Shown here piece after piece: positions 1 to 64,000 of a stretch of DNA of 64,000 nucleotides. Numbering within the stretch: the stretch's first letter is position 1; every line of letters starts with the position of its first letter. A model generated the notes under the pieces. That model searched no databases, had not been told where the DNA came from, and saw nothing but the letters and a program-made list of their open reading frames with translations. This DNA comes from Alcanivorax limicola (GTDB taxonomy: Bacteria > Pseudomonadota > Gammaproteobacteria > Pseudomonadales > Alcanivoracaceae): assembly GCF_019931215.1 (NCBI RefSeq), contig NZ_JAIOUB010000002.1, positions 806,001-870,000 on the forward strand. The letters run 5' to 3'. The translations under genes were made by a program, and so were the position numbers.

Positions 1-254
1 CAGTGGCGTTTGCACCGGACCTGATGATTCTTGATGTGATGATGCCGGGCATGGACGGCCCGAGCACGTTGCGCGCATTGCGCGCGATGCCGGAAATGGC
101 CGGCGTGCCTGCTATCTTTATGACGGCCAAGGTGCAGCCTGAGGAGGTCAAGCAACTGTTGGCACTGGGGGCACTGGAAGTGATTCCCAAACCCTTCGAC
201 CCGATGACCCTGGCGCAGCGGGTGATGACGGTGTGGGAGCGGCGTGATTCGTAA
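1..254 (+). CDS. Response regulator receiver domain, 5'-truncated by window edge
   Basis: Only the C-terminal two thirds of a CheY-like receiver domain lies in the window; the frame is already open at base 3 and the true start is upstream. The phospho-acceptor Asp sits in ILDVMMPG (residue 11 of the visible part), followed by the conserved Thr of MTAK and the Lys of PKPF. The protein stops right after the receiver fold, so it has no output domain. It lies 33 bp upstream of a second receiver-only protein and is probably in the same operon, acting as a phosphorelay intermediate or a protein-protein switch. The family is certain; its partner kinase is outside the window. Confidence 0.85.
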   Translation, partial: VAFAPDLMILDVMMPGMDGPSTLRALRAMPEMAGVPAIFMTAKVQPEEVKQLLALGALEVIPKPFDPMTLAQRVMTVWERRDS

Positions 255-287
255 TGTACAGCTGGAAAAAAGCCGGGAGAACACGTC

Positions 288-671
288 TTGACGGCAGGAC
301 AGATTTTACTGGTTGAGGATGATCCTCTGGTGGGCGAACTGCTGGATTATCTCCTCAAACGGGAAGGTTTTGGTGTGTTGTGGGCTCGGGATGGCCGGGC
401 GGCACAGCGCGCCATCGCAGAGAGTGACGGTTTTATTGCGGCAATTCTTGATGTGATGCTGCCGTATGTCGACGGCTATTCGCTGGTGGAGCAGTTGCGG
501 GAGCATACCGCGCTCAGTGACATTCCAGTGCTGATGCTGACAGCTCGGGCGCAAGAGCAGGACGTGGTGAGAGCCCTTGAGCTGGGTGCCGATGATTACC
601 TGGTAAAACCGTTCCAGCCCGGCGAGCTCACGGCCCGTTTGCGTCGCCTGATACGCAGGCGGCCGCGATGA
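288..671 (+). CDS. Stand-alone response regulator (REC domain only)
   Basis: A 127-residue CheY-like protein: acidic pair D11-D12, phospho-acceptor D55 in ILDVMLP, T85 and K107 (LVKPF) are all present, so it should be phosphorylatable. There is no DNA-binding or enzymatic output domain. The TTG start at 288 is chosen because GGGAGA lies 8 nt upstream and because it gives the normal receiver N terminus. Its stop overlaps the start of the next gene by 4 nt, tying it to the TPR/beta-barrel, HEAT-repeat and glycosyltransferase genes. It may control the polymer-synthesis machinery by direct binding (inference). Confidence 0.88.
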   Translation: MTAGQILLVEDDPLVGELLDYLLKREGFGVLWARDGRAAQRAIAESDGFIAAILDVMLPYVDGYSLVEQLREHTALSDIPVLMLTARAQEQDVVRALELGADDYLVKPFQPGELTARLRRLIRRRPR

Positions 672-1906
672 TACGCCCTCTGATACTCGCGCTGATGCTC
701 GTCGCCACATTCCCCGCACAGGCCTGGGAGGCGGAAGTGCGGCGGTCATTGGAGAACCATGATATTCCCCGCGCCCAGGCGCAAGTCGATGCCGTGTTGC
801 GAGCGTTGCCCCAAGACAGGGCTGCGCTGCTATGGCAAGCACGGCTGAATGCCATGAGCGGTAATCATGCGCTGGCCCGGCAACAGTTCGATGACCTGCT
901 CCGTCTGGACCCGAACAACGTCGATGTCCGCTTCGCCTCTGCCCAGCAATATGCCTGGCAGGGTGATGTGCCCCGGGCCATTCAGGAGGCAGAAAACGCC
1001 CGCACGCTGGCGCCGGATTACGCGGCGGTATGGGCGTTTGAATTGCAGCTTGCCATGACGCACGCACGCTCCGCCGATGACCCTGACGCGGCCGCCGCTT
1101 ATCGGCGCCGCCATCTCGAAGCTCAGGCTGCCGTGCCGGACGTCGCCGCCCAGTATCCGGCAGAGCCGATGCAACCGTTCAGCTGGCGCGGCCGGCGCAT
1201 GCTGGAGATCGGCTATGACGAGGATTATCTCAGCAACGGGCTGAGTGACTGGCGCGGGGCGGATGTGGCGCTGCAGTGGCAGGATTCCCGGGACCGTCTC
1301 TGGTATAGCCGTTTGCGCAATACTTCCCGGTTCGATCAGACAGACAATGAGTATAACGCTGGCGTCTACGTGCCCATGGGAAACCGGCGCCAGCTTCAGC
1401 TGGATGCAACCTACAGCCCCACGGCGCGCATTCGCCCGGAGTGGTCGGCCTATGCGGGCTTTTACCTGATGCCCCGGGATCGCTGGGGGCTTCAGCCGGG
1501 CATCCGCCGCACCCACTATGACGAGAGCGATTCCACGACAGCGAGTCTTCTGGTGGAGCATTACCGGGCGTCCTGGCGCTACGCCTACACCTTCTTTCTC
1601 ACGCAACTGGATGGCGGCGGCAGCGGCGCTGCGCATGTTGTGGACTTGCGCCGTTATTACCGCGACCTCAGCCATGTTGGTGTTGGCCTCGGCGTCGGTC
1701 GGGACATTGAATCCACGCCGCTGGGGCAGCAGATCACCGACGTGCTGGGCGTGTCGGTATTTGGTGAGCACTTTCTTGATAACAGCTGGCTCGATAACAG
1801 CTGGCTCGGCCCCGACTGGAGCGTCACCTGGCGTATAGCCTTTACTGAACAAGGGGATGCTTATGACCGCATTGGCTGGCGGCTGGGTCTCCGCTATCGC
1901 TTCTGA
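668..1906 (+). CDS. YaiO-type outer-membrane beta-barrel protein with N-terminal TPR region
   Basis: 412 residues. A cleavable signal peptide (residues 1-19, ending AQA) is followed by TPR-like helices (about 25-155) and then a C-terminal region rich in alternating aromatic strands that ends in Phe (LGLRYRF), typical of an outer-membrane barrel. The TPR plus barrel layout resembles PgaA and BcsC, the outer-membrane exporters of synthase-dependent polysaccharides. It is translationally coupled to the receiver gene upstream (ATGA overlap) and overlaps the HEAT-repeat gene downstream by 44 nt. A perfect 15-bp tandem duplication (1778-1807) repeats DNSWL near the C terminus. The exact substrate is unknown; an export role is inferred from architecture and neighbours. 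Confidence 0.8.
   Translation: MIRPLILALMLVATFPAQAWEAEVRRSLENHDIPRAQAQVDAVLRALPQDRAALLWQARLNAMSGNHALARQQFDDLLRLDPNNVDVRFASAQQYAWQGDVPRAIQEAENARTLAPDYAAVWAFELQLAMTHARSADDPDAAAAYRRRHLEAQAAVPDVAAQYPAEPMQPFSWRGRRMLEIGYDEDYLSNGLSDWRGADVALQWQDSRDRLWYSRLRNTSRFDQTDNEYNAGVYVPMGNRRQLQLDATYSPTARIRPEWSAYAGFYLMPRDRWGLQPGIRRTHYDESDSTTASLLVEHYRASWRYAYTFFLTQLDGGGSGAAHVVDLRRYYRDLSHVGVGLGVGRDIESTPLGQQITDVLGVSVFGEHFLDNSWLDNSWLGPDWSVTWRIAFTEQGDAYDRIGWRLGLRYRF
1778..1807 (+). repeat. Perfect 15-bp tandem duplication inside the YaiO-type gene
   Basis: Two adjacent copies of a 15-bp unit starting GATAACAGCTGG, at 1778-1792 and 1793-1807. The unit length is a multiple of three, so the reading frame is kept and the pentapeptide DNSWL is doubled. 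Confidence 0.95.
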
Positions 1907-2960
1907 TCCAGCGTTGCTGGCGGTGGTACTGCTGGCGCTGGGGTTGCTGCTGACAACCACGCTGATGCTGCTGGGCACGCTATTGCTCAGCCGCCATCAC
2001 GAACGGCGAGCCCGTCGCGCCGCTCGGGTGCGCCAGCAGTGGATGCCACGGCTGCTGGGTATGCTGACCGGCGCTGACGATGACCCGGAGACCACACTGC
2101 CCCGGCTGGCGCGCCGCGATATGCCAGCACTGGTGAGCCTGTGTAATGCGCTTCAGGACACCGTGCGCGGCGTATCCCGCGAGTCTCTGCAGCTTCTGGC
2201 TCAGCGCCTGGGGCTGATCCCTGAATTGCGTAGCTGGTTGCGCCGCGGTGATGCGGGGCGGCAACTGGATGCCTTGACCTGCCTCGGCCAGCTGCGCATT
2301 GATGCGGCCTGGCCAGACATTCAATCCCTGATGGATCAGGACAATACCGTGCTCAGCCTGACCGCTGCCCGCGCGCTGGTGAATATCGATGCGCCGCGGG
2401 GCGTACCGGAAATCCTGCAGCGGCTGCAGCGAGCTGACTGGTCAGAAAGCCGCGTCACGGCACTGCTCAAGGAAGTCCCGGCGAATACATTGATCCGCAT
2501 GCTGCAGCAAAATCTGCTGACCAGTGAAGCGCGTGCCATGTCGGCCCCGGCGCTGCGTAAACTGATTCGCATCACCAACAGTCTGCAACCTCATCAGGTC
2601 GAGCCCCTTCTGCAGCTGGCACGGGAGCGATTCCCTGATGATGCAGAGCTGCGCAGCACCATTTGCGCCTGCGCCGACGGGCCGCAGTGGTTGGCTTATC
2701 TGCGCACCGCGACCACAGACGAATACTGGCCTGTGCGTGTGCAGGCGGTGCGTCGACTGGGGCGCATTGGCGAACCGGCCGACCGCATTGTGCTGGCGGC
2801 ACGACTCGAAGATCCGGTCTGGTGGGTCAGATATCGGGCAGCGCAGGCGCTGCTTGGTCTGCCCGACGCACAGAGGCAGGCGCTGCAGATCATGGCGCGC
2901 GTCCATGACAGCCAACGTGTGCGAGAGATACTCGCGCATGCGCTGGCGGAGGTGCGCTGA
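1863..2960 (+). CDS. Membrane-anchored HEAT-repeat protein
   Basis: About 365 residues. One strong N-terminal membrane helix (roughly residues 15-43, very Leu-rich) is followed by an Arg-rich cytoplasmic edge and then repeated helical pairs with HEAT/PBS-lyase character, clearest near the C terminus (WPVRVQAVRRLGRIGEPAD, then WWVRYRAAQALLGL). HEAT arrays are scaffolds, so this is probably an inner-membrane adaptor. The start at 1863 is preferred over 1857 because AAGGGG (1851-1856) would abut the 1857 ATG but is 6 nt from 1863. The gene overlaps its upstream neighbour by 44 nt and the glycosyltransferase by 1 nt, so the three products are probably made together. No enzymatic motif is seen. 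Confidence 0.8.
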   Translation: MTALAGGWVSAIASDPALLAVVLLALGLLLTTTLMLLGTLLLSRHHERRARRAARVRQQWMPRLLGMLTGADDDPETTLPRLARRDMPALVSLCNALQDTVRGVSRESLQLLAQRLGLIPELRSWLRRGDAGRQLDALTCLGQLRIDAAWPDIQSLMDQDNTVLSLTAARALVNIDAPRGVPEILQRLQRADWSESRVTALLKEVPANTLIRMLQQNLLTSEARAMSAPALRKLIRITNSLQPHQVEPLLQLARERFPDDAELRSTICACADGPQWLAYLRTATTDEYWPVRVQAVRRLGRIGEPADRIVLAARLEDPVWWVRYRAAQALLGLPDAQRQALQIMARVHDSQRVREILAHALAEVR

Positions 2961-4396
2961 TGGAATGGCTGACAACGCTGATGGCGGCAATACCCGGCGA
3001 CCGCATTCTGGTCTGGGCGCAATGGTTCTTCCTCGGGTACTTTATTGCCCTCGCCCTTGGTTACCTGTCACTGAACGTGCTCGCCATGTTCGCCATTGGC
3101 AAACATACCCGCGCAGCACGCACCGAATATCTGCCCCGCGCCTATCACGCTTTTCTGCCGCCGGTGTCGGTGCTTGTGCCCGCCTATAACGAAGAGGCCA
3201 ATATCACGTCCTCGGTACAGGCAATGCTGCAGCTGGCCTACCCCGAGCACGAAGTCATCGTCATCAATGACGGCTCAAAGGACAACACACTGGCTGTGCT
3301 GACCAGAGATTTCGATCTGTACCCGGTACCAGAAAGCACAGATGAAGCGTTGGCCACGCAAAAAGTGCGGGCAGTCTATCGTTCCCGCTCACAGCCTTTG
3401 CTCCGGGTCGTGGACAAGGAAAACGGCGGCAAAGCTGATGCCCTCAACGCCGGCATCAACTACAGCCGCTTTCCGTTGTTCTGCGGCGTGGATGCTGATT
3501 CCATCATTCAGCGCGACAGCCTGCTGCGCATTGTCCGTATGTTCGTGGATGACCCGGATACCATCGCCGCCGGCGGCACCGTTCGCATTGCCAATGGCAG
3601 CGAAGTGGATGCCGGCAATCTGGTGGAAGCGCGCCTGCCGCGCCGCTGGCTGCCACTGATGCAGATCGTCGAATACCTGCGCGCCTTCATGTTTGGTCGC
3701 CTGGGTTGGGAGCCCCTCAATGCACTGCTGATCATCAGCGGCGCCTTCGGCGTTTTCCGCAAGAACGTCGTGGTGGAGGTTGGCGGCTATCGACATAAAT
3801 CCATCGGCGAGGACATGGAACTGGTGGTGCGCTTGCACCGATACATGCGCCTGGCCCGTCGCCGTTACCGTATCCATTTTTTGCCGGACCCGGTGTGCTG
3901 GACCGAAGCACCGGAAGATCTGGCGACGCTGCGCTCGCAACGCATTCGCTGGCAGCGCGGCTTGCTGGAGAGTCTGTCCGCCAACGCGCGACTGTGCTGC
4001 CATCGGCGCGGCGGTGTGGTGGGCTGGGTGGCATTCCCCTTCATGCTGATTTTCGAAGCCATTGGCCCGCTACTGGAAATCGGCGGCTATATCTTCGTGC
4101 TGGTCATGGCTCTCACCGGCGCCGTCAGCCCCATCTGGGTGATGGCCTTCATGCTGGTGGCCATCGGCCTGGGGATTCTGATTTCGGTGCTGGCACTGCT
4201 GCTGGAGGAAATGTCATTCCGCATCTATCCCGGCAAGCGTTCCATCATGAAACTGTTTCTCGCCGCACTGGCCGAAAACCTGGGCTACCGCCAGCTCAAC
4301 ACCTGGTGGCGCGTGCGCGGCACCTGGCAATGGCTGCGCGGCAAGCAGGCCAAATGGGGCGAGATGAAACGCAGCGGCAGCCTGAGCAAACGCTAG
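2960..4396 (+). CDS. Processive-type family 2 glycosyltransferase, inner membrane
   Basis: 478 residues. A membrane helix (about 17-45) leads into a GT-A domain with the family-2 set: PAYNEE (74-79), D104 (INDGS), the metal-binding DAD (178-180), the general-base ED (284-285) and QRIRW (327-331, QxxRW). At least two C-terminal membrane helices follow (about 350-420). This D, DxD, D, QxxRW pattern is that of processive synthases such as cellulose, hyaluronan and poly-N-acetylglucosamine synthases. There is no PilZ domain. It is the last gene of the receiver/TPR-barrel/HEAT cluster. Polymer synthesis coupled to secretion is the likely job; the sugar cannot be told from sequence. Confidence 0.88.
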   Translation: MEWLTTLMAAIPGDRILVWAQWFFLGYFIALALGYLSLNVLAMFAIGKHTRAARTEYLPRAYHAFLPPVSVLVPAYNEEANITSSVQAMLQLAYPEHEVIVINDGSKDNTLAVLTRDFDLYPVPESTDEALATQKVRAVYRSRSQPLLRVVDKENGGKADALNAGINYSRFPLFCGVDADSIIQRDSLLRIVRMFVDDPDTIAAGGTVRIANGSEVDAGNLVEARLPRRWLPLMQIVEYLRAFMFGRLGWEPLNALLIISGAFGVFRKNVVVEVGGYRHKSIGEDMELVVRLHRYMRLARRRYRIHFLPDPVCWTEAPEDLATLRSQRIRWQRGLLESLSANARLCCHRRGGVVGWVAFPFMLIFEAIGPLLEIGGYIFVLVMALTGAVSPIWVMAFMLVAIGLGILISVLALLLEEMSFRIYPGKRSIMKLFLAALAENLGYRQLNTWWRVRGTWQWLRGKQAKWGEMKRSGSLSKR

Positions 4397-4414
4397 GCAC
4401 CGAGTGTGAGCCGC

Positions 4415-5401
4415 TCAGCGCGAAGCGGTCAACTCGAAGGAACGCAGTCGCGCCGAATGGTCATAAATGTCCGACACGATCATCAATTCATCCGCCTCCG
4501 TTTCGGCAGCCAGTGCATCAATACCAGCGTGCACCGCCTCCGGCGTGCCAATGATGGAGCGCGCCAGCATCTGACTGATCTGCATCTTTTCCCGGGGTGA
4601 CCAGTACTGATCGATATCGTCGATGGGCGGCTGGCTTAACAGACGCGTGCCGCGCAGCAAGTGCGTGAACGACATCTGTTGCGTGGTGGCGAGCCGGCGC
4701 GCCTCCCTGTCTGACTCTGCCGCAATCACATTGACGCCGACGATGGCGTAAGGCGCCGATAACTGCGCCGAGGGTTTGAAACGGCTGCGATAAACCGCCA
4801 GCGCATCCATCAACTGCTGCGGCGCAAAATGCGAGGCGAAGGCGTAGGGCAGGCCAAACTCGGCGGCCAGCGCGGCGCCGAAGGTGCTGGAGCCGAGAAT
4901 CCACAACGGCACCTGCGTGCCCGCGCCCGGCACCGCCTGAATGGCTTGCCCGGGTTGCGTCGGCCCCAGCAATGCCTGCAGCGCCTGCACATCCTCCGGA
5001 AAACGATCCGACGCGGCCGGCGTACGGCGCAGCGCATGCAACGTATTCTGATCCGTGCCCGGCGCCCGCCCCAACCCCAGATCAATCCGGTCCGGATACA
5101 GATGCGCCAGCGTGCCGAACTGCTCCGCAATCACCAGCGGCGAATGATTGGGCAGCATGATGCCGCCCGCACCGACACGAATATGCCGGGTGCCCGCCGC
5201 CACATGACTGATCACCAGCGACGTCGCCGCGCTGGCGATACTCTCCATATTGTGGTGCTCGGCCACCCAGAAACGCTGGTAGCCCCACGCCTCGGCATGA
5301 GCCGCCAGATCCCGGGCATTGTCCAGCGCCTGGCGCACGCTGCCACCTTCTGTGACGCGGACCAGATCGAGGATGGAGAGGCGAGGGGACAGGTCAGGCA
5401 T
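4415..5401 (-). CDS. LLM-class flavin-dependent oxidoreductase (YhbW-like)
   Basis: 328 residues, bacterial-luciferase-like TIM barrel. The N terminus ([14 protein letters not shown]), the AEHHN motif around residue 50, [20 protein letters not shown] and [11 protein letters not shown] are hallmarks of the YhbW/alkanal-monooxygenase-like group that uses reduced FMN. Met at 5401 is chosen over a Met at 5431 because it aligns with the usual family start and has GGAG 7 nt upstream. The gene converges with the glycosyltransferase at its 3' side and follows the Fic gene on the same strand at 76 bp. The substrate is unknown, as for most of this family. Confidence 0.87.
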
Positions 5402-5477
5402 GGGGTGGCTCCGGTGATTGAGGCTTGCCATTGAAACACGCCTTGCCGTGTGTCAGACAGCTTCGCGCCCGTCATCG

Positions 5478-6527
5478 TCAACGCAAGTCGTACCACACTC
5501 CGCGGCCGCGGCCATGCTGGGCCAGCGTGCCGCGTTCAACCAGTGACCGGAAATGCTGCTTCAGCGTATTGCGGCTGGCCCCGGTCAGCCTGATGGCCTC
5601 GCCGATGGTGACGCGCCCGTGCTCACGGGCGAACTCGACGATCTGGAGCTGCAGCTCCGGCATGGCGGCCAGCACGATCTTCTCGCGCTCGACCTTCTTC
5701 TCCAGCCGCCGAACCTGCTCAGCCAGCGAGCTCAGGAAGAACGTCAGCCACGGCTGCCAGTCGGGTGCCTCGGTACGGATCGTGCCTTGCGTCTGACGTA
5801 GCGCCAGGTAATACGCCTCTTTGCTTTGCTCGATCACGCTTTCCAACGAGCTGTATGGCACGTAGGCGTAGCCTGCCTGCAGGAGCATCAGCGTGGTCAG
5901 CACACGGGAAAGGCGCCCGTTCCCGTCCTGGAAGGGGTGGATCTCCAGGAACACGACGACGCACAGGGCGATGATCAGCAACGGATGCAGGCGGTCCATC
6001 TCACGTTCCTGGTTCACCCAGGCCACCAGCTCGGCCATCAGGCGGGGAGTGTCAAAGGGCGACGCGGTCTGAAACACGACGTCGATCTGTGCGCCGTTTT
6101 CATCGAAGGCAGCGACGCTGTTCGAGTTGGTTTTGTAGTGGCCGCGATGCCAGGTGTCCTTGTCGCTGTAGCGGAGCAGGATCTGATGCAGCTGCTTGAT
6201 ATGGTTTTCGGTGAAGGGGATCTCCTGCCAGGACGTGGGCACCAGATCCATCAGCTCTGCGTAGCCAGCCACTTCCTGCTCATCGCGGGTGGCGAAGGAT
6301 TTGATCTCCAGATTGGACAAGAGCTGTGCCACCTCCCGGTCGGACAGCTTGCTGCCCTCTATACGGGTGGAGGAGCCGATACTCTCGATGGTGGCTACCC
6401 GTCGCAGCGCCGATAGCCGGTCAGGCGCGAGCGAGCCCAAAGCGCGCCAGGCGCCTTTGAACTCGTCGATCCTGGCGATGAGGTTCAGGATCTGTGAGGT
6501 GATCTGAAGAGTGTCGGTTTTCAGCAT
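5478..6527 (-). CDS. Fic-domain AMP-transferase with N-terminal inhibitory motif
   Basis: 349 residues. The catalytic Fic loop HPFQDGNGR (197-205) is intact, with the catalytic His197 and the ATP-binding Asn203/Arg205, so it should transfer AMP (or another nucleotide) to a target hydroxyl. The helix carrying S53-TRI-E57-G58 fits the (S/T)xxxE(G/N) inhibitory motif; in this class it lies N-terminal in the same chain, so no separate antitoxin is needed. The C-terminal 70 residues form a winged-helix region (EHGRVTIGEAIRLTGASRNTLKQHF), common in this group. It is a single gene with no partner. Target unknown. Confidence 0.9.
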   Translation of the reverse strand: MLKTDTLQITSQILNLIARIDEFKGAWRALGSLAPDRLSALRRVATIESIGSSTRIEGSKLSDREVAQLLSNLEIKSFATRDEQEVAGYAELMDLVPTSWQEIPFTENHIKQLHQILLRYSDKDTWHRGHYKTNSNSVAAFDENGAQIDVVFQTASPFDTPRLMAELVAWVNQEREMDRLHPLLIIALCVVVFLEIHPFQDGNGRLSRVLTTLMLLQAGYAYVPYSSLESVIEQSKEAYYLALRQTQGTIRTEAPDWQPWLTFFLSSLAEQVRRLEKKVEREKIVLAAMPELQLQIVEFAREHGRVTIGEAIRLTGASRNTLKQHFRSLVERGTLAQHGRGRGVWYDLR

Positions 6528-6674
6528 AAATCGTAGGTTACACCGCTTTTAACCAATTCAACGCCCATTTACACCCAATTAAGGATTGCGCCTATTGAGG
6601 CACCCATTTGCATCCAGTTCGCTGTGGCTTTCAGGATGGGGCCAGCCAGGCAAAAAAAGGCCAGGCACAAAAAA

Positions 6675-6698
6675 GCCGTCTTGCGACGGCCTTTTTGT
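6675..6698 (-). terminator. Bidirectional hairpin terminator of ssrA
   Basis: The stem GCCGTC/GACGGC (6675-6680 with 6685-6690) has a four-base loop and is flanked by six A on the left and five T on the right, so it can stop transcription from either side. It lies just past the 3' end of the tmRNA on the minus strand. Confidence 0.85.
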
Positions 6699-6704
6699 TT
6701 GGTT

Positions 6705-7062
6705 TGGTGGAGCCGGCGGGAATCGAACCCGCGTCCGTCAGCAATCCACCTGCAGGTCTACATGCTTATCCCAGTTTATTGATTTGAGTGACTGCAGCCC
6801 AACGGGCAGGACGCAGACACCGAGCCCCTAAAGGTTTTAACAGCGCAATCCGGGGCGGACGTTGCTGCGATCCCGTGTAGCTATGCCGGTCGCGCTTCCC
6901 CACGGGCTGGGTCGCTTGACCGTTGGCAGGCCTTAGGCCGCCAGTGCGTAAGTATCGTCGTTTGCGATTACTTTAGTTTGTCACTAAGGATTTACGAGAA
7001 TCGTGACCTTCTCGGCATGCACCACAGGGTTCATAACCGGCGTCGAAACCTTGTCGGCCCCT
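6705..7062 (-). ncRNA. ssrA: Transfer-messenger RNA (tmRNA)
   Basis: A one-piece tmRNA of about 358 nt. On the minus strand the 5' end GGGGCCG pairs with the 3' CGGCTCC, followed by A and an encoded CCA (6705-6707); the T arm GGGTTCGATTCCC is intact. The tag reading frame is at 6965-6933 and reads ANDDTYALAA before TAA, with GCA as resume codon. The ending LAA is the usual signal for ClpXP/ClpAP, and FtsH (also encoded here) can take part. It rescues stalled ribosomes together with SmpB, encoded 0.6 kb away on the same strand. Confidence 0.96.
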
Positions 7063-7072
7063 GTATCCGTGA

Positions 7073-7078
7073 TTGTAC
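7073..7078 (-). promoter_or_regulatory. Probable -10 box of ssrA
   Basis: TACAAT on the minus strand ends 10 nt before the mature 5' end of tmRNA, leaving room for a short leader removed by RNase P. No convincing -35 hexamer was recognised at 16-18 bp. Confidence 0.5.
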
Positions 7079-7355
7079 AGGAGTTCGGGGCGGAGAGTGC
7101 GAGTTTCAAGGGCTATTTCGCACTGTCTTGGCAGGAGAATGAGACCATGTCAGCACGCAATGTAAACTTTCTTTCATTCCTGTAGGACAATCCAACCCAA
7201 AAGGCGTGACAAATGCCGATTCTGTTAGATGATACCTTTGGTAACACGGCAGGTAACGAATGCCGTAACAGACAGCTGCAATGAGCGGCTGTCCCTGAAG
7301 GCTCCCCCCAGAGGAGAGGCTTCTGGAAATAGCCCTCATAGAGAGAGGTATCGAG

Positions 7356-7616
7356 ATGAAAGCGTTGAATAGTGTTGAGCAACTCATGAATCGCTGGCCG
7401 CTGCTGGGCCGGACACTGGTGCTGATGGTCGCTCTGGTGGCCTACGCGGCGGGTCTGCTGGCCGTAGACGTTGCTACAGGGGATGCCCGGATGCCGGTAG
7501 TGCTGCTGGCGGTGTTCTTCCTGCCTGCGGTGCTGCGGGCCTGGTTGCTGGTCTACTGGCAGGTGCGTGACGACCTGCGCGGTCGCTTCAGCAACCGCCA
7601 TCACAGCGGCGTCTGA
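7356..7616 (+). CDS. Small membrane protein of unknown function
   Basis: 86 residues with two hydrophobic segments (about 20-37 and 47-65, the second VVLLAVFFLPAVLRAWLLVYW) and a basic C terminus. GAGAGAGG lies about 7 nt before the ATG, supporting translation. Base composition and codon use match the core genome. It stands alone between ssrA and smpB, pointing away from ssrA. I do not recognise the family. The 293 bases before it hold only the ssrA upstream region and a small inverted repeat near 7240-7265. Confidence 0.55.
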   Translation: MKALNSVEQLMNRWPLLGRTLVLMVALVAYAAGLLAVDVATGDARMPVVLLAVFFLPAVLRAWLLVYWQVRDDLRGRFSNRHHSGV

Positions 7617-7653
7617 ATCAGCGGTCTGTGACCCTGTCAGTATGAGAGAAGAA

Positions 7654-7677
7654 AGCCCGCGCCGCCCGGCGCGGGCT
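7654..7677. terminator. Hairpin between the small membrane gene and smpB
   Basis: An 11-bp perfect GC-rich stem (7654-7664 with 7667-7677, core GCCCGCGCC) separates two convergent genes. On the minus strand it is followed by TTTCTTCTC, so it should chiefly terminate smpB; it touches the smpB stop codon. Confidence 0.75.
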
Positions 7678-8150
7678 TAGCGTTGCCGCATGATGCGCTG
7701 TTTCTGGCGGTTCCAGTCCCGTTCTTTTTCCGTGGCGCGCTTGTCGAACTTCTGTTTGCCTTTCGCCAGGGCGATATCCAGCTTGGCCCGGCCGTGGCTC
7801 CAGTAAAGACTCAGCGGCACACAGGTAAAACCTTCCTTCTGTACCCCACCAAAGATCCGCCCCAGTTCGCGCTGATGCAGCAACAGCTTGCGCAGCCGCA
7901 TGGGGTCGGGGTTGATGTGGGTGCTGGCGGTGTTCAGTGGTTCGATGCGGCAGCCGAACAGGAACGCCTCCCCGCCCCGAAGCATGATGTAGGCTTCAGA
8001 CAGGTTACAGCGACCGGCGCGCAGCGCTTTCACTTCCCAACCTTCCAGTACCAGGCCAGCTTCGAAGCGGTCGTCGATGTGATATTCGTGGCGCGCCTTG
8101 CGGTTGGCTGCAATGGTGGCGGTGCCCGATTTGCTTTTCGGTTTCGTCAT
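7677..8150 (-). CDS. smpB: SsrA-binding protein SmpB
   Basis: 157 residues, the normal length. The OB-fold core is clear: [33 protein letters not shown] and the basic C-terminal tail ([28 protein letters not shown]) that enters the empty ribosomal A site and mRNA channel. It binds tmRNA and delivers it with EF-Tu to stalled ribosomes. The longer reading frame upstream of 8150 has no family similarity; Met at 8150 gives the canonical start. No Shine-Dalgarno is visible; a TATAAT is only 9 nt upstream (see the promoter entry). Confidence 0.96.
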
Positions 8151-8159
8151 GGGGGCGGG

Positions 8160-8165
8160 ATTATA
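8160..8165 (-). promoter_or_regulatory. Candidate smpB -10 box very close to the start codon
   Basis: A perfect TATAAT on the minus strand, separated from the smpB ATG by nine bases (CCCGCCCCC). If used, transcription would start within two or three bases of the ATG and the message would be nearly leaderless. No strong -35 is seen upstream. Confidence 0.5.
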
Positions 8166-8383
8166 GCGTGATAGCAGCGGAAAAGATTGTGTTGCGACCT
8201 GCAACACCGCGCGAACACGGATGGTGGGGGCTTTGTGCGGCAACATCAAGGCCGTGCCGGGGCTGTGCCGGGTTATGCCGTGGGCAATCAGCGCCTGAAT
8301 GATGTTCATCCGGGTTGAGCAGGCCATGCAAAGTCCGCAAAATGGCCGCTTCATAGACGGGGCTCCACCAACAGGTATTGCGC

Positions 8384-9865
8384 ATGAATCAGCAAAACAA
8401 ACCGATACACGGCGTCTGGGCCAGCCGCTGGGTCTTTATTCTTGCTGCCACGGGGTCGGCCATCGGGCTGGGCAATATCTGGAAGTTTCCGTACATGGCC
8501 GGGGAAAACGGCGGCGCAGCCTTTGTGCTGGTCTACCTGGTGTGTATCGCGCTGATCGGTGTGCCGATCATGATGGCCGAGGTCATGCTGGGGCGGCGCG
8601 GTGGCATGAGCCCGATCAACAGCATGGGCAGGCTGGCCCGGGATGCGGGCGTCAGCCAGCGCTGGAAAGCGGTGGGCGGGCTGGGCGCGGTGGCCGGTTT
8701 CTTCCTGCTGTCCCTGTACACCGTGATTGCCGGCTGGGCCCTGTTCTATATCTGGGAAATGGCCTCCGGGGCGCTGCGCGGTGCGGGCGCTGAGGAGGTC
8801 ACGGCAGTATACGAGGGCCTGCAGGCTAATGTCTGGCTGGTGCTCGGGTGCCACACGGTGTTCATGGCCATGACCATGTTCGTGGTGGCGCGGGGCGTCA
8901 ACAAGGGCCTGGAAGTGGCGGTGCGCATCCTGATGCCGCTGTTGTTCCTGTTGCTGCTGGGCCTGCTGGGCTACTCCTTCACCAGCGAAGGCTTCATGCC
9001 GGCGGTGCATTTCCTGTTCGCGTTTGATGCCTCGGCCTTCACCGTGAAAGCCGCGCTGCTGGCCATGGGGCATGCCTTCTTTACGCTGAGCCTGGGTCTT
9101 GGCGCGATCATGGCCTACGGTGCCTATATGCCGCGCGAGGTGACGGATCGCAAGACCGGCAAGCGCAAGCCGGTGTCCATCGCCTCCACGGTCTTCACCA
9201 TCGCAGCGCTCGACACGCTGGTGGCGCTGGTCGCGGGGCTGGTGATCTTCCCGGTGGTGTTTGCCAATGCGCTGGAGCCCGGTGAAGGCCCGCGCTTGTT
9301 GTTTGTGACCTTGCCGCTGGCGTTTGCCAGCATTCCCTTCGGCATGATGCTGGGCACGGTGTTCTTCGTGCTGCTCACCTGCGCAGCCTGGACATCGTCC
9401 ATCTCGCTGGGCGAACCGCTGGTGGCCTGGCTGGTGGAGAAGGGCTGGAACCGCATCAAGGCGGCGGTGGTGATCGGCGGGTCGGCCTGGCTGCTGGGCA
9501 TCGGCACGGTGCTGTCGTTCAATTACTGGAGTGAGGTGACCTTCCTCGGGCGCACCTTCTTCGGCAATCTGGAATTTCTGACCATCAACATCATGCTGCC
9601 GTTGGGCGGCCTGCTGATTGCCATCTTTGCCGGCTGGGTCATGAAAGAAACCCATGCCCGCAAAGAGCTGGCCATGCAGAGCTTCGGGCTTTATATGGTG
9701 TGGCGGGCCATGGTGCGGGTGTTTGCGCCGTTGGCGGTGATCGCCATCTTCATCTTCGTGGCCCTGGTGCCGGACGGCGATGACGCCGATGAGGCAGAGG
9801 CGGATGTCCCTGTCGTCGAGACAGTCGTTGAGCCCACAGGCCTGCCGGAGACCACCGATGAGTGA
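8384..9865 (+). CDS. Sodium-dependent transporter, NSS (SNF) family
   Basis: 493 residues with about 11-12 membrane helices, the LeuT-like fold. The first helix [29 protein letters not shown] is the family signature holding the two sodium sites and the unwound substrate-binding region. It imports an amino acid or related small solute with Na+; the substrate is not evident. Met at 8384 is chosen (ACAGG about 8 nt upstream) over a TTG two codons earlier. The last 25 residues are acidic. The next gene, rnfH, starts 8 nt before its stop. The position between smpB and rnfH is normally held by ratA in related bacteria. Confidence 0.9.
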
Positions 9866-10160
9866 GCCGCTGATTACGGTGGAAGTGACCTATGCGCTGC
9901 CGAACAAGCAGCGCCTGATCAGTCTTCGGGTGCCGGTGGGTACCACGGTATTTGATGCCGCGCGGCAATCCGGTATCGGCGATGAGTTCGAAGGGCTGGA
10001 TCTGGAGCGGGCCACGCTGGGCATCTTCGGCAAGGTTGAGCCCAATCCGCGGCAACGCGCGCTGCAAGAGGGTGATCGGGTGGAGATTTACCGGCCTTTG
10101 ACTGCAGACCCGAAAGAGACGCGCAAGGCGCGGGCCAAAAAGTCACCACGTCAGGGCTGA
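9858..10160 (+). CDS. rnfH: RnfH/RatB family ubiquitin-like protein
   Basis: 100 residues: ITVEVTYALPNKQRLISLRVPVGTTVFDAARQSGI, then LGIFGKV and GDRVEIYRPLTADPKETRKAR, which are diagnostic of the beta-grasp RnfH (UPF0125) family. Its biochemical role is unclear; it usually sits with ratA, bamE and smpB, as here. The ATG lies inside the end of the transporter gene (ATGAGTGA overlap), implying translational coupling. The basic tail KARAKKSPRQG is typical. Confidence 0.9.
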   Translation: MSEPLITVEVTYALPNKQRLISLRVPVGTTVFDAARQSGIGDEFEGLDLERATLGIFGKVEPNPRQRALQEGDRVEIYRPLTADPKETRKARAKKSPRQG

Positions 10161-10167
10161 CGCAGCA

Positions 10168-10197
10168 GATGGCCGCCGCCTTGTAGCGTCGGCCATC
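10168..10197. terminator. Weak hairpin between convergent rnfH and bamE
   Basis: GATGGCCG (10168-10175) pairs with CGGCCATC (10190-10197) across a 14-nt loop. There is no U tract on either side, so termination here is only a suggestion. Confidence 0.4.
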
Positions 10198-10209
10198 ATA
10201 CGGGTGGCA

Positions 10210-10683
10210 TCACATGGGTGGCACGCCGGGGTCCGTGGGTACGGGGCCGGGGCCGGGAACCTGCTGTGGTGCGGTCTCGGCTTCGCGCTCCTGATCCCGC
10301 AGCTGCTGTTCCAGGTCGCGATCCTGCTGGCCTGTAACCTTACTGCGAAAATCGTCAATTACGTCGCCTTCGTGGCGGCTGTAGACGCCATTGTCGAAAT
10401 AAACCACGATGCGCTGCTGTACTTTCTCGCCCTGGCCGGGCTGGTACACCATCGGATAGAACCAGGTATCGGGCGTAAACGGGTCAATCAGCGTAGGCTG
10501 GCCGAGTACGTAACGCACCTGATCTTCCGTCATGCCGGGCTCAAGCTCTGCGAGCATGTCCTCGGTCACGAAGTTGCCCTGGGGAATATCGATACGATAA
10601 ACGCCGGGAAAACGCAGGTTGCTGCAACCGGTGACCAGCAGGGTCAGGGTCGCCAGGGCAATGATCAGAGCTTTATATGGCAT
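10210..10683 (-). CDS. bamE: Outer-membrane assembly lipoprotein BamE (OmlA/SmpA)
   Basis: 157 residues. A lipoprotein signal ends in LVTGC (Cys20), then NLRFPGVYRIDIPQGNFVTEDMLAELEPGMTEDQVRYVLGQPTLIDPF is the BamE core, followed by WFYPM. It is the small stabilising subunit of the BAM complex that inserts beta-barrels. The C-terminal 45 residues are a Gln/Glu/Pro-rich extension beyond the usual domain. Met at 10683 gives a 20-residue signal peptide; a second Met at 10701 is possible. The gene is divergent from fur with overlapping promoters and convergent with rnfH. Confidence 0.95.
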   Translation of the reverse strand: MPYKALIIALATLTLLVTGCSNLRFPGVYRIDIPQGNFVTEDMLAELEPGMTEDQVRYVLGQPTLIDPFTPDTWFYPMVYQPGQGEKVQQRIVVYFDNGVYSRHEGDVIDDFRSKVTGQQDRDLEQQLRDQEREAETAPQQVPGPGPVPTDPGVPPM

Positions 10684-10689
10684 GATTTT

Positions 10690-10740
10690 TTGATTTCGCA
10701 TAAGTTCGGGCGATAATACAGACTTGATTCGGGGACACAA
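10690..10740. promoter_or_regulatory. Divergent overlapping promoters of bamE and fur
   Basis: On the + strand TTGATT (10690-10695) and GATAAT (10712-10717), 16 bp apart, point to fur. On the - strand TTGTGT (10740-10735) and TATTAT (10718-10713), 16 bp apart, point to bamE. The two -10 elements overlap almost completely, so the two genes should compete for polymerase. No clear 19-bp Fur box was recognised. Confidence 0.55.
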
Positions 10741-10766
10741 GGTTCCTGCCGTACGCAAGGAGATAC

Positions 10767-11174
10767 ATGTTGGACAATCACGACCTGCGCAAGGCCGGCC
10801 TCAAGGTCACGCTGCCACGAGTAAAGATTCTGCAGCAGCTGGAAGCCTCGGAAGAGCGGCACATGAGCGCCGAGGATATCTACAAGGCGCTGATGGAAGC
10901 GGGTGAAGACGTGGGCCTGGCGACAGTCTATCGCGTACTGACCCAGTTCGAGCAGGCCGGCATCGTCATGCGGCACAACTTCGAGGGCGGCTCTGCGGTG
11001 TTCGAGCTGGCGGATGAAGGCCACCACGATCATATGGTGTGTCTGGAGACGGGCCAGGTGGTCGAGTTCCTGGACCCCGAAATCGAAAAACGCCAGAAGC
11101 TGATTGCCGACGAGCATGGCTTCGAGCTGATGGACCACTCACTGGTGCTCTACGTCAAACCGAAAAAGAAATAA
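10767..11174 (+). CDS. fur: Ferric uptake regulator Fur
   Basis: 135 residues. The winged-helix half (LRKAGLKVTLPRVKILQQLEAS...ATVYRVLTQFEQAGIV) and the metal-binding dimer half (HHDHMVCLETGQVVEF, then HGFELMDHSLVLYVKP) are complete. Only one Cys is in the HHDHxxC motif, as in Pseudomonas Fur, so the second structural zinc Cys of the E. coli protein is absent. With Fe(II) it represses iron-uptake genes; a likely target is the TonB receptor operon at 47-50 kb. AAGGAG precedes the ATG by 4 nt. bamE-fur-recN adjacency is the standard Pseudomonas-type order. Confidence 0.97.
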   Translation: MLDNHDLRKAGLKVTLPRVKILQQLEASEERHMSAEDIYKALMEAGEDVGLATVYRVLTQFEQAGIVMRHNFEGGSAVFELADEGHHDHMVCLETGQVVEFLDPEIEKRQKLIADEHGFELMDHSLVLYVKPKKK

Positions 11175-11198
11175 CCCGCCCAAAGCCCGCTCAAAAAA

Positions 11199-11230
11199 AG
11201 CGCCCCGGCAGAGCGATCTGCCGGGGCGCT
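11199..11230. terminator. Strong bidirectional terminator between fur and recN
   Basis: A perfect 14-bp stem (11199-11212 with 11217-11230, core GCGCCCCGGCAGA) with GCGA loop. A run of seven A lies on its left side, giving a U tract for recN on the minus strand. Confidence 0.88.
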
Positions 11231-11248
11231 GCTGTTTCAGGGGTTCGT

Positions 11249-12913
11249 TCAGGCCTGGGCTTTCTCCAGCATCTCCCGGGCATGCGCCAGGGTCGAATCC
11301 GTCATCTCCACCCCGCCCAGCATGCGCGCCAGCTCACTGGTGCGGTCGTCATGGGCGAGCGTGGCAATCCGGGTCTGGGTATTCTTCCTGTTCTGCTTCT
11401 TGTGCACATGCCAGTGCTGGTGGCCCAGCGCGGCGACCTGGGGCTGATGGGTAATACACAGCACCTGGGCATGGCTGCCCAGCTCCCGCAGCAACCGGCC
11501 GACGATCTCGGCAACGCCGCCACCGACGCCCACATCCACCTCATCAAACACCAGGCAGGGCACGGTCAGCACCCGGGCGCAGATTACCTGAATCGCCAGG
11601 CTGACCCGCGACAGCTCACCACCGGACGCCACTTTGGCCAGCGGCCGCAGCGGTTGACCGGTATTGGCGGTAAACAGGAATTCGACAATCTCATTGCCAT
11701 CAGCACCGGGATCGCAGGGCGTCAGCATGACTTCCAGTCGCGCGCCGCGCATGCCCAGCGCCTTGAGATGGCTGACCACGCCGCTGGCCAGTTCCGGCCC
11801 CTTGCTGCGGCGCTTGTCACTGAGCAGGCGCGCCGCGCTCTCGTATTCGGTGCGCGCGGCTGTTTCGGCGGCCTCCAGGCCAGCCAGATGATCGTCGTAA
11901 TGTGCCAGCGTATGCGCTTCCTCGCGCAACTGCTGATGCCGCTGATACAACTCCTCCGGCCGCACCCGGTGCTTGCGCGCCAGGGTATAAACCTGGCTGA
12001 GACGCTCCTCGACCTGTGCCAGGCGTTCCGGGTCTATATCCAGCCGATCCAGATAATGACGCAGATCATCGGCGGCGGCTTCCACCTGCAGCCGGGCCGA
12101 TTCCACACTGCCCAGCACGCCAGCAAGAGTGCCGTCCTCATGGCTGGCATCACCCAGCCAGCTCAGCGCCTGCCCCAGCTGATCATTGACGGTGCCCTCG
12201 TCATGGTCGAACAGCAGCGACAGGCTCTGCTGGCACAGACGAATCAGATCTTCGGCACTGCCCAGGCGTTTCTGCTCGGTTTCCAGTGTCGCCAGTTCGT
12301 TGTCTTGCAGCGCAAGCGCGTCCAGCTCTTCCAGTTGAAAACGCAGCAACTCCTCGCGCTCATGCTGTTCCCGCGACTGGCTCAGCGCCGCTTCGTGGGC
12401 GCGCCGCGCCGCCTGCCAACTGCGCCAGTGCTGACGTACCGCGCTGGCAGCCTCACCGGCACTGGCAAAGCTGTCGAGCAAATCCCGGTGCGCATCGCGC
12501 CGCAACAGCGCCTGATGTTCATGCTGGCTGTGCACGCTGATCAGCATTTCGCCCAGCGCACGCACTTCCTGCAGGGGCATGGGGCTGCCATTGATCCAGG
12601 CGCGGGAGCGGCCATCCGGGCGCACGGTGCGCCGCAGCATGCAGTCGTCGCCATCATCCAGCTCACGCTCCGCCAGCCAGGCTCGGGCTGCGGGGTTGTG
12701 CCGGATATCAAAGGTGGCCTGCACTTCGGCGCGATCGCTGTCTGGCCGCACCACAGCACTGTCGGCGCGCTCGCCCAGCGCCAGCCCCAGCGCATCAATA
12801 ATCACCGACTTGCCGGCGCCGGTTTCGCCGGTAATCACGGTCAGACCGGCCCCGGGTTCCAGCTCGAGGCTGTCGACGGTGGCGAAATTGAGCACATTAA
12901 GATGGGTAAGCAT
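11249..12913 (-). CDS. recN: DNA repair protein RecN
   Basis: 554-555 residues, full length. An SMC-like ATPase: Walker A GETGAGKS (29-36), long central coiled coil (about 150-370), signature SGGELSR and Walker B CLVFDEVDVGVGGGVAE near the C terminus. It helps recombinational repair of double-strand breaks. Met at 12913 is chosen because AAGGGG is 7 nt upstream and MLTHLNVLNFATVDSLELE is the conserved N terminus; the open frame extends upstream but only into repeat sequence. No LexA box was recognised upstream. Confidence 0.97.
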   Translation of the reverse strand: MLTHLNVLNFATVDSLELEPGAGLTVITGETGAGKSVIIDALGLALGERADSAVVRPDSDRAEVQATFDIRHNPAARAWLAERELDDGDDCMLRRTVRPDGRSRAWINGSPMPLQEVRALGEMLISVHSQHEHQALLRRDAHRDLLDSFASAGEAASAVRQHWRSWQAARRAHEAALSQSREQHEREELLRFQLEELDALALQDNELATLETEQKRLGSAEDLIRLCQQSLSLLFDHDEGTVNDQLGQALSWLGDASHEDGTLAGVLGSVESARLQVEAAADDLRHYLDRLDIDPERLAQVEERLSQVYTLARKHRVRPEELYQRHQQLREEAHTLAHYDDHLAGLEAAETAARTEYESAARLLSDKRRSKGPELASGVVSHLKALGMRGARLEVMLTPCDPGADGNEIVEFLFTANTGQPLRPLAKVASGGELSRVSLAIQVICARVLTVPCLVFDEVDVGVGGGVAEIVGRLLRELGSHAQVLCITHQPQVAALGHQHWHVHKKQNRKNTQTRIATLAHDDRTSELARMLGGVEMTDSTLAHAREMLEKAQA

Positions 12914-13061
12914 TGGCAGCCCCTTGCAATAGCGAACACTGTCCGTAAGAGCAGTAGATGCAATAGTAGGCAATTCCGCGTCGCTTGATAAGCCCCCCTT
13001 GATTAACCGCTCTACCGGCGCTCCTTGCGGTGTTGCATGCGGGTCACCCTCCATCGAGTAC

Positions 13062-13172
13062 GCGTTGAGCCGGGGTATGCCCTTCCGGGACCGCTCAAGC
13101 CATCCCTGGGCGCTCGCGCTTTGGCCATCCATGGCCAAAGAGGTCCCTCCACGGCATACCCCGGCTCAACGC
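13062..13172. repeat. 111-bp element with perfect 20-bp terminal inverted repeats
   Basis: The outer arms (13062-13081 and 13153-13172) are perfect 20-bp inverted repeats with core GAGCCGGGGTATGCC. Inside, GGGACC (13087-13092) pairs with GGTCCC (13142-13147), and CTTTGGCCAT (13119-13128) pairs with ATGGCCAAAG (13131-13140). As RNA or single-stranded DNA the element would fold into one long, nearly continuous cruciform. It has no coding capacity; it resembles small miniature intergenic repeat elements. Confidence 0.85.
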
Positions 13173-13252
13173 TGGCAGTAGATTCAACGCAAGGTGGTTA
13201 TGGCGACTTTCTGGAGGAACAAAACCGTCAGTTGGCTTCCAGCTTGTCGACC

Positions 13253-13324
13253 GTTTTCAGGACTGTTTGAGGCAGGATGCCGAAACCAAGCCCCCAGGGA
13301 TGGGTTTACGGCGTGTCCTGAAAA
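13253..13324. repeat. 72-bp inverted-repeat element
   Basis: GTTTTCAGGAC (13253-13263) and GTCCTGAAAAC (13314-13324) are perfect 11-bp inverted repeats. The interior holds a second complementary pair (AAACC near 13283 and GGTTT near 13303). It is distinct in sequence from the neighbouring 111-bp element. Probably a dispersed intergenic repeat; copy number cannot be judged from one window. Confidence 0.7.
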
Positions 13325-13477
13325 CCTTTCCCGCCCCCCGAGGGCCATAACCACCAAACCAACAAAGAATGGCGCAGACCAGGACCGGCCACCACGAGGT
13401 ACCACTTTCGGCCTTCATGTCATCCAGATGACGGAACCAGTTCATAACCAGCGCCCGGCAGCGGTATGATAGCGCCC

Positions 13478-14530
13478 ATGCCTGAATACGAACTCAATGA
13501 GCGCAAACAACGATTGCTGATGGCGCTGGTGGAGCGCCATATCCGCGAAGGGCAGCCGATTGGCTCGAAAACCCTCGCGGCCAGCGGCTCGCTGGCCGTC
13601 AGCCCGGCGACCATCCGCAATATCATGGCGGAGCTGGAGGACCTGGGCGTGCTCTATAGCCCCCATACCTCGGCCGGACGGGTGCCCACGGAGCTGGGTT
13701 ATCGCCTGTATGTGGATGCCTTGCTGCGTTCTGCGCCGATGAATCAGCCCCAGACCAGCGTGCTGCGTGATGAGCTGGAGCAGATGCTGAACCCGGATCA
13801 GTCGCCACAGGAGCTGGTCACCCGGGCGTCCCGGGCGCTGGCGGAGCTGACCCGGATGGCGGGTGTGGTTGTGGTGCCCCGGCGCGAGGTCAGCACCTTG
13901 CGTCAGGTGGAGTTCCTGCCCTTGTCCGGGCAGCGGGTGCTGGTGGTGCTGGTGGTCAACCGGGCCGAAGTGCAGAACCGGGTGATTCATACCGAGCGCA
14001 CCTATACCGAGATCGAACTGCGCCAGGCGGCCAACTATATCAACCGGACCTATGGCGGCTGCAATCTGGACCAGATCTGCGATGGCCTGCTGCGTACCAT
14101 GCGCAGCGACAAGGACCAGATGGATGTGTTGATGCAGACCACCATGGATGTGGCGGCCAAGGGCCTGCGGCCGGAACCGGAGCAGTCCACCGACTATGTG
14201 GTCTCCGGGGAGGCCAATCTGCTCGGTATGGCGCAGGCCGATAATCTGGACAAGATGCGCGACCTGTTCGATGCCTTCAATCACAAGCGCGACATTCTGC
14301 ACCTGCTGGAGCGCAGTATGCGCGCGGACGGGGTGCAGATCTTTATCGGTCGGGAGGCCGGTTATCAGGTCTTTGACGAGTGCTCGCTGGTATCGGCGCC
14401 CTACAAGACCGATGGCGGCACCGTTGGCGTGCTGGCGGTGGTCGGGCCGACGCGCATGGACTACGAGAAAGTCATCCCCACGGTGGATATCACCGCCCGC
14501 ATACTGTCGGCCACCTTGGGCAAGTTGTAG
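13478..14530 (+). CDS. hrcA: Heat-inducible transcription repressor HrcA
   Basis: 350 residues. N-terminal winged helix (LNERKQRLLMALVERHIREGQPIGSKTLAASGSLAVSPATIRNIMAELEDLGVL), then the GAF-like domain and C-terminal IGREAGY...LVSAPYKTDGGTVGVLAVVGPTRMDYEKVIP block. It represses chaperone operons at CIRCE operators with help from GroEL; no CIRCE repeat is visible in this window, so its target (usually groESL) is elsewhere. Met at 13478 gives the conserved start. TATGAT at 13465-13470 lies only 7 nt before the ATG, with no Shine-Dalgarno, hinting at a leaderless message. Confidence 0.95.
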   Translation: MPEYELNERKQRLLMALVERHIREGQPIGSKTLAASGSLAVSPATIRNIMAELEDLGVLYSPHTSAGRVPTELGYRLYVDALLRSAPMNQPQTSVLRDELEQMLNPDQSPQELVTRASRALAELTRMAGVVVVPRREVSTLRQVEFLPLSGQRVLVVLVVNRAEVQNRVIHTERTYTEIELRQAANYINRTYGGCNLDQICDGLLRTMRSDKDQMDVLMQTTMDVAAKGLRPEPEQSTDYVVSGEANLLGMAQADNLDKMRDLFDAFNHKRDILHLLERSMRADGVQIFIGREAGYQVFDECSLVSAPYKTDGGTVGVLAVVGPTRMDYEKVIPTVDITARILSATLGKL

Positions 14531-14558
14531 CGCATTCAGCTTCTGATGCGCATTTGCC

Positions 14559-14586
14559 CTTGAATCCCTGAACAGCGTTCCCATAT
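14559..14586 (+). promoter_or_regulatory. Sigma-32 heat-shock promoter of grpE
   Basis: CTTGAA (14559-14564) and CCCATAT (14580-14586) are separated by 15 bp and match the heat-shock sigma-32 consensus (CTTGAAA, CCCCATNT) well. It lies 62 bp before the grpE start. Confidence 0.75.
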
Positions 14587-14648
14587 CGTTGCCAACCTTT
14601 CTGGAAGGCAGGCGGGCTGTTGCCCGCAGTAAATGGCTGGAGTAACCC

Positions 14649-15263
14649 ATGAGCGAACAGGACAAGTCACGAGATCCCGAGCAGGACGCGGCGCAGAAGC
14701 AGGCCGAGGACATTGCTCAGGCGGCAGTAGAACAGGCGCGTGAGGAACAGGCTGATGGCGGCACCGACGTCTCGCCGGAGGCTGTGTCACCGGAAGAGGA
14801 AATCGCGGCCCTGAATCAGGAGCTTGAGCAGGCCCGCAAGGCGCTGGGCGAAGCGGATATCCGCGCCCAGGCAGAAATTCAGAACATGCGCCGCCGCGCC
14901 GAGCGCGATGTGGCGGCGGCCCACAAGTTCGCCCTGGAGAAGTTTGCCGGCGAGATCATCAATGTGGCGGACTCCCTGGAGCGCGCGCTGACCAGTCTGG
15001 ATGCCGACAATGAGGCGCTGACCCCGGCCCGTGAGGGCACGCAGCTGACATTGAAAGTGCTGCTGGACGCCTTTGCCCGCTTCAATGTCGAGCAGCTGGA
15101 CCCCCGTGGCGAGACCTTCAATCCGGAGCTGCATGAAGCCATGGCCATGGTGCCGCAGCCGGATGCAGCGCCCAACAGCATCATCGAGGTGCTGGAAAAG
15201 GGGTACACCCTCAACGGACGTCTGTTGCGTCCGGCCCGGGTTGTCGTGGCACGCAGCGAATAA
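14649..15263 (+). CDS. grpE: Nucleotide exchange factor GrpE
   Basis: 204 residues. An acidic, Gln/Glu-rich N terminus is followed by the long dimerising helix (EIAALNQELEQARKALGEADIRAQAEIQNMRRRAERD) and the beta-domain ending in YTLNGRLLRPARVVVAR. It drives ADP release from DnaK. GGAG is 7 nt upstream of the ATG. It lies directly before dnaK under a heat-shock promoter, while hrcA upstream has its own. Confidence 0.97.
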   Translation: MSEQDKSRDPEQDAAQKQAEDIAQAAVEQAREEQADGGTDVSPEAVSPEEEIAALNQELEQARKALGEADIRAQAEIQNMRRRAERDVAAAHKFALEKFAGEIINVADSLERALTSLDADNEALTPAREGTQLTLKVLLDAFARFNVEQLDPRGETFNPELHEAMAMVPQPDAAPNSIIEVLEKGYTLNGRLLRPARVVVARSE

Positions 15264-15270
15264 ATGAAGA

Positions 15271-15298
15271 CTTGAAAACGAGGCGCGGACCTCAATAT
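15271..15298 (+). promoter_or_regulatory. Candidate second sigma-32 promoter, upstream of dnaK
   Basis: CTTGAAA (15271-15277) followed after 12-13 bp by CCTCAATAT (15290-15298) fits the heat-shock consensus moderately. It would allow dnaK to be expressed above grpE. Confidence 0.55.
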
Positions 15299-15380
15299 AG
15301 CTTTCAACGGTTCGTAACAATGATTTCAGCCACACCAGTGACCTGCGGGCACGGTGTGGCGTGTGAGGAGAGAGAGCATC

Positions 15381-17294
15381 ATGGGCAAGATCATCGGTAT
15401 CGACTTGGGTACAACCAATTCCTGCGTCGCCATCATGGAGGGCGACAAGGTCAAGGTCATCGAGAACAGTGAAGGCACGCGGACCACCCCGTCCGTGATC
15501 GCTTACACCGATGACGAGACCCTGGTCGGCCAGTCTGCCAAGCGGCAGGCGGTCACCAACCCCACCAACACCCTGTACGCCATCAAGCGTCTGATCGGTC
15601 GTCGCTTCAAGGACGACGTCGTGCAGAAAGACATCAAGATGGTGCCCTACAAGATCATCGCAGCGGATAACGGCGATGCCTGGGTAGAGTCCAAGGGCGA
15701 AAAACTGGCGCCGCCGCAGATTTCTGCGCAGGTGCTGAAAAAGATGAAGAAGACCGCCGAGGACTATCTTGGCGAGAAGGTCACCGAGGCTGTGATCACG
15801 GTGCCGGCTTACTTCAACGACGCCCAGCGTCAGGCCACCAAAGATGCTGGCCGCATTGCCGGGCTGGACGTCAAGCGCATCATCAACGAGCCGACAGCGG
15901 CAGCGCTGGCCTACGGCATGGACAAGAAAGGCGGCGAGCGCACCATCGCGGTGTATGACCTCGGCGGCGGTACTTTCGACGTGTCCATCATCGAGATCGC
16001 CGAAGTTGATGGCGAGCACCAGTTTGAAGTGCTGGCCACCAACGGTGACACCTTCCTCGGTGGTGAAGATTTCGACCTGATGCTGATCAACTACCTGGCG
16101 GATCAGTTCAAGAAGGATTCCGGTATCGACCTGGGCGGCGACGCGCTGGCGATGCAGCGCTTAAAGGAAGCGGCCGAGAAAGCCAAGATCGAGCTGTCCT
16201 CCGGCGAGCAGACCGAAGTGAATCTGCCTTACATCACCGCTGACCAGACCGGTCCCAAGCACCTGGTGGTAAAAGTGACTCGCGCCAAGCTTGAGTCGCT
16301 GGTGGAAGATCTGGTCAACCGCTCCCTGGAGCCCTGCAAGATGGCACTGAAAGATGCCGGCCTGCAGACCTCCGCGATCACCGACGTGATCCTGGTGGGT
16401 GGTCAGACCCGTATGCCGCTGGTGCAGAAGAAAGTCGCCGAGTTCTTCGGCAAGGACGCCCGCAAGGACGTCAACCCGGATGAAGCGGTGGCTATCGGTG
16501 CAGCGATTCAGGGCGCCGTGCTTGGCGGCGACGTCACCGACGTGCTGCTGCTGGACGTGACCCCGCTGACCCTGGGTATTGAAACCATGGGTGGCGTGAT
16601 GACGCCGATTATCGAGAAGAACACCACGATCCCGACCAAGGCATCGCAGGTCTTCTCCACCGCAGACGACAACCAGTCTGCCGTGACCGTGCATGTCCTG
16701 CAGGGTGAGCGTAAACAAGCGGCCCAGAACAAATCGCTCGGCCAGTTCAATCTCGAGGGTATCCCGGCAGCGCCGCGCGGTACGCCGCAGATCGAAGTGA
16801 CCTTCGACATCGACGCCAACGGTATCCTGCACGTGGGCGCGAAAGACAAGGCCACCGGCAAAGAGCAGACCATTCAGATCAAGGCGTCCTCCGGCCTGTC
16901 GGATGACGAGATCGATCAAATGGTCAAGGATGCCGAGGCGCACGCGGACGAGGACAAGAAGTTCGAAGAGCTGGTGCAGACCCGCAACCAGGCCGATCAT
17001 CTGATCCACGCCACGCGCAAGACACTGGAAGAAGCCGGTGACAAGGCGACGGACGAAGAGAAAGCCGCCATCACCACGGCTGCCGAAGAGCTCGAAGCTG
17101 TACTGAAGAGCAACGACAAGGACGACATCGAGGCCAAGACCAAGGCCCTGACGGAAGCGTCCGGTGCACTGGCCCAGCGCCTGTATGCCGAAGCATCGGC
17201 ACAGGGTGGCGAAGCCGGTGAAGGCGCCGAGGCAGGTGCTGCGGATGACGCGGTGGATGCCGAGTACGAAGAAGTGGACGACGACAAGAAGTAA
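15381..17294 (+). CDS. dnaK: Chaperone DnaK (Hsp70)
   Basis: 637 residues, full length. Actin-like ATPase: [11 protein letters not shown] (4-14), [21 protein letters not shown]; linker [12 protein letters not shown]; substrate domain; C-terminal lid with acidic tail ending [10 protein letters not shown], the usual gammaproteobacterial terminus. Met at 15381 has GAGGAGAGAG upstream and matches the family start. It folds nascent and stress-damaged proteins with DnaJ and GrpE encoded on either side. Confidence 0.98.
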
Positions 17295-17338
17295 GCCGGT
17301 CGTCAGCAACGGGGCGCTGAATAGCGGTGCCTGATCAG

Positions 17339-17363
17339 TGACGCCGGGCCCTGCCCGGCGTCA
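17339..17363 (+). terminator. Hairpin between dnaK and dnaJ
   Basis: TGACGCCGGGC (17339-17349) pairs perfectly with GCCCGGCGTCA (17353-17363) around a 3-nt loop. The following run is short (TGCTTTG), so it may only partly terminate or may stabilise the dnaK message 3' end, lowering dnaJ relative to dnaK. Confidence 0.6.
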
Positions 17364-17391
17364 TGCTTTGAATCGCACTGGTGCAATAACC

Positions 17392-19375
<1,984 letters not shown>

Positions 19376-19408
19376 CCCACGGTTGGCGCAACTAGTCCCC
19401 GATGCGGC

Positions 19409-19437
19409 GTGACACCACCGTCAATAAGCCCTAAAAT
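19409..19437 (+). promoter_or_regulatory. Sigma-70 promoter of carAB
   Basis: GTGACA (19409-19414; five of six consensus bases) and TAAAAT (19432-19437; five of six) with an ideal 17-bp spacer. A start near 19444 would place a short leader frame and a terminator hairpin before carA. Confidence 0.7.
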
Positions 19438-19464
19438 ACGGGCCTGCCCTGAAGGGCTACGCAG

Positions 19465-19524
19465 GTGGCGCACATAAGCGAAAAGCGGATCTGAGCGAGG
19501 TGGAGGTGTCCATCTCGCTTTTTT
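19465..19524 (+). promoter_or_regulatory. Candidate carAB attenuator: leader peptide plus intrinsic terminator
   Basis: A 9-codon frame (GTG at 19465, stop TGA at 19492-19494, product MAHISEKRI) with GAAGGG 8 nt upstream ends exactly at the foot of a hairpin: AGCGAG-G-TGGA (19494-19504) pairs with TCCA-T-CTCGCT (19509-19519), loop GGTG, followed by six T. An earlier hairpin CCTGC/GCAGG (about 19443-19465) could compete. The layout (promoter, leader frame, terminator, 95 nt, carA) is that of translation-coupled attenuation. The hairpin could instead simply terminate dapB transcripts. Confidence 0.55.
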
Positions 19525-19618
19525 GCGCGCGCCTGCGGTCGCCGCTACGCGCGCCATCGCACGCCATGATGGCGACGGCCCTTCCCCTGAATCTGGCACT
19601 GAATTCTGGAGGTTTGCG

Positions 19619-20749
<1,131 letters not shown>

Positions 20750-20805
20750 GCATCGCGCTGCCGCGCACCAGAACGCCATGACGAACGCCTGACGGTTAGC
20801 AGATT

Positions 20806-23800
20806 ATGCCCAAGAGAACAGACCTACAGAGCATCCTCATTATCGGCGCCGGTCCTATCGTGATCGGTCAGGCCTGTGAGTTTGATTATTCCGGCGCCCA
20901 GGCCTGCAAGGCCCTGCGCGAGGAAGGTTACCGGGTGATCCTGGTGAACTCGAACCCGGCCACCATCATGACCGACCCGGCCATGGCGGACGCGACCTAC
21001 ATCGAGCCGATCACCTGGGAAACCGTAGAACGCATTATCGAGAAAGAGCGTCCCGACGCACTGCTGCCCACCATGGGTGGCCAGACCGCGTTGAACTGCG
21101 CCCTGGATCTGGAACGCCACGGCGTGCTGGAAAAGTACGGCGTGGAAATGATTGGCGCTAACGCCGATGCCATCGACAAGGCCGAAGACCGCAGCCGGTT
21201 CGACAAGGCGATGCGTTCCATTGGCCTAGAATGCCCGCGCGCATCCATTGCCCATTCTCTGGAAGAAGCTTACAAAGTTCTCGAAGACATCGGCTTCCCC
21301 TGCATTATTCGTCCGAGCTTCACCATGGGCGGCTCCGGTGGCGGCATTGCCTACAACCGGGAAGAATTCCAGGAAATCTGCGAGCGCGGGCTGGACCTGT
21401 CGCCGACCAAAGAGCTGTTGATTGATGAATCACTGCTCGGCTGGAAAGAATATGAAATGGAAGTGGTGCGGGACAAGAACGACAACTGCATCATCGTCTG
21501 CACCATCGAAAACCTCGACCCCATGGGCGTGCACACCGGCGATTCCATCACCGTTGCCCCGGCCCAGACACTGACCGACAAGGAATACCAGATCATGCGG
21601 AACGCATCGATCGCGGTATTGCGCGAGATCGGTGTGGAAACCGGGGGCTCCAACGTGCAGTTCGGCATGTGCCCGGACACCGGCCGTCTGGTCGTGATCG
21701 AGATGAACCCGCGGGTGTCCCGTTCTTCCGCGCTGGCGTCCAAGGCCACCGGCTTCCCGATTGCCAAGATCGCCGCCAAGCTGGCAGTGGGCTACACCCT
21801 GGACGAGCTCCAGAACGACATCACCGGCGGCAAGACTCCGGCCTCGTTCGAACCGTCCATTGATTATGTCGTCACCAAGATTCCGCGCTTCAACTTTGAA
21901 AAGTTTGCGGCGGCGGACCCGGTGCTGACCACGCAGATGAAATCCGTCGGCGAAGTCATGGCCATCGGCCGTAATTTCCAGGAATCCATGCAGAAAGCAT
22001 TGCGCGGTCTGGAAACCGACTCCGACGGTTTCGACCCGAAACTGGACCCGGAAAACGGCGACCTGCGCCAGCAGGTGATCGAATCCCTGGCGTCACCCGG
22101 CCCGGATCGCATCTGGGTGCTGGGCGATGCATTCCGCTCCGGCATGAGCGTGGACGAGCTGTTCCAGCTGACCAAGATTGATCGCTGGTTCCTGGTGCAG
22201 ATCGAAGATCTGATCAAGGAAGAGGCCGCGCTGGCTGCCAGCACCTTCACGGACCTGACGGCCGCGTCGCTGTATCGCCTCAAGCGCAAGGGCTTTTCCG
22301 ATGCACGCCTGGCACGCCTGCTGGGCGTCAAGGAAGCAGACCTGCGCAGCAAACGGCACGAGTGGAATATCCGCCCCGTGTACAAGCGCGTGGATACCTG
22401 TGCGGCGGAATTTTCCACCAGCACCGCCTACATGTATTCCTCCTACGATGAAGAATGCGAAGCCGAGCCGACCGGCCGTGACAAGATCATGGTCATCGGT
22501 GGCGGCCCCAACCGTATCGGTCAGGGCATCGAGTTCGATTACTGCTGCGTACACGCCGCACTGGCGATGCGCGAAGACGGTTACGAGACCATCATGGTCA
22601 ACTGTAATCCGGAAACCGTCTCCACTGATTACGACACGTCCGACCGTCTCTACTTCGAGCCGGTGACCCTGGAAGACGTGCTGGAAATTGTCGCCAAGGA
22701 AAAACCCAAGGGCGTGATAGTGCAGTACGGCGGCCAGACGCCGCTGAAGCTGGCCCGTGCCCTGCAAGGCGCCGGCGTGCCGATTATCGGTACCAGCCCG
22801 GATGCGATTGACGAAGCCGAGGACCGCGAGCGGTTCCAGCAGATGGTCAACAAGCTTGCCCTCAAGCAGCCGCCGAACCGCACTGCGCGCAGCATCGAAG
22901 ATGGTGTGCGCCTGGCTGCAGAGATCGGCTACCCGCTGGTGGTGCGTCCGTCTTATGTACTGGGTGGCCGCGCCATGGAAATCGTCTTCAACGAAGACGA
23001 GCTGCGCAGCTACATGAAAAACGCCGTGTCAGTGTCCAACGAATCGCCGGTACTGCTGGATCGCTTCCTGGACGACGCCATTGAAGTGGACGTGGATGCG
23101 ATTTGCGACGGCCAGCAGGTCGTGATCGGCGGCATCATGCAGCACATTGAACAGGCGGGCGTGCACTCCGGTGACTCCGCCTGCTCACTGCCGCCGTACT
23201 CGCTGGATGACGACGTGCTCAACGTGATGCGCGAACAGACGGCGGCCATGGCGCTGGAGCTGGGCGTAGTCGGCCTGATGAACGTGCAGTTCGCGGTCAA
23301 GGGCACGGAAGTGTATGTGCTGGAAGTGAACCCGCGTGCTTCCCGGACCGTGCCTTACGTCTCCAAGTGCATCGGCGTGTCGCTGGCCAAGGTCGCCGCA
23401 CGGTGCATGGCGGGCACTTCGCTGGCGGATCAGGGCTTCACCAAAGAAATTGTGCCCTTGTACTTCAACGTCAAGGAAGCCGTGTTCCCGTTCGCCAAGT
23501 TCCCGAAGGTGGACCCGATTCTCGGCCCGGAAATGAAATCCACCGGCGAAGTGATGGGCGTGGGCGAAACCTTTGCCGAAGCCTATGGCAAGGCTTCCCT
23601 GGCTGCGGGTGAGCGTTTGCCGCGCACCGGCACCGCCTTTATTTCCGTGCGCGAAGCCGACAAGGACGCCTCGCTGAACGTGGCCCGTGAACTGCACTCG
23701 CTGGGCTTCCGCCTGGTGGCGACACGCGGCACCGCAGCATGCCTCACCGAAGCCGGCATTCCGGTGACAGCAGTGAATAAAGTGCTTGAGGGGCGCCCTC

Positions 23801-24048
23801 ACGTTGTGGATATGATCAAGAATGATGAAATCAGCATGATCATCAATACCACAGAGGGTAAGCAGGCGGTGCGCGATTCGTTCACCATCCGCCGCTCGGC
23901 ACTGCAGCACAAGGTGTACTACACCACCACGATTTCAGCGGCCTGGGCCGTGTGTCAGGCGCTGAAGATAGATGACGACCTGCAGGTAAGACGTCTGCAG
24001 GATATGCATGCGGCCATACTGGCGGCCGCCGGCAACGGAGAGAAATAA
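20806..24048 (+). CDS. carB: Carbamoyl-phosphate synthase large subunit
   Basis: 1080 residues. Two homologous ATP-grasp halves (about 1-400 and 555-935), each starting with a GxGPIxIGQxxEFDYSG-like motif ([20 protein letters not shown] and [17 protein letters not shown]), separated by the oligomerisation domain, and a C-terminal allosteric MGS domain (about 945-1080). It uses two ATP, bicarbonate and ammonia to make carbamoyl phosphate for arginine and pyrimidines. Its TAA overlaps the greA ATG by one base. Confidence 0.98.
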
Positions 24049-24524
24049 TGCAACGAGTGCCCATGACAATTGAAGGTGCAGAAGCGCTTCGCGAGGAGCT
24101 GCAGCACCTGAAGATGGTTGTTCGGCCACGGATCGTGCAATCCATTGCCGAAGCGCGTGAGCATGGCGACCTGAAAGAAAACGCCGAATACCATGCTGCC
24201 CGCGAGGAGCAGGGATTTTGCGAGGGCCGCATCAACGAAATCGAAAGCAAGCTGGGTGCTGCACAGATTATCGACGTGCGTGATATCCAGCACACCGGCA
24301 AGGTGTTGTTCGGTACCACGGTGACGATCATCAATGTGGATACCGACGAAGAGAAGGTCTACAAGATCGTCGGCGACGACGAAGCCAGCATCAAGAAAGG
24401 CAAGATTTCGGTGAACTCACCGATTGCCCGGGGCCTGATTGGCAAGATGGAAGGCGATTCCGTGCAGATCGAAACGCCGGGCGGCGTGGTGGAATACGAG
24501 ATCGACAAAGTCGAGCATCTTTGA
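24048..24524 (+). CDS. greA: Transcription elongation factor GreA
   Basis: 158 residues. The N-terminal coiled coil with the acidic tip ([21 protein letters not shown]) enters the RNA polymerase secondary channel and triggers cleavage of backtracked RNA; the C-terminal globular domain ([15 protein letters not shown]...[11 protein letters not shown]) is complete. The start overlaps the carB stop (TAATG) with GGAG upstream, so translation is coupled. It is followed by convergent yhbY. Confidence 0.97.
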
Positions 24525-24537
24525 TGCTTGGTCGCTG

Positions 24538-24570
24538 ATTCTGCGCGCTCAGCCTTGCTGGGCGCGCAGA
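24538..24570. terminator. GC-rich hairpin between convergent greA and yhbY
   Basis: ATTCTGCGCGC pairs with GCGCGCAGAAT, with an inner TCAGC/GCTGG extension, overlapping the end of yhbY. There is no U tract, so intrinsic termination is uncertain; it may protect the 3' ends. Confidence 0.45.
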
Positions 24571-24863
24571 ATGTTGGACAGCTTGGGATTCGGCTTTTTC
24601 GCCGCTCGGTACAGCAGGGCGATATTGCCGATGCGCTGCACCAGTTCAGCCTTTCCGGCCTCACACAGCGCGTCTACGATGGCGGCCCGGTCGTCCCGGT
24701 TTTCGGCATTGACGCGCACCTTGATCAGCTCGTGATCTTCGAGGCGCCCGTTCAGCTCCTCGATAAAGGTCTCGGTCAGGCCGTTGCCACCAAAGATCAG
24801 CACCGGCTTGAGGTGATGGCCGATGGTCTTGTAACGTCGTTTGTCTTGCTGATTCAGGGGCAT
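24549..24863 (-). CDS. yhbY: YhbY-family RNA-binding (CRM domain) protein
   Basis: 104 residues forming a single CRM domain: [34 protein letters not shown], with the GxxG loop, then [10 protein letters not shown]. The family binds precursor 50S ribosomal particles. It is divergent from rlmE, another 50S assembly gene, with which it is classically paired. Start at 24863 follows an AAGGAGACC-type site on the minus strand. Confidence 0.95.
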
Positions 24864-24975
24864 TGCCGGTCTCCTTCGCGGGCGGCCATTCTACACGCGC
24901 CGCCGCGTGAGTACATCAGGCCCTGACAGGGCCGCATACGTGGCGCGGACACATCCTGTACGGGCAGATCCAGGC

Positions 24976-25599
24976 ATGGGCAGATCCAAGAGCAGCAGCC
25001 GCTGGCTGAACGAACACTTCAACGATCAGTGGGTCGCCAAGGCCCAGGCCGAGGGCTATCGCTCCCGCGCCAGCTTCAAGTTGCTGGAAATCCACGAAAA
25101 AGACAAACTCTTCCGCCCTGGCCTGCGCGTGCTGGACCTGGGTGCGGCGCCCGGTGGCTGGTCCCAGGTGGCGGCCCGGCTCATGGGCAGCAATGGCCAG
25201 ATACTGGCCAGCGACATTCTGCCTATGGAGGCGATTGCCGATGTCACCTTCATTCAGGGCGACTTTCGTGAAGAATCGGTGTTTCAGGAACTGCTGACCG
25301 CACTGGATGGTCGTCAGGTGGACCTTGTAATGTCCGACATGGCCCCCAATATGAGTGGTAACAGGGCGGTGGATCAGCCGCGGGTCATGTATCTGGCAGA
25401 ACTGGCGCTGGATATGGCCAACCGGGTGCTGGCGCCAGATGGCCGGTTTCTGGTCAAGGTATTCCAGGGTGAAGGGCTTGAAGCGTACCGCCGCGATCTT
25501 CACGCCAGCTTTGACAAGCTGGTGACGCGCAAGCCTGCCGCCAGCCGGCCGCGCTCCCCGGAGGTGTATCTGCTGGGGTCGGGTCGCAAAATGGTGTAA
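24976..25599 (+). CDS. rlmE: 23S rRNA 2'-O-ribose U2552 methyltransferase RlmE (FtsJ)
   Basis: 207 residues. SAM site [15 protein letters not shown], catalytic Asp in [12 protein letters not shown], Lys in [10 protein letters not shown] and the PRSPEVYLL ending give the K-D-K-E tetrad of RrmJ. It methylates U2552 late in 50S assembly. Met at 24976 gives the conserved [15 protein letters not shown]; earlier in-frame starts lack similarity. No strong ribosome-binding site is seen. It precedes ftsH as in E. coli and Pseudomonas. Confidence 0.97.
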
Positions 25600-25613
25600 C
25601 GTATATCTTATCA

Positions 25614-25636
25614 ATTCAGGCAATAACCGCCTGAAT
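25614..25636 (+). terminator. Hairpin between rlmE and ftsH
   Basis: ATTCAGGC (25614-25621) pairs with GCCTGAAT (25629-25636) across a 7-nt loop, followed by TTT. Weak terminator or leader structure of ftsH. Confidence 0.45.
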
Positions 25637-25673
25637 TTCCGCAGATTTCTGCGTCAGTAGGGAGAGGTGTCCC

Positions 25674-27629
25674 TTGAACGACATGACCAAGAATATCATT
25701 CTCTGGATGGTGATCGCCGGGGTTCTCTACGTTGTATTGCAGAACGTGAATCACGAGCCGCCCGCGCGCTCCATGGATTACTCAACCTTTATCTCCGAAG
25801 TGGAGAAGGGCGAAGTAACCCGCGTCGAGATTCAGGATTACCGCATCCGTGGCGAAACCCGCGACGGCCAGCGTTTCCAGACCGTGAAGCCGCCGGTTTC
25901 GGACCTGGACCTGATGCCGACCCTGATCCAGAACCGTGTCGTGGTCGAGGGCAAAGAGCCTGAGCGCCAGGGGTTCATGACCCAGCTGTTCCTGTCGATT
26001 CTGCCGATCCTGCTGATCCTCGCCATCTTCATCTTCTTCATGCGCCAGATGCAGGGCGGTGGTAAAGGGGGCGGCGGGCCGATGACCTTCGGCAAGAGCA
26101 AGGCACGCCTGCTGTCCGAAGATCAGATCAAGACCACCTTCGCCGATGTGGCGGGTGTGGAAGAGGCCAAGGAAGAAGTGGAAGAGCTGGTGGAGTTCCT
26201 GCGTGACCCGGCCAAGTTCCAGCGCCTGGGCGGCAAGATTCCCCGTGGCGTGTTGATGGTGGGTTCACCGGGTACCGGTAAGACCCTGCTGGCCAAGGCG
26301 ATTGCCGGCGAAGCGCGGGTGCCGTTCTTCTCCATCTCCGGTTCGGACTTTGTCGAAATGTTTGTCGGCGTGGGTGCGTCCCGCGTGCGTGACATGTTCG
26401 AGCAGGCCAAGAAACACGCGCCCTGCATCATCTTCATTGACGAGATTGACGCCGTTGGCCGTAGCCGTGGCGCCGGTCTGGGCGGCGGTCACGACGAACG
26501 CGAACAGACCTTGAACCAGTTGCTGGTGGAAATGGACGGCTTTGGCGCCAACGACGGCATCATCGTCATTGCCGCCACCAACCGCCCGGATGTACTGGAT
26601 GCCGCACTGCTGCGTCCCGGCCGCTTCGACCGCCAGGTGGTGGTGCCGCTGCCGGACGTGCGTGGCCGCGAACAGATCATCAAGGTGCACATGCGCAGCG
26701 TGCCGGTGGCGGATGACGTCAACCCGAGCCTGATTGCCCGTGGCACCCCCGGCTTCTCCGGCGCCGACCTGGCGAACCTGGTCAACGAAGCCGCGCTGTT
26801 TGCCGCCCGTGGCAACAAGCGTCTGGTCGGCATGGAAGAGTTCGAGCGCGCCAAGGACAAGATCCTCATGGGTGCCGAGCGCCGCTCCATGGTGATGTCC
26901 GAGAAAGAGAAGCTGAACACCGCCTATCACGAAGCCGGGCACGCCATCATCGGCCGCCTGGTGCCGGAGCATGACCCGGTTTACAAGGTGTCGATCATTC
27001 CCCGTGGCCGCGCCCTGGGCGTGACCATGTACCTGCCGGAAGAAGACAAGTACAGCCAGTCCAAGCGCGCCATCGAGAGCATGATCTGCTCCCTGTTCGG
27101 CGGCCGTCTGGCCGAGGAAATGATCAACGGTTTTGACGGCGTCACCACCGGTGCCTCCAACGATATCGAGCGCGCCACCAAGATGGCCCGCGCCATGGTC
27201 ACCAAGTGGGGCCTGTCCGAAAAAATGGGCCCGCTGGCCTACGAGGAAGAAGAAGGCGAAGTCTTCCTCGGCAAGAGCATGTCCCAGCGCAAGCAGGTGT
27301 CCGAGCAGACCGCGGAAGAAATTGACCGCGAAGTGCGCGCCATCATCGACATGTGCTACGGCAAGGCCAAAGAGATTCTGGAAGGCAACCGCGACAAGCT
27401 GGAAGCCATGGCCCAGGCGTTGATGCAGTACGAAACCATTGATGCCGACCAGATCGAAGACATCATGAACGGCCGCACCCCGCGCCCGCCGAAAGACTGG
27501 CAGGACCCGGGCAGTGGCACCGGTGCTGCCAGCAAAGACGCTGCCAGCCCGAGCGATGCTCCGGCGGCCTCGGACGGCGACAAACCCAAGGGCGAAGGCC
27601 CCATCGGCGGCCCGGCGAACACGCACTGA
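25674..27629 (+). CDS. ftsH: ATP-dependent zinc metalloprotease FtsH
   Basis: 651 residues. Two membrane helices (about 8-23 and 104-123) bracket the periplasmic domain; then the AAA+ ATPase with Walker A GSPGTGKT (197-204), Walker B IIFIDE (252-257), second region of homology, and the zinc protease site HEAGH (419-423). It degrades membrane and short-lived proteins such as sigma-32. The Walker A second residue is Ser where most FtsH have Pro. TTG at 25674 fits the GGGAGAGG site better than ATG at 25683. The C-terminal 40 residues are a low-complexity Ala/Ser/Asp/Pro tail. Confidence 0.97.
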
Positions 27630-27633
27630 CACG

Positions 27634-28467
27634 ATGAAAACACTGCAATGCGGGGCGCGGACACTGACACTGTCCGCGCCTGTCGTTATGGGGGTATTAA
27701 ATGTGACCCCCGATTCCTTTTCTGACGGCGGTCGCTTCACCGGGCGCGACGCCGCCCTGCAACAGGCGCGGCAGATGCACGCCGACGGCGCCGCCATTAT
27801 TGATGTGGGGGGCGAATCCACCCGCCCCGGCGCACTGCCCGTCAGTGAGCAGGAAGAACTGGACCGGGTGATTCCCGTCGTGGAAGCCATCGCGGCAGAA
27901 CTCGATACCATCATCTCCCTGGATACCAGCACCCCGGTCGTGATCCGTGAAGGTGCCAGGGCGGGGGCCGGCTTGATCAATGACGTGCGCGCCCTGCAGC
28001 GCCCCGGCGCGCTGGACGCCGCCGCACTGAGCGGCCTGCCGGTGTGCCTGATGCACATGCAGGGCGAGCCGGACACCATGCAGCAGGCACCGCGCTACGA
28101 CGATGTGGTGGCGGACGTGCTGGGCTTTCTGCGCGCCCGCGTGCAGGCCTGCGAGGCCGCCGGCATTGGCCGCGAACGCCTGCTGCTGGACCCGGGCTTC
28201 GGTTTTGGCAAGACGTTGGCGCATAATCTGCGCCTGCTGCGCGAACTGGACCGCCTGACCATTGAGGGCCTGCCCCTGCTGGTGGGCATGTCACGCAAGT
28301 CCATGATTGCCAAAGTGCTGGGCCGCGAGGTGGACGAACGCCTGCCCGCCAGCCTGGCGCTGGCCGTGATGGCCGCCGAGCGCGGCGCGGATATCCTGCG
28401 CGTGCACGATGTCAGAGAAACCAGTGATGCGCTGCGCATGGCTCATGCCGTGCTGCACGGTGCTTAA
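27634..28467 (+). CDS. folP: Dihydropteroate synthase
   Basis: 277 residues, TIM barrel. VMGVLNVTPDSFSDGG (pterin/pyrophosphate site), GGESTRPGA, SLDTSTPVVIREG, the LDPGFGFGK loop and GMSRKSM are all present. It joins pterin pyrophosphate and p-aminobenzoate; it is the sulfonamide target. It starts 4 bp after ftsH, and glmM follows 15 bp later; ftsH-folP-glmM is the conserved order. Confidence 0.97.
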   Translation: MKTLQCGARTLTLSAPVVMGVLNVTPDSFSDGGRFTGRDAALQQARQMHADGAAIIDVGGESTRPGALPVSEQEELDRVIPVVEAIAAELDTIISLDTSTPVVIREGARAGAGLINDVRALQRPGALDAAALSGLPVCLMHMQGEPDTMQQAPRYDDVVADVLGFLRARVQACEAAGIGRERLLLDPGFGFGKTLAHNLRLLRELDRLTIEGLPLLVGMSRKSMIAKVLGREVDERLPASLALAVMAAERGADILRVHDVRETSDALRMAHAVLHGA

Positions 28468-28482
28468 CGAAGGAGGCCAGGG

Positions 28483-29820
28483 ATGACGCGACAATATTTC
28501 GGTACCGATGGCGTGCGCGGCACAGTAGGGGAATTCCCGATTACCCCGGATTTTGTGCTCAAGCTGGGCTGGGCTGTCGGCTCAGTGCTGGCAGAGCAGG
28601 GCCAGAGCAAGGTGCTGATTGGCAAGGACACACGGATCTCCGGCTACATGTTCGAATCGGCGCTTGAGGCGGGCATCTCCGCCGCCGGCGTTGATGTGCT
28701 GCTGCTGGGCCCCATGCCCACGCCGGCCATCGCCTATCTGACCACCACCTTCCAGGCCCAGGCGGGCATCGTCATTTCCGCGTCCCACAATCCCTACACC
28801 GACAACGGCATCAAGTTCTTCGGCGCCAACGGCCGCAAGCTGCCGGATGCGATGGAAGAGGCCATTGAGCGGCGTCTCGGGGAAGACATGAAGATGGTGG
28901 ATACCGATGCCCTTGGTAAGGTGCGTCGCATCGGGGATGCCCGCGGCCGCTACATTGAATTCTGCAAGAGCACCGTGCTCGGCCGTCTGGCGCTCAAGGG
29001 CAAGAAGATCGTCGTGGACTGCGCCAACGGCGCTGCCTACCACATCGCCCCGGACGTGCTGGAGGAGCTTGGTGCGGACGTGGTGACCCTGTCCGCCGAG
29101 CCCGATGGCGTTAACATCAATCGCGATTGCGGCAGCACCCACCCGGAAGCACTGATTGCCCGAGTGCGCGCCGAAAAAGCCGACCTGGGCATTGCCTTCG
29201 ATGGCGACGCGGACCGCGTGCTGATGGTGGACGACCAGGGCGAGCTGGTGGACGGGGATCAGTTGCTGTACGTGCTGGCCATCGACCGCAAGCGTCGCGG
29301 CGGTGCATTTGGCGGCGCCGTGGGCACGCTGATGTCCAACTTCGGCCTGGAGTTGGCATTGCAGCGCGAGGGTGTGCCGTTCATGCGCGCCAAGGTGGGC
29401 GACCGCTATGTCATCGAAGCCATGGACCAGCAGGGCTGGATGCTGGGGGGCGAGTCCTCCGGCCACATCATCTGCCTGGACCGGGCCTCCACCGGCGACG
29501 GCGTCGTGTCTGCCTTGCAGGTGTTGGCAGCATTGCAGCATCAGGGCTGCTCCTTGCGAGAGGCCTGTGCCGGTATGGAAAAACTGCCCCAGGTGATGAT
29601 CAATGTGCGCGGTCCGCGCCGGGCCGGCATGGACGATAATGCGGCAGTGCAAGCCGCCGTGGCGGCCGCCGAGCAACGGCTGGCCGGCACCGGGCGCGTT
29701 CTGTTGCGGCCATCCGGCACCGAGCCGCTGGTGCGTGTCATGGTCGAGGGCGAGTCACCGGCACTGGTGCAAAGCGTCTGTGAAGAGCTCGCCGCCGTAG
29801 TGGAGCGGGAAATCGCCTGA
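28483..29820 (+). CDS. glmM: Phosphoglucosamine mutase
   Basis: 445 residues. [14 protein letters not shown] start, phosphoserine loop [16 protein letters not shown] (Ser about 102), metal loop FDGDADR and substrate loop [23 protein letters not shown] at the C terminus. It converts glucosamine-6-phosphate to glucosamine-1-phosphate for UDP-GlcNAc, thus peptidoglycan and LPS. AAGGAGG lies 7 nt upstream. Confidence 0.97.
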
Positions 29821-29866
29821 GTCGGGAATCAATCTGTCAGGAACACAAAAGAAAAGGGGATCAGGT

Positions 29867-30646
29867 TTGCGCACATCCATACGTACATCCATACGTACAC
29901 CCATCGTCGCCGGGAACTGGAAGATGCATGGCCGCCTGGAGATGGCGCGCACACTGACAGCGGATATTGCCTTGAGCGCCCCGGCGGATGTCGAGGTGGT
30001 CTTGTGCCCGCCGTATCCCTACCTGGGGGTGTTGGCCGAGGTCCTGGAAAACAGGTCCGTGGCCCTCGGCGCCCAGAATCTGGCCAGTGAGGCCGAGGGC
30101 GCCTACACCGGCGAAGTCGCTGGCGAGATGCTTGCGGAGTTCGGCTGCCGCTATGTGCTGGTGGGGCATTCCGAGCGCCGCAGCCTGTTTGGCGAAACCG
30201 ATGATGAGGTGGCAGCCAAGTTCTGCCGGGCCCAGGCCGCCGGTCTGCAACCGGTGCTGTGCCTGGGCGAAAGCCAGGCAGAACGGGAGGCCGGCGACAC
30301 CGAAGCGGTGATCGCCCGGCAGCTGGACGCCGTGCTGTCGCGGGCTGGTGTGGCCGCGCTGACCACCGCCGTGATTGCCTATGAGCCCGTCTGGGCCATC
30401 GGCACAGGCCTGACAGCCAGCCCGGCACAGGCCCAGGCCGTGCACGCATTTATCCGCGCACGGGTGGCGCAGCAGAGCCCGGAAGTGGCTGCTGGCGTGC
30501 GTATCCTTTACGGCGGCAGTGTAAAGGCGGATAATGCCGCCTCTTTGCTGGCCGAGCCCGATATCGATGGGGGCTTGATCGGTGGGGCGTCACTTGACGC
30601 GGACAGTTTTCTCGCCATTTGTCAGGCGGCAACTACAGCCCAGTAA
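29867..30646 (+). CDS. tpiA: Triose-phosphate isomerase
   Basis: 259 residues. NWKM with catalytic Lys, GHSERR with catalytic His, YEPVWAIGTG with catalytic Glu and the phosphate loop YGGSVK are intact. Start TTG at 29867 with AAGGGG 7 nt upstream. The first ten residues (RTSIRTSIRTPI) come from a 12-bp tandem repeat, giving a longer N terminus than usual; translation could also begin later, but no better site is seen. tpiA-secG adjacency is conserved. Confidence 0.96.
   Translation: MRTSIRTSIRTPIVAGNWKMHGRLEMARTLTADIALSAPADVEVVLCPPYPYLGVLAEVLENRSVALGAQNLASEAEGAYTGEVAGEMLAEFGCRYVLVGHSERRSLFGETDDEVAAKFCRAQAAGLQPVLCLGESQAEREAGDTEAVIARQLDAVLSRAGVAALTTAVIAYEPVWAIGTGLTASPAQAQAVHAFIRARVAQQSPEVAAGVRILYGGSVKADNAASLLAEPDIDGGLIGGASLDADSFLAICQAATTAQ
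29873..29896 (+). repeat. 12-bp tandem repeat at the 5' end of tpiA
   Basis: ACATCCATACGT occurs twice in tandem (29873-29884, 29885-29896), followed by a partial third copy (ACACCCAT). It keeps frame and encodes repeated TSIR. Confidence 0.95.
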
Positions 30647-30668
30647 CAGCCCAGTAAGCAGACTTTTT

Positions 30669-31079
30669 ATGGATATTGTTCTTCATATCGTGCACGTGTT
30701 GACAGCTTTGGCTCTGATCGGCCTCGTCCTGATTCAGCATGGCAAGGGCGCCGATGCCGGCGCTTCATTTGGCGGCGGCGCCTCCTCTTCCACCGTATTC
30801 GGTGGCAGCGGCGCCAGCAGTTTCCTGACCCGGACCACCGCGATCCTGGCGACGGTGTTCATGCTCACTAGCCTTGCGCTGGCCTGGCATGCGCGCCAGA
30901 TGTCCTCGGACGACGGCTCGGCCCTGCCGGTGCTGGAGCGTATCCAGCAGGAGCAGGACTCCGAAGTGCCTGACTGGACGCAGGATATGGACGGCATGAT
31001 TCCACAAGTGGAAGAAAATGCTGCAGAAGTCCCGCGGCCTGAGGTAGAATCTGCCGCCCCGACGGACGACCAGCAGTAA
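30669..31079 (+). CDS. secG: Preprotein translocase subunit SecG
   Basis: 136 residues. Two membrane helices (about 2-20 and 53-70) around the conserved LIQHGKGADAGASFGGGASSSTVFGGSGASSFLTR loop. It stabilises SecYEG and speeds export. The acidic, Pro/Glu-rich C-terminal extension (about 75-136) is longer than in E. coli. Met at 30669 is the family start; tRNA-Leu follows 23 bp after the stop and is probably cotranscribed. Confidence 0.95.
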   Translation: MDIVLHIVHVLTALALIGLVLIQHGKGADAGASFGGGASSSTVFGGSGASSFLTRTTAILATVFMLTSLALAWHARQMSSDDGSALPVLERIQQEQDSEVPDWTQDMDGMIPQVEENAAEVPRPEVESAAPTDDQQ

Positions 31080-31102
31080 GCGGTCGTTCCGGTCGAGAAT
31101 TT

Positions 31103-31188
31103 GCCGAAGTGGTGGAATTGGTAGACACGCTATCTTGAGGGGGTAGTGAGCCTAGCTCGTGCGGGTTCAAGTCCCGCCTTCGGCACCA
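31103..31188 (+). tRNA. tRNA-Leu(GAG)
   Basis: 86 nt. Acceptor GCCGAAG pairs with CTTCGGC; anticodon stem CTATC/GGTAG encloses the loop TTGAGGG (anticodon GAG); a long class II variable arm follows; T arm GGTTCAAGTCC; CCA is encoded. Location after secG is the standard one. Confidence 0.96.
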
Positions 31189-31283
31189 TTAATTGTTTTC
31201 GGCGCGCATGCGCGCCGGCCCGGTTTGGGTGGCAGTACGCGGAAAGTTTTAGAATTTTTTATGTCGGTGATTTGCGGAATCGT

Positions 31284-31312
31284 TTGACATAAGTGCCGTA
31301 AATCATTAAGGT
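31284..31312 (+). promoter_or_regulatory. Promoter of the initiator tRNA/nusA operon
   Basis: Perfect -35 TTGACA (31284-31289); a weak -10 TAAGGT (31307-31312) lies 17 bp later and a start would fall about 9 nt before the tRNA. An 18-bp palindrome (CGGCGCGCATGCGCGCCG, about 31200-31217) upstream probably ends the secG/tRNA-Leu transcript. Confidence 0.55.
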
Positions 31313-31327
31313 TTGCGGCCAGTTTAG

Positions 31328-31404
<77 letters not shown>

Positions 31405-31446
31405 CTTAACGAACAGGGCTGTGACTGCTCACAGGCCCTGTAACAG

Positions 31447-31471
31447 AAAGCCCCTCTAGCAGGGGCTTTTT
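31447..31471 (+). terminator. Intrinsic terminator after tRNA-fMet
   Basis: AAAGCCCCT/AGGGGCTTT stem with CTAGC loop and a T run. An additional hairpin (ACAGGGC/GCCCTGT, about 31413-31442) lies before it. Read-through would feed rimP-nusA. Confidence 0.85.
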
Positions 31472-31526
31472 GTTTGGTGCAGATTGCCGCCGCTGGCGGC
31501 AGCCTGGTACACGATTGAGGACATGC

Positions 31527-31982
31527 ATGTCGCGCAAGGTCGAACAACTGCACAGCTTGCTGGCCCCGGCGGTCGAGAGCCTGGGCTACGTGCTCTGGGG
31601 CCTGGAGTATATCCAGGGCCGCGGGGCTGTCCTGCGTGTGTATATCGACAAGGAAGACGGCATTGACGTGGATGACTGCGCAGCAGTGAGCCATCACGTC
31701 AGCGGTGTGCTGGATGTCGAAGACCCGATCAGTGGCGAGTACAATCTGGAAGTATCTTCGCCGGGTATGGACCGGCCACTGTTTACACCCGAGCAATGGC
31801 AGCTGTATATCGGCGAGCAGGCGCAAGTGCGTTTGCTGGCACCGGTACTCAAGCGCCGCAAGATGACAGCGGAAATTACCGCTGTAAACGGGGACATCAT
31901 CAGCCTGACCTTTGAAGGCCAGACTGCGGATGTCCCTTTCGCGCAGATCGACCGGGCCCATCTGGTGCCCCGTTTCGACTGA
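31527..31982 (+). CDS. rimP: Ribosome maturation factor RimP
   Basis: 151 residues. VEQLHSLLAPAVESLGYVLWGLEYIQGRG, LRVYIDKEDGIDVDDCAAVSHHVSGVLDVEDPISGEYNLEVSSPGMDRPL is the family signature, then an SH3-like C-terminal half. It is needed for 30S maturation. GAGG is 6 nt before Met 31527. It lies 80 bp before nusA. Confidence 0.96.
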   Translation: MSRKVEQLHSLLAPAVESLGYVLWGLEYIQGRGAVLRVYIDKEDGIDVDDCAAVSHHVSGVLDVEDPISGEYNLEVSSPGMDRPLFTPEQWQLYIGEQAQVRLLAPVLKRRKMTAEITAVNGDIISLTFEGQTADVPFAQIDRAHLVPRFD

Positions 31983-32062
31983 TCCGGTTCAACTGACCCG
32001 GATAGTCGAACGTTGTGTTGATCTGAAAAGATGACATTTATTGTCTTTGTAAAGGCCTGGCC

Positions 32063-33568
32063 ATGAACAAAGAGATTTTGCTGGTTGCGGAAACAGTTTC
32101 CAACGAGAAGGGCGTCAGCCGTGACGTCATTTTCGAAGCTATTGAGCTTGCACTGGCCGCAGCAACGAAAAAACGCTTCAAGGAAGAAGACGTGGAAGTG
32201 CGTGTGCACATCGACCGGGTTGCCGGCGATTACCGCACCTATCGCGTCTGGCACGTCGTTGAAGACGAAGACCTCTACGAATTCGGTCGCCAGCTGACCC
32301 TGGACGAAGCCCACGAGCAGGACCCGTCCTTGCAGATCGGTGACACCTGGGCTGAGGAAATCGAATCCGTGGCGTTTGGCCGGATTGCCGCCCAGACCGC
32401 CAAGCAGGTGATCGTGCAGAAAGTGCGCGAAGCCGAGCGCGCCCAGATCATTGAAGAGTACCGTGACCGCATCGGCGAGCTGATCAGCGGCACCGTCAAG
32501 AAAGCAACACGCGACAGCATTATTCTGGATCTCGGCGGCAACGCCGAAGCGCTGATCACCCGCGACCAGATGATTCCGCGGGAAGCCGTGCGCCAGAACG
32601 ACCGCATCCGTGCGTACCTGTCTGGCGTCAACCCGGAAAGCCGTGGCCCGCAACTGTTTGTCAGCCGCGCCGCCCCGGAAATGCTGATCGAGCTGTTCAA
32701 GATTGAAGTACCGGAAATCGGCGAAGAGCTGATCGAGATCAAGGGCGCTGCCCGTGATCCCGGCTCCCGCGCCAAGATTGCCGTGAAAAGCAACGACCAG
32801 CGCATCGACCCCGTGGGTGCCTGCGTCGGTATGCGCGGCGCGCGCGTTCAGGCCGTGTCCAACGAGCTGGGTGGCGAGCGTATCGACATCGTGCTGTGGG
32901 ATGACAACCCCGCGCAGCTGGTGATCAACGCCATGCAGCCCGCCGAAGTGGCCTCCATCGTGGTCGACGAAGAACGTCACGCCATGGATGTCGCGGTGGA
33001 AGACGAATCAGCACTGGCCCAGGCCATTGGCCGTGGCGGCCAGAACATCCGCCTCGCCTCTGAGCTGACTGGCTGGGAGTTGAACGTGATGACCCTGGAT
33101 GCGGCGCAGGAAAAACTGCAAGCCGAGAGCCAGGAAGCACTGGACCGCTTCGTGACCGACCTGGATGTCGACGAAGATGTGGCGGCCGTGCTGGTAGAAG
33201 AAGGCTTCAGCACACTGGAAGAAGTGGCCTACGTGCCGATGGAAGAAATGCTGCAGATCGAAGGCTTCGATGAAGAGATCGTCGAAGCCCTGCGTCAGCG
33301 CGCCAAGGATGTACTGTTGACCCGCGCACTGACCTCCGAAGAGCAGCTTGAACATTCCGCGCCGGCAGAGGACCTGCTGACGATGGAAGGGATGGATCGT
33401 GAGACGGCCATGAAACTGGCCGCTCAGGGCATTACGACCATGGAAGATCTGGCCGAACAGGCAGTGGATGACCTGCTTGAGATTGAAGGCCTGGATGAAG
33501 AACGCGCAGCAACACTGATTATGACCGCACGGGCGCCATGGTTCGCCGAGGAGACTGCCGGCAAATAA
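32063..33568 (+). CDS. nusA: Transcription termination/antitermination factor NusA
   Basis: 501 residues. N-terminal polymerase-binding domain (1-125), S1 domain (about 135-200), KH1/KH2 (about 205-345, with [27 protein letters not shown] and [17 protein letters not shown]), and two acidic C-terminal repeats (about 365-420 and 440-495) as in Gamma/Alphaproteobacteria. It controls pausing, Rho/intrinsic termination and rRNA antitermination. It is followed by infB after a 190-bp spacer. Confidence 0.97.
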
Positions 33569-33660
33569 AGGCGGCCCGTGACGTCGCCGGCGCCTTGCGC
33601 CTGTCAGTCACGGTGCGCACCAGATCAGCGGGCATGGGTCCGTGATCTGTAACAGGTTAT

Positions 33661-33684
33661 TGAAAAAGCCCGTGTGCTTTTTCA
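33661..33684 (+). terminator. A/T-stem hairpin in the nusA-infB spacer
   Basis: TGAAAAAGC (33661-33669) pairs with GCTTTTTCA (33676-33684). A second hairpin CAGATCA/TGATCTG (about 33622-33650) precedes it. These may be partial terminators or processing sites between nusA and infB. Confidence 0.5.
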
Positions 33685-33759
33685 TACCGCGAGGCAGGCA
33701 GGGGAGTATCCACGCGATACCCTGCCAGCCCGGCGGGCGGACAGGAGATGTTGGCTGAC

Positions 33760-36486
33760 ATGGCTGAAACAACCGTAAAGAAACTGGCAGATATCGTTGG
33801 TACCCCGGTAGACACCTTGCTCAAACAGATGGGCGAAGCAGGCTTGCCGCACGGCACCGCGGAAGACACTGTGTCTGACGAGCAGAAGCAAGTGCTGCTC
33901 TCATTCCTGCGTAAATCCCACGGCAGCGCTGATGCCGAGCCGCAGAAGATCACCCTCAAGCGTAAAAGCACCAGCACCATCAAGACAACGGGTGCCTCCG
34001 GTAAAGCCAAGACCGTCGCAGTAGAAGTGCGCAAGAAGCGCACCTACGTCAAACGCTCCGTGATCGAAGATCAGGAACGTGAGCGCCAGGAACAGGAACG
34101 CCTCGAGCAGGAGCGTCTGGAAGCCGAAGCGGCCGCCCGCAAGGCTGAAGAAGATGCCCGCCGCAAAGCCGAAGAAGACGCTATTGCCAAGCGCGAAGCC
34201 GAACGCCTCGCCGCTGAAGGCGCTGCTGCGCCTGCCACCGACGGCGCCGCCGCCAGTGCCGCTGCCGCAGACAAGAAAGCCGAAGACAAGAGCAAGCGCC
34301 TGACCGTGCCCAAGTCCACCAAGAAGGCGGAAGCCCCGCCCAAGGACGAGACACCGGAAGAGCGCGCCAAGCGCGAGGAAGAAGAGCGCCGCAAGCGCGA
34401 AGCAGAAGAAGCCCGTCGCAAGCAGGAAGCCGAAGCCCGCAAGAAAGCGGAAGAAGAAGCTGCTCGCCGCACGGCTGAAGAAGCCCAGCGCATGGCTGCC
34501 GAGCTCGAGAAGCGCGGCCAACAGGAACCCAAAGAGACCACAGAAGAAGTGGAAACCGGGTCCGGTATTGTTACCGAGGCACTGGAAGCCAGCTGGCGTG
34601 ACGAAGAGCGCACCACCAAGCGCCGCCGTCGCCGCCCCGCTGCCCAGGCCCGCAATGTCGTGGCTCATGGCCAGATGAAGAGCTCCTTCCACAAGGAGCA
34701 CGGCTTCAAGAGCCCGACGGAGAAAATGGTGTACGAAGTAGAAGTACCGGAAACCATCACGGTTGCCGACCTGTCCCAGCGCATGAACATCAAGGCGCGG
34801 GAAGTGATGCGCACACTCATGAAGATGGGTGAGATGGCCACGGTCAACCAGCATATCGACCAGGAAACGGCGATGCTGCTGGTCGAAGAAATGGGCCACA
34901 AGCCGGTCGCGTCCAAAGGTGAGGAAGCCTCCCTCGAAGCGGATCTGGCGGATCTGGTGCAATACACCGATGAGCCTATGCCGCGCGCCCCGGTCGTTAC
35001 CATCATGGGCCACGTTGACCACGGCAAGACCTCCCTGCTGGATTACATCCGCAAGGCCAAAGTGGCCGACGGCGAAGCCGGTGGTATTACCCAGCATATC
35101 GGTGCCTACCACGTAGAAACCGAGAAAGGCATGATCTCCTTCCTGGATACCCCGGGCCACGCGGCGTTTACCGCCATGCGTGCGCGTGGTGCCCAGGCGA
35201 CGGATATCGTCGTGATTGTGGTGGCCGCCGATGACGGCGTGATGCCGCAGACCGAAGAAGCCATTAACCACGCCAAGGCCGCCGGTGTGCCGCTGATCAT
35301 TGCCGTCAACAAGATGGACAAGGAAAGCGCCGACCCGGATCGCGTCAAGAACGACCTGTCCCAGCTCGGTATCATTTCCGAAGAGTGGGGCGGCGATCAC
35401 CAGTTCCAGTACGTGTCTGCACACAGCGGCATGGGCGTGGACGACCTGCTCGACGCGATCCTGCTGCAAGCCGAAGTGCTTGAACTGAAAGCCGTACCTG
35501 AAGGCCCGGCACGCGGCATCGTGATCGAAAGTCGTATCGAAAAAGGACGCGGCCCGGTGACCTCCGTGCTGATCCAGGAAGGCCGCCTGCAAGTGGGCGA
35601 CATGGTGCTGGCGGGGGCCCATTACGGCCGCAACCGTGCCATGTCCGACGAGAACGGCAAGCCGATCCAGTCCGCTGGCCCCTCCATTCCGGTGGAAATT
35701 CTCGGCCTCAACGGCGCACCGGAATCCGGTGAGCAGTTCATGGTCGTGGCTGACGAGAAGAAAGCCCGCGAAGTGGCCGAGTTCCGCCAGATTCGCGACC
35801 GCGATCTCAAGCTCAAGCGCGCACAGGCCTCCAAACTGGAGAACCTGTTCGAGACCATGGGCGAGAAAGACGCCAGCCAGGTCAACATCGTCCTCAAGAC
35901 CGACGTGCGCGGTTCCCTCGAAGCCCTGCTGGGCGCCTTGAGAGAACTGAACACCGACGAAGTGAAGGTGAATGTGGTCACCGCCGGCGTGGGCGCGATC
36001 AACGAATCCGACGTCAACCTGGCCATGACCTCACAGGGCGTACTGCTGGGCTTTAACGTGCGTGCCGACAGCGCCGCCAAGCGCCTGTGCGAACGTGAAG
36101 GCATCGACCTGCGTTATTACAGCATCATCTACGAGCTGATCGACGACGTGAAGAAGGCCATGAGCGGCCTGCTCGAGCCGGAGCGCCGCGAAGAAATCGT
36201 CGGTGTGGCAGATGTGCGCGACGTGTTCCGCTCCTCCAAGTTCGGCGCGGTAGCCGGCTGTATGGTGATCGAAGGCACCCTGCGCCGTAACCTGCCGATC
36301 CGTGTACTGCGGGACGACGTGGTGGTCTTCGAAGGCCAGCTCGAATCCCTGCGCCGCTTCAAGGAAGATGTGCCGGAAGTACGCAACGGCATGGAGTGTG
36401 GCCTGGCGGTGAAGAGCTACAACGACGTGAAGGCGGGCGACAAGATCGAGGTCTTTGAAGTCCGCGTGGTAGAGCGGACGCTGTAA
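33760..36486 (+). CDS. infB: Translation initiation factor IF-2
   Basis: 908 residues. N-terminal IF2_N helices ([24 protein letters not shown]), a long charged Ala/Glu/Lys/Arg-rich region (about 110-290), second IF2_N segment, then the GTPase: [19 protein letters not shown] and NKMD, and domains II-IV. It brings fMet-tRNA to the 30S subunit; the initiator tRNA is encoded in the same operon. ATG at 33760 matches the family start; AGGAG at 33743-33747 could also serve TTG at 33751. Confidence 0.97.
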
Positions 36487-36487
36487 T

Positions 36488-36913
36488 ATGACCCGGCATC
36501 GCCGCCCTCAGGGCTTTCAGCGCACCGATCGCATCGGTGACTATATCCAGCGCGAACTGGCGGAAGTCATCCGCCGGGAAGTGAAAGACCCGCGCCTGGG
36601 CATGGTCACCGTGCAGCAAGTGCGCGTGGCCCGGGACCTGTCCTGGGCCGATGTCTACTTCACTCTGCTGGGCGAAGACGCCGACGCCGGGCTGGAAGCG
36701 CAGGGGGTGCTGACCCGCGCCTCCGGTTTCCTGCGCAGCCAGCTGGCGAAAGACATCAATACCCGCACCACACCGAAGTTGCGCTTCCATTACGACAAGC
36801 TGCCGGAACAGGCCAGTCGCCTGTCTGCCCTGATTGATCAGGCGCGGGCTGATGACCGGGACCTGATTCAGAGCCCGGATGAAGACGACACTTCAAGCGA
36901 CGAGCCGCAATAA
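36488..36913 (+). CDS. rbfA: 30S ribosome-binding factor RbfA
   Basis: 141 residues. RIGDYIQRELAEVIRREVKDPRLGMVTVQQVRVARDLSWADVYFTLLG and LRFHYDKLPEQASRLSALI match the KH-like RbfA fold. It helps 16S 5' end processing and cold adaptation. One base separates it from the infB stop, so translation is coupled. The C-terminal acidic tail (SPDEDDTSSDEPQ) is common. Confidence 0.96.
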   Translation: MTRHRRPQGFQRTDRIGDYIQRELAEVIRREVKDPRLGMVTVQQVRVARDLSWADVYFTLLGEDADAGLEAQGVLTRASGFLRSQLAKDINTRTTPKLRFHYDKLPEQASRLSALIDQARADDRDLIQSPDEDDTSSDEPQ

Positions 36914-36957
36914 CGGCACCCCGACCCGAATGATTCCCCCATCAAGGAGAGCCGCTC

Positions 36958-37878
36958 TTGGCCAGGCAACGCCGCGGACGTGATATCAACGGTATTCTGC
37001 TGCTGGACAAGCCCCCGGGCGTGACCAGCAACGGCGCCCTGCAGGTGGTCAAACGCCTGTTCTCCGCCGCCAAGGCCGGCCACACCGGCAGCCTGGACCC
37101 CCTGGCCACCGGCATGCTGCCGATCTGCTTTGGTGAAGCCACCAAGTTCAGCCAGTTCCTGCTTGATGCCGACAAGTCTTACCGCGTCACCGCACGCCTC
37201 GGCGTGACCACGGAAACCGGCGACGCCGACGGCGCCGAAGTCACCACCCGTCCGGTGACATCTGACGCCGCCACCATCGAACAGACCCTGATGACCTTTC
37301 TCGGCGACATTCAGCAGATCCCCTCCATGTACTCGGCGATCAAGCATCAGGGCCAGCCCCTGTACAAGCTGGCGCGTCAGGGCATTGAGGTCGAGCGCAA
37401 ACCCCGCAACGTGACGATCAAGCGCCTGGCCATGCTGGCCGTGGACGGTGATGACGTGACGTTCGAGGTGGACTGCACCAAGGGCACCTATGTGCGCAGC
37501 CTGGTGGAAGATCTGGGCACCGCGCTGGGCTGCGGCGGCCACGTGACCATGCTGCGTCGCCTGAGCGCCGGCCCTTATCCCACCAGCGAGATGCTGACCA
37601 TGGATGAGCTGGGCGCATTGAAGGAAGAGGGCGGTTTCGAGGCCATTGATGCCCGCCTGCTGCCCGTCGCCACCTCCGTGGCCGACTGGCCCCGCGTGCA
37701 GCTGGGCCCCGACGCCGCCCACTTCCTGTGCCAGGGCCAGCCCGTGATGGCGGCAGAGCGCCCCCGCGACGGCCAGGTTGCCCTGTATCGAGCTGATTCA
37801 GGCGCATTTCTGGGTGTCGGAGAGGTGCAGGAAGATGGTATGATCGCCCCTCGCCGGCTGGTGGCACAGCCTCAATAG
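36958..37878 (+). CDS. truB: tRNA pseudouridine-55 synthase TruB
   Basis: 306 residues. GILLLDKPPGVTSNGALQVVKRL, catalytic Asp in GHTGSLDPLATGMLPI, YRVTARLGVTTETGDADG and a C-terminal PUA-like domain. It makes pseudouridine 55 in the T loop of all tRNAs. The TTG start at 36958 has AAGGAGAG 6 nt upstream and yields the expected N terminus. Confidence 0.97.
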   Translation: MARQRRGRDINGILLLDKPPGVTSNGALQVVKRLFSAAKAGHTGSLDPLATGMLPICFGEATKFSQFLLDADKSYRVTARLGVTTETGDADGAEVTTRPVTSDAATIEQTLMTFLGDIQQIPSMYSAIKHQGQPLYKLARQGIEVERKPRNVTIKRLAMLAVDGDDVTFEVDCTKGTYVRSLVEDLGTALGCGGHVTMLRRLSAGPYPTSEMLTMDELGALKEEGGFEAIDARLLPVATSVADWPRVQLGPDAAHFLCQGQPVMAAERPRDGQVALYRADSGAFLGVGEVQEDGMIAPRRLVAQPQ

Positions 37879-37883
37879 CCAAA

Positions 37884-37997
37884 AGCTGTTGAGCGCCGCC
37901 TGGGCCGGCGTACCAGGGAATGTTCCCTAGAGGGCGGCAGCTATAAATATGCATGGCTGACCGCGACGCGAAATGACGCATATTTGGAGAGAAACAC
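37884..37997 (+). promoter_or_regulatory. Structured leader of rpsO
   Basis: CCGCC...GGCGG flank an inner CAGGGAA/TTCCCTAG hairpin between truB and rpsO, followed by TTTGGAGAG before the ATG. In E. coli S15 represses its own translation through leader structure; whether this leader does so is inference. Confidence 0.4.
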
Positions 37998-38267
37998 ATG
38001 TCACTGACAGCAGCACAGAAAGCTGAAATCCTGAAAGAGTATGGCCAGAAAGAAGGCGATACCGGTTCCCCGGAAGTGCAGGTCGCCCTGCTGACCGCGA
38101 ACATCAACGGTCTTCAGGATCACTTCAAGGACCACAAGAAGGATCACCACGGCCGCCGCGGCCTGATCCGCATGGTAAACCAGCGCCGCAAGCTGCTGGA
38201 TTACCTGGCGCGTAAAGATCACGGGCGTTATGCCAAGCTGATCAGCAGCCTGGGTCTGCGTCGTTAA
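37998..38267 (+). CDS. rpsO: 30S ribosomal protein S15
   Basis: 89 residues, exactly the family length: [80 protein letters not shown] is split over the usual four helices. It binds 16S rRNA helix 22 as a primary assembly protein. It lies between truB and pnp, the standard order. Confidence 0.98.
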
Positions 38268-38296
38268 GACCGGATTGCAGGTTTTATGCGGTGCCT

Positions 38297-38335
38297 CAAC
38301 AAAAGCTCGGTAGCCCCGGGCTTTTGTTGTTTTTG
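38297..38335 (+). terminator. Intrinsic terminator after rpsO
   Basis: CAACAAAAGC-T-CGG pairs with CCG-G-GCTTTTGTTG (with one internal mismatch), followed by TTTTTG. In related operons part of the transcripts read through to pnp. Confidence 0.8.
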
Positions 38336-38419
38336 TTGTTGCCCACGCGGGCATGTTGAACGAGCAGAAGACGGAATTTGCAGCATTGAGTTGTTGATGC
38401 AAGTTGATGAGTAGTTGTC

Positions 38420-38447
38420 GAGAAGAGACGAGAGAGAAGAGACGAGA
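38420..38447 (+). repeat. Perfect 14-bp purine-rich tandem repeat at the pnp ribosome-binding site
   Basis: GAGAAGAGACGAGA occurs at 38420-38433 and again at 38434-38447, one base before the pnp ATG. The copies are all-purine except for one C each and form the only ribosome-binding region, so the duplication changes Shine-Dalgarno spacing. Confidence 0.93.
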
Positions 38448-38448
38448 T

Positions 38449-40542
38449 ATGTTTAAAATTGTGCGTAAAGAATTCCAGTACGGCAAAGACACTGTCGTGC
38501 TCGAGACGGGCCGCGTAGCCCGCCAGGCCACCGGCGCCGTGATGGTCACCATTGGTGATACGTCTGTGCTGGTCACCGTTGTCGGCAAAAAAGAAGCCGA
38601 TCCGGGCCGCCCCTTCTTCCCCCTGACTGTGAACTATCAGGAAAAAACCTACGCTGCCGGCCGTATCCCCGGTGGCTTCTTCAAGCGTGAAGGCCGCCCG
38701 TCAGAAAAAGAAACCCTGACCTGCCGCCTGATCGATCGCCCGATTCGCCCGCTGTTCCCCAAAGGGTTCATGAACGAAGTGCAGGTTATCGCCACCGTCA
38801 TGTCCACCGACAAGGACGCTGATCCGGATATCGCTGCACTGCTGGGCACCTCTGCCGCACTGGCCATCTCCGGCATTCCGTTTGACGGCCCGCTGGGCGC
38901 TGCCCGCGTTGGCTTCCGCAACGGCATGTACGAACTGAACCCGCGTTACTCCGAACTGAAAGACTCCGAGCTGGACCTGGTGGTTGCCGGTACTGAATCC
39001 GCCGTACTGATGGTGGAATCCGAAGCCAAAGAACTGACCGAAGACCAGATGCTGGGCGCCGTGCTGTTCGGCCACGTGGAAATGCAGGTTGCCATCAAGG
39101 CCATCAGCGACTTCGCCGCCGAAGTGGGCACCCCGAAATGGGAATGGACCGCTGTTCAGACCAACGAAGCCCTGTACGCCCAGATCAAGGAGCGCTTCAG
39201 CGCCCCCCTGGCCGAGGCTTACACCATCACCGACAAGATGGCCCGCTACACCCGCATCGGCGAGATCAAGACCGAATGCAAAGAGGCCTTCAGCACTGGT
39301 GAAGAAGGCGCACCGGAGAAGGAAGAAGTCAGCAGCCTGTTCGGCAAGCTGGAAAAAGCCATCGTCCGTGACGCTGTGGTATCCGGCAAGCCGCGTATCG
39401 ACGGCCGTGACGTGAAAACCGTCCGCGCCATCGACATCGCCGTGAAAAACCTGCCGAAAGCCCACGGTTCCGCCCTGTTCACCCGTGGCGAAACCCAGGC
39501 TATCGTCGTGGCCACCCTCGGCGGCATGCGCGATGCCCAGCTGATCGACGCCCTGGAAGGTTCACGCCAGGACCGCTTCATGCTGCACTACAACTTCCCT
39601 CCCTACTGCGTGGGCGAAACCGGCTTTGTCGGCTCACCCAAGCGCCGGGAAATCGGCCACGGCCGCCTGGCACGCCGCGGCGTACAGGCTGTACTGCCGA
39701 GCGAGCAGGACTTCCCCTACGCCATTCGCGTGGTGTCCGAGATCACCGAGTCCAATGGTTCCTCTTCCATGGCCTCTGTGTGTGGCACCTCCCTTGCCCT
39801 GATGGACGCCGGTGTGCCGATCAAGGCACCCGTAGCCGGTATCGCCATGGGCCTGGTGAAGGAAGAAGACGGCCGCTTCGCCGTACTGTCTGACATCCTG
39901 GGTGACGAAGATCACCTCGGCGACATGGACTTCAAGGTCGCCGGCACCGAGAAAGGCGTGACCGCCCTGCAGATGGACATCAAGATCCAGGGCATCACCG
40001 AAGAAATCATGGAAGCCGCGCTGGTCCAGGCCCGCGAAGGCCGCCTGCACATCCTCGGTGAAATGAACAAGGTGATCAGCACCCCGCGCGCGGAGCTGTC
40101 TGCCAACGCACCGACCCTGCTGACCATCAAGATCAACCCCGAGAAGATCCGCGACGTGATCGGCAAAGGCGGCGCCACCATTCGTGCCCTGTGCGAAGAG
40201 TTCAGCGCCAACATCGATATCGAAGACGACGGCTCAGTGAAGGTCTACGCGGAAACCCGCGACCAGGCCGCCGCTGCTGTCGCCAAGATCGAAGGCCTGA
40301 CCGCCGAGCCGGAAGTCGGCGAAATCTACGAAGGCAAAGTGACCCGTACCGTCGATTTCGGCGCCTTCGTCGAAATCTTCCCGGGCACCGAAGGCCTGCT
40401 GCACATCTCCCAGATCGCCCAGGAGCGTGTGGAGAAAGTCACCGATTACGTCAAGGAAGGCGACGTGATCAAGGTGAAGGTGCTGGACGTAGACCAACGC
40501 GGCCGCATCAAGCTGTCCATGAAAGAGGCCGCTGAAGCGTAA
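38449..40542 (+). CDS. pnp: Polyribonucleotide nucleotidyltransferase (PNPase)
   Basis: 697 residues. Two RNase PH domains (about 10-230 and 310-545, the second holding [15 protein letters not shown] and [16 protein letters not shown]), the helical linker, KH (about 555-610, [16 protein letters not shown]) and S1 domain (about 620-690, [33 protein letters not shown]). It degrades RNA 3' to 5' with phosphate as part of the degradosome. Met at 38449 gives the conserved [11 protein letters not shown] start. Confidence 0.98.
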
Positions 40543-40569
40543 GTAAGCGCTTCTTCAGCCCCAAGCGAG

Positions 40570-40595
40570 AACGCCACCTTCGGGTGGCGTTTTTG
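40570..40595 (+). terminator. Intrinsic terminator after pnp
   Basis: AACGCCACC (40570-40578), TTCG tetraloop, GGTGGCGTT (40583-40591) and a T-rich tail: a textbook terminator marking the right end of the core block. Confidence 0.93.
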
Positions 40596-41010
40596 TTTGT
40601 GTGCTTGCCATCACATTTCCGGCGAGGCAGTATCAGTGCAGGGTTACTGGCATGCCGGACAAGCGCCCAATAGAGGCGCCGCCCGCTACGCTATCAAAAT
40701 ACTGAAGAAATCATGATGCTCGCCACTGAATGGGATGATGCGTGGGATGTCGGGTAGGGCGGTAGCGTGTCCGAAGTACTGAGCGTGACTGCCGGATTTG
40801 GATAGTGTTATTGGGATGCGGGAAGAGGGGCGAACGGGAACGTGGATATTATGGCTTTCTCCAACCGGTTAATTTGCAGCGACTTCCCGCCACTATGCAA
40901 ATAGATATACTGTGATAAGTCGCGAGCGTCGTTATTCGATATACGTATCGCGTTCTAGTGCCTGTTATGAGTTTTGATTTGACGATGGGAACTAAAAGGA
41001 GCATTTAAAA
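40596..41010. other. Gene-free left junction of the AT-rich island
   Basis: No supported gene. Composition shifts here from GC-rich to AT-rich around 40850. CGATA-tacg-TATCG (40937-40950) is a small inverted repeat that could be an operator for the island genes, and AAGGAG lies 9 nt before the first ATG. No integrase fragment or direct-repeat attachment site was recognised. Confidence 0.6.
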
Positions 41011-41661
41011 ATGGCTAGTTTGCCTTATGTGACGGCGCCAGGGAACGTAACTAAAGCACTTAACGGAATCGCAGCGGCTGCTACACCTGATCGAATCAGT
41101 CAAGATTTCGTAAAAGAAATTCTAAAGATTCCAAGTGGATCTGGAAATCAAATGGCAGCTTATTTGAAGAAGATAGGCATGGCTGGGACTGATGGAACGC
41201 CAACGGCCATATATAAAAAATATAGAAATCCTGCCACTCGCGGAGAGGCGGCGGCAGCCATGCTTAGGCATGGCTATGCAGAGCTCTATCGTAGAAACGA
41301 GTACGTGCATGAACTGACCGAAACAAAATTGAAGGGTTTGATAATAGAGGTCACCGGTCAGGAGCATGACTCAGCAACAGTTACTTATACAGCAAGCTGT
41401 ATTAAAAATATTAAAGCATTTGCTGATTTCTCCAGTCCTGGAGTGAAAGTCGGAGCTGGAGATAATAATGACGCCGAGACGATGAGGGGGCAAGTTTCAA
41501 CAGTTGGTCATGCGCCGCTGCCGCCATCCCAAAATCAGGGTGTAGGGTTAAATCTTGGCTATACGATCAACCTGAATCTTCCCGCGACTTCGGATATTTC
41601 TGTTTTCAATGCAATATTTAAGAGCCTAAAAGAAAACCTTTTGGGTGATGGGAATGAATGA
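41011..41661 (+). CDS. DUF5343 family protein
   Basis: 216 residues. The N-terminal two thirds fit DUF5343: PYVTAPGNVTKALNGIAAAATPDRISQDF, AYLKKIGMAGTDGTPTAIYKKYRN, RHGYAELYRR. This looks like a winged-helix pair. After a linker the C terminus reads LGYTINLNLPATSDISVFNAIFKSLKENLL, a beta-alpha tail often seen at the end of this family. Function is unknown. The HEPN gene starts inside its stop codon region, so the two are made together. Codon use is AT-rich (many ATA, AGA), unlike pnp next door. Confidence 0.8.
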   Translation: MASLPYVTAPGNVTKALNGIAAAATPDRISQDFVKEILKIPSGSGNQMAAYLKKIGMAGTDGTPTAIYKKYRNPATRGEAAAAMLRHGYAELYRRNEYVHELTETKLKGLIIEVTGQEHDSATVTYTASCIKNIKAFADFSSPGVKVGAGDNNDAETMRGQVSTVGHAPLPPSQNQGVGLNLGYTINLNLPATSDISVFNAIFKSLKENLLGDGNE

Positions 41662-42244
41662 TAAGGCGCTTAATCATATCCGAGCTTTCGGCATGACTGG
41701 ATGCCTGATTTCTGACGAAATACGGAGTATAGAAACCGAGTATGATATTGATCTCGGGCATCACGCTAAGGAGTCAAGTGTAGAAGAAGGCCGGTTTTAT
41801 CCTCAATTCGAACAAGCAGTGCGTGCCGAAGCGGCAAGTATGTCACAACACTATGAGCTATTTTACTGCCTGGAAACATCGATAAGGAAACTTCTTGTGG
41901 ACGTTCTTTTTGATGCAGAAGGTTCGAATTGGTGGGGGTCTGATAGAATTGCGCAGCGGATTAGAGATGATGTAAAAAATCGCGCTCAAAAGGAAATTGA
42001 TAGCGGAATCAGCAGGAGATCGGACAACGAGATAGATTATACGACGTTCGGAGAATTATCAGTAGTTATAACAGGAAACTGGGATATATTCGGAACTATT
42101 TTTAATAGTCGTAGAGCGGTAGAGCGAGTTATGGGAAGCCTCAACCTGCTTCGTGGGCCTATAGCTCACTGCTGTCCTATTACGGAAGACGAAGTGGATC
42201 GCCTTCACTTAACTGTGAAAGATTGGTTTAGAACAATGGCGTAA
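41654..42244 (+). CDS. HEPN-domain protein (Swt1-like), possible ribonuclease
   Basis: 196 residues, all-alpha. The motif RGPIAH (167-172), i.e. Rx4H in LNLLRGPIAHCCPITEDEVDRL, matches the catalytic motif of HEPN ribonucleases, of the Swt1 type; the residue after Arg is Gly instead of the usual Asn/His/Asp. The region YELFYCLETSIRKLLVDVLF (68-87) fits the first HEPN helix. Start at 41654 overlaps the DUF5343 stop by 8 nt and has GGTGAT 4 nt upstream. HEPN proteins are common toxins and RNA-cutting effectors of abortive-infection systems. Activity is inferred. Confidence 0.72.
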   Translation: MNDKALNHIRAFGMTGCLISDEIRSIETEYDIDLGHHAKESSVEEGRFYPQFEQAVRAEAASMSQHYELFYCLETSIRKLLVDVLFDAEGSNWWGSDRIAQRIRDDVKNRAQKEIDSGISRRSDNEIDYTTFGELSVVITGNWDIFGTIFNSRRAVERVMGSLNLLRGPIAHCCPITEDEVDRLHLTVKDWFRTMA

Positions 42245-42331
42245 AGATTATAATAAACGCGTGGAATTGTGGCGCTGAAAATATAAAGCCCATTATGCGG
42301 CCGTTAGACATCCGAATAATTGGGGAAGTAG

Positions 42332-43387
42332 ATGGCAAGTATTTCTCAGATAAGAGGTGCGCTTCTGGAAGAGGCCGTGCTCTATTTGTTGGAGAAGTTT
42401 GGTTACGAGACGATTGAGCCCTTTTCTGGTCACGCAGACGAAAGTTTAAGAGGTGGGCACTCGGGTCTTGAGGTTAGAGGCCGAGGGTCATGGCATCAAA
42501 TTGATGCGTTAGCAGCGTTCAGATCATCGCCGGCGTTTATGTATCCATTACGACTAATGGTAGAAGCCAAGTGCTATCAGGAGAATCGTCCTGTTGGAAT
42601 TGAGGTGGTTCGTAACGCGGTTGGGGTGTTAAAAGATATCTCAGAGAACTACTTCTCGGTGGTCGGTGATGATGCCAGTATAAAAATCCCAAGGTTCAAT
42701 TATTATTCATCTATCTTCTCAACGTCCGGGTATACCGCTGGAGCTATTAATTACGCATTGGCTCATCAAATCTTCCTCATACAGTATGAAAAAGTACCGG
42801 TAATACAGCCGCTTATCGATGCCATCATGAGGTTTGATGAGTCTTGTGTAACTGGATGCGGTAAGGCTGCAATAGCAGAAGTTCGAAAGCAGTATCGAGG
42901 CGCCATCAGGAGCGGAGTGTATGAAGTGGGTGTGCGGGAGTACATTACTCCGCGCGGCCTGGAATTGATAGATAATGCGCTTGTCGAGCTTCTATCAAGA
43001 ATTCAGGGGTCATATTTTGGAATGTTACAAGGTCGTTGGCCGCTACACCTTCTAACCCGGCGACCTTTGTCTTCAGCTGCATTTCAAAATGATATAGTTC
43101 GTTGTCGTGTCACGGGAGATCAAACGGGAGAGTGGAAGTTTTCACCTGAAGGATTCTATAAACTAGATCAAGGTTGGTTTGAGCTGGAATTTAGCCTTCC
43201 TGATGATGTGGCTAAGTTAGTTAATGAAAATTGGGGAGATAGAGAGCGCGTTGCGAATATAAAAAAAGAATATTTTTCGTATATAGACCTATCTGGAATA
43301 ATAGATGGAATCCGACGCAGTGTTCGCCTAGAACTAGATCGGGACTGGATAGATCGTTACATCAAAAGAATTCGGCGTAGGGACTAA
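42332..43387 (+). CDS. PD-(D/E)XK (restriction endonuclease-like) nuclease
   Basis: 351 residues. The N-terminal 110 residues hold the fold: GALLEEAVLYLLEKFGYETIEP (Glu13/14), HQIDALAAF (Asp58), LMVEAKCY (Glu78, Lys80), then RNAVGVLKDI, as in Mrr-like nucleases. The rest (110-351) is an unrecognised, probably target-sensing region ending in a basic tail (RYIKRIRRRD). GGGGA precedes the ATG. It follows the HEPN gene by 87 bp on the same strand and shares its AT-rich codon use, so the three probably form one unit. No methyltransferase is nearby, so it is not an ordinary restriction-modification pair. Confidence 0.75.
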   Translation: MASISQIRGALLEEAVLYLLEKFGYETIEPFSGHADESLRGGHSGLEVRGRGSWHQIDALAAFRSSPAFMYPLRLMVEAKCYQENRPVGIEVVRNAVGVLKDISENYFSVVGDDASIKIPRFNYYSSIFSTSGYTAGAINYALAHQIFLIQYEKVPVIQPLIDAIMRFDESCVTGCGKAAIAEVRKQYRGAIRSGVYEVGVREYITPRGLELIDNALVELLSRIQGSYFGMLQGRWPLHLLTRRPLSSAAFQNDIVRCRVTGDQTGEWKFSPEGFYKLDQGWFELEFSLPDDVAKLVNENWGDRERVANIKKEYFSYIDLSGIIDGIRRSVRLELDRDWIDRYIKRIRRRD

Positions 43388-43406
43388 AAAATGAAATCCC
43401 TTGGCA

Positions 43407-43560
43407 TGTAATTCCCGCTTTCGCGGACACCCACTCCCAACCGAGGAGATGTAGAAATACCGAAGTATAACAATCCAAGAAAGACTTCGGGTATGCGGAA
43501 AATTTCAAAGATCCGGGCTGCCGAAATAGGTTATGGGGGACGATTCAGGCATCTCGGTAG
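43407..43560 (+). pseudogene. Decayed 5' fragment of an IS3-family insertion sequence
   Basis: TGTAATTCCCGCTTTCGCGG from 43407 resembles an IS end. From 43460 the frame reads PKYNNPRKTS, then after a frameshift near 43489 GYAENFK; together they resemble the OrfA N terminus of one IS3 group (KYNNPRKTW.YTNEFK). A stop follows at 43558. The transposase body and right end are missing, so it is a dead remnant. Confidence 0.5.
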
Positions 43561-44155
43561 CGTCACCCTTAGGGCCTATGGAAGTGCCTCAAGATGAGGC
43601 CTGGGGGTGGCTGCTGGAGCGGGGAAAGTTCATTCAATATGCCGCTATTCATGCCGATGATGTTTCTGTTGGGCAGGATAGGCAGAAAATCTATAGGCGC
43701 GGGTCTCGTATTTCCCACTAAAACTTTCCCTTTGGGGTATTAGCTACATGGCCCCAGTGACATATCCGAAGCGGCTTTCACGTCTGACGTCCAAGAGTGG
43801 CCAGTGCGTGGAGGCAGCATTCAGAGCGGCTAAAGCAATCTATTATCGAGAAGCGCAAGGCCTCTGTCGTTGCTCGCCGTGTGCGCCAGAGTGGCTGCCC
43901 TGCGGCGTCTGCCGGGGCGGGCTGATTAAGGAAAGAGCTGGAACTATAGATGTCAAGCATGGTCCGGCCGACAATGATGTCGCAGCCAGCGCGGTTTAAC
44001 CGCTTAAGGACTGGCTTCCGAAAGTATCCTAGAGTTAATAAATCTGTCCGGAATGAAGTTGTAAATTTCTCATTGATGGATAATTTATGCGTGGATGTAT
44101 GCTTAGGAAGATTATTTCATTGCCATATTGTGAAGGTGGTTTGATAGGAGTTTAA
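43561..44155. other. Island interval without a convincing gene
   Basis: Two short frames exist (43533-43721, 62 codons; 43748-43999, 83 codons) but neither has a good ribosome-binding site, recognisable domain or consistent codon use; the second is Cys-rich only in a short stretch. Local GC rises over the 43.75-43.95 kb part, suggesting patchwork debris from insertion or recombination. A TAGGAG site at the end belongs to the next gene. Confidence 0.5.
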
Positions 44156-44521
44156 ATGTCTCTAATCGATACAGCCAAAGATATCTACGAGCTTGCAAAA
44201 AAAACAGCAAGTATCGAGTTGCAAGAGAAATTATTGCGAATGCGGGAGGAGGCTTTATCCTTGCAGGAGGAGAATCTGTCACTCAGGCAGCGCATACTGA
44301 TACTTGAAGGAAGGCTATCAAATAGAGAGGATCTATATTTCGATGGTTGTTTGTACTGGAGAATTCGGGATGACGATTCCCAGGAGGGGCCGTTCTGTCA
44401 GCGCTGCTTTGATGCCAATGATAGAGCTGTGAGGCTGCAGAACAGCTCATATAGCGGGAGTCAGGGAATGATGGCGCATTGGACGTGTAGCGTATGTAAG
44501 AGCGGCTATTCTCCTAAATGA
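44156..44521 (+). CDS. Coiled-coil protein with C-terminal zinc ribbon
   Basis: 121 residues. The N-terminal half (about 5-57) is a continuous coiled coil (KTASIELQEKLLRMREEALSLQEENLSLRQRILILEGRL); the C-terminal half holds GPFCQRCFD (Cys81, Cys84) and WTCSVCK (Cys111, Cys114), a probable four-Cys zinc ribbon. Small proteins with this exact layout recur in bacterial genomes, without known function. AGGAG lies 5 nt before the ATG. It could be an adaptor that oligomerises through the coil and binds nucleic acid or protein through the ribbon (inference). Confidence 0.7.
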   Translation: MSLIDTAKDIYELAKKTASIELQEKLLRMREEALSLQEENLSLRQRILILEGRLSNREDLYFDGCLYWRIRDDDSQEGPFCQRCFDANDRAVRLQNSSYSGSQGMMAHWTCSVCKSGYSPK

Positions 44522-44869
44522 AAGAATTTCTAAATTAGTTGAAAGCGATCTGTGGATTTAACGCACGAAGGGCGAGTTAGTCTAGACCACGGCTGTGGTT
44601 GCGCATAGATACTTTTAAGTGGTCGTTCGCAACGATGTAGGGGATACTGCGCTCCTGATCAGGAAATGAAGATTAGAAGGTCTCTAAAAGGGAATTTATT
44701 GAATAGTGAGAAAATTTCACGGATGGGTTCTCGGAGATTATGTAGAAACATGGAAGAATTCTTAAGGTCCTGTTGGTCGGCTCCTATTCCTCTTCTGTTT
44801 TCTATGCAGTAATACTACAAATTCCTCCCAGAGCGGGTGTTTGAGAGTAACTGAAGAAGAAGGGTCAAG
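44522..44869. other. AT-rich spacer, nothing recognised
   Basis: 348 bases with no frame of useful length on either strand, no clear terminator and no repeat that I can identify. Confidence 0.6.
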
Positions 44870-45646
44870 ATGGATGAAGTTGTAGACGCATTGAGATCGC
44901 GAATTAAGTCTCCGTACTTTGGCTATGCCGTTTTTACTTTCTTTGCGTTCAACTGGCGAGAGATCTACATTTTTGTGATGTCCGATCTTGAGCCAGCCGC
45001 GAGGATAGCCGAGTTTGACGAGGCAACTAGTGCTTGGACTCTTGCGGTGATCCCGTTGGTAGTAGGAGTAGTGGTTGCAGCCGCTACTCCGTGGATTCGA
45101 TGGCTTTTCGCTTCAATTTCTCGGCGCCCTCTTGAGCTTTCGGAAGTGATGCAACTTCAGGCCGAAAATAAGAAGGCAATACTTAAGCTTCAACTGGAAG
45201 CGGCCCGAAAAGATGAATTTGCGCTCAAGGAAGAAGAGCTCATCGAACGCGCCAGTCGGGACGAGGAAGTGTCGAAGTTTAAGAATGAGGGTGCCAAGAA
45301 GAATCTTGAGATGGAAATCGAAAAACTTAGACAGAAGCGAGACTATATGAATGAATCGCTGAAGAGCACTTCAAATAGAAAGAAGGCTTTGTCAGAGCCA
45401 GCCAAAGAGCTGCTAAAAGCTGCTGCTTCTGACGATAGGGGGCGGCTGCTGATAACTCACGCCCTGAATGCTAGGACCATACATGTGGGCAAAAGACAGT
45501 TTGGAATAGATGGAGCAAAAGACTTCGCAAAGTATGAGTCTGCGCTAGGTCAGCTAATTGAACTTGGTTACGTAAAGATAGTTGGAAATAAAGGCCAAAT
45601 TTATGAATTGACATACGATGGATGGGAGGTAGGAGGTGCGCTGTAG
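44870..45646 (+). CDS. Membrane-anchored coiled-coil protein of unknown function
   Basis: 258 residues. N terminus VVDALRSRIKSPYFGYAVFTFFAFNWREIYIF (first membrane helix about 17-36), a second helix about 57-80 (LAVIPLVVGVVVAAATPWIRWLF), then a long charged coiled coil (about 88-170) and a C-terminal domain (about 175-258) with a winged-helix look (ALGQLIELGYVKIVGNKGQIYELTYDGWEV). Proteins with the RIKSPxFGY start are scattered among bacteria in accessory regions; the role is unknown. A membrane-tethered sensor with cytoplasmic coil and winged helix is a reasonable guess. Stand-alone, 348 bp after the zinc-ribbon gene. Confidence 0.68.
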   Translation: MDEVVDALRSRIKSPYFGYAVFTFFAFNWREIYIFVMSDLEPAARIAEFDEATSAWTLAVIPLVVGVVVAAATPWIRWLFASISRRPLELSEVMQLQAENKKAILKLQLEAARKDEFALKEEELIERASRDEEVSKFKNEGAKKNLEMEIEKLRQKRDYMNESLKSTSNRKKALSEPAKELLKAAASDDRGRLLITHALNARTIHVGKRQFGIDGAKDFAKYESALGQLIELGYVKIVGNKGQIYELTYDGWEVGGAL

Positions 45647-45898
45647 CCTGAATTTCTTCTCAAGGCGCAGGCGGATATTTTGTAAGAGGCAATAAGCGTG
45701 CCACCTTTACGGAATTAAGAGCCGATATGCTAGGGTGGGGAGGGGCATATCATCCTTTAAAGTATAATTGATTGGCGCCGTGATTTTCATAGCGCTGGAA
45801 TACTTTGCAGGCGGTCAGTATTGATTTAGGAAGTGGATCTGTTATGTCGCTGATGAGTCGGCCTATAATTATATTTTTATTATTTCGGTGTTAAGAGT
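45647..45898. other. Spacer with probable promoter for the downstream gene
   Basis: No gene. TATAAT at about 45764-45769 and a second very AT-rich stretch (CCTATAATTATATTTTTATT, about 45862-45881) are plausible -10 regions for the gene at 45899. Confidence 0.4.
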
Positions 45899-46765
45899 AT
45901 GTTTGGAGAAATTGATTCACTTATTTCCATTATTGAGCGGTTGCGGAAGTTTTTAGGCGGGCGCAGCAGAAGCTCTCTGGGTGAGATGGTATCTACGCGA
46001 ATTGTAAATGTCTGTGAGGCTCACGGAATACATCGGAACCAAATTCCTAGAGTCTTTGGCTTGGGCCTATCGGTATATGATGTAGCGTCTGATGCTCGAT
46101 TTCTACGCAAAGTGGATGAAGATCTAATTGTAGCTATTGCGGCTAAAATCGGCGTGAAGAGAGATTGGTTGGAAGGGGCGTCGAGCAAGATATACCCGAC
46201 ATATGCTTTCTATAAGCAGCCTGAGCTATTTCGCAGCTTTTTGCTAGATAAGCTAGAAGGTGCCGAGGATATATCTGGTGTCCTTCTATTTCCTGAAGAG
46301 GGAGGGCGACTCTACGGTGCTTTGCTATTGCTCCAGGAGACCGCGGGTTACCTGGATGGCCAACCTTTTTATAAGTATCATCTTTGCGATAACTGGAGTC
46401 ACGAGTACTGGAAAGCAAGAGCATACTTGACTGCCTGCATTGCGATATGCTGGAAAAATGGTGTGTATGTCCAGGGAAGGTTTGTCCCGGGCAAGATGAT
46501 TGAAGATCTTGAAGATGCAGAGGGTATTATTAAGTTTGGCGAAGACGGAATTTATAGTATTCGAGGGCGGCGCTGGCATTGTGAAGATATGGTCTCTTCT
46601 CCGGAGGTTTTCCTTAGTGCAGTGGGCCCTGAAAACGAGAATTATGGAGTCATAGAGGCGCTAAAATATTGGATTGAGCTTCATGATAAGGGATTTATGG
46701 ATGATGGGTTTAATGATTCGGCTGCCAGGAGTAGGTTTGTTGACAGGTTGAATCAGATCATCTAG
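45899..46765 (+). CDS. Uncharacterised island protein with possible N-terminal HTH
   Basis: 288 residues. Residues about 28-95 (STRIVNVCEAHGIHRNQIPRVFGLGLSVYDVASD...LIVAIAAKIGVKRDWLEG) look like a variant XRE-type helix-turn-helix in which a cell or phage gene would be read as 'recognise, then dwell'; the rest (about 100-288) is a mixed alpha/beta domain rich in aromatic residues with no motif I recognise. The ribosome-binding site is weak (AAGAG). Codon use is AT-rich like its neighbours. It may be a regulator or sensor; this is uncertain. Confidence 0.6.
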   Translation: MFGEIDSLISIIERLRKFLGGRSRSSLGEMVSTRIVNVCEAHGIHRNQIPRVFGLGLSVYDVASDARFLRKVDEDLIVAIAAKIGVKRDWLEGASSKIYPTYAFYKQPELFRSFLLDKLEGAEDISGVLLFPEEGGRLYGALLLLQETAGYLDGQPFYKYHLCDNWSHEYWKARAYLTACIAICWKNGVYVQGRFVPGKMIEDLEDAEGIIKFGEDGIYSIRGRRWHCEDMVSSPEVFLSAVGPENENYGVIEALKYWIELHDKGFMDDGFNDSAARSRFVDRLNQII

Positions 46766-46891
46766 CTCAGAAATTACCGAATCCAGAAGTGCCTGATTCG
46801 CCTTCGGCTCGTACTTTAGGCTTCTCGGCGAGTCTATGGCTGGGCCTCTGGCGGGATATCGGAAATAATTATAGATTGCGAGGGTTCAATA

Positions 46892-47188
46892 GTGGCAGCA
46901 GGTAAGAATTTTGGCGTGCTATTTGTAATATTGTCAGTTCTCGGATTGGGTTCGATATTTGGTGTCGTATCGAAATCTATAAAAGCTGGGAAAAACGTGA
47001 AGTCTGTGAAGCATGTGGAGCGGCAGTACGATGCTGTCCAGCGAAATCAGGAGCTACGGCGAGTCGGAAGGCAAGATGAGGAGTCAATACAGCTGTCAGA
47101 GGGTCTTGGTGCAACTCAGGAGGCCAGCGAGGTGATTGGAAGGGCACATGGAGCATCGTCCAGTGATAGCCAGTCAGATAGAAAGTAA
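46892..47188 (+). CDS. Small single-pass membrane protein
   Basis: 98 residues from GTG at 46892 (GAGGG about 9 nt upstream). One hydrophobic helix (about 8-26, FGVLFVILSVLGLGSIFGVV) is followed by a charged, probably helical cytoplasmic tail (VKHVERQYDAVQRNQELRRVGRQDEE) and a Ser/Gln-rich end. Family not recognised. It is the last island gene; its stop is 2 bp from the stop of the convergent core gene. Confidence 0.5.
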   Translation: MAAGKNFGVLFVILSVLGLGSIFGVVSKSIKAGKNVKSVKHVERQYDAVQRNQELRRVGRQDEESIQLSEGLGATQEASEVIGRAHGASSSDSQSDRK

Positions 47189-47190
47189 CT

Positions 47191-47391
47191 CTACGCCTCG
47201 GGCTTTATTATCCACGCATAGGCTGTGAGAACCACTGGCACCCCCACGCCTATCCACCCCACAACATTCATCCACCCCTCCCCCAACAACGCCGCCACCA
47301 ACCCCACCAGGCTTGCCACCGCAATGCACACCGGCACCGCAAAAATCCCCCCCAGCGATTTACGCCGCACCGCCCGCCCTTCGCGCTTCAT
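47191..47391 (-). CDS. Small two-helix membrane protein of the PepSY operon
   Basis: 66 residues with two membrane helices (about 13-36 and 40-61) after a basic N terminus (MKREGRAVRRKSLGG). Its ATG overlaps the stop of the PepSY gene (ATGA), so it is translated with it. Small membrane proteins often follow PepSY genes in siderophore-uptake operons; its role is unknown. Confidence 0.65.
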   Translation of the reverse strand: MKREGRAVRRKSLGGIFAVPVCIAVASLVGLVAALLGEGWMNVVGWIGVGVPVVLTAYAWIIKPEA

Positions 47392-48503
47392 ACTTCACCC
47401 CCTCCCTGTTTCTCACGCTTGCGCCGCACCCCCCACAAATACACCCCCGTCCCCAGCACCACGATGGTGAACACATCCAGCACCGCCCACAGGATCTTCA
47501 ACGGCAGCCCGCCGTAATCGCCGAAGTGCAACGGCCCGGACAACGACAAGGCCTTGTTGTACCAGGGCATCTCGCGCATGTCGGCAAAGGTGCCGGTGCG
47601 GGCGTCCACCAGGGCCGGGGTGATGATGTGGGAGGTCAGGGGCGTATTGCCGTGCAGGAAGATGGCGTAGTGATAATCGGTGGACCAACTGCCGCCGGGG
47701 AAGGCCACAAACTGCAGTGTCATGTCCGGCGCGGCGGCTTCGGCCTGGGCGACGGCGGCGTCCAGGGACGCCATTTCCTGTGGGGTGGGCACGCGGGCGT
47801 CGTCATAGCCGGCGGTGAGGTCGGCCAGGGCGTGGGTGCGCCAGGTGTCGACGATGGGGGTTTTCAGGGTATTCACCACGCCGGTCAGGCCGACCACCAG
47901 CAGCCAGGCCACGGTCACGATGCCGAGCAGGTTGTGGTAATCCAGCCATTTCACGCGGGGGGAGCGCTGCGCGCGCACGGTGCCGAAATCCAGCTTGCGC
48001 ATAAAGGGCGCATACAGCACCACGCCGGAGATAATCGCGAGTATCAGCAGTACGCCCATGGCGCCCAGGAACAGCATGCCGGGCAGGCCCAGGAACATGT
48101 CGGTGTGCAACTCCAGAATAAAGTGCATCACGTCGAAGCCTTCGTCGCCGGGCACCAGATTGCCGCTGGTGCGATCAAAGGAGGCGAAGTGCATGTCCCG
48201 CGAGGCGGCGTCCGGGGTGGGGCCGCTGGTCACGTTCACCACCGGGCGGTCGGTGTCGAAGCTCATGAACAGGGGCGCATGGTCCGGGCGATTCACCAGG
48301 GCGGCATCCAGCATGGTGTCCAGCGACAGTAACGGGCCGTCGGGGTGGGCCGGTTGCCAGTCGTGGCTGTGCAGCAGCGCATCAATCTCGTCATGAAAGA
48401 TCAACGGCAGGCCGGTAATGCACAGCATCAACATGAACACGGTGCAGATCAGGCTGGTCCAGGTGTGGATGCCGGACCAGGCGCGCAGGGTGCTTCGTTT
48501 CAT
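47388..48503 (-). CDS. PepSY-associated membrane protein (iron-uptake type)
   Basis: 371 residues. Four membrane helices: about 12-34 (WTSLICTVFMLMLCITGLPLIF), 140-165, 192-215 and 340-362, with a His in GIHTW and HTDMF/DYHNLLG, the pattern of PepSY_TM proteins thought to move electrons to ferric siderophores after uptake. It lies 11 bp downstream of the TonB receptor gene in the same operon, so Fur control is likely. The ferric-reductase role is family-level knowledge, not shown for this protein. Confidence 0.88.
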   Translation of the reverse strand: MKRSTLRAWSGIHTWTSLICTVFMLMLCITGLPLIFHDEIDALLHSHDWQPAHPDGPLLSLDTMLDAALVNRPDHAPLFMSFDTDRPVVNVTSGPTPDAASRDMHFASFDRTSGNLVPGDEGFDVMHFILELHTDMFLGLPGMLFLGAMGVLLILAIISGVVLYAPFMRKLDFGTVRAQRSPRVKWLDYHNLLGIVTVAWLLVVGLTGVVNTLKTPIVDTWRTHALADLTAGYDDARVPTPQEMASLDAAVAQAEAAAPDMTLQFVAFPGGSWSTDYHYAIFLHGNTPLTSHIITPALVDARTGTFADMREMPWYNKALSLSGPLHFGDYGGLPLKILWAVLDVFTIVVLGTGVYLWGVRRKREKQGGGEV

Positions 48504-48514
48504 CGGTAAACGGC

Positions 48515-50692
48515 TCAGAAATCCAGTGTGGCAGACAGCAACCAGGTGCGTGGGGCGCCCACGGTGAGGTAGCCCGCATCGGGGAAGCCGCCGGCGGAGG
48601 CCCAGTAGTCTTCGCCGGTGACGTTTTCCAGGCGGCCGCGCAGGGTCAGCAGGGCGGCGTCGCCCACGGGCAGGGTGTAGCGGGCGCCCAGGTCGAGGCG
48701 GGTCCAGGCATCCAGTTGTTGCTGGTTGGCGGCGTCGGCGAACTGGGTGCTGGTGTGGATCACGCGGCCGTCCAGCGCCAGGTCCATGAACTGCGGCAGG
48801 CGGTATTCCATATTGAAGTTGGCCTGGGTGCGCGGTGAGCCGATGGCGGTGTTGCCGCTGACGTCGGCATCCAGATAGCTGACGCCGCCGAGCACGCTCA
48901 GGTCGGGGGTGAGCAGGCCGTAGGCCATCAGTTCCAGGCCGCCGTTTTCCTGATGATCCTGCACGGCGAACACATCATTACCGTCCAGCGCGGCGATGGG
49001 TTTGCGGCTGCGATAGAGCGACACGCTGCCGCCCAGGGTGTCGCGTTCGAACTTCAGGCCTATTTCGGTCTGTTTGGTGCGGTAGGGTGCCAGCGCTTCG
49101 CCAGCGTTGGCGACGGTGTCGCCGCCCGGTGTTGTGGCCGGGGCGCGTTGCCCCTTTTGCAGGCCTTCGATGTAGTTGGCGTAGGCGGACAGCGAGGGCG
49201 TGAGTTTATAGAGCACGCCCACGCTGGGGGTGATGGCGCTGTCGTCATAGCTGGCGCTGGCCAGGCGGGCACCGGTGTCGCTGGCGTAGCTGTCGTCGTT
49301 CAGTTGCTGATAGCGGGCGCCCAGCGTGATCAGCAGGCGTTCGTTCAGCAGTGACATCTGATCCACCAGCGCCAGGCTGTGCACGCGGGTCTTGATGGTG
49401 GTCAGGGGATTGTTCAGGTCGCCGCCGGTGGGAAAGGCGTTAGGCACGGGCGGCGGCACGTCTGCCGGGGCGTAGATATTGCCGGTGACACTGCCAGCGG
49501 CGGATAACGCGAAAGCGTTCTTCGATTGCAGCTCGAAGCTGGCAGCGGAGACGCTCACGCGGTGGCTAATGTCGCCGGTGTTGAAGCCCACGCGCAGGCC
49601 GGCTTCGCCGGTGAGCACGGTATCTTCGCGGGTGTTGTCGAAGCGCCTGGCGGTGTAATCCCCGTTGGCGGCGTTCACGGTGGGGTTGGCGAACACCCCG
49701 GCCTCTTCGCTGGTACGCGCGCCGAAGGCGGCCCAGCCGGTCACGTTGTCGCGGAAGTCATATTCAGTGCGCAGGGTGCCAAACAGATCCCGGGCATCGG
49801 AAAAGGTCCAGGACTGGCCAATGGAGGTGGTGGCGTCCGGTGTGCGGGGAATCGGCAGGGGGCCATCTATGGTGATATTGGGCTGCCCGCCGTCAATGCG
49901 GTGATCCTGAAAGCCCAGGTCGGCGGACACCCGCAGCGCTTCATCGCGGAAGTCCACGCCGATATGCGCCATGGACAGTTCGGAGGATTCCCCGTCGATG
50001 GCGCTGTCGCCATCGCGGCGGGCGGCGTTGATGCGGATGCCATAGCGGCCATCCTCAGAGCGCCGCGCCAGATCGGTGGCGGCATGGCCCTGCACCCCGG
50101 TTTGCGCACCCAGCGTGACCTGATTCATGTCCTCATTGGGCGCCCGCTTGGGCACCACATTCACCGCGCCGCCCAGGCCGCTGCCGCCGGGCGCGGCGCC
50201 TTTCAGGAAGGTGTTGGCGCCGCGTAGCACCTGCACGCGTTCAATGAATTCAGAGGCCAGATACTGGCGGGGCAACAACCCGTACAGGCCGTTGTAGGTC
50301 ATGTCATCCGAGAACACCGGCAGGCCACGCACCAGGTACACCTGCTGATAATTACCAAAGCCCCGCGCCACCCGCACGGCCGGATCATTGAGCAGCACCT
50401 CGCCCACGCTGGCGGCTTGCTGGTCCTTGATCAGCAGCTCGGTGTAGTCGATGAAGCTGAAGGGCGTATCCATCATCGCCTGGGTGCCGAGCAGGCCCAC
50501 CTGGCCACCCTCCGCCACCTGCCCGCCCGCGTGGGGCCGGCTCAGCCCGCTGGCCGACGCATCGGCGCTGGATTGTACGGTGACGGTGTCCAGTTGCGTG
50601 CTGTCGTCGGCCTGCCCGGTGGCCTGTGCCTGGGCGGCGGCGCTGAGCAGGGCCAGCGTGAGGGCAGAGAGTGTGAAGAGGCGGTATGACAT
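48515..50692 (-). CDS. TonB-dependent ferric siderophore receptor
   Basis: 725 residues. Signal peptide (1-22, AAAQA), a TonB-box-like LDTVTV (about 34-39), plug domain with QQAASVGEVLLNDPAVRVARGFGNYQQVYLVRGLPV and RVQVLRGANTFLKGAAPGGSGLGGAVNVVPKRA, and a 22-strand barrel ending in Phe (LLSATLDF). It imports an iron chelate with energy from TonB-ExbBD. The ligand cannot be told; the plug resembles the hydroxamate/ferrichrome (FhuA-like) group. It leads the operon with the PepSY and small membrane genes, preceded by a Fur box. Confidence 0.93.
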   Translation of the reverse strand: MSYRLFTLSALTLALLSAAAQAQATGQADDSTQLDTVTVQSSADASASGLSRPHAGGQVAEGGQVGLLGTQAMMDTPFSFIDYTELLIKDQQAASVGEVLLNDPAVRVARGFGNYQQVYLVRGLPVFSDDMTYNGLYGLLPRQYLASEFIERVQVLRGANTFLKGAAPGGSGLGGAVNVVPKRAPNEDMNQVTLGAQTGVQGHAATDLARRSEDGRYGIRINAARRDGDSAIDGESSELSMAHIGVDFRDEALRVSADLGFQDHRIDGGQPNITIDGPLPIPRTPDATTSIGQSWTFSDARDLFGTLRTEYDFRDNVTGWAAFGARTSEEAGVFANPTVNAANGDYTARRFDNTREDTVLTGEAGLRVGFNTGDISHRVSVSAASFELQSKNAFALSAAGSVTGNIYAPADVPPPVPNAFPTGGDLNNPLTTIKTRVHSLALVDQMSLLNERLLITLGARYQQLNDDSYASDTGARLASASYDDSAITPSVGVLYKLTPSLSAYANYIEGLQKGQRAPATTPGGDTVANAGEALAPYRTKQTEIGLKFERDTLGGSVSLYRSRKPIAALDGNDVFAVQDHQENGGLELMAYGLLTPDLSVLGGVSYLDADVSGNTAIGSPRTQANFNMEYRLPQFMDLALDGRVIHTSTQFADAANQQQLDAWTRLDLGARYTLPVGDAALLTLRGRLENVTGEDYWASAGGFPDAGYLTVGAPRTWLLSATLDF

Positions 50693-50734
50693 GGGCAGAT
50701 CCCGGGCATATGTGGTGGATAGTGAATGGGCTGC

Positions 50735-50773
50735 ACTATACCCGTAACAGGAATCACTTTCATTATCATTAGC
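50735..50773 (-). promoter_or_regulatory. Fur box and promoter of the TonB receptor operon
   Basis: On the minus strand GCTAATGATAATGAAAGTGA (50773-50754) matches the Fur consensus half TAATGATAAT exactly. TATAGT (50740-50735) is the probable -10; the Fur box covers the -35 position, so Fe-Fur binding should block transcription. Fur is encoded at 10.8 kb. Confidence 0.75.
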
Positions 50774-50816
50774 GAAGGGCGAGGATGGGCTGCAATCGGT
50801 GCTCTATGCCGGGCTG

Positions 50817-50845
50817 TTGATGGTGCCTTTAACAGGTGCTATAAA
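50817..50845 (+). promoter_or_regulatory. Promoter of the toxin-antitoxin operon
   Basis: TTGATG (50817-50822) and TATAAA (50840-50845), 17 bp apart, lie 31 bp before the antitoxin ATG. Phd/YefM antitoxins normally bind such a promoter to autoregulate. Confidence 0.65.
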
Positions 50846-50875
50846 AAGACCAATTATGTCGCGCCGGTGATCGCT

Positions 50876-51145
50876 ATGGACGTAAAGTTCTCCGAAGATG
50901 TCATTCCGCTGTCTGACCTGAAGATTAACCCCGGCAAGATCGTGGGCCGGTCTCAAGAGACGCATCGCCCGATCCTGCTGACCAGCCGGGGGCGTGGTGT
51001 TGCTGTGGTTCAGGGGCTTGAGGATTACGAGAAAACCGCAGAAGAGCTGCGGTTTGTGAAAGCGGTGGCGCGGGGGCTCATGGATGTGCGCGAGGGCGAT
51101 ACCGTATCGTTGGAGGAAGTCAGGAAGACGCTGGGTATCAAGTAA
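50876..51145 (+). CDS. Phd/YefM-family antitoxin
   Basis: 89 residues: KFSEDVIPLSDLKINPGKIVGRSQETHRPILLTSRGRGVAVVQGLEDYEKTAEE is the Phd/YefM DNA-binding dimer domain; the C-terminal part (about 60-89) is the toxin-wrapping tail. It neutralises the ParE-like toxin encoded directly after it. Met at 50876 is chosen (GGTGATC 3 nt upstream, family start); the open frame upstream covers the promoter and is not coding. Confidence 0.9.
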   Translation: MDVKFSEDVIPLSDLKINPGKIVGRSQETHRPILLTSRGRGVAVVQGLEDYEKTAEELRFVKAVARGLMDVREGDTVSLEEVRKTLGIK

Positions 51146-51433
51146 ATGGAATTACGTATCGCACGGTCTGCGCTGGACGATTTGCAGGCGATTCAGCAGC
51201 ACTACATTGCGCAAGAGGTGCCACATATCGGTGATGAGTATGTGGCGGCTATTCTTGCGCACTCAGAACGCCTGACGGATCACCCTGAAGCGGGCCGTGT
51301 TGTTCCTGAATTCAATCTGGATCATATCCGCGAGCTGATTCACCCGCCTTTCCGCGTTGTCTACCTGCGACAAGCCACAGAGGTTGTGCTCATTCGGATC
51401 TGGCGAACTGAAAGGCAGCTCAAAAAGTTATGA
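51146..51433 (+). CDS. ParE/RelE-family toxin
   Basis: 95 residues: LRIARSALDDLQAIQQHYIAQEVPHIGDEYVAAILAHSERLTDHPEAGRVVPEF...IRELIHPPFRVVYLRQATEVVLIRIWRTERQL is the ParE fold. ParE members poison DNA gyrase; RelE members cut ribosome-bound mRNA. The RELIHPPFRVVY and RIWRTER segments favour the ParE side. The ATG follows the antitoxin stop with no gap (TAAATG), the typical coupled layout. Confidence 0.88.
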   Translation: MELRIARSALDDLQAIQQHYIAQEVPHIGDEYVAAILAHSERLTDHPEAGRVVPEFNLDHIRELIHPPFRVVYLRQATEVVLIRIWRTERQLKKL

Positions 51434-51560
51434 CGATAATCCAGATGAAAGTCCCATTTCGGTTCACGGGCGATTTGGCGTGTTCACTATGTGGGCCAGG
51501 CGACCGACTACTGGACGTAGTTCGTTTGCGTCAGCCGTTGAATGAAAAGAGGATCTGTTA

Positions 51561-51905
51561 ATGAGTGAACATCCTGATTGCCCGAAATGCAGCTCTGGCT
51601 TCACCTATGAAGACAGGGGCATGTGGGTTTGTCCCGAATGTGGATATGAATGGAACGAGAATGAGCTTGCTCAAGACGACGATGCGCTCGTTGTCAAGGA
51701 TTCAAACGGGAACCTGCTGAGCGACGGTGACGCTGTTACGGTGATCCGGGATTTGAAGATCAAGGGCACATCACTGGTCGTCAAGGTGGGAACGAAGGTG
51801 AAGAATATCCGGCTGGTTGAAGGCGATCACGATATTGATTGCAAGATAGACGGCATCGGGCCAATGAAGCTCAAGTCCGAGTTCGTAAAGAAGAATCAGG
51901 CTTGA
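51561..51905 (+). CDS. yjdM: YjdM/PhnA-type zinc-ribbon protein
   Basis: 114 residues. N-terminal zinc ribbon CPKC...[11 protein letters not shown] (Cys 7/10 and 24/27) and C-terminal PhnA domain ([68 protein letters not shown], split here by the usual strands). Despite the historical name PhnA, a role in phosphonate use is not established. AGAGGATC lies upstream. Stand-alone gene. Confidence 0.9.
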
Positions 51906-51949
51906 ACTCGGCGCTGAACATTCTATCAGTGGTGCATTAAGGACGGGTC

Positions 51950-52231
51950 TTGACGAAACTGAACATTAAAGTTGTTCCTGGCGCATCCAGGACTGAAATC
52001 GCTGGCTGGATGGGCGATGCCCTCAGAGTCCGCGTGGCCGCGCCACCAGAAAAGGGAAAGGCCAATCGCGAGGCGGAAAGGCTTCTGTCGAGCGTGCTTG
52101 AGCTTCCGCAAGGGAGTGTTCGTGTGACGTCAGGTGCTGCATCACAATGGAAAGTAGTAGAAGTGCAAGGGCTTTCCGGGGATCAGATCATTGACAGGCT
52201 GAGTGATGTGAGCAGAAAAAAAGGGGAATAG
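51950..52231 (+). CDS. DUF167/YggU family protein
   Basis: 93 residues. LNIKVVPGASRTEIAGWMGDALRVRVAAPPEKGKANREAERLLSSVL is the YggU signature, with the C-terminal GDQIIDRL. The family is widespread and of unknown function. TTG start at 51950 has AAGGAC 5 nt upstream and matches the family start; no ATG is available. Confidence 0.88.
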   Translation: MTKLNIKVVPGASRTEIAGWMGDALRVRVAAPPEKGKANREAERLLSSVLELPQGSVRVTSGAASQWKVVEVQGLSGDQIIDRLSDVSRKKGE

Positions 52232-52233
52232 CG

Positions 52234-52354
52234 ATGAAAGCGTTTCTGATGATTTCGAAATGAACTCGCCGGTAATCACCAGGCGCATCAGGTTGCACCA
52301 GAAGGTACTGTGCCCTGGGACGAGGTCCGGAAGAAATTATTCAGGGATAGCTGA
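52234..52354 (+). pseudogene. Frameshifted relic of a small antitoxin-like gene
   Basis: ATG at 52234 opens MKAFLMISK and stops; one base out of phase the sequence continues RNELAGNHQAHQVAPEGTVPWDEVRKKLFRDS before TGA. The ending VPWDEVRKKLF resembles the C-terminal end of small type II antitoxins. TGATG then couples to a 23-codon frame (52354-52425). Probably the remains of a second toxin-antitoxin pair. Confidence 0.4.
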
Positions 52355-52429
52355 TGAAGATATCCATCCGCGTTGATGGAATCCAGGCGCGCATAGCGCC
52401 TATGGCGGGGCGCAACCGGGGGTAAGTTA

Positions 52430-52696
52430 ATGATTCGCATAAAAATGGGGCCACGCCGGAATCACAGTGTCGTCAGTGCGCTGCTTGGTGGCACGCTATG
52501 CGCCGGGCTGGCCGGGTTCGGATTCTTCGTCGTGATCTCCGGGGCAGATATCGGTGGGGGCATCCCGCTGTTACCGGCTGGCATCAATCAGGCCATGGGG
52601 CGAGTCATTTTCGGGGTTGGTGCGGTCTTCACTGCCAGCTTGGCGGCATACGCCTTCTATGAGGCATGGCATATATATCGGCGCAAGAGGCAATGA
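52430..52696 (+). CDS. Small two-helix membrane protein
   Basis: 88 residues with two hydrophobic helices (about 15-38, VVSALLGGTLCAGLAGFGFFVVI, and 57-78, GRVIFGVGAVFTASLAAYAFYEA), short Gly-rich loop between, basic ends. GGGGG lies about 9 nt before the ATG. Function unknown; normal core codon use supports it being a real gene. Confidence 0.55.
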   Translation: MIRIKMGPRRNHSVVSALLGGTLCAGLAGFGFFVVISGADIGGGIPLLPAGINQAMGRVIFGVGAVFTASLAAYAFYEAWHIYRRKRQ

Positions 52697-52859
52697 AGTG
52701 GCGGGGACATGCTTGTTCACCAAAAGTGGAAAGGTTGCGCTGGTCTTCGTCTCTTGTGCGAAAGCAGCCCTCAGCTTCCCCTCCTCCTTCCTACCGTGTT
52801 CTACTGGCGTGCACTGCGCACTATAGCGCGGGATGTGTTTTTCCTTGGGGGGAATAGTT

Positions 52860-54116
52860 ATGCGTATTTTGTTTATGGCGTGTTTGCTCGTCAGCCTGGG
52901 ACTGGCGGGATGTGGTGGGTCTGGCTCCAGCTCAAAGTCCACGGCCTACTTCGTCGATAACGCGGTGACCGGGCTGCAGTACCGCTGTGGCGGTGGTTCG
53001 GTGCGTACTACAGGGGATCAGGGGGTGCTGCGGTGTGGTCTGGGTAAAACGCTGACTTTCATGGTCGGTGACATCGAGATCGGCACTACCACCATGGCAC
53101 CGGGGCGTGTCTTCATTACGCCAGCCACCCTGGCGGGCGAGGGGGCGAATGAGGACACGGATCGTGTGATCAATCTGGCGCGTTTTCTGATCAGTCTGGA
53201 TGCCGATCAGGATCTGTCCAACGGTATCAATATTTCACCGGATTCCTTGCAGGCCCTCGGCCAGGCGCTCGACTTCGATCAGACCATTGCCACGTTTGAA
53301 ACCGCCGTGGCAGATATCCTTGATGCGCTGACGGCGAGCTTGCCCGGCGGGCCTTTCCCGCTGGTGAGTGAGGCGGTTGCCGTTGACCACCTCCTGCCGG
53401 CCTTGCATCTGGTTAACGCGGGGCTGTATCGCGGCGCGGTGCAGCATCATGCCGATAGCGTGGGCGGCATGGTATTTATCGTCTCCCGAGAGGGGCGGGC
53501 TTATGGCACCAATCTGACCGCCGACGGCGCCTATGCGCATGCGGCCTTCATGGAAGAGCTTGATCACTTCAATACCCTGGGGGAGGGGAGCAACTTCCTG
53601 GTGGATGCGTCGACCGGGGCCACCTGGCACTTGGATGCCAAGGCAGAGGATGGCCGGGTGTCCGGGGCTGAGGAGGGCGGCTATCCGGCCTTTATGGCGG
53701 CCAGAACACGGCATTTCGCCCCGCTTTACGATACGGCACTGGTCGACGCACTATCGGCATTGACCCCGATCGCCATCAATCTCGGGACCGATGACGATGT
53801 GGCGCTTTATGTGATTGGTGACGATCCTCTGGCGGGCTTCCCTTTTGGCACCTTTGATAACGGGGCGCCGCCCTCTGCTACCCCGGAAAATGATCTCGAA
53901 TACACCGATATCACTGTGGCCGAGGTGGTGTCTGCCGAGCATGACAGCGTGCATCTGGTCAGCATGTCGATCAGTGGTTATCTGCTGAACATCCATGTGG
54001 ACCTGTCCAGCGATCCGGTCACAGCGCAGGCGACCTGGGAGCATGTGCACGAGGGCCGTCGTGGCAGCACGTCGCAGATCATCTTCAACTACGAGCCGCC
54101 AGGAGAAGTGCTTTAA
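52860..54116 (+). CDS. Large secreted lipoprotein of unknown function
   Basis: 418 residues. Lipoprotein signal VSLGLAGC (Cys about 18) followed by a Gly/Ser linker. The first domain (about 30-75, YFVDNAVTGLQYRCGGGS...LRCGLGKTLTFMVGDIEIGT) is a beta domain with two Cys, then a helical segment with RVINLARFLISLDADQDLSNGI, as found in repeat-lipoproteins with calcium-binding-like DxDxD loops. The C-terminal half is a beta-rich region without known motif. GGGGGGAA is about 6 nt upstream of the ATG. The layout resembles the 804-residue lipoprotein at 58.9 kb, suggesting a related family. Confidence 0.7.
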   Translation: MRILFMACLLVSLGLAGCGGSGSSSKSTAYFVDNAVTGLQYRCGGGSVRTTGDQGVLRCGLGKTLTFMVGDIEIGTTTMAPGRVFITPATLAGEGANEDTDRVINLARFLISLDADQDLSNGINISPDSLQALGQALDFDQTIATFETAVADILDALTASLPGGPFPLVSEAVAVDHLLPALHLVNAGLYRGAVQHHADSVGGMVFIVSREGRAYGTNLTADGAYAHAAFMEELDHFNTLGEGSNFLVDASTGATWHLDAKAEDGRVSGAEEGGYPAFMAARTRHFAPLYDTALVDALSALTPIAINLGTDDDVALYVIGDDPLAGFPFGTFDNGAPPSATPENDLEYTDITVAEVVSAEHDSVHLVSMSISGYLLNIHVDLSSDPVTAQATWEHVHEGRRGSTSQIIFNYEPPGEVL

Positions 54117-54153
54117 GCCAAGAGGTGCCGCTTGAGTGCCTGAAAAACGGGGG

Positions 54154-55287
54154 TCACTCCCGGTGCTGGTTCTGCCGGCGGAACGGGTACAGAAACTGGT
54201 CCACCATGCCTTCCGGCACCTGGGTGCTGCCGCGGGTGCCGTACTTGGCGGCCAGCCGGTTTGGCATGATCAGGGTGCCGAACAACTTGTCGTAGAGGGG
54301 CAGGAAAGCGGCATAGTTCTTGTCCACGGCCTCGTCTTCCGAGGAGTGGTGCCAATGATGAAATTCCGGAGTGGCAATCACCCAGCGCAGTAGCGGGAAG
54401 CGGAAGCGCACATTGGCATGGATGAATATGGCGTGGAACGACACGAAAACCAGATAGGCATACACCGCAGAGGGCGCAAACCCGAGGATGAAAATAGGCA
54501 GGTAGCCGACAAAGCGATTGGCGATGATTTCCACCACATGCAGGCGTGAGGAGGCAAGCCAGTCCATCTGTTGCGTGGAGTGGTGCACGGCATGGAATTT
54601 CCACAGCCAGGGAACTTCATGGAAGGCACGATGAATCCAGTAGGTGCCGAGGTCAATCACCACCAGGATGGCAATGAACTGGAGCCACAGCGGCTGGCTG
54701 GCCACCCATTGCTGAAAGCCGATATCCACTCTGTTATGCAAAAAGACCTGGATGGGGATGACGGTAAAGAAGGTGATCAGTTGCAGCCCGACATGACTGA
54801 ACAGGAAATACTTCATGTCGGTGATCCAGCCCCGGCGCAGTGTTTTTTGCGTCTCGCTCTTGGGGTAGGCGCGCTCTAGCGGGATAAACACCAATGCCAG
54901 AACGAGCAGCGTCAGCACGAAATAATCCAGCCCTGCATAGAGGCTGCGGCCGTCTACGGGGGGCACATCAAGCTGTCCGGAACCGATCAGCGCAGCCATG
55001 CAGGCCAGTACCATGCCGATAATGCCGTAGCGTTTCTCTTGATGACGAAAGACGCTGAAAAAGCCACAGACGAAACCGATGCCAATGCCGATGAACAGGA
55101 TGACCCGTAGGACGTCTATCTGGTAGAAGCCCCGGAATTCAGGGGTGGTGAACAATTCGGGGTAGAGAAAGCAGAAGCTGCCGAGGAGGGCGAGCGCCCC
55201 CAGCCCGATGGAAATGGTGGCAGTGATCTTCCCCTGGCCTGGGGTCAGATCCACCTCTTCGTATCGTTCGCGCAGAAAATCCGTCAT
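54154..55287 (-). CDS. Fatty-acid hydroxylase/sterol desaturase family membrane enzyme
   Basis: 377 residues with six or more membrane helices. The di-iron histidine motifs HRAFHE, HAVHHS, HANVRFRF and HHWHHS are all present, so it should be a diiron hydroxylase or desaturase acting on a membrane lipid. The N-terminal third (four helices) is an extra region. Met at 55287 is chosen (AAGGAG, 9 nt upstream); GTG three codons earlier is possible. Substrate unknown; lipid modification fits a hydrocarbon-degrading lifestyle. Confidence 0.88.
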   Translation of the reverse strand: MTDFLRERYEEVDLTPGQGKITATISIGLGALALLGSFCFLYPELFTTPEFRGFYQIDVLRVILFIGIGIGFVCGFFSVFRHQEKRYGIIGMVLACMAALIGSGQLDVPPVDGRSLYAGLDYFVLTLLVLALVFIPLERAYPKSETQKTLRRGWITDMKYFLFSHVGLQLITFFTVIPIQVFLHNRVDIGFQQWVASQPLWLQFIAILVVIDLGTYWIHRAFHEVPWLWKFHAVHHSTQQMDWLASSRLHVVEIIANRFVGYLPIFILGFAPSAVYAYLVFVSFHAIFIHANVRFRFPLLRWVIATPEFHHWHHSSEDEAVDKNYAAFLPLYDKLFGTLIMPNRLAAKYGTRGSTQVPEGMVDQFLYPFRRQNQHRE

Positions 55288-55698
55288 GCGCTGCACTCCT
55301 TGTTTTCTTGATTTTCCATGCTTCCCTCAACGCCGCCTGGCAATGCCCGGGGTCATGCCATCGCGGTGACGAAGGGCTGATGTGGGCCGTCACGGCTGCC
55401 ACTATTATTCACAGATTCCACTATTTGCATAGAAGTGGCCGGTCAACCGGAGCGGTCAGGTGAAGTGCATTCGGGTGCAGAACAGCATGTTCGTGACCCG
55501 GCACTGGGGCACTGCTTCGCATAAAGAGCGCACGATCTATTGCCTCGAGGCGCTGGTGCCGGTGTGGCGGGTGCCGTTCTACCGCTACCACGCCCTGCAC
55601 CGTGAGACCGAACCTGTCATGCGCGCCCATGGTGCGTCGATCGTCGGGATCTTCAGTCGGCAGCCTGAGGCAAGCCGGATGCCTTGATCCGGTGCGGC
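55288..55698. other. Spacer with one doubtful short frame
   Basis: Between sterol desaturase and the YebC-type gene. A + strand frame at 55460-55687 (75 codons; ALVPVWRVPFYRYHALHRETEPVMRAHGASIVGIF) has a protein-like composition and could be the 3' remnant of a truncated gene, but there is no good start site or known domain. Nothing else was seen. Confidence 0.5.
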
Positions 55699-56418
55699 TT
55701 AATCCGGGGCGACGTTGTGGTAAACATTCTGCACGTCGTCCAGGTCGTTCAGCATGGCCATGAATTTGTCGAACAAGAGCTGGTCGTCTGCGCTGATGGT
55801 GGTGGTGCTTTGCGGGATGAACTGAATCTCGTCCACCTGAAAATCAATCCCGCTCACCGCATCGACCAGTGCTTGTCGCGCGCTGGCATAGGCAGTGTGA
55901 GGCGCAAAGACGGTCAGAATGCCGTTCTCGTTCTCGATATCCGTGACATCGGCTTCCGCCTCCAGCAGGGCTTCAAGTACTGCGTCTTCGTCATCATGGG
56001 CGAACACGAAGATCGCTACATGATCGAACATATGGCTGACGGTGCCTTGCGTGCCGATCTTGCACTTGGCTTTGGTGAAGGCGTTGCGCACATCGCCGAA
56101 GGTGCGGTTCGGATTATCCGTCAGGCATTCGATCAGTGCCATGCAGCCGCCCGGGCCGTAGCCTTCGTAACGTGCTGGCGAGTAGTCTTCTCCGGCGCCG
56201 CCCTTGGCTTTCTCAAGCGCCTTGTCGATCACATGCCCCGGCACCTGGTCCTTCTTGGCCCGCTCGATCAGCCCGCGCAGGGTCAGGTTGGCGGAGGGGT
56301 CCGGGCCGCCGGTTTTTGCACAGACATAGATTTCCCGGCCGTAGCGGCTGTATACCTTGGCTTTCATGTCCGAGGTCTTGGCCATGGCATCTTTGCGGTT
56401 CTGGTAGGCGCGCCCCAT
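55699..56418 (-). CDS. YebC/PmpR-family protein, YeeN type
   Basis: 239 residues. MGRAYQNRKDAMAKTSDMKAKVYSRYGREIYVCAKTGGPDP, LRGLIERAKKDQVPGHVIDKALEKAKG and YEGYGPGG match the short-N-terminus YeeN branch of the YebC/TACO1 family, which relieves ribosome stalling or acts as a transcription regulator. Met at 56418 gives the family start; earlier in-frame Met is not conserved. The main YebC (next to ruvC) is expected elsewhere. Confidence 0.92.
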   Translation of the reverse strand: MGRAYQNRKDAMAKTSDMKAKVYSRYGREIYVCAKTGGPDPSANLTLRGLIERAKKDQVPGHVIDKALEKAKGGAGEDYSPARYEGYGPGGCMALIECLTDNPNRTFGDVRNAFTKAKCKIGTQGTVSHMFDHVAIFVFAHDDEDAVLEALLEAEADVTDIENENGILTVFAPHTAYASARQALVDAVSGIDFQVDEIQFIPQSTTTISADDQLLFDKFMAMLNDLDDVQNVYHNVAPD

Positions 56419-56558
56419 ATGAATCCTGCTCCTGAGCTGATGGTCGTTGGGCATTTTATGGGAAAAGCCTGGCCGGGCCTACGATCAATCCCGGGTTGCT
56501 CCGGAACAGAACCGTTTGCCGGGGGTCTCTGAATAGAGACCCACTTCGAGATGCCTCC

Positions 56559-57302
56559 TTGACCAGACCTTCCCGACATCCCCTCAGCTGGCCTCAACGC
56601 CTTATCGTCGGTGTCTTTCTGCTGTTGTTGCTGGTGCTCATCATCGTGCTGTCCATGCGCCCGTGGCGGATGTTGCCGCCGGCCTGGAATCCTTGGGCGC
56701 CGTTGGCCGTGGAGCATGCCATGACGCCGGTCACGCGGGGCAAGTTACGGCGCCTGAAGAACGCGCCGGCGGCGGATTGCCATGCCATTCTGGCGCAGGT
56801 GCCGGAGGACATACTGCATTTCCTGCCGCTGGAGGACTACACCCCGGTGGCGGGCTGCCCGTTGGCCAATGTGGTGCGGCTGCATCACACCAGTGTGGCC
56901 TTCAATGCGCCGGTCACGTTGAATTGCCCGCTGGCGGTGGCCTGGGTGATGTATGAGCAGCAGGCGTTGCAGCCGATTGCGCAGCGGCGGCTGGGGCAGC
57001 CGGTGGTGTCGGTCACGCATATGGGGGCGTTCTCCTGCCGCAATATCTATCACCGGGAAAACGCGCGACGCAGTGAACACGCCACCGCCAGCGCGCTGGA
57101 TGTGGCGGCGTTCGAGTTGCGCGATGGTCGGCGTATTACGGTGCTGGAGGGTTGGGACGGTGATCGTCGGGAGTCACGTTTTCTGCGCGAGGCCCATGAG
57201 GCGGCGTGTGATTATTTCGGTACGGTGCTGGGGCCGGATTACAACGCCCCGCATGCCAATCATTTTCATTTTGGCACGCGGGGATTGCGGTTTTGTCGAT
57301 AG
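56559..57302 (+). CDS. Extensin-like C-terminal domain protein (putative murein peptidase)
   Basis: About 247 residues. One membrane anchor (about 15-32, LIVGVFLLLLLVLIIVLSM), then an extensin-like domain with ADC, CPLANVV, NCPLAVAWVMY, SCRNIY, the SEHATASALDVAAF block and HANHFHF, which recalls metal-binding motifs of D-Ala-D-Ala/LD-type peptidases. Probably acts on peptidoglycan in the periplasm. The start is uncertain: TTG at 56559 is used; an upstream TTG at 56496 is possible. Confidence 0.82.
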   Translation: MTRPSRHPLSWPQRLIVGVFLLLLLVLIIVLSMRPWRMLPPAWNPWAPLAVEHAMTPVTRGKLRRLKNAPAADCHAILAQVPEDILHFLPLEDYTPVAGCPLANVVRLHHTSVAFNAPVTLNCPLAVAWVMYEQQALQPIAQRRLGQPVVSVTHMGAFSCRNIYHRENARRSEHATASALDVAAFELRDGRRITVLEGWDGDRRESRFLREAHEAACDYFGTVLGPDYNAPHANHFHFGTRGLRFCR

Positions 57303-57310
57303 CCGTTTGA

Positions 57311-58549
57311 TCAGTTGCAGGGCCGAATGACGGTGTCGCCGAAGTGGCTGTGATTGAGTTGGCGGAAGCCGAAGGTGTAGCCATGCACTGCGGCCTGGTG
57401 CGCGCCATCCACAAGAACATTGCCTTCTATGTCGCGCACATGCACATAGAAGATGCTGTTGCGGGTCTGGGCCAGCTCAGTGGCGTGTCCGGGCTCGATG
57501 ACAAAAAAGCCTTTTTCTGTCCAGTTGCCGTTGTTTTCTCGATATTGCAGCGCCACATGCAGTGTTTTCCGGCAGGTGTTGTGCAGCATGACGTGGATGC
57601 GCTGGGCGGTGGGCATGTCGATAGAGGTCCAGCGTTCTTCTTCACTGCTGGTGTGCATGTCGTAGCGGCCCTGGACGATGGCCAGGATAATGCGTTGCCG
57701 TTCGGGGGTGATGCGTGTGGCGTAGTTCGCCTGGTCGGCCTCGGCGCTGATGACGCCATGAATGTGAGATTCCCCGTGTTTTTCTGAATAGAGCAGGACG
57801 GGTGAGCCGCTTTGCCCGCTGAACACATCGCAATAGGTGCGCAGCAGGGTGCGGCTGAAAATTTCATAGGGGCAATGTTCCTGATGGTACTGAACGCGGC
57901 TCTCTTTGTCGCCCGGATAACCCAGCGTGCTCATGGTCCCGTCTTCGAGTGCGCTTCTGCCCCATATTCCACGGGTGCCAATGAAGCGTTGCAGCGTATT
58001 GCCGCTGTCGTCCTCGCCGATTTCAAGCACGGCGATGTCGTTGTGCAATTTTTCCAGTCCGGGCGCCAGCCCATTGAGGTGTTCGGGATGATGGACGCGC
58101 GTGACGCGGAAACGCCCGTGGGGCATCTGGTTGTGATGTCCAGCGGCAGGATAAAAATGGATGGTGTCGTACAGGCGCGGGATGCCGCTGCTGGTGTCGT
58201 AGACACAATGGGCCGCCGTCAGTATATGGTTGCCGCCGATGGATGTTGCGGTGCAGCCGCTCACCCTGTCGCCCGGCTTGGGGGCTTCCAGTTTGCCGAC
58301 GGTCAGTCGATCAGCATGGCTGAAGGGTGTTCTGCGCCGGTCGTCCGCGCCGAATATCGTGCGCTCGCGGACGCTGTCATGGATGGCGGCCGTCGCTGGC
58401 GCGGGTGCCGTTTCAGCGGGCAGCGCTGACGTGTTCGCTGGCGTGATCTCTGAGGTCGCCCGGACGGCGGTCGGCCGGGTGCTGCAAGCTGCCAGCCCGA
58501 GCAGGGCAGAGAGCGCGCAGAGGGCGGTCAGGTAAGCCGTTCTGTTCAT
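57311..58549 (-). CDS. Secreted trypsin/V8-like serine protease, lipoprotein
   Basis: 412 residues. Lipobox LGLAAC (Cys22), Pro/Ala/Thr-rich linker, then a chymotrypsin fold with catalytic His114 (LTAAHC), Asp171 (NDIAVLEI) and Ser247 (SGQSGSPV), and Cys pairs. The C-terminal domain (about 305-405, IHVMLHNTCRKTLHVALQYRENNGNWTEKGFFVIEPG) resembles DUF1036, a beta-sandwich seen in secreted proteins. It would be a surface- or periplasm-anchored protease. It converges with the extensin-like gene at 8 bp. Confidence 0.88.
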   Translation of the reverse strand: MNRTAYLTALCALSALLGLAACSTRPTAVRATSEITPANTSALPAETAPAPATAAIHDSVRERTIFGADDRRRTPFSHADRLTVGKLEAPKPGDRVSGCTATSIGGNHILTAAHCVYDTSSGIPRLYDTIHFYPAAGHHNQMPHGRFRVTRVHHPEHLNGLAPGLEKLHNDIAVLEIGEDDSGNTLQRFIGTRGIWGRSALEDGTMSTLGYPGDKESRVQYHQEHCPYEIFSRTLLRTYCDVFSGQSGSPVLLYSEKHGESHIHGVISAEADQANYATRITPERQRIILAIVQGRYDMHTSSEEERWTSIDMPTAQRIHVMLHNTCRKTLHVALQYRENNGNWTEKGFFVIEPGHATELAQTRNSIFYVHVRDIEGNVLVDGAHQAAVHGYTFGFRQLNHSHFGDTVIRPCN

Positions 58550-58912
58550 GCGTGCTTTTCCCGTGTGAGGGCGCCCTGCGGCAGCCGTCGGTATCTATAG
58601 ATCGGTATCCATAGATAAGAGGACCGCGCTGGCCGTTCTGGACAAGCGGTCTGCCGGTCGGCGGTGCTGAATGCCTGTCAGTATCCGTGGCAGGCAGTAT
58701 CCGTGGCAGGTGCGCGAGCCGCAACCGGCCCGTGTCGTGCACCGCATCACAGGGCGTATCAGGCACCTGTCTGAGGCCTTTGCCGATTCCCGCCAAATCC
58801 TTGTCTTTTCGTGGCGAGGCGTTGTCGCTGTGTCAGTGGCTGCCGATGATGCGTGGCTTGCTGATTATTGGCACCTCTGAATTCACACATAAGAACAAGA
58901 CGGGAGTATCCC
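58550..58912. other. Intergenic region with two tandem duplications
   Basis: No gene. It contains a near-perfect 14-bp repeat (CGGTATCTATAGAT / CGGTATCCATAGAT, 58589-58602 and 58603-58616) and a perfect 16-bp tandem (CAGTATCCGTGGCAGG, 58679-58694 and 58695-58710). Both units share GTATC, which makes the region look like a site of slippage or of repeated regulator binding between divergent secreted-protein genes. Confidence 0.8.
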
Positions 58913-61327
58913 ATGACCGCCCTGCTGCGCCTGCTTCTGATTTCCCTGGCTCTGGTACTGACCGCCTGCGGTGGCGGCTCCGGAGGGGGCGGTTCCACGC
59001 CGGTGGACGAACCGCCTGGCGATGGCGACCCGGATGACGGTGATCCGGGCGACGGTGGCCCCGGCGATGATCCGGAGCCTGCAGGTACGGCGCGTGCGGC
59101 GGGTGGGGTGATCGGTGATGGCCTGGTGACGATCAGTGGCTGGAACGGCGCCGATTGGGTGCAGCTGGAGCTTACCAGCACTGACGCCAACGGCTATTTT
59201 GCACTGAATATTCCGCCGCAGGCCGGGCCGGTGCGCATCGTGGTCAGCGGCGACAGCGGCTCGACGTTGCGTTGTGAGTTGCCTGCCGGGTGCGGGAGCA
59301 CCCTGTTCGGTGATGATCTGCCGTTGCCGGAGGGGCTGACGCTCAGTGCTATTGTCCCCGGTGATCTGCTGGATGAAGACACCACCCTGGCGGTGACGCC
59401 GCTGACGCATCTGGCGGCCCTCTGGACCCAGGGCATGCCGCGTGGGGCCAGCAATGTCGGGGCTGAACTGGCGCTGGCACGGGTTGCGTTGCTGCTGGAT
59501 CTGGATGCCGATTTTGCGTTTCAGGCACCGATTGATCTGAGTGACAGCGCACAGACCGATGCGGCCAGTCCGCAGGCCTTGCGGCAGGCACTGTTTGCCG
59601 CTGCTCTGAGTGCCCTGGCGGCGGATGAATCCCTGCCCGTGCCAGCGGTGCTGGACGGTGCGGGTCAGATGTTCGCGCTGCTGGGCGGACAAATGCTGGT
59701 GCCGGCGGTGGCACCGGACATCGATGCGCTGGCCGCCCAGCTGGCGGATTACGGGCTGGACCCGACGGAATGGCTGGCCGAGCTGGATGACGTCACCCTG
59801 TCCTTGCCCGGCTTTGAAAGCCTGGTGGCGGCGGCCGTTGATCTGGCGGGCGCGCTGGGCACCGAGGTAGTGCCCGCCAGCGTGGCGTCGGCCCTGCCGG
59901 ATTTGTTGTTGCCCTGGAACGCGGCGCTGGTGACCAGTGTGACGGGGGAGGCGCGCTACGATAGCGCAGCACTCAACAGTGCCCTGGTGCCGCTGGATGA
60001 TTACGATCACTACCGCGCGCTGGCACAGGCGGCGGCAGACGGCATCGACGCCGAGTTGCGGGGCCTGGGTTGGCTGTACCGCGATGACATCTCGCGCGAT
60101 GATACGGCGGCCCTGGTGGGCCTGCTTGCCGAGGTGCTGGGTTTCGCCATCGATGCCGCCATCTGTGTGCCGGAGCGCAAGAACGGCATCACGAGCTGTG
60201 ATGTGGACCCGCCCTACGCGACGTTGATCCGTACCCAATCCTCGTTTGGCTTCTGGCTCGACGGTTATCTCCAGGTGCAGGGCAGCCGCGACGGTCATGC
60301 GGTGGATCTGGCCGTCAGTGCGAAAGACATTCGAGACCTGCTGCGCCAGGGCCAGATGCCCATCACTATCGAAGGCACGCTCAGCAGCGACACCGCGCTC
60401 ACCACGCTGGATATCCGACTGGATCTGGATATTACCGACAATGATCTGAGCGGTTTCCAGGCCCTGAGCAATACCCAGTTCGGCGATGCAGCATTGCTGA
60501 ATCCCCTGCTGGAGGATCTGGCGGCGGACCTGTCCATTGAGATCACCTTGTCTGGTAGCGGCAGCATTGCCAGCACTGATGCGGCCGTGGGCAGCTACAG
60601 TTTCAGCAACCTCGACAGCCTGCTGCACTTCAATCGTCGCGTGTTGACGCAGGATGAAGAGGCGCCACTGATGATCCTGGCACTGGATGGCGGCAGCCGC
60701 GAGACGCCGTCGGGAGAGACGCTTTACACCCTGTCGGGTGAGCAGGGCTTCTCGCTGTTCGTCGATGACCCGTTCAGCCTTGCCATCAACTACGGCACTG
60801 AGCGCCTCGGCCTGCCGTCGATGGAAGTGCGCCTCGGCGCCACGCTGGAAGGCTATACGTCACTGCTGAACGCACTGGGCGATTACATCACCGCCGTGCT
60901 GGATGGCGAGGAAGGCGAATTGCCGGACATTGATCTGGAAGCACTCCTGGATGGCATCGACACCTCTCTGCTGGCGGGCGATGGCACGGCGGAACTGCGT
61001 ATTCTCGACCCGAGCGCGGGCACCCGGGATTATCGCTTCAGCAGCGATGCGCTGGGCCTGCACATCAGCCAGCCGGACAGCACCGATACGGCGCTCACCT
61101 TCACCCTGGGCGGCCTCACTGGTTACCTGTACGACGCGGAGGACCTGCTGGTGGCCACGCTGCACCCGGGCACCCTCGACAGTGGCCTGCTGATCAACCT
61201 GATTGACGGTGGGCAGCGCAGCTATGTGGCGACGGACACCGGCCGTATGGACATGCTGGAAAATCTGCTGCTATTCCTGGAGGGCCTGTTCGGGCCCTTG
61301 TTCGAGACGGAACCTGAAGCAACCTGA
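58913..61327 (+). CDS. Large (804-residue) lipoprotein with repeated beta domains
   Basis: Lipobox LTACGGG (Cys about 20), then an acidic Gly/Asp/Pro linker (about 30-58), a beta domain (about 65-115, LVTISGWNGADWVQLELTSTDANGYFALNIPP...), a helical domain with LALARVALLLDLDADFAFQ, then several beta-rich stretches to the end. No enzymatic motif; probably cell-surface or outer-membrane. CGGGAG is 6 nt upstream of ATG 58913. Similar layout to the lipoprotein at 52.9 kb. Function unknown. Confidence 0.75.
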   Translation: MTALLRLLLISLALVLTACGGGSGGGGSTPVDEPPGDGDPDDGDPGDGGPGDDPEPAGTARAAGGVIGDGLVTISGWNGADWVQLELTSTDANGYFALNIPPQAGPVRIVVSGDSGSTLRCELPAGCGSTLFGDDLPLPEGLTLSAIVPGDLLDEDTTLAVTPLTHLAALWTQGMPRGASNVGAELALARVALLLDLDADFAFQAPIDLSDSAQTDAASPQALRQALFAAALSALAADESLPVPAVLDGAGQMFALLGGQMLVPAVAPDIDALAAQLADYGLDPTEWLAELDDVTLSLPGFESLVAAAVDLAGALGTEVVPASVASALPDLLLPWNAALVTSVTGEARYDSAALNSALVPLDDYDHYRALAQAAADGIDAELRGLGWLYRDDISRDDTAALVGLLAEVLGFAIDAAICVPERKNGITSCDVDPPYATLIRTQSSFGFWLDGYLQVQGSRDGHAVDLAVSAKDIRDLLRQGQMPITIEGTLSSDTALTTLDIRLDLDITDNDLSGFQALSNTQFGDAALLNPLLEDLAADLSIEITLSGSGSIASTDAAVGSYSFSNLDSLLHFNRRVLTQDEEAPLMILALDGGSRETPSGETLYTLSGEQGFSLFVDDPFSLAINYGTERLGLPSMEVRLGATLEGYTSLLNALGDYITAVLDGEEGELPDIDLEALLDGIDTSLLAGDGTAELRILDPSAGTRDYRFSSDALGLHISQPDSTDTALTFTLGGLTGYLYDAEDLLVATLHPGTLDSGLLINLIDGGQRSYVATDTGRMDMLENLLLFLEGLFGPLFETEPEAT

Positions 61328-61339
61328 CATCACGGGACA

Positions 61340-61367
61340 AACGCCGCCCAACGAGGCGGCGTTTTTT
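61340..61367 (+). terminator. Intrinsic terminator after the large lipoprotein
   Basis: AACGCCGCC (61340-61348) pairs with GGCGGCGTT (61355-61363), loop CAACGA, followed by seven T. Confidence 0.93.
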
Positions 61368-61426
61368 TGCCTTGCGGGAGAGGGTCGGGGTATAAACCGT
61401 ATGCCCATTCCCGTTTCAAGTAACGT

Positions 61427-62050
61427 ATGACTGACGCCCTGCCATGGAGTGCTCTGATCTCGCTGACCGCCGCGATGGTAATCCTGGCGGCGCTGCCGAG
61501 CGTCAGTGTGCTGGCAGTCACGGCCCGCGCGGCCAGTCATGGCTTCCTTCATGGCGCGGCTGCCGCGCTGGGCATCGTACTGGCCGATATCCTGTTCATT
61601 ATGCTGGCGATCTTCGGGCTGGCCGCACTGGCCGGCACGTTGGGCGAATGGATGTTGCTGGTGCGTATTGCGGGTGCGCTGTATCTGACCTGGCTGGCCT
61701 GGTCACTCTGGCGCGCGGCCGGAGGCGCGGTGGCATCCGGGCCCACCGATACCGTGTCGCTCTGGGCCAGCTTCAGCGCGGGTCTGTTCATCACCCTGGG
61801 TGATCAGAAGGCGCTGCTGTTCTACTTCGGTTTCTTCCCCGCGTTTCTCGATCTTGATGCGCTCTCCTGGGCGGATGCCCTGTGGGTGTCGCTGGTCGCG
61901 CTAGTGGCAGTGGGCAGCGTCAAGCTGATCTATGCGGCCCTGGCTGCCCGCGTCGGGCGTGTGCTGGGCGCCACCGGCGGCCGCTGGCTCAATCGGCTGG
62001 CGGCTCTGATGTTGCTGGGCGTGGCTGCGGCAGTATTGAGCGGCCTGTAA
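61427..62050 (+). CDS. LysE/RhtB-family amino-acid exporter
   Basis: 207 residues with about six membrane helices: LPSVSVLAVTARAASHGFLHGAAAALGIVLADILFIMLAIFGL, RIAGALYLTWLAWSLWR and FSAGLFITLGDQKALLFYFGFFPAFL are family signatures. LysE/RhtB members export amino acids. In the last helix pair the usual NPK motif is replaced by GDQKALLFY, an ordinary variant. It is followed by a 292-bp gap before the pilin operon. Confidence 0.88.
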   Translation: MTDALPWSALISLTAAMVILAALPSVSVLAVTARAASHGFLHGAAAALGIVLADILFIMLAIFGLAALAGTLGEWMLLVRIAGALYLTWLAWSLWRAAGGAVASGPTDTVSLWASFSAGLFITLGDQKALLFYFGFFPAFLDLDALSWADALWVSLVALVAVGSVKLIYAALAARVGRVLGATGGRWLNRLAALMLLGVAAAVLSGL

Positions 62051-62342
62051 CCGTCATGATCACGAGCCAGGTGCCGGCCGGTGTGTCGGGCGGGCAATAC
62101 AGCTCCCCCGCCTCCTGATGTTCCCCTTCGTCCCGAGTGGTTGCGGTGCCTTCTGGTTGCGCTGCATCAGGTTGATTTGCCTCGGATAAGCCCAAAACCG
62201 ACAAGCGGTCATTTTTCGGAGATGAGCGGCCGTAAATAATTGGAACCTGTGACGGCGGGCAGCGCATCATAGCGCTGGGGCAGAGTAAAGTTATGTAACG
62301 CTCGAGGCTGGAACAAGAAATGTCGAGCGACCGGGGAGCAAG
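62051..62342. other. Spacer upstream of the minor-pilin operon
   Basis: No gene supported. GGGGAG lies 4 nt before the first pilin ATG. A minus-strand open frame spans the area but runs straight through fimT and is a shadow. No sigma-54 type GG-N10-GC site was found at correct spacing. Confidence 0.5.
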
Positions 62343-62840
62343 ATGAAACGCATAAATTTCGGGTTCACTCTGATCGAGATGCTGGTAATGCTGCTGCTGA
62401 TCGCCGTTCTGGCGGGCATCGGCATCCCCAGCTTCACGCAGTTGGTCCGCAACAACCAGATTACTGCCCAGGCCAATGGTCTGCTGGGCGCGCTGCAATA
62501 CGCCCGGTCTGAAGCGATTCGGCAGGGCGGGGACGTATCTGTTTGCGGCAGTTCCGATGGCGCGACCTGCGATGGCGCCTGGGGGGCCGGGTGGGTGGTC
62601 TTTTCCGTTGACGCCAGCAACAACAGGCAGGTCCTGCGTGTCTCCGAGGGCGCCACCGGGCTGACGGCCAGCGGCGGGGTGGCGACCATCACTTACTCGT
62701 CCAATGGATTGCTCGGCGGTGGCAGCGGCAATGGCACCATCCGGATCGAGCACAGTTCCGGTTGTGGCAATGAGGGTCGGCGTGGGGTCGTGATCACGGC
62801 CACGGGCCGCGCGCATATCGTTCAGGAGGCTTGCGCATGA
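62343..62840 (+). CDS. fimT: Type IV minor pseudopilin, GspH/FimT family
   Basis: 165 residues. Short basic leader MKRINFG, prepilin cleavage after Gly before FTLIEMLVMLLLIAVLAGIGIPSF (Glu at +5), then the GspH beta domain with AQANGLLGALQYARSEAIRQGGDVSVC and a disulphide pair. It is a minor pilin that primes type IV pilus assembly. First gene of the fimT-pilV-pilW operon; could equally be named fimU. Confidence 0.9.
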   Translation: MKRINFGFTLIEMLVMLLLIAVLAGIGIPSFTQLVRNNQITAQANGLLGALQYARSEAIRQGGDVSVCGSSDGATCDGAWGAGWVVFSVDASNNRQVLRVSEGATGLTASGGVATITYSSNGLLGGGSGNGTIRIEHSSGCGNEGRRGVVITATGRAHIVQEACA

Positions 62841-63325
62841 GCATGAGTATGCGCGTAAACGCGAAACGCAAAGCGCGGGGGTTCAGCCTGATTGAAGTCC
62901 TGATCGCGCTGCTGCTGTTGTCCATCGGCCTGATCGCCATGGCTGCCATGCAGACCCGCAGCATCCAGATGAATCACAGTGCCTATATCGCGTCCCAGGC
63001 CTCCTACCTGGCCTACGACATGGCGGACCGTATGCGCGCCAACCGGCAGGCGGCGCTGGCGGGGCAGTACAACGCAGATTTTGGCTGCCAGATGCCGGGC
63101 GGCAATAGCGTCGCGGCGGAGGATATTCGGGACTGGCTGACGGCCATCTGTGGCCCGAATGCGGAGACGCCGGGGCTACTGCCCCAACAGGGCGCCATTA
63201 CCGGCGGCCGCATCGTGCAGCGGGCGGACGACATGATCGAGATTGAGGTCGCCTGGTTTGATGGCCGCGCGTCCGGGGAAGGCGGTGAACAGGTCCGTTC
63301 GTTCCTCATCGAGGTGCAGATATGA
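62837..63325 (+). CDS. pilV: Type IV pilus minor pilin PilV
   Basis: 162 residues. Leader with basic residues ending ARG, cleavage before FSLIEVLIALLLLSIGLIAMAAMQ, then QASYLAYDMADRMRANR, the PilV signature. ATG at 62837 overlaps the fimT stop (ATGA) with AGGAGG 7 nt upstream. Part of the tip complex of the pilus. Confidence 0.92.
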   Translation: MSMSMRVNAKRKARGFSLIEVLIALLLLSIGLIAMAAMQTRSIQMNHSAYIASQASYLAYDMADRMRANRQAALAGQYNADFGCQMPGGNSVAAEDIRDWLTAICGPNAETPGLLPQQGAITGGRIVQRADDMIEIEVAWFDGRASGEGGEQVRSFLIEVQI

Positions 63326-64000
63326 GGGGGCAGCAGATGTGCGGGCTGACAGGACGCCTTCGCCGGCAGGCCGGGTTCAGCATTGTTGAACTCATGGTGG
63401 CGCTGCTGATGGGCGTGATCCTCGTTCTGGGCGTCACGCAGGTGTTTCTTGCCAGCCAGACCAGTTACCGCTTGCAAGACGATGTGTCCCGGATGCAGGA
63501 AAGTGGCCGGTACGGCTTCTTCTATCTGACCCGTGAGCTGCGCATGGCGGGTTATCTGGGGTGCTCTCGCAATGCGCCCCTGATCAATATCCTTAACGCT
63601 CCCTCGGCCGGGCAGGGCGACTTCCTGTTCGATTTCGAGCGTGGCGGTGTTGAGGGCTTTCGCGGCACCGGCGCGGGCTTTGCGCCGGGCCTGCCCGCCG
63701 ACTTGCAGGGGCTGGGGGCCGACAACGCCAGCGATGTGTTGCTGGTGCGCCGGGTTGACAGTGGTACCGCGCGTCTCGCGCCGCCTTATATCCAGGAACT
63801 GTCCAGCGGCAATGCGGCAGGTGTGTTCTTGCGGCCGGACCATGGCATAGAAACGGGCGATATCCTGCTGATTTCGGATTGCACGGCATCGACCGTGTTT
63901 CAGACAGCGGGCAATCCGGGCACGTCGGATCGCGTTGTCGTGAATCAGGGCACCGGCAATCCCGGTAATGCGACCAAGGATCTGGGTGCCACCTATGGCG
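63322..64000 (+). CDS. pilW: Type IV pilus assembly protein PilW (3' end beyond window)
   Basis: The open frame runs from ATG 63322 (overlapping the pilV stop, ATGA) past the window end, with 226 residues visible. GFSIVELMVALLMGVILVLGVTQVFLASQTSYRLQDDVSRMQESGRYGFFYLTRELRMAGYLGC is the PilW N terminus with prepilin cleavage after Gly. A second Met at 63337 is also possible. pilX, pilY1 and pilE are expected next. Confidence 0.93.
   Translation, partial: MRGQQMCGLTGRLRRQAGFSIVELMVALLMGVILVLGVTQVFLASQTSYRLQDDVSRMQESGRYGFFYLTRELRMAGYLGCSRNAPLINILNAPSAGQGDFLFDFERGGVEGFRGTGAGFAPGLPADLQGLGADNASDVLLVRRVDSGTARLAPPYIQELSSGNAAGVFLRPDHGIETGDILLISDCTASTVFQTAGNPGTSDRVVVNQGTGNPGNATKDLGATYG

What the first reader, a model, noticed from the sequence alone, without database searches (positions are those of the whole stretch)
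288..4396. Compact synthase-dependent polysaccharide locus driven by receiver-only regulators
A receiver-only protein, a TPR plus outer-membrane barrel, a membrane HEAT-repeat scaffold and a processive-type GT2 synthase are overlapping genes. Known systems (Pga, Bcs) pair a synthase with a TPR/barrel exporter and use PilZ/c-di-GMP control; here there is no PilZ, no deacetylase, and two stand-alone receivers plus a HEAT protein take that position. It may be a distinct polymer secretion type controlled by phosphorylation.
Basis: partly seen in the sequence, partly recalled or inferred. Interest (0 to 1): 0.55.

Follow-up and report, generated by a model that had tools for sequence, protein, structure and literature searches.

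The report
Receiver-linked HEAT and glycosyltransferase polysaccharide locus
This stretch of DNA looks like a small machine that makes a sugar polymer and passes it out of the cell; unlike the well-known versions, its control part seems to be a phosphate-switch protein and a helical-repeat protein, and the same set recurs in very different bacteria and in archaea.

Summary
The genes are real and overlap in one operon: receiver, TPR+YaiO barrel, membrane HEAT protein, GT2. The window cuts the operon: a second receiver and a 1248-aa histidine kinase lie just upstream. A GT2-seeded scan gave 80 loci in 17 named phyla. Of 70 with 2.3 kb upstream, 70 hold the HEAT family, 67 directly upstream of or fused to the GT2; 59 hold a receiver nearby, against 20 of 125 control windows. 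Of 22 other PgaC-model loci none had either within 1.5 kb. The barrel is in 14/16 Pseudomonadota and 11/13 Bacteroidota, in 0/18 Bacillota, but also 0/8 in five other phyla recalled as having outer membranes. Its model has 14 strands and resembles BcsC, PelBC and OmpG. A natural HEAT-GT2 fusion folds confidently; its GT2 half resembles PcManGT, hyaluronan and cellulose synthases. Best reading: an exopolysaccharide synthase switched by a phosphorylated receiver through HEAT. Receiver binding, polymer and translocation are inferred; a short-glycan or glycolipid enzyme is the main rival. Searches of the held library found no description.

The parts
1..254 (+). REC1, second stand-alone receiver, 3' part (whole gene begins outside the window at L002:9868; 128 aa)
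   Evidence: Pfam Response_reg 2.6e-16 on the window part; whole ORF; lies in an 11-row starred set of non-adjacent receivers
288..671 (+). REC2, stand-alone receiver next to the synthesis genes; acid pair (E10, D11), D55, T85 and K107 present
   Evidence: Response_reg 3.1e-27; its 14 best hits among 164 receiver domains are all module-adjacent ones; 12-row starred set of adjacent receivers only
668..1906 (+). YaiO-type outer-membrane protein: signal-like N-terminus (by eye), helical TPR part (about residues 16-161), 14-stranded barrel (residues 177-411)
   Evidence: TIGR04390 122.6 bits; AF2 model pLDDT 91.9, pTM 0.69; Foldseek hits BcsC, PelBC, OmpG, 4y25
1857..2960 (+). HEAT protein: one N-terminal hydrophobic segment (residues 8-46) followed by an arginine-rich stretch, so the HEAT solenoid is probably cytoplasmic (by eye)
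   Evidence: HEAT_2 3.7e-13; hydropathy; same family in 70 of 70 related loci with enough upstream sequence
2960..4396 (+). GT2 with DAD (residues 178-180), GED (283-285) and QRIRW (327-331); about three transmembrane segments; no PilZ
   Evidence: Pfam Glyco_tranf_2_3 2.6e-25; PgaC model 143 bits, below its cut-off 422; motifs invariant or nearly so in a 10-row alignment; hydropathy

Best explanation
A synthase-dependent exopolysaccharide operon whose conserved regulatory input is phosphorylation of a receiver. Proposed path: (1) the dCache/PAS kinase upstream phosphorylates REC2, with REC1 as second target or phosphate sink (inferred); (2) REC2~P docks on the membrane-anchored HEAT solenoid (inferred); (3) the HEAT protein, which works as one unit with the GT2 (supported by natural fusions and a fused model), switches the GT2 on (inferred); (4) the GT2 extends a glycan from nucleotide sugars (fold and motifs shown, product unknown) and passes it across the inner membrane (inferred); (5) where an outer membrane and the barrel gene are present, the TPR/YaiO barrel takes it out (model shown, export inferred).
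For: Operon anatomy and overlaps. GT2-seeded scan: HEAT in 70 of 70 loci with at least 2.3 kb upstream, adjacent or fused in 67; receiver domain in 59 of 70 against 20 of 125 control 4-kb windows, which were counted on both strands. Within 1.5 kb: HEAT 71 of 74 and receiver 41 of 74 in module loci; HEAT and receiver 0 of 22 in other PgaC-model hits, the 23rd (L171) being itself a module member with HEAT but no receiver. HEAT-GT2 fusions: 5 of 80 loci. In the class of L115, of 22 hits with the HEAT half in 247 genomes (its own genome included) 21 lie in frames of 845-1022 aa, one of them with an internal stop, and one in a frame of 429 aa. Adjacent receivers cluster in a tree: 15 label changes, shuffled mean 48.7, 0 of 500 as low. 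Phosphorylation residues mostly kept: D55 in 51 of 58, K107 97%, T/S85 98%. Barrel: Pseudomonadota 14/16, Bacteroidota 11/13, Bacillota 0/18. Models: YaiO 14 strands, hits BcsC, PelBC, OmpG; HEAT-GT2 fusion pTM 0.85, GT2 half like hyaluronan synthase Z 24.8 and BcsA Z 23.7. Precedent: EpsW~P activates EpsZ (PMC12802240).
Against: No assay, no complex model, no product. The GT2 has about three transmembrane segments, and its best structural match by Z is PcManGT (Z 26.3, 1.5 above hyaluronan synthase), recalled as a non-processive enzyme. 11 of 70 loci have no receiver in the examined stretch, although two of the three Nitrospira among them have receivers beside a displaced HEAT gene. D55 is not Asp in 7 of 58 adjacent receivers, 6 of them Glu. 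The barrel (over 150 bits) is missing in 0 of 8 loci of Myxococcota, Acidobacteriota, Elusimicrobiota, Gemmatimonadota and Spirochaetota, that is, found in none of them, phyla recalled as having an outer membrane. In L040 the GT2 is on the other strand. The locus is patchy: 4 of 37 relatives, all in one genus. The fused model is of a distant Acholeplasmataceae MAG protein, and no PAE was available.
Confidence: 0.6

Rival explanations
1. The GT2 is not a polymer synthase: it makes a glycolipid or a short lipid-linked glycan, and HEAT and receiver regulate that.
For: About three transmembrane segments; best structural Z is PcManGT, 341 of 345 residues aligned, recalled as a 'minimal cellulose-synthase-like fold' enzyme that is not processive (paper not held); the core also occurs without the barrel in Bacillota, archaea and other phyla.
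Against: DAD, GED and QRIRW motifs are conserved; hyaluronan synthase and BcsA align with the GT2 half over 393 and 389 residues; a TPR + 14-strand barrel with BcsC as top hit goes with it in most Pseudomonadota and Bacteroidota loci; NfrB, with two predicted transmembrane helices, was reported to make a secreted polysaccharide (PMC8669469, abstract and passages).
Confidence: 0.25
2. The receivers act elsewhere, for example on motility or on transcription through another regulator, and share the operon only for co-expression.
For: Stand-alone receivers often act at a distance (general knowledge); no complex was shown here; 11 of 70 loci lack one nearby.
Against: The receiver directly upstream is a co-inherited lineage, is found near the GT2 in 13 named phyla and in 0 of 22 other synthase loci within 1.5 kb; its partner domains vary (HPt, GGDEF, ODP) while the receiver stays.
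Confidence: 0.12
3. An ordinary YaiO/YaiP-like locus as in E. coli with incidental neighbours.
For: The barrel belongs to the YaiO model; E. coli yaiO and yaiP lie 1.9 kb apart, around yaiX, which IS2 interrupts.
Against: On the GT2 family profile YaiP scores 51.8 bits and PgaC 124.8, module members 457-755; no HEAT or receiver gene is annotated in the E. coli stretch.
Confidence: 0.03

Closest known systems
NfrBA-YbcH of E. coli (PMC8669469, abstract and passages)
   Same: Inner-membrane GT2 with DxD, TED, QxxRW and few transmembrane segments, overlapping gene for a TPR + outer-membrane pore protein; no PilZ.
   Different: NfrB carries a C-terminal MshEN c-di-GMP domain; here no such hit, and a separate HEAT protein and receivers are present instead.
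PgaABCD (E. coli)
   Same: PgaC is the nearest of the four E. coli GT2s compared (27% over 277 aa); TPR + barrel exporter.
   Different: No PgaB deacetylase in the locus; PgaC model 143 bits, cut-off 422; barrel of YaiO type with 14 strands.
Bcs cellulose system
   Same: Same GT fold (Z 23.7); BcsC is the top Foldseek hit of the barrel protein.
   Different: No PilZ on the GT2, no BcsB in the operon; shorter membrane part.
EpsW/EpsZ of Myxococcus xanthus (PMC12802240, abstract and two sections)
   Same: A stand-alone receiver acts on a polysaccharide enzyme after translation.
   Different: EpsZ is a phosphoglycosyl transferase of a Wzx/Wzy pathway, not a GT2 synthase; the sections read describe no HEAT protein or YaiO barrel.
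E. coli yaiO/yaiP/yaiS
   Same: YaiO barrel with a GT2 in the same stretch.
   Different: Different GT2; a putative deacetylase YaiS; no HEAT or receiver gene annotated; E. coli YaiO has 257 aa, too short for the long TPR part.
xag / sfz clusters (PMC4643136, PMC8250860, passages)
   Same: GT2-based exopolysaccharide candidate loci.
   Different: Sfz2 is an EpsE-N + GT2 protein beside the BcsB-like Sfz1; the passages read mention no HEAT protein or stand-alone receiver in these loci.

Membership tests
YaiO barrel family (TIGR04390 / PF19413) | Score over curated cut-off | tested here: met
   122.6 bits vs 32; 68.8 vs 23.9
TPR + barrel polysaccharide exporter (BcsC/PgaA/PelB type) | TPR helices followed by an outer-membrane barrel | tested here: met
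   14 strands after TPR helices; Foldseek best E-values BcsC and PelBC, OmpG TMt 0.66-0.72; the TM-scores to BcsC are low, 0.35-0.46
TPR + barrel polysaccharide exporter (BcsC/PgaA/PelB type) | Pore wide enough for a glycan | tested here: inconclusive
   Strand number as in OmpG (recalled: 14); pore radius not measured
Processive GT2 synthases | D, DxD, ED and QxxRW motifs | tested here: met
   NDGS, DAD 178-180, GED 283-285, QRIRW 327-331 in alignment A1
Processive GT2 synthases | Own transmembrane channel for the polymer | tested here: inconclusive
   About three transmembrane segments; PcManGT Z 26.3, hyaluronan synthase Z 24.8
PgaC/IcaA (TIGR03937) | Score over curated cut-off 422.3 | tested here: not met
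   143 bits
Pga system | PgaB deacetylase in the locus | tested here: not met
   No such gene among the operon's proteins; 2 deacetylase matches elsewhere in the genome
Bcs system | PilZ domain on the synthase | tested here: not met
   No PilZ in the GT2 at E 0.1; 4 PilZ matches elsewhere in the genome
NfrBA system | MshEN domain on the GT2 | tested here: not met
   No such Pfam hit at E 0.1 in the 478-aa protein
EpsW-type receiver control | Stand-alone receiver with intact phosphorylation site beside the enzyme genes | tested here: met
   REC2 residues and conservation
EpsW-type receiver control | Phosphorylated receiver binds and activates the enzyme | not testable with these tools
   Needs a complex model or an assay
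HEAT-GT2 module defined here | HEAT family protein adjacent or fused to this GT2 clade | tested here: met
   67 of 70 loci; 0 of 22 control synthase loci within 1.5 kb

The most novel reading that the evidence does not exclude
A previously unrecognised class of glycan synthase, present across bacteria and in archaea, in which a membrane HEAT solenoid is the regulatory subunit and a phosphorylated receiver domain is the conserved switch, in place of the c-di-GMP switch of Bcs, Pga and Nfr; the outer-membrane barrel is an add-on for cells that need one.
Probability: 0.45. Interest if true: 0.75.

Novelty: new variant of a known kind. Interest (0 to 1): 0.62.

Why it matters
Known synthase-dependent exopolysaccharide systems are mostly explained through c-di-GMP. 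A HEAT + GT2 unit with a linked receiver, seen here in 13 named phyla, would be a second, two-component-driven way to switch such synthases on by protein contact. It gives a function hypothesis to many genes annotated only as 'HEAT repeat protein' or 'YaiO family', and natural HEAT-GT2 fusions make the contact directly testable. It would also extend the EpsW/EpsZ principle, reported for one enzyme type in myxobacteria, to another enzyme class.

Tried and rejected
Xag/sfz idea: followed through papers and set aside, because Sfz2 is an EpsE-N + GT2 protein beside a BcsB-like protein. Transcription-factor receiver: REC2 matches PhoB/OmpR-type models only over their receiver part and has no DNA-binding domain hit. 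Mixed alignment of fused and single HEAT and GT2 proteins (A6): not used, because nearly all single HEAT rows were laid on the GT2 half; a fused-only alignment (A7) was folded instead. 1077-aa protein downstream in L079: no Pfam hit, not pursued. PcManGT paper not held. In the structural second look the HEAT half was barely tested (rows span residues 170-943), so nothing is said about its fold relatives from there.

HEAT, YaiO and receiver profiles were refined on these same loci; as a check 10 divergent HEAT proteins went to Pfam: 9 of 10 had a HEAT match at E 0.05 (2 of these 9, L101 and L103, below the curated cut-offs), the short Flavobacterium one (L112) had none. Most upstream starts were taken for ORFs. 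Ten of the 80 loci had under 2.3 kb upstream and were left out of the 70. The control windows were counted on both strands and may include receivers of the module's own kinase. The synthase control is not exhaustive: it lists no match in the window's own genome, although one search gives the window GT2 143 bits with the same model. The tree has few columns for its 166 rows and its bootstrap had not settled. Statements on the literature rest on the held open library (10 searches); subscription papers and preprints were not searched. Which phyla have an outer membrane is recalled.
Full report
WHAT IS THERE. Profiles confirm each. The operon is cut by the window edge. In the genome (window = G000:C3:806001-870000) a stretch fetched upstream (L002; L002 position 10001 = window 1) holds a 1248-aa histidine kinase at 6087-9833 and REC1 at 9868-10254. 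The kinase has dCache_3, PAS domains, HisKA, HATPase_c and a receiver match below the Pfam cut-off (21.7 vs 30.2 bits). So the order is kinase, REC1, REC2, YaiO, HEAT, GT2. Three further genomes of the genus keep these six in order; in two of them the best kinase match starts only at residue 483. Of 37 relatives searched, own genome included, 4 have the GT2, all in the same genus (4 of its 7 genomes), so the locus is patchy.

THE CORE RECURS. A first search with the HEAT protein gave matches in 30 of 274 genomes of the class at E 0.001; the weaker ones are mostly partial and may be other HEAT proteins. I fetched the 10 best foreign loci: 9 of 10 hold a relative of the GT2; the tenth (L039), a short contig that ends in the HEAT match, has receiver and YaiO. 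In L040 the GT2 lies on the other strand. Six-frame profile searches and counts gave, for the 70 loci with at least 2.3 kb upstream: HEAT family 70 of 70; directly upstream 62, fused 5, together 67; the other three (L043, L044, L048) are Nitrospira with the HEAT gene about 4-7 kb away, in L048 on the other strand. Receiver domain on the same strand within 4 kb upstream: 55 of 70; adding 3 kb downstream: 59 of 70; 4-kb control windows in the same loci, both strands: 20 of 125. YaiO at over 150 bits: 32 of 70.

CONTROL. Matches to the PgaC model at E 1e-30 in 143 genomes of the class gave 23 loci with flanks of up to 1.5 kb. One (L171) scores 516 bits on the GT2 family and has the HEAT gene, so it is a member; the other 22 have neither HEAT nor receiver, and one of them has a weak YaiO match. 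In the same 1.5 kb frame the module loci show HEAT 71 of 74 and receiver 41 of 74.

TAXA. The 80 loci fall in 17 named phyla (5 loci have no phylum in their record). Among loci with enough upstream sequence, HEAT adjacent or fused / receiver / YaiO: Bacillota 18, 16 and 0 of 18; Pseudomonadota 16, 15 and 14 of 16; Bacteroidota 13, 13 and 11 of 13; Nitrospirota 1, 0 and 3 of 4. A receiver is near the GT2 in 13 named phyla; the one archaeal locus counted has HEAT and receiver, and the second, too short to be counted, has both as well. The barrel is absent from all 22 counted loci of Bacillota, Actinomycetota, Mycoplasmatota and archaea. It is also absent, at this cut-off, from all 8 counted loci of Myxococcota, Acidobacteriota, Elusimicrobiota, Gemmatimonadota and Spirochaetota, which I recall as having an outer membrane. 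So a barrel goes with an outer membrane in the two best-sampled groups, but an outer membrane does not always bring this barrel. HEAT-GT2, usually with a receiver, is the shared core.

RECEIVERS. Of 164 receiver domains in the 80 loci, 58 lie directly before HEAT or YaiO. In these the phosphorylation residues are mostly kept: D55 51 of 58 (Glu in 6, Asn in 1), K107 97%, T/S85 98%. REC2's 14 best hits are all of this adjacent kind; REC1's 8 best are all of the other kind. In a tree the labels need 15 changes against a shuffled mean of 48.7 (0 of 500 as low); REC2 lies in a starred set of 12 adjacent rows and REC1 in a starred set of 11 other rows. The adjacent receivers are not one clean clade. 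Still, REC1 and REC2 belong to two separate conserved lineages, and REC2 is of the kind that travels with HEAT-GT2. The domains joined to the receiver vary: HPt, GGDEF and REC in L079; ODP, GGDEF and REC in the Acholeplasmataceae MAG L115. A GGEEF motif is kept in 3 of 34 long receiver frames (L076, L078, L079). c-di-GMP may thus play a part in some lineages.

FUSIONS. Five of the 80 loci encode HEAT and GT2 in one frame (L089, L091, L113, L114, L115). A search with the HEAT half in 247 genomes of the class of L115 gave hits in 22 (its own included): 21 in open frames of 845-1022 aa, one of these with an internal stop, and one in a frame of 429 aa. Seventeen of them were aligned with the five and share the GT2 motifs. 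Fusion of two proteins that are neighbours elsewhere is good evidence that they work as one unit.

STRUCTURES. The YaiO protein, folded with 34 relatives, gives pLDDT 91.9 and pTM 0.69: helical TPR part, then 14 strands. Foldseek's best E-values are BcsC and PelBC (TM-scores low, 0.34-0.46), followed by porins; OmpG reaches TMt 0.66-0.72, and 4y25, titled 'Bacterial polysaccharide outer membrane secretin' (recalled as PgaA), is also listed. The natural fusion of L115, folded with 21 relatives, gives pLDDT 87.9 and pTM 0.85; its GT2 half matches PcManGT (Z 26.3, 341 of 345 residues), hyaluronan synthase (Z 24.8, 393 of 494) and BcsA (Z 23.7). The window GT2 has one N-terminal and about two C-terminal hydrophobic segments. 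This is fewer than BcsA, so the route through the inner membrane is open: an oligomer, a contribution of the HEAT anchor, or no polymer at all.

WHAT IS KNOWN. Of four E. coli GT2s compared, PgaC is nearest (27% over 277 aa), then YaiP and BcsA, with NfrB hardly similar. NfrB-NfrA (abstract and passages of PMC8669469) is the best analogue in layout: GT2 with two predicted transmembrane helices, TPR + pore protein, c-di-GMP through MshEN. EpsW/EpsZ (abstract and two sections of PMC12802240) is the best analogue in control: a phosphorylated stand-alone receiver activates a phosphoglycosyl transferase. Searches of the held library for HEAT repeat with glycosyltransferase and exopolysaccharide, two-component, response regulator, receiver domain or YaiO: searches found no paper, three each, one. 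Of these five different papers I opened the HEAT passages of two, where the term refers to beta-catenin and to a type III effector; PMC7159879, PMC3174227 and PMC4884052 I saw only in listings, with titles on other subjects. Of 41 papers that name YaiO, 25 were listed; by their titles many are E. coli detection papers. I found no description of this set; subscription papers and preprints were not covered.

VERDICT. Real, conserved and coherent: a receiver-linked HEAT-GT2 system, with an exporter-like barrel in this bacterium and many others. Shown: gene set, conservation, co-inheritance, fusions, predicted folds. Inferred: phosphotransfer, receiver docking, activation, polymer identity and translocation.

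Noticed in passing
L002:6087-9833 (window -3913 to -167): A 1248-aa dCache/PAS histidine kinase heads the operon but lies outside the window; its C-terminal receiver match is under the Pfam cut-off.
   Followed up: partly
window 1778-1807: A perfect 15-base tandem duplication inside the YaiO gene (DNSWL twice), in the loop between modelled strands 12 and 13; the six relatives in alignment A3 have a gap of 10 residues there.
   Followed up: partly
window 5478-6527 (-): Fic/DOC family protein with a C-terminal DUF977 match, next to a luciferase-like monooxygenase gene (4415-5431 -).
   Followed up: no
window 6705-7061 (-) and 7677-8354 (-): tmRNA gene (tag ANDDTYALAA) and smpB near each other; ordinary.
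   Followed up: no
L034:9109-13478: In this genome the module lies tail to tail with a second, different GT2 (12234-13478 -) and a TPR-like protein (10535-12250 -).
   Followed up: no
L115:5540-7558 and L113:5783-7423: The regulator before the HEAT-GT2 fusion in L115 is an ODP (metallo-beta-lactamase-like) + GGDEF + receiver protein, suggesting a sensor built into the switch; the N-terminus of the L113 regulator looks similar by eye but was not scanned.
   Followed up: partly
L079:10383-13616: A 1077-aa protein without any Pfam hit follows the GT2; frames of similar size follow it in L076 and L078, then a second receiver and a kinase.
   Followed up: no
L084, L087, L104, L116: Loci that lack a receiver nearby; in L084 and L116 an 801-804-aa protein follows the GT2 directly, perhaps another export arrangement.
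   Followed up: no
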